A stretch of 33,609 bases of DNA from a virus: IMG/VR virus record IMGVR_UViG_3300021952_000024, positions 1-33,609 of that record. One strand, 5' to 3'. Under the pieces are notes generated by a model. The model had not been told where the DNA came from and made no database searches. It saw nothing but the letters and a program-made list of their open reading frames with translations. The position numbers and the translations under genes were made by a program. Shown piece by piece: positions 1-33,609 of this stretch. How positions within the stretch are numbered: position 1 is the stretch's first letter; every line of letters starts with the position of its first letter.

Positions 1-1
1 C

Positions 2-592
2 GTCAATTTAAAACGTGGCGTAGATGAAGATATGGCGGAGTTGCTTACAGAGAAGCTGCGCGAAGAATATCCCGATGTCGATATTACAGCACACGTTTCA
101 TGGAAATCTGACGATGCGCATACGTATGGAAGCACAACGGCGTTTTTCACATACGTTCACGGTTTGAAAGATTCTACATCGAGAGGTTGTAACAATCTTG
201 CTCATGGTCATTTATCGTATATTGAAGTCATTGCAGATCCGCTCATCGCAAGAATGTTTTCGCAGCAGTTGGCGGCTGAGCTAAACGGGATAATCTTTGT
301 CAACCGCGAAAACGTGATTCGAGAAACAGATAAGTCCATCACGTTTGGTTATCAGAACACGTATTGTGGACGAGGAATGTTCCGAATGAAATTGGATACC
401 ACTCAACACAAGGTCGCGATTTTGGGTGGCGAAACTACCATCGAATGCTTGGTTGAAGAAGTAACTTCACAGTATTCTGACGACGCGTTGCGAGCTATGG
501 GAATCACACACATTATGATTTCTGAAGGGTTACAAAAAGGCGCAGTGCGGGAAGTTCCCGCATTATTAACCACGAACGGAGGTAAGGTATGA
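2..592 (+). CDS. queD: QueD-like 6-carboxytetrahydropterin synthase (5' end outside window)
   Basis: Likely converts dihydroneopterin triphosphate to 6-carboxytetrahydropterin, the second step of preQ0 (7-deazaguanine) synthesis. The frame is open to the left edge with no stop from base 2, so the Met at base 32 is probably internal and the gene is cut by the window. Counting from that Met, Cys53 and the zinc-binding HGH (58-60) match the C-x(4)-HGH core of the family, the ETTIECLVEE stretch (134-143) corresponds to the PTaEN helix, and Glu165 in ISEGLQ fits the conserved late catalytic-site Glu. The first zinc His of the family lies upstream of what can be seen. The gene overlaps folE by 4 nt (ATGA), as expected for a translationally coupled preQ0 operon. 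The family match is clear; QueD rather than eukaryote-type pyruvoyltetrahydropterin synthase is inferred from the neighbours. Confidence 0.8.
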   Translation, partial: VNLKRGVDEDMAELLTEKLREEYPDVDITAHVSWKSDDAHTYGSTTAFFTYVHGLKDSTSRGCNNLAHGHLSYIEVIADPLIARMFSQQLAAELNGIIFVNRENVIRETDKSITFGYQNTYCGRGMFRMKLDTTQHKVAILGGETTIECLVEEVTSQYSDDALRAMGITHIMISEGLQKGAVREVPALLTTNGGKV

Positions 593-1260
593 GTACAGTA
601 AAATCTGATGCAGTTTTAGGCGAGTTGGTTAAACATCACCTAACTTCTATTGGCATGGAAACGCCTATGTTTCCCGATAGCCCATTTTTGACTAGATCTG
701 AGAAAGTTGCTTCTATCGAAGCGTCGTTTCGGGATATTATGAAAACGTTGGGGTTAGACTTAACAGACGATTCGTTGGCAGATACACCTAACCGCGTTGC
801 GAAAATGTATGTTGATGAATTTTTCATTGGGTTAGACTACGCCAATTTCCCTAAGTGTACTACCATCTCTAATAAGATGGATGCTGGGATGGTTGTAGAG
901 AAGGGTGTGAAAGTGATGTCGAATTGTGAGCACCATATAGTAACGATAGACGGCGTTGCAACTGTTGGATATATCCCGAAGGATAAAGTTCTCGGTCTAA
1001 GCAAAATCAACAGAATCGTTGATTTCTTTTCTCGAAGACCACAAGTACAAGAACGACTGACTAATCAGATCTGGCATACACTATCGTTCATTTTGGGGAC
1101 GGACGATATCGCAGTTCACATCGACGCGGTTCACTTCTGTGTAAAATCGCGTGGTGTACAAGATATGAACTCTAGTACAGTCACGAGCAAGTTAGGCGGG
1201 GCATTTATGAACCACCCAGAAGTCCGTGCAGAATTCATGTCACTTGCGAGGGGTGCATAA
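589..1260 (+). CDS. folE: GTP cyclohydrolase I
   Basis: Converts GTP to 7,8-dihydroneopterin triphosphate, the entry step of folate and of 7-deazaguanine synthesis. At 223 residues it is normal family length. Zinc ligands are visible as Cys113 and His116 in the CEHH motif and Cys184 in HFCVKSRGV. The signature GLSKINRIVDFFSRRPQVQE (136-155) is nearly canonical, and the tail keeps RGV...S..TSKLGG. It overlaps queD by 4 nt and the next gene by 1 nt (TAATG). In phages, folE usually accompanies queD, queE and queC to feed DNA base modification rather than folate. queE is not in the window and may lie upstream. Confidence 0.95.
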   Translation: MSTVKSDAVLGELVKHHLTSIGMETPMFPDSPFLTRSEKVASIEASFRDIMKTLGLDLTDDSLADTPNRVAKMYVDEFFIGLDYANFPKCTTISNKMDAGMVVEKGVKVMSNCEHHIVTIDGVATVGYIPKDKVLGLSKINRIVDFFSRRPQVQERLTNQIWHTLSFILGTDDIAVHIDAVHFCVKSRGVQDMNSSTVTSKLGGAFMNHPEVRAEFMSLARGA

Positions 1261-1625
1261 TGAAACAAACTTTAATGATAGCAAGTTTGTTGGTTGGGGT
1301 ATATTCCCATTCTGTATATGCGGGAGATGCGCCTACTCAGTGTGTTGCAAAATACATGAGTGTTGAGGAACACAAACAAAAGTTCCGAAATGGTGTTTCT
1401 TATGATGCCATGTCCCTTACAGCAACGTCGCCGAACATTCCTGTCGGTAAACCCGTTCGCGTTTGCAATTTAGAAACTTCTAAGTGTGTCGATGTAACTA
1501 TCGTAGCTCCGAGAGCATATAGTGATACGTCTTGTATTACTTTATCGTGGAATGCTGCTTCGAGTATCGATGGATTAGCAGGCGGAAATGTTAAAGTTTC
1601 TATCACAGTTTTAGACCCGAAATGA
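1260..1625 (+). CDS. Secreted RlpA-like double-psi beta-barrel protein
   Basis: 121 residues beginning with a clear signal peptide (MKQTLMIASLLVGVYSHSVYA, cleavage after the Ala near residue 22), so probably periplasmic. The mature part follows the RlpA/expansin double-psi barrel pattern: a 'P.G..VRV.N' strand (PVGKPVRVCNLET), a valine-rich strand (CVDVTIVAP) and a late 'ITLSWNAA...LAGGNVKVSI' equivalent to the LS.AA...G...V.V segment. The catalytic Asp of lytic RlpA enzymes is not obvious; Cys residues may form disulphides. It sits inside the preQ0 operon with 1 nt and 4 nt overlaps but has no evident role there. A function in envelope remodelling or blocking superinfection is only a guess. 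Confidence 0.55.
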   Translation: MKQTLMIASLLVGVYSHSVYAGDAPTQCVAKYMSVEEHKQKFRNGVSYDAMSLTATSPNIPVGKPVRVCNLETSKCVDVTIVAPRAYSDTSCITLSWNAASSIDGLAGGNVKVSITVLDPK

Positions 1626-2146
1626 GCGAAACATTTTCTGTAATGGTGGACATCGAAACAATGTCCACCCACTCAACTGCCGCAATAGTTTCTATCGGGG
1701 CGTGTAAATGGGATATGGACGGAATTCAAGACACGTTCTATATTGCGGTATCTTTGGCAGATTGTTTACGACTTGGGTTGCATAAAGAGCAAGACACTGT
1801 TGAATGGTGGAAACGTCAGAGTAAAGAAGCGCAATTGGCGTGGGCTCGTGACGGTATGCCGCTAGATTACGCGCTACGCTCTTATAGTGATTGGCTAGGC
1901 GAGGAAGGCAAGGCGACAGACCACTACTGTTGGGGGTTAAACTTTGACATTCCGATTCTCGAGAATGCGTTTCGAGTGTGCGATCTTCCCAAGCCTTGGA
2001 AGTATTGGAATTTGAAATGTGCCAGAACGCTTCATGCTTTCTTAGACACTGGTAAGATTGAGAAGCGCGAGGGGACCTACCACAATGCTAAAGACGATGC
2101 CGTTACACAAGCGAACGATCTGATTAGAATTTTTAAGTCGCTCTAA
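1622..2146 (+). CDS. DexA-like 3'-5' exonuclease, DEDDh family
   Basis: 174 residues with an RNase H-like exonuclease fold. Exo I is D10-x-E12 (MVDIETMS), Exo II lies in WGLNFDIPILE (about 101-111), and Exo III is the YHNAKDDA stretch near the C-terminus, giving the His and Asp of the DEDDh class. The SxWWK-type segment after the first motif and the overall layout resemble T4 exonuclease A (DexA, 227 aa) and the Rv2179c-like family, though this copy is shorter. Likely substrates are single-stranded DNA or RNA 3' ends, for nucleotide recycling. It overlaps the upstream gene by 4 nt and is followed by a promoter for queC. Confidence 0.8.
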   Translation: MSETFSVMVDIETMSTHSTAAIVSIGACKWDMDGIQDTFYIAVSLADCLRLGLHKEQDTVEWWKRQSKEAQLAWARDGMPLDYALRSYSDWLGEEGKATDHYCWGLNFDIPILENAFRVCDLPKPWKYWNLKCARTLHAFLDTGKIEKREGTYHNAKDDAVTQANDLIRIFKSL

Positions 2147-2149
2147 CAA

Positions 2150-2178
2150 TTGTAAAAATTTCAAGTTTTTGGTAAACT
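2150..2178 (+). promoter_or_regulatory. Promoter before queC
   Basis: TTGTAA at 2150-2155 and TAAACT at 2173-2178 with a 17 bp spacer. The same TTG-N17-TAAACT arrangement is found at 9866 and 27169 in this window, which supports it. It gives queC, the amidotransferase and dpdA their own start point within the modification operon. Confidence 0.5.
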
Positions 2179-2204
2179 GTATCTTTAATTAAATGGAATT
2201 AAAT

Positions 2205-2957
2205 ATGAATATAACAGTGTCGTCTATAATCGAAAAAATGCCAGATTGCGATAAAGTCGTTGTTTCGCTTTCTGGTGGAATGGATTCCACCACCGTTACC
2301 AGATTTGCAGTGGAAAAATACGGGGCGAGTAATGTGTATGCGATCTCGTTCGCATACGGTCAAAAACAGTGTATCGAACTAGAAAAAGCCAGGTCGACCG
2401 CAGAACACCTGAATCTTGCAGAGCATAAAGTTGTGGATATAACATTCTTTGGTGACATGGTTAGAGGGGTGTGCTCTAATATATCTGGGGGCTCTAAGAC
2501 TCCTACTGTGTATGAGGTACTAGGTGATCCTGCACCTAGTACCTATGTACCAAATCGAAATATGGTATTACTGTCTATCGCGGCGTCATACGCGGTTACC
2601 GTAGGTGCTCACGCGGTATTCATCGGCGCACAATCACAGGACGAATACTCTTATTTCGACACGACCCCAGAATTCTTCAGAGCAATGAATTCGGTCGTAG
2701 GACAAATGAGAAAAGACGTGGTACAATACTATGCACCATTTCAGCAATTAAACAAGGCAGACGAAATCCGATTACTATCTGAATTGGATGGGAATGTGGG
2801 GCTATTAAAACATACGATGAGCTGTTATGACCCTACAGATGGTGTAAGTTGCGGAATATGTCCATCATGTGCGGAACGCATCATGGCATTCATGCGGTGT
2901 GGGTTAGTGGACCCTATTCCTTACAAATGCGCCATTTCATGGAAGGATTCTGTCTGA
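2205..2957 (+). CDS. queC: 7-cyano-7-deazaguanine (preQ0) synthase QueC
   Basis: ATP- and ammonia-dependent conversion of 7-carboxy-7-deazaguanine to preQ0. About 250 residues. The PP-loop SLSGGMDSTT is near the N-terminus, and the zinc site CGICPSC plus an earlier Cys (CYDP) lies at the C-terminus, all as in bacterial QueC. The ATG at 2205 is chosen over one at 2193 because GGAA at 2195-2198 is a well-spaced ribosome-binding site for 2205. The stop overlaps the amidotransferase start (TGATG). In several archaea and phages QueC is fused to a glutamine amidotransferase (Gat-QueC); here the two halves are separate but coupled genes. Confidence 0.93.
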   Translation: MNITVSSIIEKMPDCDKVVVSLSGGMDSTTVTRFAVEKYGASNVYAISFAYGQKQCIELEKARSTAEHLNLAEHKVVDITFFGDMVRGVCSNISGGSKTPTVYEVLGDPAPSTYVPNRNMVLLSIAASYAVTVGAHAVFIGAQSQDEYSYFDTTPEFFRAMNSVVGQMRKDVVQYYAPFQQLNKADEIRLLSELDGNVGLLKHTMSCYDPTDGVSCGICPSCAERIMAFMRCGLVDPIPYKCAISWKDSV

Positions 2958-3616
2958 TGTGTGGGCTGTTTGCTAGTTTCGATAAAAATATGTTCGAACT
3001 GTTAGGGAATATAAATTCTGCTAGAGGTTCGCATTCGTTTTCGATCACCTACATCCAGAATGACCTTGTCAGAAGAGTGATGGATGCACAAATCACCAAA
3101 TTTGAAGGGGCGTTTCATTTAGATGGGCGCGAAGCCCTATCAGGCTTCGTCATAGGACACATTCAAGCACCTACGACCACCGCGAGAGACACGATCAACA
3201 TTCACCCGGCCTCAACCGGTGGTGCTTTGTTATGGCATAACGGCCTGATCAAATCGAAGGATGTAACTCGGTTACAGGAGAAGCAAGGGGTTAAAGACCC
3301 GTGGGACACATCGTTGTTATTGACGGAGTTGCAAGGTGGCGGATGCGAGACCATTTCCGCCAATCTATCCGTCCTAGACGGTAGCTTTGCCTGCTTCTAC
3401 ATGAAAAATGGTGAGTTGTTTGTATTTCGTAATGAGATAGGCCCACTGTTTTATAACGACGGGGGAGACTTCAGCAGTCTGGTGCGCCCAGGTATGGTTC
3501 CTGTACCCGCAAATGTATTCTTCCGCGTAGATTTAGATTTCGGCCGGTGTCGGGTAAGTCTAAGGGAGGTGTGTAAATTCACAACATACAATAACCCTTA
3601 TTTCATGCAGGTATAA
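2957..3616 (+). CDS. Stand-alone class II glutamine amidotransferase (Gat partner of QueC)
   Basis: 219 residues starting Met-Cys-Gly, so processing would expose the N-terminal nucleophile Cys2 of Ntn-type glutaminases. Further class II motifs are RGSHSF (conserved Arg), GHIQAPT, an HPAS...LLWHNGLI block (the 'HNG' loop) and LDGSFACFY. The ATG at 2957 overlaps the queC stop; in-frame upstream Mets belong to queC sequence. In Gat-QueC proteins this domain is thought to let preQ0 chemistry continue to the amidated base G+ (archaeosine). Its place between queC and dpdA suggests the same role here. No synthetase domain follows, so it is not a purF- or asnB-type enzyme. Confidence 0.85.
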   Translation: MCGLFASFDKNMFELLGNINSARGSHSFSITYIQNDLVRRVMDAQITKFEGAFHLDGREALSGFVIGHIQAPTTTARDTINIHPASTGGALLWHNGLIKSKDVTRLQEKQGVKDPWDTSLLLTELQGGGCETISANLSVLDGSFACFYMKNGELFVFRNEIGPLFYNDGGDFSSLVRPGMVPVPANVFFRVDLDFGRCRVSLREVCKFTTYNNPYFMQV

Positions 3617-4840
3617 ATGAATAATAACACTTTAGAATATGTCGGGTCTGGTATGGGTAGGACTCGAATGATGCTAAATGATATTCCAGAACACCCGGCT
3701 CTTTTAGAATATATAAGAGCTGGGTTGTCACTGTTGAATAGTGATCCCTTGCATAAGCATGGTGTGCTGTATAACTCGTTGATGGAACCGAAGTATGGGA
3801 GCGTCATTCATAATCTATATAGGGACACGTTACACTCTGTCCATGCAGATTCTGGTGGTTTGCAGGTCATGACTTTAGGAAAAGTCATGACCCCAGAACT
3901 GAAGTTCGGTGTCTATGAAAACCAGGCCGCATATTGTGACGTAGGGATGTCATTCGATGACATCCCTGTGATATCCACATCTAAAACCTCCGTCGTGGAT
4001 ATCACAGGAAGGTATTACGACCCTTCACTGATAAAAGAACGTGCTCATAGCAGTGCAGTCAACATCGTAGAACAAGAGCGCGTGTTTGCTGAACTAGGGA
4101 CCGACGCGCAAGTTTGCGCAATCGTTCATGGACAAACAGGCGAGGACCTACGCCTGTGGGCTGATACGATGAGGGATGTATTGGGGCACGATTTTGGAAA
4201 GGTGTCCTTTGCAACCGCTGCGATGGGAAATGGTGCTAAAGAAGACGTAAAATCTGCTTTCTATGCCGGTCTGCTTAAAGGGGGTGCGAACCACTTACAC
4301 TTTTTGGGTGTAGGGTCTGTCCGGAGATTGTTACCCGTGCTTATTTTTATGCAGAGTGGGCTGTATCAAAACTTACACATCAGCTACGACTCTACCAGCC
4401 TATCATCCGCATCTGTAGGGGGTAAGTATTATATGGCCACTGGTGCGATCAATTTGCATAGGCAACATCATAATGAATGGAATGACGTGTACGATGACAT
4501 TCACGGAATGCTACCCCTTCCATACGATAGGGAGTATTTTCATAGGATGTCCACCACGTCCCCTACAAGGACAGAAGATTTCGCAGGTCCTATATATCAA
4601 ACGTTTTCTATGTACATGGGGAGTGTTTTAAATTTCAAGCGAAATATATCATTGCTACTATCAGATCGAGATTTATTATTATCCACGCTAAGAACTCCGT
4701 TACTTCGGCAGGTCTATAAGTCACTATATGACGTGAATAGTGAGAAAGATTTTGATGATTGGATGCGACTCGCGGGCAGATATTTGCGTTCCGATTCATT
4801 GATGCCACTTAGCACACAGACACTGACAGATTTTTTATAA
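3617..4840 (+). CDS. dpdA: DpdA-type DNA 7-deazaguanine transglycosylase
   Basis: 407-residue member of the tRNA-guanine transglycosylase superfamily. DSGGLQ (D78) matches the substrate-binding 'DSGGFQ' of TGT, SFDDIP (112-117) and HGQTGEDLR (171-179) match further core motifs, and the Asp258 of ISYDSTS is the expected nucleophile position. The C-terminal Cys/His zinc site of true tRNA TGTs is not seen, which is typical of the phage DpdA group that exchanges guanine for a 7-deazaguanine in DNA. It begins directly after the amidotransferase stop and ends the modification operon. Established work on DpdA phages links such enzymes to resistance against host restriction; the exact base made here is inferred. 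Confidence 0.85.
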   Translation: MNNNTLEYVGSGMGRTRMMLNDIPEHPALLEYIRAGLSLLNSDPLHKHGVLYNSLMEPKYGSVIHNLYRDTLHSVHADSGGLQVMTLGKVMTPELKFGVYENQAAYCDVGMSFDDIPVISTSKTSVVDITGRYYDPSLIKERAHSSAVNIVEQERVFAELGTDAQVCAIVHGQTGEDLRLWADTMRDVLGHDFGKVSFATAAMGNGAKEDVKSAFYAGLLKGGANHLHFLGVGSVRRLLPVLIFMQSGLYQNLHISYDSTSLSSASVGGKYYMATGAINLHRQHHNEWNDVYDDIHGMLPLPYDREYFHRMSTTSPTRTEDFAGPIYQTFSMYMGSVLNFKRNISLLLSDRDLLLSTLRTPLLRQVYKSLYDVNSEKDFDDWMRLAGRYLRSDSLMPLSTQTLTDFL

Positions 4841-4851
4841 CAAGGAACAAT

Positions 4852-5511
4852 ATGAAACTATCACCTAACACCCGAGCACTATTGACCCACTTCAACACCA
4901 TTTCCACCAACTTCTTGTTCAAACCGGGAAGTGAAGTTGACACCGTTAGCGTGTCTAAGGAAATTTTAGTTAAAGCTACCATCCCAGAAACTATTCCGTG
5001 TGAGTTCGGAATTTACAACCTAGGAGAATTCCTAGCTGTCATGTCGCTGTTCGATGACCCAGATTTAGAATTTACACCAAATAAAGTAACTATGACGTGC
5101 AGTTCCGGTCGAGGCAAAGCAACTTACGCGCCGTCCAGCCGTTCTATTCTGGTAGTCCCTGAATACAAGAAACCACTGCCAACTCAAGAAGATTTTAAGT
5201 TCGAGCTTACTGCGGATGCACTTAAACAAATTATTAAGGCTGGCTCCGTATTAGATGCGCCGGACCTGACAATCACGGCATCCGCATCGGAAGGCGTTAC
5301 ACTTAAAGTTGGGTGTAATGACGGCAAAGTGCCCAACGACTTCGAATTAAAAATCAAAGATACTAGCGATGTTTCTGGATCATACCGTTTGCGGTTGGCA
5401 GATATGAAACTGATGCCAGGTACATATAACGTAACAGTATTGGCAGGTATCATGGTGCGATTTGAAAGCACTGATGGGCGCAGCACCACTTATATCGCAT
5501 TGCAGCGATAG
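4852..5511 (+). CDS. 45: DNA polymerase sliding clamp (T4 gp45-like)
   Basis: 219 residues against 228 in T4 gp45. The N-terminus (MKLSPNTRALLTHFNTI) and the segments IYNLGEFLAVMSLF and RLADMKLMPGTYNVTVLA align by eye with gp45 (MKLSKDTTALLKNFATI, IYDLNGFLGILSLV, INMANMKMQPGNYKLLLWA). It forms a ring that tethers the phage polymerase and, in T4, activates late transcription. AAGGA precedes the ATG. It is followed by a GC-rich hairpin and then the clamp-loader genes, the T4 order. Confidence 0.93.
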   Translation: MKLSPNTRALLTHFNTISTNFLFKPGSEVDTVSVSKEILVKATIPETIPCEFGIYNLGEFLAVMSLFDDPDLEFTPNKVTMTCSSGRGKATYAPSSRSILVVPEYKKPLPTQEDFKFELTADALKQIIKAGSVLDAPDLTITASASEGVTLKVGCNDGKVPNDFELKIKDTSDVSGSYRLRLADMKLMPGTYNVTVLAGIMVRFESTDGRSTTYIALQR

Positions 5512-5520
5512 CAGAATGTG

Positions 5521-5557
5521 GCGCGTTCTAATGTGTCTAATTCGCACTAGAACGCGC
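5521..5557 (+). other. GC-rich stem-loop between clamp and clamp-loader genes
   Basis: GCGCGTTCTA (5521-5530) pairs perfectly with TAGAACGCGC (5548-5557) across a 17 nt loop. No clean T-tract follows at once, so it may attenuate, protect the clamp mRNA 3' end, or set the clamp to loader ratio, rather than fully terminate. The role is inferred. Confidence 0.5.
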
Positions 5558-5600
5558 TGTACGCGCTTCAAATACACTTTTGGATATAAGGCATACAATA

Positions 5601-6545
5601 ATGAAATTTAACGACGAAGAAACGCTATGGGTTGAAAAGTACCGCCCATCTACTTTAGACGACTGTATTTTACCGGCTAACATCAAGTCTGTATTTGAAG
5701 GCATCAAAGCAAGTGGTGACCTACCAAATATGATTCTTGCAGGCGGCCCTGGGCAAGGTAAGACTACCGTTGCAAAGGCGTTATGTGAGGATATGGGATA
5801 TGACTGGATTATCGTCAACGCGTCCAACGAACGAAATTTGGACGTGTTGCGAACAACCATTGCTAGATATGCAACCTCTCAGTCTATGACGGCGGCTATG
5901 AAGTGTGTGATTTTGGACGAAGCAGACTATATGAACCCAACTTCCCTTCAGCCAGCACTGCGCGGGGCGTTGGAGGAATATAGCAAGAATTGCAGATTCA
6001 TTATGACGTGCAATTATCCAAACAAGATTATTCCTGCACTTCATTCACGCTGCGCATTGGTGGACTATCAGATTCCTAGTTCTGAAAAGCCAAAAATGGG
6101 GTTGGAAAGTATGCGTCGATTGCAACTCATTCTTGACAATGAAGGCGTAAAATACGATCGATCAGCACTTGCTAACCTGGTTCAGAAATACTTTCCAGAC
6201 TTTCGAAGAATCATCAACGAATGTCAACGCTATGCCGCTATCAAAGGGGAAATTGATAAAGACATCTTAGTGATTAAAGATGTAGAGTTTGCACCATTGG
6301 TGAACGCATTGCGTGCGCAAAACTACAAGGCGATGTTGCAATGGGTGACAGACAACGAATCTTCTGACGTTAATGTGTTGTTCAGAAAATTGTTCGATTC
6401 GTTGTATAACGTGTTGGCACCGGCGTCTATTCCTGAAGCTGTTTTAATCATTGCCCAATACCAATATCAGGCAAACAATAGCGTTGACCCGAAAATTCAG
6501 TTCGCTGCTGCGATGACTTCATTTATGACCCTTCAATACCTGTAG
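5601..6545 (+). CDS. 44: Clamp loader AAA+ ATPase subunit (T4 gp44-like)
   Basis: 314 residues (T4 gp44 is 319). EKYRPSTLDDCILP is the RFC-type N-terminal box. Walker A GGPGQGKTT is at 48-56, Walker B VILDEADYM is about 60 residues later, and the sensor/arginine-finger 'SRC' box appears as HSRCAL. It opens and loads the clamp using ATP. The ATG at 5601 is preferred over an in-frame TTG at 5580 because AAGG at about 5588 gives proper spacing and the protein then starts like its family. It works with the small subunit just downstream. Confidence 0.95.
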   Translation: MKFNDEETLWVEKYRPSTLDDCILPANIKSVFEGIKASGDLPNMILAGGPGQGKTTVAKALCEDMGYDWIIVNASNERNLDVLRTTIARYATSQSMTAAMKCVILDEADYMNPTSLQPALRGALEEYSKNCRFIMTCNYPNKIIPALHSRCALVDYQIPSSEKPKMGLESMRRLQLILDNEGVKYDRSALANLVQKYFPDFRRIINECQRYAAIKGEIDKDILVIKDVEFAPLVNALRAQNYKAMLQWVTDNESSDVNVLFRKLFDSLYNVLAPASIPEAVLIIAQYQYQANNSVDPKIQFAAAMTSFMTLQYL

Positions 6546-6551
6546 GCGAAT

Positions 6552-7001
6552 ATGTTTGATACAAATACAGACGGGGTAGATTACGAAGCAATCGCATCAC
6601 AAGCAAAGCAAGATAGAGTTAAACTATCACCGTTTGACTTTATTACCGCTATCAACACTAAAAAGACTTTAGATTTAACAGACCCTGCGATAGAAGCACA
6701 ATACGAACCGTTCGTTATCAACAGAGGATATCTTCAGGCGCAATATAGTGTCGGGGTTGCCGCGATGTTAGACAGATATAACGGGCTAGATAAACGGATG
6801 CAGTATGAGCTTTATTATCACATGCTTCCAAAAAAGAAAGGGTTTACTGCTTGGTCAAAGCCAGATAAAAGTGTTGACGACCAGATAGTACTTTTGAAGG
6901 AGGTGTATGGTTATTCGCGGGTGAGGTGTTTGGAAGTGTTACCACTTATTAAAGATTGGAAGGCGTTAGAGCAACGTGTTAGTAGGGGCGGCAGATCATG
7001 A
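6552..7001 (+). CDS. 62: Clamp loader small subunit (T4 gp62-like)
   Basis: 149 residues, shorter than T4 gp62 (187). Similarity is weak but recognisable: a PFDFITAINTKK segment like gp62 FFEIIGAINNK, followed by FVINRGYLQAQ...AMLDRYNGL..RMQYELYYHMLPKKK, matching the FMVENALSQFP...MAAVPRGKRYGKW region. The 45-44-62 order is the strongest support. It lacks ATPase motifs, as expected. In T4, four gp44 and one gp62 make the loader. Confidence 0.8.
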   Translation: MFDTNTDGVDYEAIASQAKQDRVKLSPFDFITAINTKKTLDLTDPAIEAQYEPFVINRGYLQAQYSVGVAAMLDRYNGLDKRMQYELYYHMLPKKKGFTAWSKPDKSVDDQIVLLKEVYGYSRVRCLEVLPLIKDWKALEQRVSRGGRS

Positions 7002-7261
7002 AAATTTGTATTCTGAATGGCATGCTGTGTGTAAATGAGAGACATATCCCATACTCGATATGTCTCTACGACGACCTTCTAGCGTTAGGCTTATCTGAAG
7101 CAGAAGCTAAAACAACTTCGGCGGAATTATACAAGTCTGAATTATTGAAATGTGTAGATGAAGAACTTGCAAATCGAATTATCGGTATATTAGATGAGAG
7201 TGGATATTTCTCTCATCTTGGCGATAATGTTAAGTTTTCAACACTAGCAAACTTGTTATAG
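6998..7261 (+). CDS. Unknown 87-residue protein after clamp loader
   Basis: Overlaps the clamp-loader small subunit by 4 nt (ATGA), so it is probably coupled to it. In T4 the translational repressor RegA sits at this position, but this protein is shorter (87 against 122) and I see no RegA-like sequence. It contains a short leucine- and acid-rich helical middle (LSEAEAKTTSAELYKSELLK) and no zinc or membrane motifs. It is the last gene before a strong terminator. Confidence 0.6.
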   Translation: MKICILNGMLCVNERHIPYSICLYDDLLALGLSEAEAKTTSAELYKSELLKCVDEELANRIIGILDESGYFSHLGDNVKFSTLANLL

Positions 7262-7283
7262 ATGCCCGCATAAATCGTTTTGA

Positions 7284-7315
7284 AATCCTAGCATGATTGC
7301 TAGGATTTTTTTTTT
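7284..7315 (+). terminator. Rho-independent terminator of the replication operon
   Basis: AATCCTAGCA (7284-7293) pairs with TGCTAGGATT (7298-7307) over a TGAT loop, followed by an uninterrupted run of ten T from 7306. The next promoter begins 13 nt later, making a terminator-promoter cassette. Confidence 0.93.
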
Positions 7316-7327
7316 GCATTTTAGGGC

Positions 7328-7355
7328 TTTACAATTTCTAAAGACTGTGTATAAT
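7328..7355 (+). promoter_or_regulatory. Strong sigma-70-like promoter of the RNA-maintenance operon
   Basis: TTTACA (7328-7333), 16 bp, TATAAT (7350-7355) with an extended TGTG before the -10 and CACATCAAGCA just after it. The same sequence recurs almost unchanged at 14687 (+) and on the - strand at 21233-21260 and 31297-31324. Confidence 0.9.
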
Positions 7356-7394
7356 GCACACATCAAGCAACAATAATTTTTAGGAGCAGACAAA

Positions 7395-7643
7395 ATGAAA
7401 AATGCCGCCACAGTCATTTACAAAGATATTCCCGCTGTTGCAGTCACCAAAAAGATTGCTAACACTACCAACTGGAAACGCGCCAAAAGCAACCGTTTTT
7501 CTTTTGTAAAGGACTGTGGCGACGTTCCTACTGTTTGCCACAACCCAATCACCGGCGTGTTTGAAGATGTTGTTAATGCTCGCGGCAATGCCTACGCCCG
7601 CCGCAACCAACTTCACTTCGCAAACAAAAAAGGTGCCAAATGA
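7395..7643 (+). CDS. Unknown basic 82-residue protein
   Basis: First gene after the strong promoter, with AGGAG upstream of the ATG. It is rich in Asn, Lys and Arg, with two Cys about ten residues apart (KDCGDVPTVCHN), and has no recognisable domain. Being first in the operon and small fits an early host-takeover protein, but nothing in the sequence proves that. It overlaps the following small membrane protein by 4 nt. Confidence 0.65.
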   Translation: MKNAATVIYKDIPAVAVTKKIANTTNWKRAKSNRFSFVKDCGDVPTVCHNPITGVFEDVVNARGNAYARRNQLHFANKKGAK

Positions 7644-7798
7644 AATCTTATGTTGTAAGTGGAGTAGTTGCGTTGTTTATTCTAGCAACTGCTATCTTTT
7701 CCTTAGAGAGTGGAGAAATTGCAATGGCAACAGTCTTATTTGCGCTTGCTGCGGTTTCTGCCTTGCTTGCTGTACTTGCATATTCTGAAGGAGTTTAA
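7640..7798 (+). CDS. Small membrane protein, 52 residues
   Basis: The ATG overlaps the previous stop (ATGA) and the ORF ends TAA at 7798. Two hydrophobic stretches (about residues 5-21 and 29-48) separated by the acidic linker SLESGE predict a two-helix hairpin in the inner membrane. No homologue is recognised. It forms a pair with the equally small hydrophobic gene that follows. Confidence 0.6.
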   Translation: MKSYVVSGVVALFILATAIFSLESGEIAMATVLFALAAVSALLAVLAYSEGV

Positions 7799-7801
7799 AT
7801 T

Positions 7802-7954
7802 ATGAGCGCATACACATTAAACGTTGCCGCTTGCGGGTTTAATATCGGTCTGGCATTTCTGCACGCGCTACAGGGTAGCTATGGATATGCTATGTTTTCG
7901 CTCGTATGTGCTGCCATGTCTGCATTATTTGCTGCTAACTGCGAAAAGGAATAA
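7802..7954 (+). CDS. Small membrane protein, 50 residues
   Basis: AAGGAG (7788-7793) precedes the ATG by 8 nt, giving strong support for translation. It is mostly hydrophobic, with two possible short helices around a GSYGYA turn and ends in CEKE. It starts 3 nt after the previous small gene and ends 2 nt before the kinase gene, so all three are probably translated from one message. Confidence 0.6.
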   Translation: MSAYTLNVAACGFNIGLAFLHALQGSYGYAMFSLVCAAMSALFAANCEKE

Positions 7955-7956
7955 TC

Positions 7957-8367
7957 ATGAAACCTAAATTGATTTTAGTGAGAGGTTTGCCTGGGTCTGG
8001 CAAATCCACTATCGCCCGGCAATTTGAAAAGCTCGGATTTGTACACGTAGAAGCGGACCAGCATTTTATGGTTAGCGGCGAGTATAAGTTCGATGCGTCG
8101 AAATTGCACATCGCTCACCAACAATGTTTGTTGAATGCTCGCGTATGTCTTGAAGGTTTCCAGTCGTGTGTTGTGAGCAACACATTCACAACAAAGCGGG
8201 AACTTGAGCCATACTTCAAGTTAGCGAGCGAATTTGAAATCGTGCCCGTCGTTCTGTTAGCACAAAACGATTTTGGCAATGTCCATGATGTGCCAAAAGA
8301 AACACTTGCGAAAATGCGCGGGCGGTTTGAATATGACATTTCTTCGTTATTTGTGAGAGGTTGGTGA
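7957..8367 (+). CDS. P-loop kinase, AAA_33 / polynucleotide-kinase-like
   Basis: 136 residues. Walker A GLPGSGKST at 9-17 starts the protein, followed by VEADQHF (a D/E-x-D pattern typical of PNK-like kinases), VVSNTFTT (the strand and lid entry seen in N4BP2 and PNK kinases) and a late Arg-rich KMRGRFE lid. The length fits a bare kinase domain with no phosphatase domain. Likely activity is 5' phosphorylation of RNA or DNA, or of a small metabolite. The next gene is a separate HCX5R phosphatase and an RNA ligase lies in the same operon, so an RNA-end-healing role is attractive but inferred. Confidence 0.75.
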   Translation: MKPKLILVRGLPGSGKSTIARQFEKLGFVHVEADQHFMVSGEYKFDASKLHIAHQQCLLNARVCLEGFQSCVVSNTFTTKRELEPYFKLASEFEIVPVVLLAQNDFGNVHDVPKETLAKMRGRFEYDISSLFVRGW

Positions 8368-8852
8368 TGCCATACATCATGAATGTGAGTATGGGGGCTA
8401 TACAAACTGGCAACCACCCACACCCCGAACCTGGCGATGAGCTGATTCAAATCGTCGATCCTACTTCAGAATTTCCAACACCAAAATACGGATTTGGTGA
8501 AGTACACCAATTTAAATTTTTGGATACCGATGATGAAACCGGAGACATGTCTGAGTTTGCTTTTACGGCTGAACAAGCAAAAGAAATTGCGTTCATCCTA
8601 CAAGATGCTCTATTGCACGGTGCTAATGTCATCGTTCACTGTCATGCAGGATTGTGTCGTTCTGGCGCAGTTGCGGAGGTTGGAGTGATGATGGGGTTTG
8701 AAGATGCTAAACATACTCGAATTCCGAATGTGCTGGTTAAGCGAAAACTGCTGGAAGCATTGGGTTGGTCGTACAGTTCGGAAGAAGTTAGTCCTATCGA
8801 TATGACAGATAGTAAGAATGTTATTGCCGCTATGAAAGCTGTTCATGATTAA
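8367..8852 (+). CDS. HCX5R dual-specificity-type phosphatase
   Basis: 161 residues with [13 protein letters not shown] at 88-100: nucleophile Cys92, Arg98 and the following Ser make the classic protein tyrosine/dual-specificity phosphatase loop. Acidic candidates for the general acid lie in [10 protein letters not shown] (51-60), the usual distance upstream. The ATG at 8367 overlaps the kinase stop (TGATG). Members of this fold act on proteins, but baculovirus phosphatase and PIR1 remove RNA 5' phosphates with the same loop. The coupling to a kinase gene and an RNA ligase makes an RNA-end substrate worth considering. Substrate not known. Confidence 0.8.
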
Positions 8853-9891
8853 GACGTATTTGGTGGGTGGCGCAGTTCGTGATATTCTGCTAGGTCTGGT
8901 TCCTAAGGATCAAGACTACGTGGTTGTTGGGTCGACGCCTGAAGAGATGCTATCGCTCGGGTTTAAACAAGTTGGTGCCGATTTTCCGGTATTCTTACAC
9001 CCCACGACAGGTGAAGAATATGCACTTGCGCGAAAGGAGCGCAAGACTGCACCTGGTTATAACGGGTTTGAAACGGAGTTTGGCGCAGACGTTTCTTTAG
9101 AAGAAGATTTGTCTAGAAGAGACCTAACCATCAATTCGATGGCAATGAGTGACGATGGCGGTATCATTGACCCGTATGGAGGTGAGCAAGATCTTAAAGA
9201 CAAAATCCTTCGTCATACCAGCGGCGCATTCGTTGAAGACCCTGTAAGGATATTACGAACTGCAAGATTTGCTGCCAGGTATGAGTTTCAAGTTGCCGAC
9301 GAAACCATAACATTCATGGCAGAAATGGTCAATGCTGGCGAGTTTGACGCCTTGACGCCTGAGCGAGTTTGGGTTGAATTTGAAAAGGCGTTTCGGTCAC
9401 CAAACTTCCATATCATGCGGAACGTTTTAATCAAATGCAGTGCGTGGAGAAACCTGCAAACATATCGTTATCTGGACATTGACGCGTATCGTAGAGCGGA
9501 AAGTTCAGATGCGCCCTACGTCGAAAAGGTTGCTTCCGCGTTTGTGGATGTTAGTCGTGTAGAGTATGAAAATGCTAGGGTGCCTAAAGAAATTTCCGAT
9601 TTGGCAACTGTCGCTGATCATGTGTGCAACTTCATCGAACAATGCCATTCATCCATAACAAAAGAAAGTGTGTTATCCTTATTTGCTAAGACTGACTTGT
9701 ACAGAAAACCTGAACGATTTTATTCGGCTGTGAGAGTTGCTAAGTATAGAAATTATGTGGTTCCTAACAACGTCTTAAAATGGTCGGAACAGGTGCTATC
9801 GGTAGATTGTGGGGCGGTTGCTGCAACCTGCATAAACAAAACTGAAATTCCTGGCAAGATTATGCTTGCGCGATTGAATAAAATGCTGTAA
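8845..9891 (+). CDS. cca: CCA-adding tRNA nucleotidyltransferase
   Basis: Adds or repairs the 3' CCA of tRNA. 348 residues, shorter than the E. coli enzyme (412) because the C-terminal HD phosphohydrolase region is missing. The head domain is strikingly bacterial: YLVGGAVRD at 5-13, catalytic D22 and D24, [28 protein letters not shown] and [16 protein letters not shown] almost match the gammaproteobacterial enzyme, suggesting relatively recent acquisition from such a host. It overlaps the phosphatase gene by 8 nt. At least two tRNAs at 30123 and 32047 lack an encoded CCA and would need such activity. Confidence 0.95.
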
Positions 9892-9894
9892 ACT
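9866..9894 (+). promoter_or_regulatory. Internal promoter at the end of cca
   Basis: TTGCGC (9866-9871), 17 bp, TAAACT (9889-9894), preceded by TG. Downstream GCGCACATGAACA resembles the region after the other promoters. It would drive 9928-12061. Confidence 0.5.
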
Positions 9895-9927
9895 GCGCAC
9901 ATGAACACTATTTAAAAGGAAATACAA

Positions 9928-10101
9928 ATGTCAACTGCTCACTACGCTACATTATCCGCTGTTCGATTAGCACTAGCATCTAATGCGTATCGTCTGCGAA
10001 CCCAAGGCAAATCATTCTCGGAGTTTGAAGCAGTTGTATTTGGCAACGATCGAAAATGCGATCGGAACATTCCTAAAACTAGCCCAACGAAAGGGGTTTA
10101 A
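9928..10101 (+). CDS. Unknown 57-residue protein
   Basis: AAAAGGA lies 9 nt before the ATG at 9928, just downstream of the internal promoter. The product has an amphipathic Ala/Leu-rich N-terminal half (HYATLSAVRLALASNAYRL), then SEFEAVVFGN and a basic end (DRKCDRNIPK). No family recognised. The stop is 1 nt before the next ATG. Confidence 0.55.
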   Translation: MSTAHYATLSAVRLALASNAYRLRTQGKSFSEFEAVVFGNDRKCDRNIPKTSPTKGV

Positions 10102-10102
10102 A

Positions 10103-10240
10103 ATGTTGTATAAAATCACAGTAGATGGATTTGGTGTAGATGAATGGTATTCTACAGGTGGAATTGAAAGTGTTCGCGCAGAAGCAAAGAAACAATTCAA
10201 AGGAAAGAGTGTTCGAGTTACTTTGGTTGGGAGAATGTGA
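10103..10240 (+). CDS. Unknown 45-residue protein
   Basis: Short alpha/beta-looking protein (KITVDGFGVDEWYSTGG...RVTLVG). The ATG at 10103 is chosen over the longer in-frame ORF from 9983 because that upstream part overlaps the well-supported 57-residue gene, and AAGGGG sits at 10092-10096. Its stop overlaps the next start (TGATG). No function can be named. Confidence 0.55.
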   Translation: MLYKITVDGFGVDEWYSTGGIESVRAEAKKQFKGKSVRVTLVGRM

Positions 10241-10722
10241 TGAGACTCTACACCTTTGTAAATATGTATTTGTCCCACATTCAAAAGGGGATTCAAACGG
10301 CACACGTTGTTCATGAGCTGTTCAACGAATGGGTTGGAAATCCTCAAGAACTTTTGTTACATGAGTGGTCCACGCGCCACAAAACCATCATCGTGTTAAA
10401 TGGGAGCGATTGTGAATCTTTATCAGAGTTTTACAACTTTCTTCAAACCAGCGACACACATTTTCCGTTCGCTAAGTTTTGTGAAGACGAGGCAAGTTTG
10501 GGTGGCGCGTTGACGTGTGTAGGCATTGTGTTACCGGAACGAATTTACAACTCTGTTTCTGCTTCTAAAAACCCAAATTCTTATTGGAGTTTGTTTGGCG
10601 AAATGTATAACTTAATGGTGCCTTCGGAACCACGCACGGGTGCAAAATTTGAAGTATTTGCGACAATGACCAATTGGGAACGCGACTTAGTTGAAAGATT
10701 AAAGGGGTATAAACTAGCATGA
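10240..10722 (+). CDS. Peptidyl-tRNA hydrolase 2-like protein
   Basis: 160 residues starting at the ATG that overlaps the previous stop; the longer form would begin at GTG 10237. The pattern follows the PTH2 fold: a first strand, then GIQTAHVVHELFNEW (like 'GKiaAQvaHA...'), a KTIIVLNGSDCESLSEFYNFL strand and helix, and PFAKFCEDEASLGGALTCVGIVLPE resembling the 'D.G.T....G..TvlaigP' end of the family. The normal D-A-G-x-T active-site block is altered to E-D-E-A-S-L, so catalysis is uncertain. Location in an operon with CCA-adding enzyme, YqeY-like protein and RNA ligase supports a tRNA-related role. Confidence 0.5.
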   Translation: MRLYTFVNMYLSHIQKGIQTAHVVHELFNEWVGNPQELLLHEWSTRHKTIIVLNGSDCESLSEFYNFLQTSDTHFPFAKFCEDEASLGGALTCVGIVLPERIYNSVSASKNPNSYWSLFGEMYNLMVPSEPRTGAKFEVFATMTNWERDLVERLKGYKLA

Positions 10723-11159
10723 GTAAACTTAAAGAAATTAAAGAGCAACAATTAGAAGCTCGAAAGCTCAAACTTCATATCCGAGCAACGTTGCTCACTA
10801 CATTGATCGGCGAAGCCGAAATGGTGGGTAAGAATGCTGGAAATCGAGAAACTACAGATGCTGAGGTGTTAGCCGTCATTCGCAAGTTTGAAAAGAATTT
10901 GCGTGAGAATATGCGCATCTACAAAGAACGCAATTTAATCGAAAAGATGAACGAAGCACTTGTAGAGTTGCTGATTTTAGAGGGACTGTTACCAACTAAA
11001 ATAGATCCTGCAAAAATCGCTTCTGATATCCGAGCAATGAACGTACCTTTGGAAATGAAATCGTTGGGTGCTATCAACAAAGCGTTAAAAGTAGCCTACG
11101 GCGAACGCTTCGATGGTGCTCAAGTAACCGAAGTATTTAAAGCTATGTTAAATGTGTAG
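10719..11159 (+). CDS. YqeY-like protein (GatB/YqeY family)
   Basis: 146 residues, all-helical, family length. It matches the YqeY layout: a charged N-terminal helix, LHIRATLLTTLIGEAEMVGKNAG, TDAEVLAVIRKFEKNLRENMRIYKERN (the 'L.D.EVL.vI.K..K....' core), a second helical part with LLILEGLLP and a C-terminal LGAINKALKVAYGERFDGAQVTEVFKAML, the 'G.vm..l....g...dg..v...vk..L' tail. YqeY resembles the tRNA-binding tail of GatB amidotransferase but its reaction is not established. It overlaps the PTH2-like gene by 4 nt. Confidence 0.75.
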   Translation: MSKLKEIKEQQLEARKLKLHIRATLLTTLIGEAEMVGKNAGNRETTDAEVLAVIRKFEKNLRENMRIYKERNLIEKMNEALVELLILEGLLPTKIDPAKIASDIRAMNVPLEMKSLGAINKALKVAYGERFDGAQVTEVFKAMLNV

Positions 11160-11170
11160 AAAGGACTATC

Positions 11171-12061
11171 ATGTCTAAACTAATCAAATGGCCTTCGATT
11201 GAACAGTTCCGAAATGTTATTCGGAACGTCAAACATAAAACTATGTTCGTAAGTGTCGATCCGACAACTCAAGAGCCTATTTATGATCGCAATCGCCTCC
11301 AGCCCACATTAAAGTTCCGTGGAACTGTAAAATTGCACGGAACTAACGCTGCTGTGTGTGAGCGCACCCACACTGGAGAATTGTGGGCTCAATCGCGAGA
11401 AAATGTGCTTTCTGAAACTGCGGACAATGCAGGATTTTATCAATTCATGAAAGCGAACGAGCATTCGCTCCGAACAATCATCGCACATGCAAAGGTCGTA
11501 TTTGGCGTCCACGCCGCGTGGAATAAGCCCTACATCAGCATCTTTGGTGAATGGTGTGGTGGAAACATTCAGAAGGGTGTAGCGATCACGGGCCTTCCAA
11601 AAATGTTCGTTTTGTTTGGCATTGCGTTTGCAGATGAAGAAGGTAATAAAACTTATCTCACAGAGAAACAGGTTGAAGATGTCGTTTCGCAGTGCCGCGA
11701 CTTTGTTGGAAACGACTGCATTATCAAGAACATTTGGGACTTCAAAACGTTTGCCTTAGATATCAACTTCGAAGACCCACATGTAGCTCAAAATTTGCTT
11801 GGGGAAATGACAGAGGCAGTTGAAAAATCTTGCCCGGTTGGCGAAGCGTTGGGTAGTGTCGGTGTGGGCGAAGGGATTGTTTGGCGGTGCATTGAAGAAG
11901 GTTGGGAAGACTCCGCATATTGGTTCAAAGTCAAAGGCTTAGTACATCAAAAACAAAGTGCGTTTACAAATTTATCTGTTAATCCAGAAATTGAAAATCA
12001 GATCAAACAGTTTTTGAAAGAGAATAACGCTTCAGATTTTAATTTTAAATTCGTCGAATAG
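11171..12061 (+). CDS. Rnl2-like RNA ligase
   Basis: 296-residue covalent nucleotidyltransferase. Motif I KLHGTN gives nucleotidyl Lys54. Motif IIIa is FGEWCGG, motif IV EGIVWR and motif V WFKVKG, all in the correct order, as in T4 Rnl2 (motif I KIHGTN) and relatives. It would seal 3'-OH/5'-phosphate nicks in RNA, for example tRNAs cut by host anticodon nucleases. It closes the RNA-maintenance operon. Its last 17 nt overlap the 3' end of an HNH gene on the other strand, so the C-terminus (FNFKFVE) may have been modified when that gene inserted. Confidence 0.9.
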   Translation: MSKLIKWPSIEQFRNVIRNVKHKTMFVSVDPTTQEPIYDRNRLQPTLKFRGTVKLHGTNAAVCERTHTGELWAQSRENVLSETADNAGFYQFMKANEHSLRTIIAHAKVVFGVHAAWNKPYISIFGEWCGGNIQKGVAITGLPKMFVLFGIAFADEEGNKTYLTEKQVEDVVSQCRDFVGNDCIIKNIWDFKTFALDINFEDPHVAQNLLGEMTEAVEKSCPVGEALGSVGVGEGIVWRCIEEGWEDSAYWFKVKGLVHQKQSAFTNLSVNPEIENQIKQFLKENNASDFNFKFVE

Positions 12062-12809
12062 AATATCCCAGTTCCTTCCAAGTCTTTCCTATCAAAGATT
12101 TATCAGAAAGACTTCTAGAATTCTTAATAGGAACTTCGTTCCGACGGCATCTAGTTAATACTGATACATTTGAAACTCCGATAATTTTCGCGGCTTCTGT
12201 GGAGCTTATGAAAATGCCATATGGTGTAATGTATTCATATGTCTGAACAGATTTCCTATGATTTTGGATATGACCACATGATTTTGGTCTAGAAACGCCC
12301 TTCCACAATTCTGAAAGTTTACGTTTACCAGCTTCGGAAAGATTACAAACTCCCGTTCTACTTTCGGATTGAAGTTTGCGGCGTTCGGGTGTCCATGATA
12401 GCAATCCGCTCAATCTAGCTTTTTCGACAATGATGGGGTCGTGCATTGGGTTATGTTCTTTCATCTTTATCGAAAGACTCAGTTTTAATTTCGCATAATT
12501 CTTTGAGTGTCTTTCAGAAGTTTTTACCATTCTGAAAAACGCTGAAATCATTTGCCTGTTCGAGTAGATCATCGCAAGCATATGATGAGCTATGAAATGC
12601 TGTCTAGGTGTAAGGTCTGCCCTATTCCAAAGATTTTTAGATAGGGATTTATATTTGGGAAACATCGATTTTGGGCAGATGTGATGCCCCTCAAAATATG
12701 TAGGTTGATTACAACTATTGAATTCTATACACTGTTCAATAAACTTAATGTATCTGTTTAAATGATGTGTATTATGTGGTGCGCTGCTAAGAACGGTATA
12801 AATATCCAT
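12045..12809 (-). CDS. Free-standing HNH homing endonuclease with NUMOD-type DNA-binding modules
   Basis: 254 residues on the opposite strand to its neighbours. The N-terminal half has the HNH core FEGHHICPKSM...NLWNRADLTPRQHFIAHHM. The middle has a NUMOD3-like KMKEHNPMHD and basic repeats, and the C-terminus has YITPYGIFISSTEAAKIIGVSNVSVLTRCR, a NUMOD1-like helix-turn-helix. The ATG at 12809 is preferred to the longer frame from 12863 because GAGGT sits 5 nt upstream. It lies between two + strand genes of the phage core and is likely a selfish insertion. No intron boundaries are evident. Confidence 0.85.
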   Translation of the reverse strand: MDIYTVLSSAPHNTHHLNRYIKFIEQCIEFNSCNQPTYFEGHHICPKSMFPKYKSLSKNLWNRADLTPRQHFIAHHMLAMIYSNRQMISAFFRMVKTSERHSKNYAKLKLSLSIKMKEHNPMHDPIIVEKARLSGLLSWTPERRKLQSESRTGVCNLSEAGKRKLSELWKGVSRPKSCGHIQNHRKSVQTYEYITPYGIFISSTEAAKIIGVSNVSVLTRCRRNEVPIKNSRSLSDKSLIGKTWKELGYSIRRI

Positions 12810-12888
12810 GCTGACCTCGTGTGTTGAGTTTAGAGTGTGTGGATACTTGCAATATCGCGACACACAACTATTTAGTGAAAGGTTTACA

Positions 12889-13257
12889 ATGAAATTAGTA
12901 ATTTCTATAAAAAATGGTAACTCTTTAGTGTTTGATGATGCTGATCAAGGAAGAAATCTTTCGTCAGCATCTTCCAAAGTAAAAACGTTGGCGGCAGTTG
13001 ATGTTGAAAAGGTTAATTCTATCAAAGAATGTGTTGAAAAGGTGGTAACAGAAGCTCGTTTGCAGCAAGGTCTAGAACACCTTACCCAAAATCAATTAGA
13101 TCACGATCCTAAAAATATGGGCGAGTTTTTGAAGTGGATTTCAACGGACCTTGCAAAGGAAGAAATGGACACTATCACAGAGTCGGGGTTAGAGTTCAAG
13201 GAAGTAGTTAAAGAAGCGCAGCGCGTGGCTCGAAATTGGTTCTTTAAACAGTTATGA
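12889..13257 (+). CDS. Unknown 122-residue protein
   Basis: The ATG at 12889 follows AAAGG at a good distance; the longer frame from 12808 runs through the upstream region of the divergent HNH gene and is unlikely. The protein begins with a beta-like MKLVISIKNGNSLVF and continues as charged helices (VNSIKECVEKVVTEARLQQGL...EFLKWISTDLAKEEMD). It overlaps the next gene by 4 nt. No family recognised. Confidence 0.65.
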   Translation: MKLVISIKNGNSLVFDDADQGRNLSSASSKVKTLAAVDVEKVNSIKECVEKVVTEARLQQGLEHLTQNQLDHDPKNMGEFLKWISTDLAKEEMDTITESGLEFKEVVKEAQRVARNWFFKQL

Positions 13258-13646
13258 GCGAAACCTTACAGCTATTGGCAGACATCACAAACCGTAACGA
13301 ACTGGTTCGCACGGGTAAAGTTCCGTGCGAACGCTGTGGAAGAGCGTTAGAGATGTACTATAGGCCTTGGTGCCCTGTTTGTGATAAGCCCGAAAAGCAA
13401 TGTCTCGAAGAACTAAATCTTATCCAAGCACTCTCGCACCTCGAAGCGATTGGCAACGTCGGGATTTCAGATAGGGTAGTAAAACACTTGAACCAGGGCG
13501 GCCATCTCAGAAACGACGCATATATTCGGATAGATCTTTCTGCTGACATGAAGGAAGAAGTGGGTGAGTCTCACTATAAAGATTTAATGGTCATGAAGCA
13601 AGTTTTTGATTTAGGCGATTCTATTCTATTGTGGGTGAGTTGGTAA
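13254..13646 (+). CDS. Unknown zinc-ribbon protein
   Basis: 130 residues with two Cys pairs near the N-terminus (CERCG at 25-29 and CPVC about 12 residues later), the spacing of a small zinc ribbon. An additional Cys follows (KQCLEEL). The rest is mixed alpha/beta with an acidic end (DMKEEVGES...DLGDSILLWVSW). Its stop overlaps the dNMP kinase start (TAATG), so the two are coupled. A nucleic-acid-binding or adaptor role is possible but unproven. Confidence 0.6.
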   Translation: MSETLQLLADITNRNELVRTGKVPCERCGRALEMYYRPWCPVCDKPEKQCLEELNLIQALSHLEAIGNVGISDRVVKHLNQGGHLRNDAYIRIDLSADMKEEVGESHYKDLMVMKQVFDLGDSILLWVSW

Positions 13647-14230
13647 TGAAAATTATAGCGTTTACGGGTAAAGCCGGAAGCGGAAAATCAACTGCAATGC
13701 AGGTCGCTCTGAAGTTAAGCCCGAGAGATGATTATTTTATCTATTCGTTTGCAGATCCTATTCGGCTAGGCTTGTATATGATGTTTGGCGAAAAAATGGT
13801 GCGGGCATCCACAGATCAAAATCTGAAGAATGTTTTGGACCCGACATACGGGGTCAGCCCAAGGCATATTATGCAGACGCTAGGAACTGATTGGGGCAGA
13901 AATTTAATCAACCAAGACATCTGGGTTATTCGAGCTAGACAAATATGGGAAGACGAGTGTCCGAACGGGCTTGTAATGATTTCAGACTGCAGGTTTGATA
14001 ATGAGGCGATGTTAGTGAGGGAACTGGGCGGATTAGTTATTGAAATCTTGCGCCCTGAGAACCCACACGAAGTCGTTATGCGCGAAGCAGGAACTTCAGA
14101 GCACGAGTCTGAAAATGGGATTAGCCGTGAGCTTATATCCCACACAATTTTAAATGATGCAAAGTCTGAAGACGAATTTAAACAGCGTGTTTTAGACTGC
14201 CAAATCATTAAAGATTACCTACTAAATTGA
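13646..14230 (+). CDS. Deoxynucleoside monophosphate kinase
   Basis: 194 residues. Walker A GKAGSGKST begins at residue 8, and IYSFADPIRLGLYMMFG, SPRHIMQTLGTDWGR and VISDCRFDNEA are the signature blocks of phage dNMP kinases (T4 gp1, T5 Dnk). It phosphorylates dNMPs released from host DNA to dNDPs for phage replication. The ATG at 13646 is preferred over the longer GTG form at 13631 because it overlaps the previous stop and places the first beta strand (KIIAFTG) at the N-terminus as in the family. Confidence 0.92.
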   Translation: MKIIAFTGKAGSGKSTAMQVALKLSPRDDYFIYSFADPIRLGLYMMFGEKMVRASTDQNLKNVLDPTYGVSPRHIMQTLGTDWGRNLINQDIWVIRARQIWEDECPNGLVMISDCRFDNEAMLVRELGGLVIEILRPENPHEVVMREAGTSEHESENGISRELISHTILNDAKSEDEFKQRVLDCQIIKDYLLN

Positions 14231-14249
14231 TAACTAACAAGGAGACAAT

Positions 14250-14627
14250 ATGACGATTAAAGTAGCACTGGGTCGGTTATACCAAGAAAATGAGGCAATG
14301 AAGTTGCTATTGCAATCCACATTGCCAGCAAAAACCGCTCACAAACTTGCAACCATAGCACGCGCAATTCATTCGGAGCTTTCACTTGTTGAAGACTTTC
14401 GAGTGTCGTTAGTGTCTCGATATGGAGAAGAAGTTCCTGCGATTGGCGATCAACCACCAGGAAAGCGAGTTTCTGCAGAAAACATGGAAAAGTTCACAAA
14501 TGAATTCAACGAATATCTTAGTGTAGAAATTGAACTTCCTGGAGATAAAATTTCGTTAGACGATATCTCAAGCATTTCGATGAGTGCCGCACAAATTTCT
14601 CAAATTGATTGGTTGATTGAGATGTGA
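14250..14627 (+). CDS. Unknown helical protein, faintly DUF1617-like
   Basis: 125 residues with a strong AAGGAGA site before the ATG. The N-terminal half (RLYQENEAMKLLLQSTLPAKTAHKLATIARAIHSELSLVEDFRVSLVSRYGEE) looks like a helical hairpin and recalls small phage proteins of the DUF1617 type. A proline/glycine linker and an acidic C-terminal half follow. The similarity is by eye and weak. It is the last gene before a terminator hairpin. Confidence 0.6.
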   Translation: MTIKVALGRLYQENEAMKLLLQSTLPAKTAHKLATIARAIHSELSLVEDFRVSLVSRYGEEVPAIGDQPPGKRVSAENMEKFTNEFNEYLSVEIELPGDKISLDDISSISMSAAQISQIDWLIEM

Positions 14628-14650
14628 CCGCGTTTCGTTGTAAGTTGCAG

Positions 14651-14674
14651 GAAATCCCGCATTTGCGGGATTTC
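14651..14674 (+). terminator. Terminator hairpin of the dNMP kinase operon
   Basis: GAAATCCCGC (14651-14660) pairs perfectly with GCGGGATTTC (14665-14674) over an ATTT loop. The T-tract is weak (GCATTTTA), so read-through is possible. A promoter starts 12 nt later, repeating the cassette layout at 7284. Confidence 0.75.
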
Positions 14675-14686
14675 GCATTTTAGGGC

Positions 14687-14714
14687 TTTACATTTCTTAA
14701 AGACTGTGTATAAT
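14687..14714 (+). promoter_or_regulatory. Strong promoter, second copy of the cassette
   Basis: TTTACA (14687-14692), 16 bp, TATAAT (14709-14714). TGTGTAT-A-ATACACA around the -10 is a 15 nt near-palindrome, followed by CACATCAAGCA as at 7350. Confidence 0.9.
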
Positions 14715-14762
14715 ACACACATCAAGCAGCAACATTGTAATTTAACTTTTAGGGAGGCGCAA

Positions 14763-15005
14763 ATGGCTACCAATGTAACAATAACCCCAGTTCAAACCCA
14801 CGATGGGATGTATCATGGGAAATGGTGCGTAACAAACGACGAGGATTCTAACGATTTTGTCGTTCGTTGTAGCAACGTCGGCGCATTAGAATTCTTCAAT
14901 GACAATCGTCGTAAAATTGGTATGGTGCGTTATTACGATCGTGCAAGAGGGGTTGACAGAACTTTCAAATTTTCTGCTCGCTACGTCGAAGCTAATTGGT
15001 TCTAA
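14763..15005 (+). CDS. Unknown 80-residue protein
   Basis: The ATG at 14763 is fixed by AGGGAGG at 14751-14757; a longer frame beginning at 14706 would start inside the promoter. Beta-rich sequence (NVTITPVQTHDG...GKWCVTNDED) with an aromatic end (FKFSARYVEANWF). First gene of a short two-gene unit under a strong promoter, a position typical of small early phage proteins. No family recognised. Confidence 0.65.
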   Translation: MATNVTITPVQTHDGMYHGKWCVTNDEDSNDFVVRCSNVGALEFFNDNRRKIGMVRYYDRARGVDRTFKFSARYVEANWF

Positions 15006-15008
15006 AAA

Positions 15009-15218
15009 ATGAAAACTGCTACAATCACCGTTACTGCTATCACCATCGTTAAAACTCGAGGAACTGACGACGTGTTTCTAACTACCACATTGATGAGTGG
15101 AACATATCCATTCACAAACAATGCAACCATAAAAATTCCAGTTGCACAAAATCTTGGTGAAAAATACGCCAAAGAAAACTTCAAAGGCGTACCTTACAAA
15201 GTTATAGATACAAAATAA
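15009..15218 (+). CDS. Unknown 69-residue protein
   Basis: Starts 3 nt after the previous stop without a clear ribosome-binding site, so probably translated by coupling. Very Thr-rich N-terminus (KTATITVTAITIVKTRGTDD) that would form beta strands, then NATIKIPVAQNLGEKYAKENFKGVPYKV. Ends just before a bidirectional terminator. Function unknown. Confidence 0.6.
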   Translation: MKTATITVTAITIVKTRGTDDVFLTTTLMSGTYPFTNNATIKIPVAQNLGEKYAKENFKGVPYKVIDTK

Positions 15219-15230
15219 CGAAGGCTTAAC

Positions 15231-15257
15231 AAAAGGAACGGGATTCCGTTCCTTTTT
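15231..15257. terminator. Bidirectional terminator between convergent operons
   Basis: AAAAGGAACGG (15231-15241) pairs with CCGTTCCTTTT (15246-15256) over GATT, with T on the + side and A on the other. It separates the + gene ending at 15218 from the - gene ending at 15263. Confidence 0.9.
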
Positions 15258-15262
15258 CTCCA

Positions 15263-15859
15263 TCAAATCATTTTCAATTGTGGGATTTGAATGCTGTGAA
15301 CTAGATGTGGCATTCCCGCAAGATACCCCTGCAATTCTAGAATTGGCTGAACTATAGGGGATGCTACTAATTCCCCGATTGCGCGTGTCACTAGCAAATT
15401 AGTGACGTTTGTTGAGAATGCGTTAATGGCAGCTTGTTCCGCAGCCCATGCACTATCTACAAGCGACGTCAAAGGTGTTAGATCCGCGTAGGATATAGCA
15501 CTGTCAGCCAACCCATGAAGCATCGGCGCAATGCCATTCAGCCCCATCAACGAATTGAAATTAACGGCGTCTAATAACGCTGGGTCCAATTTTTGAATCG
15601 ATGCAGTAGAAACCGACATGATCAGTTTCTGATATTCGGCCGTCCTGTCAATCGCCAAATTTGCCTCGACAGACGCGATTAACGAATTCCAATTATCAGT
15701 CCACAATTGCGCTTTGCTAGTGCTGACAGGCGGGTCTCCAATATCTACGAAGCCTATATCAGAAACAATCTTGGAAGAAATGATAGCTTCCACTCTGGCT
15801 AATTCATAGTACATCGTTTCATTCAACGATTTCAATTTGATTGGTGTTGGTGTGATCAT
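15263..15859 (-). CDS. Unknown 198-residue protein linked to PAAR
   Basis: Overlaps the PAAR gene stop by 4 nt (ATGA), so co-translated with the spike-tip protein. Largely helical, Ala/Leu/Ser-rich and with few charged residues, but no obvious transmembrane segment. Genes in this position in other phages and type VI systems are often spike partners or cargo, or tail components. I recognise no catalytic motif. A virion role is inferred from context only. Confidence 0.6.
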   Translation of the reverse strand: MITPTPIKLKSLNETMYYELARVEAIISSKIVSDIGFVDIGDPPVSTSKAQLWTDNWNSLIASVEANLAIDRTAEYQKLIMSVSTASIQKLDPALLDAVNFNSLMGLNGIAPMLHGLADSAISYADLTPLTSLVDSAWAAEQAAINAFSTNVTNLLVTRAIGELVASPIVQPILELQGYLAGMPHLVHSIQIPQLKMI

Positions 15860-16158
15860 GATCCTATATCTATGTTTCCGCTTGCGCTTACCATCACGTA
15901 CATTCCACCCCCAGTTACTCCGATGTCCCCTAGTCTATGACACCCTAACCCTTCCTTCAAGACGCTTTTAGAACCGCTAATCGCGGTTGTTGAGCACCCA
16001 CAGGTAGCAACTCCGGGTGATGAAATAATGGCAGATTCTAATCCATTAGCGGCGGCAGTTTTAGCTCCGCCCGTGATGGTCGTAACAAAAGGTGTTGGGA
16101 CTTCATGATTGAAGCAAACCCCAACACCGATGTCACCTACTTTCGATTGCTTAGGCAC
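15856..16158 (-). CDS. PAAR-like spike-tip protein
   Basis: About 100 residues. VGDIGVG near the N-terminus, FNHEVPTPFVTTITGGAKTAAANG, CGCSTTAISGS and LGCHRLGDIGVTGG follow the PAAR pattern, with His and Cys residues suited to the zinc that sharpens the tip. It would cap the central tail spike (as T4 gp5.4) and pierce the outer membrane. No ATG fits. The GTG at 16158 gives the usual PAAR start (M-P-K-x-S-K-V-G-D), whereas a TTG at 16188 would add ten residues overlapping the upstream gene. Confidence 0.8.
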   Translation of the reverse strand: MPKQSKVGDIGVGVCFNHEVPTPFVTTITGGAKTAAANGLESAIISSPGVATCGCSTTAISGSKSVLKEGLGCHRLGDIGVTGGGMYVMVSASGNIDIGS

Positions 16159-16172
16159 TATTCGGCCAACCG

Positions 16173-17039
16173 TTAATCGCCAGTCCAACGAATACTACGG
16201 CTACCAGGTACAGTGCGCCCGGTGTCGTACAGTGGTGGTCCGATATGAACCGAAGGATCCGGAATATATGTAGATGGCGGCACATAACTCAACACTGTGT
16301 AGATCGTTTCGCCTTTATAAGTGAACCCGGTGTAAAACCCTGCTTCCCGAATAGCCCGGCTCGCATTACTTACAAGTTGCTCGGAGCTTCTAAGGTTAAG
16401 ATTTGACGTGTCAATGTAGATGTTGACATTTCTCGGTGCAAATTTTCTATTGATCTGGACTACCTTGATTCCCTTGTCGGCAAGCATTTTTGTGATGCGT
16501 TCATCTTCGTCTGGGTTGGAGTTTTCACTTGCCACACCCTCGGCGATCGCAACAAACTCATCATCGACGCCCAGATGTCTAAGAGTCGCGTTTGCAAGCA
16601 ACAGATCGTCACGATCGACAACCACTAAGTGCTTCTCACCCTTATTTTCAACTCGAACAACATTGATGTCCAAGTGAGCTAATTGGTGCTGCACATGTTG
16701 GATTTCAATATCTTCCGCAGATTCGTTAGCACTTCCGTCTTCGTCGTAAGTTGCCTTGCCGGTGTTTTTAGGCACTGTTGGGATGTTTGTTGCGGATACG
16801 CCAGCAGCTTTACGAGCCTTAATAAACTCTTGAATGTCTTCGTTATCCACCCCAGCATCTTTCAGATTAGGGACGTTCAGCTCTGCTGCCAATGAGGCAA
16901 CTTCGTTATCATGAACTTGTTTCCCAGTGTGCAAGTTGAAGAGGGTAACCTTAGCGGTCTGTGTTTTTAAGCCGCTTCCAATATCCGCCATATTAAAGGC
17001 AGATAACATTGCTTTGATGGTACGAGCAAGATCTTTCAT
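16173..17039 (-). CDS. Unknown 288-residue protein upstream of PAAR
   Basis: Strong AAGGA before the ATG and its own promoter at 17089-17118. The N-terminal 100 residues are helical and charged with an acidic linker (YDEDGSANESAEDIE). The middle shows alternating strands and helices (INVVRVENKGEKHLVVVDRDD, KGIKVVQINRKF), and the C-terminus is proline/tyrosine-rich (YVPPSTYIPDPSVHIGPP). No family recognised. Being first in an operon with PAAR suggests a tail or baseplate role. Confidence 0.6.
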   Translation of the reverse strand: MKDLARTIKAMLSAFNMADIGSGLKTQTAKVTLFNLHTGKQVHDNEVASLAAELNVPNLKDAGVDNEDIQEFIKARKAAGVSATNIPTVPKNTGKATYDEDGSANESAEDIEIQHVQHQLAHLDINVVRVENKGEKHLVVVDRDDLLLANATLRHLGVDDEFVAIAEGVASENSNPDEDERITKMLADKGIKVVQINRKFAPRNVNIYIDTSNLNLRSSEQLVSNASRAIREAGFYTGFTYKGETIYTVLSYVPPSTYIPDPSVHIGPPLYDTGRTVPGSRSIRWTGD

Positions 17040-17088
17040 TATAGTTCCTTGTTGGTTGATTGTTTAATTTAGCACTGCACTTGATGCA

Positions 17089-17118
17089 ATTATACACGAA
17101 TTCTGTACAGTGCTACAA
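17089..17118 (-). promoter_or_regulatory. Promoter of the PAAR operon
   Basis: Reading the - strand: TTGTAG (17118-17113), 18 bp, TATAAT (17094-17089) preceded by TGTG and followed by TGCATCAAG, the same CATCAA tail as the other promoters. The 17119-17214 stretch upstream holds no gene that I can see. Confidence 0.7.
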
Positions 17119-17214
17119 TTTTTTATAAGCACCAACGACAATTCTGCTTCTGACACCCAAGATATGCTCACCGTGTAGAACCTACACCATTCTACCTTGT
17201 TCAGCTTCATTGCC

Positions 17215-18075
17215 TCACTCGAAAATCCTGTCAATAATAGTTGCGACGTAGGTGCTATTCACAATGTCCATATCAACCTCTTTCAAAGCCTCGATGAGCA
17301 TTCGCAAGTATGCCTGATCAACACCTGTGAGCTGTTCCGTCAGCACTTCTCGATCTTTCAAGTTGAGTTCTGAAATCTGCCACATGATTTTCAATTGTTG
17401 ACCTGCGGTAATGCGCCAGCCACGCTCTAGAAACTTCTTCATGCGGAAAATTGACGCAATTGGATATAGACTACCACGATAAACCAAATGTCGCGATAGC
17501 AAGCATTCTAACGCTTCTGCGGGTACTTCTAGCACGTCCTTTTGATAGTCGTAATAGCTCATCGCGTGTGCGAAGTCATAATTGTTGTGAATTTCTTTCG
17601 GACTACCATAAAACCGAATCACGATTTGAACGTCGTTTGATAGCGTGATTGCATTTGTAGATAAGAAGACGGGAACATATTTGACGCCACTTTCAATGTC
17701 GGGCGTAGCGGCATCGGAAGCGTCAGCTACGCCTGCAGACGGAACATACACCACCACTCGATCTTCAGTTTCACCCTTACAATTTTTCAATTGTGCTTCT
17801 TTAACTTCGACTTTAACATTGCGGTCTAAACTATTGAACCAGTTGACATAATACTTGGCAACCGCAAGAGTAGTTTCTTTGGTTTTGAAATAAACGTCGT
17901 AGTCATTGACGGGTTTGCCTAATAGCATCGATGCGATACTGCCACCCGTAACAATGACGTCGCGCTTGATCAGATGTTGTAGATCAACGTCGTCCGTACT
18001 TGCAATCCATTCGTCCAACTTTTCGCGCAATGCTTTTCGGATTGAACTTTTCTTGCGCCCGTATTTAATTTCCAT
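17215..18075 (-). CDS. Pol-beta-fold nucleotidyltransferase, group 1
   Basis: 286 residues. IVTGGSIASMLLGKPVNDYDVYF (about 48-70) contains the G-[GS]-S helix and the D-x-D pair of the Pol-beta nucleotidyltransferase superfamily, arranged as in tRNA- and antitoxin-type enzymes. A later Asp needed for the third carboxylate could be in VVVYVPSAGVADASD or IVIRF but is not certain. The ATG at 18075 is chosen for its AAGGAG; a longer form from 18096 is unlikely. It overlaps the upstream gene by 11 nt. Substrate unknown; RNA 3' ends are plausible given the other RNA enzymes here. Confidence 0.65.
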   Translation of the reverse strand: MEIKYGRKKSSIRKALREKLDEWIASTDDVDLQHLIKRDVIVTGGSIASMLLGKPVNDYDVYFKTKETTLAVAKYYVNWFNSLDRNVKVEVKEAQLKNCKGETEDRVVVYVPSAGVADASDAATPDIESGVKYVPVFLSTNAITLSNDVQIVIRFYGSPKEIHNNYDFAHAMSYYDYQKDVLEVPAEALECLLSRHLVYRGSLYPIASIFRMKKFLERGWRITAGQQLKIMWQISELNLKDREVLTEQLTGVDQAYLRMLIEALKEVDMDIVNSTYVATIIDRIFE

Positions 18076-18388
18076 TTTCTTCTCCTTGTAATTCATCGAA
18101 AGCTGCTGATTTTGCTTCTGTAACTAATTCGTGGTGTTTTTTAAGACAAGCGGCGTACATATCCCGAGCCGCGCCAATTTTCACGCCTAACTCGGAAACC
18201 ATCTTCTCTAATACATACGTCCGAGTCATGTTCAGGTTCTTCATGTAGATCAACTCAGACCCGCGGCGTTTTGTTATTCGACCAGAACGAACGTAGTATT
18301 GTTTTGGTTTATGCCGTTCGATGTCGTTCACCAATTTAAGCGTTCGCTCTACGGCACTTTTAATCGAAGTGATGTCCGTTTCGATCAT
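18065..18388 (-). CDS. Unknown 107-residue helical protein
   Basis: Starts in the ATGA overlap with the zinc-ribbon gene and ends inside the start of the nucleotidyltransferase gene. Predominantly helical with a basic middle (HKPKQYYVRSGRITKRRGSE) and no recognised domain. The tight overlaps on both sides argue for a common function or at least coordinated expression with its neighbours. Confidence 0.6.
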   Translation of the reverse strand: MIETDITSIKSAVERTLKLVNDIERHKPKQYYVRSGRITKRRGSELIYMKNLNMTRTYVLEKMVSELGVKIGAARDMYAACLKKHHELVTEAKSAAFDELQGEENGN

Positions 18389-18582
18389 TTAGACCCACCT
18401 TTAAAATCTGTTTGATAAAACCCTGTGCCTTTCAACACTGGTGGATGAGTGGGCATAGATAAAATTCTATCGGCGTGTCCTTGACACTTCTGGCAAGACA
18501 CGCCAGCAGCGGCATCCATGACTCGCACTAAACGGGATGCTACGAACCCACATTTGCTACATTTAAAATCATACATTGGCAT
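18385..18582 (-). CDS. FmdB-type zinc-ribbon protein
   Basis: 65 residues beginning MPMYDFKCSKCG, the standard FmdB start. Two CxxC pairs (CSKCG and CQKCQ) form one zinc ribbon, and the GTGFYQTDFK end also matches the family. The ATG at 18582 is chosen over 18612 for the AAGGA 9 nt upstream and because the family begins there. FmdB-like proteins are annotated as regulators but their role is poorly known. It overlaps genes on both sides. Confidence 0.85.
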   Translation of the reverse strand: MPMYDFKCSKCGFVASRLVRVMDAAAGVSCQKCQGHADRILSMPTHPPVLKGTGFYQTDFKGGSK

Positions 18583-19606
18583 CTGCGTTTCCTTGTTTTG
18601 AATATAAATCAACGACCAGCAACTTACAAACTTCTGTACCCCTATCTAAGACGAAGTCACAAGGAGTACGATGTGTTTTAGACATTTCAGAATAGATTGC
18701 AACCATCATTTTCCCCAATTGTGGGCCAGATAATCCCGTCCATTCTGACACCATATTGCCATTAAACATCGATTTACACTTTTCGTGGTTGGCCAGTCGT
18801 TGCATCGCAGCGTTATACTTGGCTTCGAACTCGGGAAAGAATATAAATGCGCGTTCTAAAAACTCTTGGTTGGATTTGGTGCCGCCACGCTCCTCAAACG
18901 TCTGCCATTTATACTCGGGCAATCCGTCTGCAGTTTCAAGCCACTTCAAAAATGAATTGTAGGATTTACGTTTCGCGTCACGTGTTGCTGCTTTGTGATT
19001 TCGATTGTGCAATGAAAAGATGTCTTTATGAAAATATGGGGTTGAAGATGCAAATTTAAACACATCTTCTAAGGTATCAAACCCTTGATGAAATCTTCTA
19101 AAATCGTAGCCCAAGAATTCAAACACTTTTCCCATTTCCGCACTAACGACAACTTCATCAAATTGATGTGTGCCAGAGCGGAACGTCATTACTAATCCGA
19201 GATGGCCATATTTAAACCCCATTTTATGAGCAACTCGCCCCATAAAATTTCCAAGGTCGTTATAAGAGAAATAGATGAATGACGACCCCAGTTCTTCCTT
19301 CGTACACTGGATCAAATCGACCTGAATCTCGTTGCATTCGAAAGAAATTACGTTACCGTTTTTAACCATTCCTTTGGTGCTAAACAGTCGCAGAGCTTCT
19401 TTACTCCAATCAACTGGAGTTGGCGTGTACACTAACACGTCCATATCGCCGAACGTTTCCTTCGATGAATATGCCGGAATCGGCTCAACCCTTGCATTTG
19501 GAAAGTTCTTTCTAAGTGTGGAAACCACTAAAGTTTCCAACTGCATGTATTCGTCTCGATCAAACCTACGAGTAAAACATTTTCCAGCTAACGCATTTCC
19601 GCCCAT
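18569..19606 (-). CDS. Poly(A)-polymerase/CCA-like nucleotidyltransferase, group 2
   Basis: 345 residues. GGNALAGK at the very N-terminus, FGDMDVLVY (the D-x-D carboxylates) and EIQVDLIQC (third Asp) give a complete Pol-beta nucleotidyltransferase active site. The long C-terminal region (about 180-345) is helical and would bind the substrate. The ATG at 19606 has GGGAG upstream; an in-frame TTG at 19618 is less likely. Similar proteins are common but uncharacterised in large phages. This is the third nucleotidyltransferase-fold protein in the window. Confidence 0.75.
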   Translation of the reverse strand: MGGNALAGKCFTRRFDRDEYMQLETLVVSTLRKNFPNARVEPIPAYSSKETFGDMDVLVYTPTPVDWSKEALRLFSTKGMVKNGNVISFECNEIQVDLIQCTKEELGSSFIYFSYNDLGNFMGRVAHKMGFKYGHLGLVMTFRSGTHQFDEVVVSAEMGKVFEFLGYDFRRFHQGFDTLEDVFKFASSTPYFHKDIFSLHNRNHKAATRDAKRKSYNSFLKWLETADGLPEYKWQTFEERGGTKSNQEFLERAFIFFPEFEAKYNAAMQRLANHEKCKSMFNGNMVSEWTGLSGPQLGKMMVAIYSEMSKTHRTPCDFVLDRGTEVCKLLVVDLYSKQGNADANV

Positions 19607-19608
19607 TA

Positions 19609-20178
19609 TTACTCCCAAAATGTTTGATAGTGTTTACCAAAAGATTCTAAACCCGCGTCGATTCTTTGTTGATGTAATCTCCAACCCGATTGGTCAAATT
19701 TCTTTTTGTGATACTGTTGTTCCCAATCATTGCCAGGCTGAATCTGTTCGAATGTCCAAATCATTTCATCTAAAACACTTTCCCATTCAGCAATGGCGGC
19801 GTCGTGGACTAGCTCGTTAGTTTCTTCGTAAAACTTAAAGCATCTTTGAGCAGAATTAGAGTCGTATTTAAACGCGGTTATGTCTGAAGGAATGCCCTCC
19901 TTATTGTTGCGCAATTGTTTCAGCATTGGCAATATAATGACCGCTAACGTGGAATCCATATTCCACGTATCAAAGCTATCGATATGAACCCGAATTTTCC
20001 GTTTGGCTAACGGATTGTGGTTATATACCCAATGACATGCACTAGACACCCATGTGCTATCTAGCCATAACCCTAACTTTTCGGTTTTTGCTTCACTTAA
20101 ACCTACGTATTTGAACAGACCTGCAAGTTGATATGGCCCAATCCACCAATCTGTATATGGTCCTTGATAAACTTTCAT
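19609..20178 (-). CDS. Conserved phage protein starting MKVYQGPY
   Basis: 189 residues. The MKVYQGPYTDWWIGPYQLAGL start, the RKIRVHIDSFDTWNMDSTLAVIILPMLKQL block and the WESVLDEMIWTFEQ block are those of a widespread but uncharacterised phage protein, as far as I can recall. The frame is open upstream to a TTG at 20319, but I choose the ATG at 20178 because it gives the conserved start. Trp/Asp-rich core; no catalytic motif known. 20179-20299 is otherwise non-coding or an N-terminal extension. Confidence 0.7.
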   Translation of the reverse strand: MKVYQGPYTDWWIGPYQLAGLFKYVGLSEAKTEKLGLWLDSTWVSSACHWVYNHNPLAKRKIRVHIDSFDTWNMDSTLAVIILPMLKQLRNNKEGIPSDITAFKYDSNSAQRCFKFYEETNELVHDAAIAEWESVLDEMIWTFEQIQPGNDWEQQYHKKKFDQSGWRLHQQRIDAGLESFGKHYQTFWE

Positions 20179-20299
20179 AATTACACCAACTGTTAAAGGT
20201 TTTATAATTTTAACTCGACACGCGCCCGCGGAAAATACTAAATCGACTTTCCATAAGAATACTTCTAGCCAATACTGCGCCACAATATCTTCACTACCA

Positions 20300-20680
20300 T
20301 CAATAAAAAATTTTACCAACTCGATCCCTATAAGTTTTACCCCGTAAAGTTGAGTTAATAACTAACAAATTCTTGCGCTTCTTCCCATAACAAGCCGACA
20401 TTTCTGATTCCGACATATAGCGGTTTGGTATTACCCATTCGCTATAATGGGTCTTATAAACAAAGTTAAGGCGTTCATCAGATACAACATCGTGAACGCC
20501 TCGCTCTTTGCGTTCTAAATTTAACATGTTGCGCAACCATTCTTTGTCGTGCTTAACTAACTCAATGGTTTTTAATTCGGGGCTGAGGTGCATATAATCA
20601 TCCACCAACCCGTTCCAAAATACTACTTCAGGATTTCCCGGAATTTTAGATAACAAATCGATTAGCTCGTTCTTTTTCAT
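20300..20680 (-). CDS. Unknown 126-residue protein
   Basis: GAGGT precedes the ATG. The N-terminal 45 residues (MKKNELIDLLSKIPGNPEVVFWNG...) resemble short phage and plasmid proteins that begin 'K.eLi..L..lP.d.eVv.w.g', a motif of unknown role. The C-terminal half is basic (YGKKRKNLLVINSTLRGKTYRDRV). It sits between two genes of the same operon with a 6 nt gap upstream. Confidence 0.6.
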   Translation of the reverse strand: MKKNELIDLLSKIPGNPEVVFWNGLVDDYMHLSPELKTIELVKHDKEWLRNMLNLERKERGVHDVVSDERLNFVYKTHYSEWVIPNRYMSESEMSACYGKKRKNLLVINSTLRGKTYRDRVGKIFY

Positions 20681-20686
20681 GATACC

Positions 20687-21196
20687 TCAAAAATTGTATT
20701 CCGCTTTGTTAATTTTCAGCTTACGAATGCTAGAGATTTTAAAAGTGCGAACAACCACTTTATTTTCTAGCCCGCATTGACTGCTATCACTAACTGTGGA
20801 GGATGGTAGCCCTTCAATTTCTTCCTTGGGAGTAACTACACCATCAACACAGTATTCGGTTTTACCAGCACGGACGAAAATTACTTCCAAGTAGAACTCG
20901 CCTTTATGTTCGACGATAGGCGAATTGGGGATGCGTGTGCCCCAAGCGCGAGGGGAAAGTTCAAATGTTTCTGTAGAACCTTCAGATTGCAACCGACGAT
21001 TTACCATGTTCGCATATCCGTTACTGTTTTTGTTTTGGAATACTTGAACATTCGCACCACGCATCACTTTAGTAACTCGGCCTTGCATTGTGTTCTTTTT
21101 ACCGCCGGTTAATTTTACTTCAGTGACAGTGTCGATTGAAATGAATGTAGTTCCATTCACTTGTTCCATCAATTCGATTACGCTCAGGTGTGCCAT
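20687..21196 (-). CDS. Unknown 169-residue protein
   Basis: First gene after the strong promoter at 21233-21260, with AGGAG before the ATG. Beta-rich with basic patches (VTEVKLTGGKKNTMQGRVTKVMRG) and an insert (EEIEGLPSSTVSDSSQ) likely to be a loop. No family recognised. Placement directly after an early-type promoter suggests an early function. Confidence 0.65.
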   Translation of the reverse strand: MAHLSVIELMEQVNGTTFISIDTVTEVKLTGGKKNTMQGRVTKVMRGANVQVFQNKNSNGYANMVNRRLQSEGSTETFELSPRAWGTRIPNSPIVEHKGEFYLEVIFVRAGKTEYCVDGVVTPKEEIEGLPSSTVSDSSQCGLENKVVVRTFKISSIRKLKINKAEYNF

Positions 21197-21232
21197 TGTG
21201 TACTCCTAAAAGTTTAACTGCTTGATGTGCGT

Positions 21233-21260
21233 ATTATACACACTCTTTAGAAAATGTAAA
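21233..21260 (-). promoter_or_regulatory. Strong promoter, - strand copy of the cassette
   Basis: On the - strand: TTTACA (21260-21255), 16 bp, TATAAT (21238-21233) within GTGTATAATACGCACATCAAGCAG. It drives the 21196-17215 operon and sits 13 nt after the lipoprotein terminator. Confidence 0.9.
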
Positions 21261-21273
21261 GCCCTAAAATGCA

Positions 21274-21299
21274 AAATCCCAGCAAATTTGCTGGGATTT
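21274..21299 (-). terminator. Terminator after the lipoprotein gene
   Basis: A 26 nt perfect palindrome, half-site AAATCCCAGCAAA. On the - strand it is followed by TTTTGCATTTTAGGG, the same sequence that follows the + strand terminators. Confidence 0.8.
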
Positions 21300-21317
21300 C
21301 CACTGCTACAGTTTCAA

Positions 21318-21563
21318 TCAGAACCGGATAGTTGCGCCCTTGAAAAGTAATCCCGAGCAAACTGTTCCGGACACCACCTCGCCTCGAGAATTTTTAGCAG
21401 TGAACGACGTTGCGTAGAAATCGTCCTTCGAACATGCAAACACTGCATAGCCACCCGTTTGAATGTCTGTAAACCCAGAAGAAGTTAATGCACGATGCGC
21501 TTCTTCGGGATTAGTACATGCGCTCAACAACAACACAGCCACGATCATTAAATACTTCGCCAT
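21318..21563 (-). CDS. Small phage lipoprotein
   Basis: 81 residues with a lipoprotein signal: MAKYLMIVAVLLLSAC, lipobox LSAC and acylated Cys16. The mature part contains two more Cys (VFACSKDD, GTVCSG) that could form a disulphide, and a HRALTSSGFTDIQTGGYAVF segment that I associate with small phage lipoproteins of unknown role. Likely anchored in the outer membrane from the periplasmic side, where such proteins can block superinfection or act in lysis. GAGGAG precedes the ATG. Confidence 0.75.
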   Translation of the reverse strand: MAKYLMIVAVLLLSACTNPEEAHRALTSSGFTDIQTGGYAVFACSKDDFYATSFTAKNSRGEVVSGTVCSGLLFKGATIRF

Positions 21564-21578
21564 ACACTTCTCCTCAAA

Positions 21579-23060
21579 TTAAACGATAGAATTGACTACA
21601 TCATAACGCTCAGTCATTACCGCTTCGAGCATCACGTCCAATGGTGTTACATTTTCGATTTCAGCTCCTGCCAAGATAGCCTTCAAAATTGAAGGGGAAT
21701 AACCGGACACCATCATTGTTCCAGTTTGGTCAAACGAAACTGGATTATTACCAGCCTTACCGTTTGCATTCCAAAACACGATCTTTGGCATATTGTATCC
21801 CGCTGCCTTGAACTTCGCTTCAGCGGCCTTAAAGTTTTCAACAGAACGCCCTTGGACACTGAAACTATTAAATTCCATGTCGGAAATACAAATTAGCGTC
21901 TTTGGCATGTCTTCTTGCGGAACGTCATTTGCTTTCGCTAATTTCAAAATTTCGTCGAATGACGATTGGAAATTAGTAGAGCCACCCCATTCTGCACGTT
22001 CCAGATTGTTGCAACGCTCCGTGATATTATTACCAACAACGTGGTGGAACTTCGAGTTACTTGCAAATGTCAACACCAAATCTTTGAACGGGCCTGCCTG
22101 GCGTTCGGAAATATACAGCCCCAACGCAATAGACACATTCATAGCAGACACGCTCCCACCAATGCAGCTATTCATCGAAGAAGATACGTCAGACAAAACC
22201 AACATAGACCCATGCTTACCTTCAATGTAGTCGGGCAATGCTTTCCACTGCGCATTTAAAACATCGCTATCGCCATCACGATTGCGAATCGCAGATACGA
22301 TGTCGTGTGGGAACAATACGCTTGCGTTGACCTTTACGTCGCCATTTGCCAGAGCTGCTTTGTAACGGTTATATGCTTCGGGGGCACGCTTGCCAAACGC
22401 CTTTTGATACCGCAACCCAGCCAATGATGGCACTTTATCAAATTCGATATCATTCCATTCTTGCGCACACATCTTTGTTTCGACGACGTTCGTTGCATTT
22501 ACAATGAACTTGCGATACTGTTTTGGTTGCATGTTCCACGATTTACGAAGCGCAACTGCAACTTCGCCTTTCCGTGGAGCCCATTTTGCGCTCAACCCAT
22601 TTCCGCCTTTGATGGCAGCAAGCATTTCTGCCGCAGCAAGTTCAAATGCTTCAGATTGAATTGCAACAGTGTCAATCACGTCATCCCAACGTCCAAATTC
22701 AGGAACATAGGGAACCAACTTTTGCAATGCGACAGGGTCGTTCATTTCCAGCCATTTCAACACGCTTCGGAATGATTGGCGTTCCCCAGCCCCTCCTCGA
22801 ACATCTCGCAGCCACAATGCGATACGCAATGCCATGTTCTTATCAGCCATATACGCTGCGGCAAACAGGTTGATTAAATCACCTTGTTTGTTTCGTGAGG
22901 AGCCTGCCATCGCAAACAGATCGACGTGTTGTTGACCGGACGTTGAACGGGTTGCGGCACCATTTGCAGTCTTTGCATCGACTTTGGAAACAACTGCGGT
23001 CTTTTGTTTGGTGGAAGGCTTGCGGGTTGGCTTGGTAGCTGCGGAAACGAATGAATTCAT
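21579..23060 (-). CDS. TROVE-like (DUF2828) protein with vWA domain
   Basis: 493 residues. After a Lys/Thr/Ala-rich tail (1-40), a helical-repeat module carries LRDVRGGAGERQSF (84-97), the hallmark of TROVE/DUF2828 proteins, and then LSAKWAPRK (156-164), YRKFIV and PSLAGLRYQKAF. The C-terminal vWA domain has an intact MIDAS: D291-x-S293-x-S295, Thr362 (GGSTNF) and Asp394 (SDMEF), followed by PKIVFWNANG. In bacterial Ro60 (Rsr) the TROVE ring binds Y RNAs and misfolded or decaying RNA, often with RNA-repair genes. DUF2828 proteins themselves have no settled function. RNA binding here is inferred from the relationship and from the RNA-repair genes elsewhere in the window. Confidence 0.85.
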   Translation of the reverse strand: MNSFVSAATKPTRKPSTKQKTAVVSKVDAKTANGAATRSTSGQQHVDLFAMAGSSRNKQGDLINLFAAAYMADKNMALRIALWLRDVRGGAGERQSFRSVLKWLEMNDPVALQKLVPYVPEFGRWDDVIDTVAIQSEAFELAAAEMLAAIKGGNGLSAKWAPRKGEVAVALRKSWNMQPKQYRKFIVNATNVVETKMCAQEWNDIEFDKVPSLAGLRYQKAFGKRAPEAYNRYKAALANGDVKVNASVLFPHDIVSAIRNRDGDSDVLNAQWKALPDYIEGKHGSMLVLSDVSSSMNSCIGGSVSAMNVSIALGLYISERQAGPFKDLVLTFASNSKFHHVVGNNITERCNNLERAEWGGSTNFQSSFDEILKLAKANDVPQEDMPKTLICISDMEFNSFSVQGRSVENFKAAEAKFKAAGYNMPKIVFWNANGKAGNNPVSFDQTGTMMVSGYSPSILKAILAGAEIENVTPLDVMLEAVMTERYDVVNSIV

Positions 23061-23128
23061 GGTATTATGTCCTATTGATTGATTTTAAGGTTTTGCTGAA
23101 CAATCACGTCAAATTAACAACGTGCTGC

Positions 23129-23157
23129 ATATTAACATTATATGAGTTAGTTGTAAA
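23129..23157 (-). promoter_or_regulatory. Promoter of the TROVE-like gene
   Basis: On the - strand: TTTACA (23157-23152), 17 bp, TAATAT (23134-23129) preceded by TGT. A closer TATAAT (23142-23137) leaves only 9 bp and is unlikely to be the -10. Confidence 0.5.
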
Positions 23158-23171
23158 GTGATATTTCAAAT

Positions 23172-23203
23172 AAGGAAATGGGGCTATATAGCCCCATTTC
23201 CTT
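23172..23203 (-). terminator. Terminator of the tandem-paralogue operon
   Basis: A 32 nt perfect palindrome with half-site AAGGAAATGGGGCTAT. It begins at the stop codon of the upstream gene and is followed on the - strand by ATTTGAAATAT. It insulates the TROVE-like gene. Confidence 0.85.
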
Positions 23204-23637
23204 CAAACAATTGCAAATCCGATATCCCAAGCAATTTTGTTTGCGACCACGCTACCTTGAATTCGCAACACGACAAACCGATAACTGGGCCATTTTACGG
23301 CAAGATGTTCTGCCGCTTGCCGTGCTTCCGGCTCAGACTCAAAAACGGTTGGTATAGGTGGAATAGTCGCACATTCCGTCGTGATATCAACGTGCGCGAT
23401 AATAAACTTACCATGAGACAAATCTGCACCTTTGACAGCGACCGCCTTTTCGGCTACCGATGCCTCATACAGATCTTGGAGAAATGAACCGCGTACAAAG
23501 TTTCTCACCCCATCTCTATTAAAGATCGCATATCTTCCACCCTTATCTGGAATGATTCGATTGTTGCTTCCTGCCCTGTACAAATTAGCCCCGTCATATT
23601 CATAAAGGTCGTCTAATATCGTTACACGTTGTTTCAT
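23203..23637 (-). CDS. Tandem paralogue A, unknown
   Basis: 144 residues, clearly related to the next gene: LYEYDGANLY...RIIP..GGRYAIF...FLQDLYEASVAEK against LYSYNGAVLF...KIIPLRPGNKYQIY...FINNLYRNAIASG, and both end in (Y/F)-x-V-L-R-I-x-G-V/S-V. The YNG...LF / K..I..V / ..Y strand layout recalls the DNA-contacting N-terminal modules of some HNH proteins, but no HNH is present. GGGA lies before the ATG, 4 nt after the paralogue's stop. Function unknown. Confidence 0.65.
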   Translation of the reverse strand: MKQRVTILDDLYEYDGANLYRAGSNNRIIPDKGGRYAIFNRDGVRNFVRGSFLQDLYEASVAEKAVAVKGADLSHGKFIIAHVDITTECATIPPIPTVFESEPEARQAAEHLAVKWPSYRFVVLRIQGSVVANKIAWDIGFAIV

Positions 23638-23641
23638 TTTG

Positions 23642-24049
23642 TTATTCCCAAGAAACGCCGGAAGTTTGAACTACCCCCATAATCCGCAAAACAGCAAATT
23701 TTGTTCCGGGATATTTCCCAGCGAGGCGTTCCGCCTCTTTATTCGCAATCGCTTCATTGTCGTGAACTTTTGGTTTATCGGACAACGACAATACCCCGTC
23801 TTTGATGTCGCCGATGATATATGTGCCTTTGACAGGTTCTGCTTCGTCAGTAAGACGCCCACTTGCAATTGCGTTTCGATAAAGGTTATTGATAAAATCT
23901 TTCGATACAAGTTTTCCGGTGTGGTTAGCCAAGTAAATTTGATACTTATTACCAGGGCGCAACGGGATAATCTTTTTCAAAGTGTTGCAGAACAACACTG
24001 CGCCATTATAGCTGTACAAGCCGTCGAAAAGTTTAACTTCTGGGTTCAT
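23642..24049 (-). CDS. Tandem paralogue B, unknown
   Basis: 135 residues, first gene of a two-gene unit with AAGGAG before its ATG and a promoter at 24088-24116 that carries an inverted repeat. It shares the domain order of paralogue A: an N-terminal beta-rich module, a middle with GTYIIGDIKDGVLSLSDKP, an EAIANKEAERLAGKYPGTKFAVLRI helix-strand end. Divergence between copies is large, so the duplication is old. No function recognised. Confidence 0.65.
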   Translation of the reverse strand: MNPEVKLFDGLYSYNGAVLFCNTLKKIIPLRPGNKYQIYLANHTGKLVSKDFINNLYRNAIASGRLTDEAEPVKGTYIIGDIKDGVLSLSDKPKVHDNEAIANKEAERLAGKYPGTKFAVLRIMGVVQTSGVSWE

Positions 24050-24073
24050 TGCTATCTCCTTGCTGATTGTTGT

Positions 24074-24107
24074 TTGTTGATGAGTGCATTATACACACCA
24101 TCAACAA
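24074..24107 (-). promoter_or_regulatory. Operator-like inverted repeat over a promoter
   Basis: TTGTTGATG (24074-24082) and CATCAACAA (24099-24107) form a perfect 9 bp inverted repeat with 16 nt between, enclosing the -10 and reaching into the spacer. This placement suits a repressor site or a 5' hairpin. Confidence 0.5.
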
Positions 24108-24116
24108 CCTTGTAAA
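24088..24116 (-). promoter_or_regulatory. Promoter of the tandem-paralogue operon
   Basis: On the - strand: TTTACA (24116-24111), 17 bp, TATAAT (24093-24088) within GTGTATAATGCACTCATCAA. It matches the repeated promoter family. Confidence 0.85.
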
Positions 24117-24122
24117 TAGCAA

Positions 24123-27100
24123 TTACACTTTTCTGTGCAAGTGCGCAATCCAATCGCTCATCTTAGCATGATCTCTCATAAACTCCCCAGTATTCACAAC
24201 CATCTTAGATGAACTTGTATCGCTTGGGAATATGATCATAGGGCCGTGCATAGTGCAGTCAATTTCAGGATGCCCATACAATGCGGGCTCAAACTCTTCA
24301 ATTCTAACCGTGTGGTTCCAGTCAATCGGAATGTTCCCATCCATAAAAGTGTAGTTAGTAGTATGCTGAACGTGTTGTGATTGGTTAGAAATTTCTACTT
24401 GTTCATTCAATTCTGTTTCGCTCTCTTCCATTCTTCGTTGTTGACGCGCAGACTGTCTAGTTTTGACGCGATCTATATAACCACCATCTACTAATTCAAC
24501 CAGATGTACTTTTTTAACAACTAACTGGCGAAGCGGCATAATTACACACCACTCAGGCGATACAGTTGTAAACTCGTCAACATATCCAGGAACGCCCGCG
24601 CTATACCAATCAGCATACGGAGTTTCACGATCGTATGCGGAGTCTTTACGCACTCCCAAATACGCATCCATTTCAAAAATATAACCTTGGGTTCCTATCC
24701 CACGACTAAATCCGTCATCCCCTATATATTGTGCAACTTTATCAAGCGCGTCTGAAAAATAAATTCCGTCGCCTAACATCCGACCAACCGTGGCAACTGT
24801 CCCACTCCCACCATTTTCGCTAATAACTGTAAACCCGTATCTGAGAATCATACTAGCAGCTACAGATCCTGTACCGTGAAACGCCGGTATTACTGTAAGT
24901 TCAGTAATACCTCGAGATTTTAAATCATCTAGGTATGATTTGTTTGCGAAGGTATTATTCGGCAAGTTCACATTCCAAGATTTGATAAATTTGACAGCGT
25001 TTCCGCCGTGCTTATATCTATTAAATTTATCAAAACCTATAGTTAGATCGTCATAATCATCATCGTTCAACTCTAATTTGGAAATTGCTTGTGGTTTAAT
25101 CTTAACAGACTCTTTACGGAAAACTTCGTATTTTTCTTCCACAGTCATGTCGCTTCTAATCACAGGCATGTGAACTTGATTATATCTTAGAATTTCGCCA
25201 ACTTCGTCAAATGACAACTGTTTATGTGGCCCGATTTCACCTCTACCAACTTCGTCAGAAGCAGCGGCAATAAACAAGTTGTCAAACACAAAAGTTTCTA
25301 GTCTCGAATCAAACCCAGCAATCATTGCCTTTAAGTCGTTTAAAGACGTGTGAGCACCGACGATCGCGGTTGCGATAGTTTTCAGCCTGTCTTCAGTATT
25401 CATTCCAGGATTTGTCATTGCGTGGCGTAATAAAGCCAATTTCTGAGGCAACGCTTGTAGATCTTTCTTTAAATCGTACAACAAAGATCCCACCAAACTA
25501 TCCGCAGAGTCGCCCAAGTTTTGAATTGATGAAGAATCTTTCAATTCAAATAATAAGGTAGCATCATGAAACGCATCCGCAAATTTAATCAGATCCGAGT
25601 CTGTAATGTCGCCACTAGAATGCTCGGTTAAAATTGTTGGTCTTATCAACTTATATCCAACCCCAATATACCCACTTCTATATAACATCGGATATACTTG
25701 AAGGGCTGTGAGCTGGGTAGTAAATTTCAAACAGATTTGAGTAACGCTAGACACTGTAGCGGACGACGGGTTTGGATTAAACGGAACCACTACCCCACAC
25801 AATAGGTTGAGCCTATACGGATCTGAAATTTTATCCTCGTTAGCGATACTGACAATATAGTCGTGTAGTTTTGCAACCTCAGCAGTTCCATTGAAGGTGG
25901 TGTAAAGTCTATTCAAGTCTTTGACTAAAGTGCTTTGAGCAATATATTCTGCAGACCCGTATTTCGCAACTGCGAGTTTTCTAAATACGATGTCTAGTTC
26001 CGCATAGATTCTAGAATGGTCGTGTCCGTACTTACGAAATACCGACAGTTTCACTTTTGAGAACTTTGTAGCGCACGTGATCGGGAATTTGCCAAACCCT
26101 TTGGATAAAATGTAAAGCATAATTTCTGTAGGCATATTCATAGCACTTTCAACTATGCCTATCAATGTGGCAGTCATTGCCGTTTCAAAGATCTTATCTA
26201 TGCCACTTTGAACCAAGCTCAAGTCAACTCCGCCTAACTTTTCTAATAGTCGGGATGTAAACATCGGAAGTTTCGTAGCTGCCGTGATGTCAAACAGCAC
26301 CTTGAACAATTGTGGGGAAATTAGCAATAACGAGTTAAGGGTCGTAACCATCACAGCAATATCTGCGGTTTTGAAAACTGTCGATAGCTTATCAAATGCA
26401 GGTTTACTTACAACTATGATGGAAAGTGCGCGAGGGCTTAATTCACCCACCAACTCTAAGAAATTGGCAAGCGTAACGCGTGCAATGAAGTCATCCACTT
26501 CATTGCTTTGATCCGGTTGGGACTGCGAGCTTGCTGGAAGAACCTGTGATGGGTTATGAATCGGCGTAGGGTCATAGTTCGCATTGATAACATGCGAATA
26601 CTTCTTACCCAGTTGAAACAATTCAGTTGAAATCGGTTTGAAATGTGCGGTTGTTGATAAGTGATATAAGTATTGCGCTAATTGTGATAATTCAATCTTG
26701 CCGTTGTAGAAATCTGACAGCCCTTTGTAAATAGGCAATGATGGCTTGTGAATTTGAAGATGTAATTTGTCTAGCCAAGTTCTGACAGAAACTGCGCTCA
26801 CGTCTTCAGGAGCAATGGCGCCTGATTTGATTAAGTAAGCAAACTTAGACAATTGCTCGGCGATTTGGGTTGTAATGATTCCCTGATCTAAAACGTGCTT
26901 GACAGATAGCATCCAATCTGGAGAATCGTCATTTATGTGTGAAAGTCTTGTGGAAGACCCAAGCGTTCTAACCGCAACAGCTTTATCATCTACAATAGAA
27001 TACAAAGATACAAAGCCTATAAAGTTAAGGTAAAACGCGTCAATGACAGCTTGACGGTCAACCAAGAATGCGTGTTTTGATACTGGATCTGTATAAAGGG

Positions 27101-27155
27101 AATTTTCTGATAATTGTGGCATGATTAGCATTACAAGAATTGTAGATACTAACAT
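24123..27155 (-). CDS. 1010-residue protein with PARP-like ADP-ribosyltransferase domain
   Basis: The first 650 residues are mostly helical and match nothing I recognise. Residues about 745-885 have the PARP-type ART layout: His760 in AFHGTGS, Tyr799 in MLGDGIYFSD (compare GKGIYFAD of PARPs), an AQYI helix, and Glu868 in SPEWCVIM at the place of the catalytic Glu, giving an H-Y-E triad that predicts NAD+-dependent mono- or poly-ADP-ribosylation. An acidic, Gln-rich linker and about 80 further residues follow. The size suggests either an injected virion protein (as T4 Alt, unrelated in fold detail) or an early effector. No good ribosome-binding site precedes the ATG at 27155; Mets at 27131 and 27122 are alternatives. 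Confidence 0.75.
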   Translation of the reverse strand: MLVSTILVMLIMPQLSENSLYTDPVSKHAFLVDRQAVIDAFYLNFIGFVSLYSIVDDKAVAVRTLGSSTRLSHINDDSPDWMLSVKHVLDQGIITTQIAEQLSKFAYLIKSGAIAPEDVSAVSVRTWLDKLHLQIHKPSLPIYKGLSDFYNGKIELSQLAQYLYHLSTTAHFKPISTELFQLGKKYSHVINANYDPTPIHNPSQVLPASSQSQPDQSNEVDDFIARVTLANFLELVGELSPRALSIIVVSKPAFDKLSTVFKTADIAVMVTTLNSLLLISPQLFKVLFDITAATKLPMFTSRLLEKLGGVDLSLVQSGIDKIFETAMTATLIGIVESAMNMPTEIMLYILSKGFGKFPITCATKFSKVKLSVFRKYGHDHSRIYAELDIVFRKLAVAKYGSAEYIAQSTLVKDLNRLYTTFNGTAEVAKLHDYIVSIANEDKISDPYRLNLLCGVVVPFNPNPSSATVSSVTQICLKFTTQLTALQVYPMLYRSGYIGVGYKLIRPTILTEHSSGDITDSDLIKFADAFHDATLLFELKDSSSIQNLGDSADSLVGSLLYDLKKDLQALPQKLALLRHAMTNPGMNTEDRLKTIATAIVGAHTSLNDLKAMIAGFDSRLETFVFDNLFIAAASDEVGRGEIGPHKQLSFDEVGEILRYNQVHMPVIRSDMTVEEKYEVFRKESVKIKPQAISKLELNDDDYDDLTIGFDKFNRYKHGGNAVKFIKSWNVNLPNNTFANKSYLDDLKSRGITELTVIPAFHGTGSVAASMILRYGFTVISENGGSGTVATVGRMLGDGIYFSDALDKVAQYIGDDGFSRGIGTQGYIFEMDAYLGVRKDSAYDRETPYADWYSAGVPGYVDEFTTVSPEWCVIMPLRQLVVKKVHLVELVDGGYIDRVKTRQSARQQRRMEESETELNEQVEISNQSQHVQHTTNYTFMDGNIPIDWNHTVRIEEFEPALYGHPEIDCTMHGPMIIFPSDTSSSKMVVNTGEFMRDHAKMSDWIAHLHRKV

Positions 27156-27168
27156 TTAGTTTAGGTTG

Positions 27169-27197
27169 TTGCATTCATATCAACTATACTGTAAACT
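27169..27197 (+). promoter_or_regulatory. Promoter between divergent genes
   Basis: TTGCAT (27169-27174), 17 bp, TAAACT (27192-27197) followed by ACACATCACAA. It drives the gene at 27224. I see no equally good promoter for the divergent ART gene. Confidence 0.6.
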
Positions 27198-27223
27198 ACA
27201 CATCACAAATAGGAGTTAAAATC

Positions 27224-27514
27224 ATGGCAAAATTCATCATTCCAGACTACATCAGCAAAGTTCCGAAATCTACACCACGACCAAACGAAGTGTATCCTCT
27301 AGGACAATTATATATCCACACTCCAAGTGGAATTATGTTCGCATTCTTACAATTGGGAAGTCGTTGGGATACGACGTATGCGATGAGTACGTCCAAAGGG
27401 ACTTTTTGCAGACTCGGGTTTGGGCGTTCGGATAAAATGGGCGGGTTTGTCGATGGTGATAAAAACTTTGTCGTTGCAAAGTTTCTAAAATTCTTAGAAA
27501 CTGGCAAGATTTGA
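27224..27514 (+). CDS. Unknown 96-residue protein
   Basis: The only + strand protein gene between 15218 and the right end. AGGAG precedes the ATG, and a promoter lies 27 nt upstream. Gly/Phe/Lys-rich beta-like sequence (GQLYIHTPSGIMFAFLQLGSRWD...KGTFCRLGFGRSDKMGG) with a basic C-terminus. It converges on the tRNA array, ending 2 nt before the first tRNA gene. No family recognised. Confidence 0.7.
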   Translation: MAKFIIPDYISKVPKSTPRPNEVYPLGQLYIHTPSGIMFAFLQLGSRWDTTYAMSTSKGTFCRLGFGRSDKMGGFVDGDKNFVVAKFLKFLETGKI

Positions 27515-27515
27515 G

Positions 27516-27605
27516 TGGCGGAATGAGAAGGAATCGAACCCTAAACTATATTTCAAGTTCCGACTGCTTTCCAGGCAGTGGCAGACCCAGTCTGCATCAC
27601 ATTCC
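27516..27605 (-). tRNA. tRNA-Ser (GGA)
   Basis: 90 nt with long variable arm. Anticodon loop CTGGAAA in stem ACTGC/GCAGT, discriminator G and encoded CCA. The acceptor (GGAATGT / TCATTCC) has a T-T mismatch at its base and the T-stem is imperfect, so the gene is divergent. Confidence 0.8.
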
Positions 27606-27609
27606 ATAT

Positions 27610-27684
27610 TGGTATCCCGTGGCAGTGTCGAGCTGCCCACCTTTTCCATGTCAAGGAAACGATCTGCCGCTGATCTAACGGGAT
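27610..27684 (-). tRNA. tRNA-Val (GAC)
   Basis: ATCCCGT/ACGGGAT acceptor, D-stem GATC/GATC, anticodon loop TTGACAT, T-stem GGCAG/CTGCC, discriminator A and encoded CCA. Four nt separate it from tRNA-Ser(GGA). Confidence 0.88.
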
Positions 27685-27739
27685 AAAGACTTTACCGAGT
27701 ATTGCTTTATAAGGAACTTGGAATAACCTTCGAGGGGCG

Positions 27740-28309
27740 TTAATGTCGAACTACGAGCTTATTGCCCGATAATCCATGACTACGGTGACGTTCGTAGTCT
27801 AGATCCGCTAAGTTACTGTGATGCTCTAAATTGTGAACGACGTGGAATGAATGGCCGGCGGGTGCTGTAGAGTTCATTTTAGCAGCATGTGCCTTTGCTT
27901 CTTCGTGAGTTCCAAAACTTGCATGATGTTCTTTCGTCTCCCTAGGCAAATTTGGGCCGTCCTTCTTTTTAGGGCCGTTGTCAATATGATGCCAGACATG
28001 CAACTCACCAGAATTATGGTGTGCTAATTTAATAGAATTTTCGTGGTTTACCGCAGCAACTTTCTTCAACCTTGCTGCATGTTGTTCATCGTTCAAGATT
28101 TCGTGGTGATGATAATACTGAGAATCGTCGGGGTTTGCATGATTGAGCATGGCGGTATGAGCCTTAGCAATCGCATGAATACTGTGCGACCCGCTATAAT
28201 GATGCTTGTTCGAATTTGCAAGTGCATCATTCCTCGATCTGGCACCGCTACCTTTAAACGCGGATGTGTGCCAGATGTGATGTTGCTCGAATAATTGTTT
28301 GACTTTCAT
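27740..28309 (-). CDS. Histidine-rich protein
   Basis: 189 residues of which about 31 are His, often as HH or HHH (KHHYSGSH, YYHHHEIL, VWHHIDNG, NLEHHSN). There is no signal peptide or membrane segment. An EAKAHAAKMN helix and a FHVVHNLEHHS strand near the C-terminus hint at a folded module similar in outline to the protein at 30415. Such His density suggests metal (Zn, Ni, Cu) or polyanion binding. The ATG lacks a clear ribosome-binding site. Function unknown; a virion or DNA-packaging role is one possibility. Confidence 0.65.
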   Translation of the reverse strand: MKVKQLFEQHHIWHTSAFKGSGARSRNDALANSNKHHYSGSHSIHAIAKAHTAMLNHANPDDSQYYHHHEILNDEQHAARLKKVAAVNHENSIKLAHHNSGELHVWHHIDNGPKKKDGPNLPRETKEHHASFGTHEEAKAHAAKMNSTAPAGHSFHVVHNLEHHSNLADLDYERHRSHGLSGNKLVVRH

Positions 28310-28366
28310 AATAAAAAGATGAGTTGATGACCATATATTTATGCACTCATTGAAATAAGTTTACGT

Positions 28367-28564
28367 TCATTTAATCAACAGGCGAAACAACAACGAACTT
28401 CCACTATACAGGGATACGAAGTAAAGTATTCCCGCGATGGAATCTATCACCCAACATAGTGTTTCGTGATGAGTGCAAAATCCACACATGCTTGAAGAAT
28501 AACTAACATTCCAGACCAAATAACAAATGAGGCACGTCACACTAATAATGAAAATCTCTATCAT
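28367..28564 (-). CDS. Small two-helix membrane protein
   Basis: 65 residues. Two hydrophobic helices (residues about 2-20 and 40-63) flank a Cys/His-containing turn (MCGFCTHHETLC), a possible metal or disulphide site. The ATG at 28564 has AAGG 5 nt upstream; an in-frame GTG at 28570 is less likely. No homologue recognised. It could be a membrane effector or a lysis helper. Confidence 0.5.
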   Translation of the reverse strand: MIEIFIISVTCLICYLVWNVSYSSSMCGFCTHHETLCWVIDSIAGILYFVSLYSGSSLLFRLLIK

Positions 28565-28631
28565 ATACACCTTATTAAATTTTACAGGAAGAACTTTTTA
28601 CGCGTGATACTATTTCACTAACTCACCTATG

Positions 28632-28692
28632 TGGTGAGCCCAGGAGTTGCACACTGGAATTCGTCCTTGGTATGAAGTCAGTTGCTGAACTC
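28632..28692 (-). pseudogene. Truncated tRNA-like element with CCA
   Basis: GAGTTCA (28692-28686) pairs along its whole length, with two G-U wobbles, with TGGGCTC (28642-28636), followed by A and CCA: a complete tRNA acceptor end. Only 43 nt lie between, too few for normal D, anticodon and T arms, and none folds convincingly. The CCA end can also pair into a hairpin with downstream GGTGAG (28622-28638). Decayed tRNA or a small tRNA-like RNA. Confidence 0.4.
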
Positions 28693-28703
28693 TTCCTAAA
28701 TTT

Positions 28704-28778
28704 TGGTGGCGAATGTGGGAATCGAACCCCGTTTAGTCCTTATGAGAGACTCGTGTTTGCCATTACACTACATTCGCC
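28704..28778 (-). tRNA. tRNA with CAT anticodon (Met or Ile2)
   Basis: GGCGAAT/ATTCGCC acceptor, anticodon loop CTCATAA, discriminator A, encoded CCA. The T-stem has two mismatches. It does not look like an initiator. The 5' 11 nt overlap the stop region of the upstream HNH gene. Confidence 0.82.
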
Positions 28779-29361
28779 AAGCATTCACGTTACTAACTAC
28801 CCTCGACGCATCTTTGACTCTGGAATGATCTGGTAATAACGCCGCCAGATATTCATGCTGACAATGCAAGATTTTTGGATTTTGCAAAATTAACCGTTCT
28901 ATATGAGACGGTACATACGGCTTGAACAGTAAATCCATGTCTGCTTCAACCGGAGTTCTGTCAGCCTTTTCCCAATTGCACGTCTTACATGAAGTGATGC
29001 AGTTTAACCAAGTATCTTCGCCCCCGCGTGATTGCGGCACAATGTGATCTCTGTTCAATTTATGTGTTGGGTGAAACCTTCCACAATATGCGCAAGTGTG
29101 CAAATCCCTCCGAAACAAATTAGCATTTGTCAATGGCGGCGTGCGCTTACCAAAACGAAATCGACCTTTAACCGCCACAATCGGGGCAACTGAAATCGAC
29201 GTTCTGTTTCCTGTCAGTCTTGAAGTGCCGCCAAAGAATGTTTCTGATTCTTCCGGTGCATATTCCCAAGCGACGTTCCCTTCATATTTCAATTTGATAA
29301 CGCTATGCTGGCTCGCCCAACGATGGGGTATGCCGCTTGCGTCTAGCGTCAAAACCTGCAT
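28768..29361 (-). CDS. HNH endonuclease (bacterial type)
   Basis: 197 residues of a widespread HNH family. An N-terminal beta domain (VLTLDASGIPHRWASQHSVIKL..., FGGTSRLTGNRTS) is followed by PPLTNANLFRRDLHTCAYCG, RDHIVPQSRGGEDTWLNCITSCKTCN and a PYVPSHIERLIL end. The HNH core has two CxxC pairs for zinc and the catalytic His of RDHIVP. AGGAG precedes the ATG. The last two sense codons and the TAG stop lie inside the tRNA just downstream, so the gene is physically fused to that tRNA. A tRNA-targeted homing role is inferred. Confidence 0.9.
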   Translation of the reverse strand: MQVLTLDASGIPHRWASQHSVIKLKYEGNVAWEYAPEESETFFGGTSRLTGNRTSISVAPIVAVKGRFRFGKRTPPLTNANLFRRDLHTCAYCGRFHPTHKLNRDHIVPQSRGGEDTWLNCITSCKTCNWEKADRTPVEADMDLLFKPYVPSHIERLILQNPKILHCQHEYLAALLPDHSRVKDASRVVSNVNAWRM

Positions 29362-29375
29362 AGTATCTCCTAAAA

Positions 29376-29555
29376 TTATTTGATCTGCGTAAACTTTAAA
29401 GTCTCAATTTTTGAAGTTGGCGGAGTTGCCACTACAACTTCTTGTTCATATTCTTCATTGCTTGGAATTCCGCCATAAGTTATAGCGGGAACGGTTGCAG
29501 ACTTTATTCTTACTAAACCTTTAACCTCAGGAATACCACAGAAAATTGTAATCAT
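29376..29555 (-). CDS. Unknown 59-residue protein
   Basis: The ATG at 29555 is chosen because the longer frame (to 29681) would run through the tRNA-Cys gene. Sequence MITIFCGIPEVKGLVRIKSA then TVPAITYGGIPSNEEYEQEV: small, beta-like, with one Cys. It ends 14 nt before the HNH start and may be its upstream operon partner. Ribosome-binding site is weak (GGG run 6-12 nt upstream). Confidence 0.45.
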   Translation of the reverse strand: MITIFCGIPEVKGLVRIKSATVPAITYGGIPSNEEYEQEVVVATPPTSKIETLKFTQIK

Positions 29556-29581
29556 ACTACCCGCGCCCTTCATATGTGAAT

Positions 29582-29659
29582 TGGAAGCTAGTATCGGATT
29601 TGAACCGATGGTTGTGCGGATTTGCAATCCGCTGCATTCGACCACTCTGCCAACTAGCT
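29582..29659 (-). tRNA. tRNA-Cys (GCA)
   Basis: AGCTAGT/ACTAGCT acceptor, anticodon loop TTGCAAA in GCGGA/TCCGC, T-stem ATCGG/CCGAT, discriminator T and encoded CCA. The upstream small ORF stops at the TAG within its first six bases. Confidence 0.92.
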
Positions 29660-29848
29660 TTCGATAAACACCCCTTCGCAAAATCGTTGATAGTTTTGTG
29701 CAACATCTTCATCTATCTGGTTGGTCAAGGATGCCAATAAGTCGACACGCGGCACAACAGAAATCACTAAAATTGACAGCAGTTCGATAAATTCTAACCA
29801 CATCCAGTCAAACAGATAATTTCTATCAAACATTCCGAAATCAACCAA
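29654..29848 (-). CDS. Unknown small membrane-type protein ending inside tRNA-Cys
   Basis: 64 residues. AAAGGAG lies 5 nt before a TTG at 29848, which I take as the start; GTG 29854 is too close to that site and ATG 29833 too far. The N-terminal half is hydrophobic and Trp-rich (YLFDWMWLEFIELLSILVISVV), one likely membrane helix, and the C-terminal half is acidic. The stop TAG is formed by bases 4-6 of the tRNA-Cys gene. Function unknown. Confidence 0.45.
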   Translation of the reverse strand: MVDFGMFDRNYLFDWMWLEFIELLSILVISVVPRVDLLASLTNQIDEDVAQNYQRFCEGVFIES

Positions 29849-29868
29849 CGTCACTCCTTTCTGAATAC

Positions 29869-29945
29869 TGGTACCGGAGACAGGACTCGAACCTGCATAG
29901 ATGCCCGAGTAGAAATCGGGTGCCTTTCCATTAGACTACTCCGGC
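29869..29945 (-). tRNA. tRNA-Arg (TCT)
   Basis: GCCGGAG/CTCCGGT acceptor, anticodon loop TTTCTAC in CCCGA/TCGGG, discriminator A, encoded CCA. Reads AGA/AGG, rare in many bacterial hosts. Confidence 0.92.
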
Positions 29946-29953
29946 AAAACTTT

Positions 29954-30029
29954 TGGCATCGCGAGCTAGACTCGAACTAGCATAACACTTGCTTCGTAGG
30001 CAAGGGCACATCCTTTGTACCACCGCGAT
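29954..30029 (-). tRNA. tRNA-Arg (ACG)
   Basis: ATCGCGG acceptor with one G-U pair, anticodon loop CTACGAA in CTTGC/GCAAG, discriminator G, encoded CCA. The A34 would need TadA deamination to inosine to read CGN. Confidence 0.92.
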
Positions 30030-30034
30030 ATGAT

Positions 30035-30109
30035 TGGTGCGCTTGGACAGGATCGAACTGCCAACTAGAGTTTCGAAGACTCCTATGATATCCATTTCAC
30101 CACAAGCGC
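30035..30109 (-). tRNA. tRNA-Arg (TCG)
   Basis: GCGCTTG/CAAGCGC acceptor, anticodon loop CTTCGAA, T-stem GGCAG/CTGTC, discriminator A, encoded CCA. Reads CGA/CGG, complementing the other two Arg tRNAs. Confidence 0.92.
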
Positions 30110-30122
30110 ATAAAGTAGATAG

Positions 30123-30197
30123 TCTGGGCGGTTGGATTTGAACCAACGACCGCGTCCTTCCAAGGGACCCATGCAAACCAGGCTACACTACGCCCAG
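30123..30197 (-). tRNA. tRNA-Pro (TGG), no encoded CCA
   Basis: CTGGGCG/CGCCCAG acceptor, anticodon loop CTTGGAA, T-stem GTTGG/CCAAC, discriminator A. The next bases are CTATC, so the CCA must be added after transcription. Confidence 0.92.
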
Positions 30198-30222
30198 ACT
30201 ATCTACTCTACATTAAAAATTT

Positions 30223-30310
30223 TGGTGCGTCTGAAGGGAGTCGAACCCTCACGCCGATTACAGGCACTAGCATCTCAGACTAGCGTGGTTACCATTTACA
30301 CCACAGACGC
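30223..30310 (-). tRNA. tRNA-Leu (GAG)
   Basis: Class II, 88 nt. GCGTCTG/CAGACGC acceptor, anticodon loop CTGAGAT, a GCC/GGC variable arm, T-stem GAGGG/CTCCC-type, discriminator A, encoded CCA. Confidence 0.92.
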
Positions 30311-30316
30311 ATTGTT

Positions 30317-30407
30317 TGGAGGTAGGTGGGAGAGTTGAACTCCCAAACCCATTTCTGGATCAAACATCTTTCGAGGATGTGTCGCTCGCCAATACGATAG
30401 ACCTACC
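30317..30407 (-). tRNA. tRNA-Ser (CGA)
   Basis: Class II, 91 nt. GGTAGGT/ACCTACC acceptor, anticodon loop CTCGAAA in ACATC/GATGT, T-stem GGGAG/CTCCC. CCA is encoded, with a T discriminator where Ser tRNAs normally have G. Confidence 0.88.
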
Positions 30408-30414
30408 AGTTATT

Positions 30415-30690
30415 TTAGAATCCGGGTATTGTAACATCTTGATATTTCATAGACTTAGATACAGATCTATGCTTCTTATCATCATACACTTGAATAGACT
30501 GATTCCCGCCGTATGCTTGATGGTACTTTGTTGGAATCTTTAAAGACTGCTCACCTGCATAGGCGCGTGCCTCAGATTCAGAATCAAACGACCCTAAATG
30601 CTTGTGCAAATCCCCTCCACCTGGAGCAGCACGCGTTGCTCTTGCATATACATGGAACTGTGGAGATTTCAGCATTTCAGATACTAACAT
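30415..30690 (-). CDS. Unknown 91-residue protein
   Basis: AAAGG lies 8 nt before the ATG. One compact module: a strand (QFHVYARAT), a Gly-rich loop with His (GGGDLHKHLGSF), a helix (SESEARAYAGEQ) and a strand (QSIQVYDD). It resembles in outline the C-terminal part of the His-rich protein at 27740. The first 14 nt overlap the end of the 50-residue basic protein gene upstream. Confidence 0.6.
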   Translation of the reverse strand: MLVSEMLKSPQFHVYARATRAAPGGGDLHKHLGSFDSESEARAYAGEQSLKIPTKYHQAYGGNQSIQVYDDKKHRSVSKSMKYQDVTIPGF

Positions 30691-30829
30691 ATTTGTTGCC
30701 TTTCAATGTTAAATCAATTCTATCGCGCTTGCGATTTTTAACTCCAACGCAAATTTTAATTTTTGAACTAGCGCGTTGACGAATTGTAGTGCAACCGCCA
30801 AATGTTCGTTTAGATCCAAACGCTCTCAT
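30677..30829 (-). CDS. Basic 50-residue protein
   Basis: GGAG sits 6 nt before the ATG at 30829, and the frame stays open to TGA at 30677. Strongly basic (about 14 Lys/Arg in 50) with two Cys: MRAFGSKRTFGGCTTIRQ... and KIKICVGVKNRKRDRIDL. Likely nucleic-acid binding from charge alone. Part of a run of four small genes downstream of the promoter at 31297. Confidence 0.55.
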   Translation of the reverse strand: MRAFGSKRTFGGCTTIRQRASSKIKICVGVKNRKRDRIDLTLKGNKYVSI

Positions 30830-30848
30830 TTTATTCTCCACATATTGT

Positions 30849-31010
30849 TCAGCACATGAATGCGGTATTACGACGCAAGAACTCTGCCTCTAATTTATTA
30901 AACGCGATAATATCGCCAGAAACGGGTAAATTTTCAAATGAAATTTGATATCGTTTCGTTAGATATTCAACTGCTTCCCAAGACATATTTCTAGTAACGC
31001 ACCAGTTCAT
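30849..31010 (-). CDS. Unknown 53-residue ORF
   Basis: Begins MNWCVTRNMSWEAVEYLTKR and ends FLRRNTAFMC. It starts 13 nt after the previous gene's stop and has no clear ribosome-binding site; an internal Met 8 codons later is an alternative. The helical, charged sequence looks more protein-like than chance, and no other gene covers this stretch. Confidence 0.4.
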   Translation of the reverse strand: MNWCVTRNMSWEAVEYLTKRYQISFENLPVSGDIIAFNKLEAEFLRRNTAFMC

Positions 31011-31023
31011 GATTTGTAAGCGA

Positions 31024-31260
31024 TTATTTTACCATTAAATCCGCAACATGCTGATAACGAACTTGAAAATTCCAAGCATCTTTTGTGCTGATATCTCCGT
31101 TCGGGTATTTGTAGGTCACTTCGTAATCCCACTTTCCATCACCAAACTTTCGGACGGATACGATTTCACATTTAATCCCAGCACCGTCACAAGACACCCA
31201 TTGCTCGCCTGCATTGAAGGCAGCCCCGTTCGCTTTATGAAATTTAATTTTACCGTTCAT
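31024..31260 (-). CDS. Unknown 78-residue protein under strong promoter
   Basis: The ATG at 31260 is fixed by AGGA upstream; the longer frame from 31305 would start inside the promoter. Beta-rich, SH3-like looking sequence: KIKFHKANGAAFNAGEQWVSCDG, KCEIVSVRKFGDGKWDYEVTYKYPNGD. First gene of a - strand unit of four small genes followed by seven or more tRNAs. No family recognised. Confidence 0.7.
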   Translation of the reverse strand: MNGKIKFHKANGAAFNAGEQWVSCDGAGIKCEIVSVRKFGDGKWDYEVTYKYPNGDISTKDAWNFQVRYQHVADLMVK

Positions 31261-31296
31261 TTTGCATTTCCTAAGTTTTAACTGATTGATGTGCGT

Positions 31297-31324
31297 ATTA
31301 TACACACTTTTTAGAAAATGTAAA
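31297..31324 (-). promoter_or_regulatory. Strong promoter inside the tRNA array
   Basis: On the - strand: TTTACA (31324-31319), 16 bp, TATAAT (31302-31297) within GTGTATAATACGCACATCAATCAG. Same family as the promoters at 7328, 14687 and 21233, but without an upstream terminator hairpin. Confidence 0.88.
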
Positions 31325-31333
31325 GTGGTTTAT

Positions 31334-31421
31334 TGGCGGAAGGCAGAGGACACGATCCCCAAGCCATCGCTGGCTCCAACTGATTAGCAATCGGCGTCTG
31401 CGCCTCGCAGAATTACCTTCC
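31334..31421 (-). tRNA. tRNA-Ser (GCT)
   Basis: Class II, 88 nt. GGAAGGT/GCCTTCC acceptor, anticodon loop TTGCTAA, variable arm AGCCA/TGGCT, discriminator G, encoded CCA. The T-loop (ATCGTGT) and one anticodon-stem pair are irregular. Confidence 0.82.
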
Positions 31422-31427
31422 ATTGTT

Positions 31428-31502
31428 TGGTACTTCGTTTGGGAGTCGAACCCACACCTGATCCTTGTAAGGGACCTATTCTTACCGTTAAACTACCGAA
31501 GC
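31428..31502 (-). tRNA. tRNA-Val (TAC)
   Basis: GCTTCGG acceptor with one G-U pair and one mismatch at its base, anticodon loop CTTACAA in GGTCC/GGATC, T-loop TTCGACT, discriminator A, encoded CCA. Confidence 0.88.
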
Positions 31503-31508
31503 ATTGTT

Positions 31509-31602
31509 TGGCGGAGAAAGAGGGAGTTGAACCCACAAACCTAGGGTCACTAGGTCAAACAGTTTTCAAGACTGCGCAGCTTGCCAATGCTGTGATTTCT
31601 CC
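31509..31602 (-). tRNA. tRNA-Ser (TGA)
   Basis: Class II, 94 nt. GGAGAAA acceptor, anticodon loop CTTGAAA in a CAGT/ACTG stem, long variable arm ACCTAG/CTAGGT, discriminator G, encoded CCA. Together with GGA, CGA and GCT it completes serine decoding. Confidence 0.92.
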
Positions 31603-31727
31603 ATTGTATTTCCCCGCTGATAGCGGTAGTAGGCATAAGTGGGCACTGCGCCACGTCTCCCAACTACAGTCTATCACTAAGTTCAACGAGCTTCTATCAA
31701 AAGAATTACACGTCAAAACGGGCTGTT
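31603..31727 (-). other. Non-coding stretch with stem-loop
   Basis: No convincing ORF. GTAGT (31626-31630) and ACTAC (31663-31667) close a stem-loop that contains an inner GTGGG/CCAC pairing. It may be spacer RNA processed between tRNAs or a small RNA. Confidence 0.35.
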
Positions 31728-31805
31728 TTAGAAAGCTCCTGTGTGAGCTAACACTTCAAACCAGATATACGCCGCACCTGCGGCCAACATCAATTTCTTT
31801 TTCAT
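31728..31805 (-). CDS. Very small hydrophobic peptide (25 residues)
   Basis: AAGGAAAT precedes two adjacent ATGs (31808 and 31805). The peptide starts MKKKLMLAAGAAYIWFEVLA and ends HTGAF: three Lys followed by one short hydrophobic helix, the form of a small membrane peptide. It lies in a tRNA-array gap otherwise without genes. Good start signal but little else, so moderate confidence. Confidence 0.4.
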   Translation of the reverse strand: MKKKLMLAAGAAYIWFEVLAHTGAF

Positions 31806-31843
31806 CATATTTCCTTTTCGTAGTTATTGTTATGACAGGATCT

Positions 31844-31913
31844 GTATAAGGTTGGGCTCAAACCAACACCTCAAAGTTTTACCTTTGCGCTCTTTCATTT
31901 AAGCTACTTTCCC
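31844..31913 (-). pseudogene. Degenerate tRNA
   Basis: Recognisable D-arm (GCTT...GAGC), anticodon stem CAAAG/CTTTG and perfect T-arm GTTGG-TTTGAGC-CCAAC. The anticodon loop has only six bases (GTAAAA), the acceptor (GGGAAAG / CTTATAC) has two mismatches, and no CCA is encoded. Amino-acid identity cannot be assigned. Confidence 0.55.
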
Positions 31914-31951
31914 AAAGTGGAAAAATTTAATTGCTGTAGAGATCCTTCAAA

Positions 31952-32028
31952 TGGTGGGTCTGGCCGGACTCGAACCGACAACCTGGGGATTATGAGTCCC
32001 TCGCGCTGACCAATTGCGCCACAGACCC
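31952..32028 (-). tRNA. tRNA with CAT anticodon (Met or Ile2)
   Basis: GGGTCTG/CAGACCC acceptor, D-stem GCGC/GCGC, anticodon loop CTCATAA in GGGA/TCCC, discriminator A, encoded CCA. Regular structure. Elongator Met and lysidine-modified Ile cannot be told apart by eye. Confidence 0.92.
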
Positions 32029-32046
32029 ATTCAAAATTCGCTTAGG

Positions 32047-32119
32047 GGTGCATACTGGAATTTGAATCCAGTCTACGACTTTCACAGAGTCGGGTGCGAA
32101 CCATTACACTATACGCACC
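32047..32119 (-). tRNA. tRNA-His (GTG), CCA not fully encoded
   Basis: GTGCGTA/TATGCAC acceptor with an extra 5' G facing C73, the hallmark of tRNA-His. Anticodon loop CTGTGAA in GACT/AGTC, T-stem CTGGA/TCCAG. The 3' end continues CCT, not CCA. Confidence 0.9.
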
Positions 32120-32420
32120 CCGAAGCGAACTTCGGTCTTTATAGTACAGTCATCACACTGTACCAATTGTCGGATAACAACTTGCGCAAGTTGTTATCAG
32201 TTAGGAGGAAGAACACCCTGATAGACATAAGCTATCTATCAACACGAGCCGTCTGTGCGCTTGACGTGCAATATCGCGAACCATCGCAGTTTGCCTCAGC
32301 AATAGTCATTGAGGGATTTAATTTGACTTAACTATCTGCCCGACCTTCTAGTCGTTTACCGACTATATTGGCAGCGTCGTATTCACGAGTTGTCGCGGTG
32401 TTTCTCGTTCAGTCAAAACT
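32120..32420 (-). ncRNA. Hairpin-rich non-coding region in tRNA array
   Basis: About 300 nt without a credible gene but with four stems: CCGAAG/CTTCGG (32120-32135, a TTCG loop on the - strand), GTACAGT/ACTGTAC (32144-32163), a 26 nt perfect palindrome with half-site GATAACAACTTGC (32173-32198), and TAGTCG/CGACTA nested in CTGCC/GGCAG (32336-32374). A structured RNA made with the tRNAs is likely; 5' and 3' ends are unknown. Confidence 0.4.
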
Positions 32421-32495
32421 TGGTGGGCCAACTGAGAATCGAACTCAGCTCACGCGATTAAAAGTCGCGGTAATAAACCAATATACGATTGACCC
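32421..32495 (-). tRNA. tRNA-Lys (TTT)
   Basis: GGGTCAA/TTGGCCC acceptor with one G-U pair, anticodon loop CTTTTAA in CGCGA/TCGCG, T-stem CTGAG/CTCAG, discriminator A, encoded CCA. tRNA-Lys is a known target of phage-triggered anticodon nucleases. Confidence 0.93.
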
Positions 32496-32675
32496 TTCAC
32501 AACAAATTATTACAGAGAAACTCAAAATCTCTAAATATATGTCTCTGTAATTTGTAGATCCGAGCCAGTTGTTAGATCGTCATCAAGTTCAACTGGCTCT
32601 AATCGAAGCTGGTGGGGTATCAGGTTGTAAAGCACAATCATCCCATCCTCCATTTACTTGCCTCACTTCAATGTT
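32496..32675 (-). other. Non-coding stretch with two long hairpins
   Basis: No gene seen. TTACAGAGA/TCTCTGTAA (32510-32550, extended by CAAA/TTTG to 32503-32554) and GAGCCAGTTG/CAACTGGCTC (32562-32599) are perfect stems. Near 32610 the - strand reads ATACCCC-A-CCA, another tRNA-like 3' end without a matching 5' acceptor strand. Confidence 0.4.
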
Positions 32676-32723
32676 TGGTATGCCGGGCGGGAGTCGAACC
32701 CGCATGTCCATTACGGACGGCAG
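32676..32723 (-). pseudogene. Truncated tRNA-like element with T-arm and CCA
   Basis: A perfect T-arm (GCGGG-TTCGACT-CCCGC), acceptor strand CCGGCAT, A and CCA form a good tRNA 3' half. The 5' side offers only TGCCG to pair with CGGCA, with one short hairpin (GTCC-GTAAT-GGAC) in between. About 48 nt in all, so no separate anticodon arm. Remnant or minimal tRNA-like RNA. Confidence 0.45.
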
Positions 32724-32743
32724 TATAATACGATGTTAGTAAT

Positions 32744-32820
32744 TGGTCCGGGCGGGTAGATTCGAACTTCCAAACATAGAATTTTAAGTTCTATTGCTTT
32801 ACCAATTAGCATACGCCCGG
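32744..32820 (-). tRNA. tRNA-Leu (TAA) of class I shape
   Basis: CCGGGCG/CGCCCGG acceptor, D-stem TGCT/AGCA, anticodon loop CTTAAAA in TAGAA/TTCTA, T-loop TTCGAAT, discriminator A, encoded CCA. 77 nt with a 5 nt variable region, whereas leucine tRNAs normally have a long variable arm. The upstream HNH gene ends inside its first 15 nt. Confidence 0.85.
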
Positions 32821-33480
32821 TATAAGATTAGCAAATCTATGATTTGTTATCAACTGATAACACCTTTCGTAATTAGCACCCTTAGGAGTCATATTAACCT
32901 CCATCAAAGCTGCCCTAATTACGAAATTATTTTTTAATAACGAATTTAACAAATCTTGGTCTGAAACATCTTTACGTCCTGTATTAGTTCCACGCCCTCT
33001 CCACGTTGGAGTCAAAGCATGGCAATTCGGACATAACAATTTCAAATTTTCTTTTGTATTATTTTTGTTATTCCCGTCAATATGATCTAATTCTAATGGG
33101 ATTAAATTTTCCATCCACTTAACCAACCCGCAGGACTCGCAAGCTCGTCCTCGCTCATTTATCAATATCGTTTTATGTGGGCCTCGACCATTGACTGTAA
33201 ATATCGAGCTTGGGTCGTATTCTGACCGTATTCTTGGGTCGTTAACGACCGTAAGCCCTTTAGACCACCCTCCGCGAGAACTACTGCCAAAAGCGTGAAT
33301 CATTACGCCAGAAACATGTGCTTTCTTCAACCCGTCAGAATTTCTCTTTCTGACGGCGGAACATTTAGAGCTTCGTTCCTCACACATCAATTTCTTAGAT
33401 CCGTTAATGAACTTTGCTATATTTCCACACCCGTATGAACAAAGTTCAACAGTTTCTATCGGTGTTGCAATGCGCTTCAT
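32806..33480 (-). CDS. HNH endonuclease overlapping a tRNA
   Basis: 224 residues. An N-terminal Cys-containing part (CSYGCG, CEERSSKC) resembles a small zinc knuckle. The HNH core is CESCG, then LELDHIDGNNKNNTKENLKLLCPNCHALTPTWRGRG, the classic phage/HNH form with two CxxC pairs. The C-terminal 50 residues end with a DQDLLNSLLKNNFVIRAALMEVNM helix-turn-helix-like segment. The ribosome-binding site is poor. Its last five codons, CCG GGC GTA TGC TAA, are exactly the first 15 nt of the tRNA-Leu gene. A homing function aimed at tRNA loci is inferred. Confidence 0.88.
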   Translation of the reverse strand: MKRIATPIETVELCSYGCGNIAKFINGSKKLMCEERSSKCSAVRKRNSDGLKKAHVSGVMIHAFGSSSRGGWSKGLTVVNDPRIRSEYDPSSIFTVNGRGPHKTILINERGRACESCGLVKWMENLIPLELDHIDGNNKNNTKENLKLLCPNCHALTPTWRGRGTNTGRKDVSDQDLLNSLLKNNFVIRAALMEVNMTPKGANYERCYQLITNHRFANLIPGVC

Positions 33481-33506
33481 AGTTATGACTTAATTAGTAA
33501 ACACAT

Positions 33507-33608
33507 CTATTTAGTGAATTGATAAGTCTGCTGAATATACCAATTTCTCCACCAGCACATAAACTTAAACGGGATCTCGTTGCTTTCACAGCCAATAGTG
33601 AATGTATT
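33507..33608 (-). CDS. C-terminal end of a gene cut by the window edge
   Basis: A frame open from the right edge ends at TAG 33507. The 33 visible residues are aromatic- and Cys-containing (CESNEIPFKFMCWWRNWYIQ then QTYQFTK) and look protein-like. It lies 26 nt upstream of the HNH start, on the same strand. Identity unknown. Confidence 0.45.
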   Translation of the reverse strand, partial: NTFTIGCESNEIPFKFMCWWRNWYIQQTYQFTK

Positions 33609-33609
33609 G

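Follow-up and report, generated by a model that had tools for sequence, protein, structure and literature searches.

A putative mobile cassette that combines an HNH endonuclease gene with a complete tRNA inside a broken phage tRNA-Leu(UAA) gene

The window, by which we mean the whole stretch of viral DNA analysed (IMG/VR record IMGVR_UViG_3300021952_000024, 33,609 nucleotides), contains three protein genes that run into the tRNA gene downstream of them. An earlier note on this DNA had placed their stop codons inside the downstream tRNAs, and we find the same, with all genes on the minus strand: HNH1 ends with TAG (28770-28768) at bases 9-11 of tRNA-Met(CAT), ORF66 with TAG at bases 4-6 of tRNA-Cys, and HNH2 with TAA at bases 13-15 of tRNA-Leu(UAA), reading CCG GGC GTA TGC TAA (Table 1). 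Both HNH1 and HNH2 match the Pfam HNH family and thus possess a homing-type nuclease domain. Relatives of HNH1 conserve (D/K)HSRV near the end of the protein, and the copy in the window adds a 15-residue tail that runs into the tRNA. The codon usage of HNH2 is atypical. ORF66, which starts at TTG 29848 or GTG 29854, has coding-like codon usage (0.215 per codon, compared with a non-coding maximum of 0.157), and no homologue of it was found, including in a scan of viral contigs.

Table 1. Features of the window discussed in the text, with the evidence for each.
Feature	Position	Strand	Evidence
Orphan 5' half of resident tRNA-Leu(UAA), GTGCTGG..GCAGACTT, bases 1-34, broken inside the anticodon	33524..33558	-	tRNA-Leu(taa) of L193, bases 7-36, 87%
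ACTAAATA, similar to the late promoter element of T4-type phages, where the putative cassette begins	33508..33515	-	by sequence only
HNH2, 224-aa HNH endonuclease; last codons and TAA inside tRNA-Leu	32806..33480	-	Pfam HNH, phrog_14736 6.5e-28
Complete, putative replacement tRNA-Leu(UAA), short variable arm, 15-nt overlap with HNH2	32744..32820	-	ARAGORN; Rfam tRNA 56.9 bits
Orphan 3' half of resident tRNA-Leu (variable arm, T arm, acceptor, ACCA)	32676..32724	-	matches tRNA-Leu(taa) 3' ends; T arm by Rfam
ORF66, small protein	29654..29848	-	AGAAAGGAG upstream of TTG; coding-like codon usage
tRNA-Cys(GCA), overlapped by ORF66	29582..29659	-	
HNH1, 197-aa HNH endonuclease	28768..29361	-	Pfam HNH_5 6.3e-14
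tRNA-Met(CAT), overlapped by HNH1	28704..28778	-	
Degenerate tRNA-Met remnant, just downstream of tRNA-Met(CAT)	28632..28692	-	92% over 26 nt to tRNA-Met(cat) bases 43-66

HNH2 and its tRNA lie inside a second, broken tRNA-Leu gene, the order being 5' half, HNH2, complete tRNA-Leu(UAA), 3' half. The acceptor strands of the two halves (GTGCTGG and CCGGCAT) pair at 7/7 positions, two of them G-U; erosion has affected the 3' half close to the break. This broken gene had escaped the earlier note. It is the main explanation for the stop of HNH2 inside a tRNA. HNH1 and ORF66 are not flanked by tRNA halves, and their overlaps look like ordinary compact junctions. Judged from this arrangement, HNH2 and the overlapped tRNA-Leu quite probably form one mobile homing cassette inserted at position 34|35 of the resident tRNA, the cassette being, as far as the sequence can tell, a late-type promoter element, an endonuclease gene and a complete tRNA within a broken resident tRNA of the same isoacceptor. 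For the window, we found no close relative in which the site is empty, and no near relative among phages or plasmids; a scan of viral contigs returned no relatives of HNH2 (as a single-sequence scan) or of the 1010-aa neighbour. One could also imagine that a group I intron once occupied the anticodon loop and left the nuclease gene behind, with the complete tRNA nearby by coincidence. We consider this very improbable: Rfam finds no intron core in 32600-33609 at E up to 10, on which ground we rejected an intron around HNH2, the break is separated from the reading frame by only tens of bases, and several loci have a complete same-isoacceptor tRNA between the halves.

The layout recurs in other phages. 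The endonucleases there are not all related, and the tRNAs concerned are those for Leu, Met, Ser, Pro and Trp. After de-duplication, we found 25 5' halves that match the amino acid of the downstream tRNA. Compared with the resident tRNA, these halves retain T33 in 20/25 cases, base 34 in 15/25, base 35 in 2/25 and base 36 in 5/25, so that homology drops sharply past anticodon base 34; the recognisable half stops short of base 34 in L038, L055, L194, L205, L259 and L211. The first 10 cases all involve endonucleases (HNH2, SegE GIY-YIG, phrog_15137 and phrog_1872), and by sequence the groups concerned number at least four. The phrog_15137 family was set as a test of the prediction. Among the loci, which were picked by protein similarity so that isoacceptor frequencies hold for these nuclease families only, 48 members of this family adjoin a tRNA, in 37 cases tRNA-Met; 18 have a 5' half, and in 12 of these the amino acid is the same, against 6.6 expected by permutation (p < 0.0002). 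A 5' half is detectable in a minority of tRNA-adjacent nuclease genes (18/48 for phrog_15137, 7/58 for HNH1 and HNH2 together), and the remainder may be eroded or flush insertions.

A complete tRNA between halves whose acceptor strands pair is also present in L041 (Pro), L055 (Leu), L083 (Leu) and L259 (Met); in L042 and L075 the halves do not pair. This position of the complete tRNA, in the window as in these four loci, argues against a tandem duplicate, in which a second tRNA copy already existed and the nuclease broke one of the two. Some phage clusters do have two tRNAs for one amino acid, and the window itself has three tRNA-Arg and three tRNA-Ser. The replacement nonetheless differs strongly from the resident, being no closer to it (53%) than any tRNA of the same isoacceptor is (54%), and is therefore not a local duplicate; tandem duplication is mostly refuted by this comparison, and we regard it as highly unlikely.

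Pairs of related phages show presence and absence at a fixed site in four cases (L194/L152, L230/L261, avDM1/44RR2.8t and L010/L008). Two are syntenic filled and empty pairs: in L194/L152 (Leu) the half that is kept ends at base 27 and the resident tRNA is intact in L152, and in L230/L261 (Ser) the break follows G34 and the resident tRNA is intact in L261. Two features expected of a home-and-rescue element are seen, namely a disrupted target, broken at 34|35 and intact in L152 and L261, and a carried copy, a complete tRNA for the same amino acid whose function is predicted. A further candidate pair, L051/L052, was rejected, as its two members differ by a deletion within the GIY-YIG gene. Insertions flush with the 5' edge of a tRNA are found in avDM1/44RR2.8t, where the edge of the insert falls exactly at base 1 of tRNA-Leu, in L010/L008 and in OE5505/T4. 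They represent a second, simpler mode, in which the endonuclease gene is inserted at the 5' edge and the tRNA stays intact; HNH1 may be such an insertion.

To establish how common the overlaps are, we counted de-duplicated genes within 100 nt of a tRNA, scoring an overlap where the whole stop lies inside the tRNA. This holds for 32/69 genes of the two HNH families, compared with 22/104 other conserved ORFs (Fisher p = 7e-4), and for 35/48 of the phrog_15137 endonuclease genes that adjoin a tRNA. Many of the other conserved genes are nucleases too. An early stop, with its first base at or before base 25, occurs in 46% of all combinations of tRNA and frame, with peaks at bases 8 and 13. Since tRNAs are this rich in 5' stops, a reading frame that enters one without a stop of its own usually terminates there, and the overlapping stops are, on the sequence evidence, supplied by tRNA consensus bases. 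The point that needs explanation is how often nuclease genes abut tRNAs.

The frequency of early stops would also suit plain compaction, in which crowded genes of tRNA clusters extend into the adjoining tRNA and end at its consensus stops, neither an element nor a function being involved. Non-nuclease genes (peptide deformylase, MazG, glycosyltransferase) end in tRNAs as well, and for ORF66 this account is probably sufficient. It leaves unexplained the enrichment of nucleases, the sharp break after base 34 and the broken same-isoacceptor tRNAs that surround endonuclease genes, and for HNH2 the flanking halves contradict it, so that we judge it improbable as a general account.

The earlier note had instead read the overlap as regulatory: RNase P would remove the stop, tmRNA would handle the nonstop mRNA and the endonuclease would be kept low, or ribosomes would delay maturation of the tRNA. 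The geometry of this proposal stands: if gene and tRNA share a transcript, a cut by RNase P would take away the stop codon. We see no sign that the overlap was selected for control. The frequency of the overlap, the plausible shared transcript, the published nonstop-mRNA model for selB/tRNA-Sec (PMC8124441) and the known tight control of homing endonucleases (PMC2988022) all speak for it. Against it, the stop positions are those ready-made in tRNAs, and the overlap is missing in many relatives and comes and goes within both the HNH1 and the HNH2 family, which goes part of the way towards the outcome that the earlier note itself named as contradicting its reading. Relatives of HNH1 that adjoin tRNA-Cys end at -15, -4, -2 or +1, those of HNH2 range from -63 to +19, and in the nearest relatives of HNH1 (L002-L016) no tRNA follows the gene. 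We regard regulation by RNase P as possible, if unlikely; RNase P probably does separate some of the mRNA from its stop codon, as a by-product of tRNA processing.

A single transcript for nuclease and tRNA is plausible from the promoter sequences. When distance is counted from the break point, a late-promoter-like signal emerges, TAAATA lying within the first 60 nt in 20/22 cassettes compared with 3.4 in shuffles. The best TATAAATA score within 60 nt did not separate HNH genes from others, and a scan of the region in the window for sigma-70 promoters and terminators stayed near background. The nuclease gene of L194 still has the promoter of the resident tRNA upstream of it.

Taken as a homing cassette, the element would act in steps: in a co-infecting phage, the endonuclease would cut the resident tRNA gene within its anticodon region, recombination would then copy the cassette into the cut gene, and the bundled tRNA would make up for the lost tRNA function, as in a natural home-and-rescue element. 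The nuclease gene would abut its tRNA because both travel as one unit, and, where it has no stop codon of its own, would borrow one built into the tRNA. On balance, we favour a widespread class of such phage elements, in which unrelated endonucleases (HNH, GIY-YIG SegE-like and the phrog_15137 type) converged on 34|35 of tRNA genes, each with a late-type promoter and a same-isoacceptor replacement; the target could not easily mutate away, and the host phage would keep its tRNA. If true, this would give a reason why tRNAs turn over and occur duplicated or broken in phage clusters, namely selfish elements that destroy a tRNA and provide its substitute, and each nuclease would gain a predicted, directly testable target site. 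For annotation, protein genes that end in tRNAs and "pseudo-tRNA" halves around nucleases should be taken as real features.

No description of this layout, a spare tRNA bundled with an endonuclease in a broken tRNA gene, was found in the literature searched, which excluded most subscription journals. Like the enzyme of the cassette, the T-even SegB is a free-standing endonuclease in a phage tRNA cluster; it is a GIY-YIG homing endonuclease and is reported to cut within tRNA genes (PMC13096335; PMC2988022); T4 segB sits between tRNAs. The accessible parts of these two sources describe no broken resident tRNA with a same-isoacceptor replacement for SegB. In intronless homing by free-standing phage endonucleases (PMC2988022; PMC3984707), the gene spreads, as the cassette would, by cutting near its own insertion point, whereas the cassette interrupts the target gene itself and the nuclease is accompanied by a complete substitute. 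Group I introns with endonuclease genes, in cyanobacterial tRNA-Leu(UAA) and in tRNA-fMet, are also selfish DNA in the anticodon region, and for tRNA-fMet an endonuclease specific for that region is reported; the cassette, in contrast, has no intron, and the complete spare tRNA rather than splicing would restore function. The selB/tRNA-Sec pair, for which Mukai 2021 proposed the RNase P model (PMC8124441), shares a protein stop codon inside a same-strand tRNA, but selB is resident rather than a mobile endonuclease and involves no such broken tRNA gene. The cassette, if our reading is correct, would be a natural counterpart to engineered home-and-rescue or toxin-antidote drives (PMC7968924, PMC7046741), in which, according to the accessible parts of these reports, a nuclease breaks a gene that is needed and brings along a copy to rescue it; those drives are synthetic and built in insects, whereas the cassette is natural, belongs to a phage and would use a tRNA as both target and rescue.

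At all three gene/tRNA junctions in the window, the protein gene stops inside the 5′ end of the tRNA that follows it on the minus strand, just as the earlier note had described: HNH1 and HNH2 end with TAG at bases 9-11 of tRNA-Met(CAT) and with TAA at bases 13-15 of tRNA-Leu(UAA), respectively, and the small gene ORF66 with TAG at bases 4-6 of tRNA-Cys. The HNH1 and HNH2 proteins both match HNH families, and their atypical codon usage (0.05-0.08) is to be expected of mobile genes. Searches for relatives of ORF66 gave none; its codon usage score of 0.215 per codon, against at most 0.157 in non-coding frames, is that of a real gene, and ORF66 looks like an ordinary resident gene overlapping its neighbour. 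HNH1 has no tRNA 5′ half upstream and a degenerate tRNA-Met downstream; its closest relatives have a tRNA-Gly before them and no tRNA after, others stop at the edge of tRNA-Cys or tRNA-Ser or inside it, and HNH1 may be a flush insertion.

HNH2 and the tRNA it overlaps are flanked by the two halves of a tRNA-Leu (see table), and thus both sit inside a broken tRNA gene of the same isoacceptor. The acceptor strands of the halves (GTGCTGG/CCGGCAT) pair at 7/7 positions, two of them G-U. No empty-site relative of the window was found. The variable arm of the complete tRNA-Leu(UAA) is short, of class I, which is unusual in a bacterial tRNA-Leu and may bear on how the host enzyme charges it; 77-nt tRNA-Leu calls also occur in two other viral contigs (L006, L008).

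Coordinates of the window features
Feature	Position	Strand	Remarks
FolE-, QueC-, TGT-like genes	589-4840	+	by eye
CCA-adding enzyme (tRNA nucleotidyltransferase)	8845-9891	+	by eye
RNA ligase	11171-12061	+	by eye
1010-aa protein	24123-27155	-	contains a PARP-like ADP-ribosyltransferase region (sub-threshold match to Pfam PARP); matches phrog_18612 at 2e-82; has relatives among Stenotrophomonas and Aeromonas phage proteins
tRNA-Met(CAT)	28704-28778		downstream of HNH1
HNH1 endonuclease	28768-29361	-	197 aa
tRNA-Cys	29582-29659		downstream of ORF66
ORF66	29654-29848	-	small protein
tRNA-like	~31333-31422	-	missed by ARAGORN; by eye like tRNA-Ser(GCT), long variable arm
tRNA-like	31843-31913	-	missed by ARAGORN; Rfam 34.3 bits
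3′ half of tRNA-Leu	32724-32676		downstream of complete tRNA-Leu(UAA); T arm, acceptor, ACCA
Complete tRNA-Leu(UAA)	32744-32820	-	downstream of HNH2
HNH2 endonuclease	32806-33480	-	224 aa
5′ half of tRNA-Leu(UAA), GTGCTGGTGGAGAAATTGGTATATTCAGCAGACTT	33558-33524		upstream of HNH2; 87% to a tRNA-Leu(taa), bases 7-36

The candidate CCA-adding enzyme and RNA ligase would both suit the upkeep or repair of many tRNAs by the phage, and the FolE-, QueC- and TGT-like genes suggest 7-deazaguanine modification of the phage DNA.

The same arrangement recurs across endonucleases in viral contigs, which are fragmentary and whose tRNA calls come mainly from one program. Orphan 5′ halves with the amino acid of the downstream tRNA precede HNH2 relatives (L038, L041, L055, L083), a SegE-like GIY-YIG gene (L146, Trp), phrog_15137 endonucleases (L075, L158, L163) and a phrog_1872 endonuclease (L194), and the gene behind the half was an endonuclease in 10/10 of these first cases, the window counted. 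Expecting the arrangement in the phrog_15137 family as well, we then scanned that family: 48 of 74 de-duplicated genes adjoin a tRNA (37 a tRNA-Met), with the stop within the tRNA in 35 and an orphan 5′ half in 18, of which 12 carry the same amino acid versus 6.6 expected (p < 0.0002). A complete tRNA lies between two halves with fully pairing acceptors, as judged by eye, in the window, L041, L055, L083 and L259; the halves of L042 and L075 failed this check. L075 (3229-4790) holds tandem cassettes: the first joins a phrog_15137 nuclease to tRNA-Ser, the second an HNH2 gene to tRNA-Leu, and before each stands a tRNA 5′ half of the matching kind.

When 25 de-duplicated 5′ halves were aligned, anchored on the anticodon, the expected base was matched at T33 in 20/25, at base 34 in 15/25, at base 35 in 2/25 and at base 36 in 5/25; homology ends between anticodon bases 34 and 35. 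This break is common to Leu, Met, Ser, Pro and Trp tRNAs and to several nuclease groups, with a minority of halves stopping earlier. Filled and empty sites can be compared directly: in L152 the tRNA-Leu(UAA) is intact and follows a TTGACA/TATAAT-like promoter, and the syntenic L194 keeps the promoter and tRNA-Leu bases 1-27 (96%), followed by an endonuclease gene whose last 38 nt overlap a complete tRNA-Leu(UAA) distinct from the resident one. Likewise, the tRNA-Ser(GCU) intact in L261 is broken after G34 in L230, where a nuclease and another tRNA-Ser(GCU) follow. One could speculate that the complete tRNA arose by local duplication of the resident one; this is unlikely, since the replacement is no closer to the resident half (53%) than is any tRNA of the isoacceptor (54%). 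At the level of sequence comparison, these data demonstrate that a promoter element, an endonuclease gene and a complete tRNA lie together as a cassette at position 34|35 of a resident tRNA gene.

Insertion also occurs beside tRNAs left intact. An HNH gene of Aeromonas phage avDM1 extends 36 nt into tRNA-Leu; its relative 44RR2.8t is without that gene, and comparison gives a 471-bp insert whose right edge is exactly tRNA-Leu base 1, the tRNA being otherwise kept (99%). A 362-bp insert in L010 relative to L008 ends 6 nt upstream of tRNA-Thr, with the stop of the inserted gene at tRNA-Thr bases 8-10, and Escherichia phage OE5505 has an HNH gene, adjoining tRNA-Leu, where T4 has tRNA-Gln. Since the tRNA is also present in each gene-less relative, the borrowed stop codon was not brought by the gene. 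In L051 (1816-2471) a GIY-YIG gene ends in tRNA-Ile; a deletion at the short repeat AAAGAA has removed most of it in L052.

When each frame of 832 distinct phage tRNAs is read, 46% of the tRNA-and-frame combinations hold a stop that begins no later than base 25, with the main peaks at base 8 (17%) and base 13 (7.5%), so that a gene entering without its own stop usually terminates there. The own stops of HNH2 relatives are TAA in 19/23; those lying within tRNAs are TAG or TGA in 21/27. Annotated phages have such overlaps too, of 10 nt in Salmonella phage Arash (HNH/tRNA-Leu), Gordonia phage Lozinak (HNH/tRNA-Asn) and S-CBWM1 (gp35/tRNA-Thr), and of 24 nt in T5 (T5p067/tRNA-Asn). In de-duplicated conserved genes with a same-strand tRNA at most 100 nt away, a complete stop lay within the tRNA for 32/69 HNH1- and HNH2-family genes versus 22/104 others (Fisher p = 7e-4); many of these 22 are nucleases (T5orf172/GIY-YIG, SegE, HNH, phrog_15137), and deformylase, MazG and glycosyltransferase genes are also among them. 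In two L074 HNH genes (3608-4378, 6743-7243) the last codons (GVEPT, GFEPP) resemble tRNA sequence read in reverse-strand orientation; these genes may extend into a tRNA that faces them.

With little or no gap between them, nuclease gene and tRNA probably share one transcript. RNase P removal of the stop, which the earlier note had advanced as silencing the endonuclease and which Mukai proposed as a control for selB (PMC8124441), would occur on some of the mRNA, but that the overlap varies within families speaks against its having a conserved regulatory role here. The overlap can instead be ascribed to compact packing and to the stops contained in tRNAs. Within 60 nt of the break, 20/22 cassettes, versus 3.4 in shuffles, have TAAATA, which is the core of TATAAATA, the late promoter element of T4 type.

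We propose that the endonuclease would cut the 34|35 site in cassette-free phages, that repair would copy the cassette in, and that the bundled tRNA would take over from the lost resident; the anticodon, not being free to mutate, makes a good target. Literature searches gave no description of a split tRNA gene in which a phage endonuclease travels with its own replacement tRNA. Intronless homing is already known (PMC2988022; PMC3984707), and home-and-rescue drives have been engineered (PMC7968924, PMC7046741). SegB, as described in PMC13096335, is located in tRNA clusters and cuts within tRNA genes, a likeness in being a phage endonuclease in a tRNA cluster; on sequence evidence, we rate the split-tRNA cassette as a new variety of homing element.
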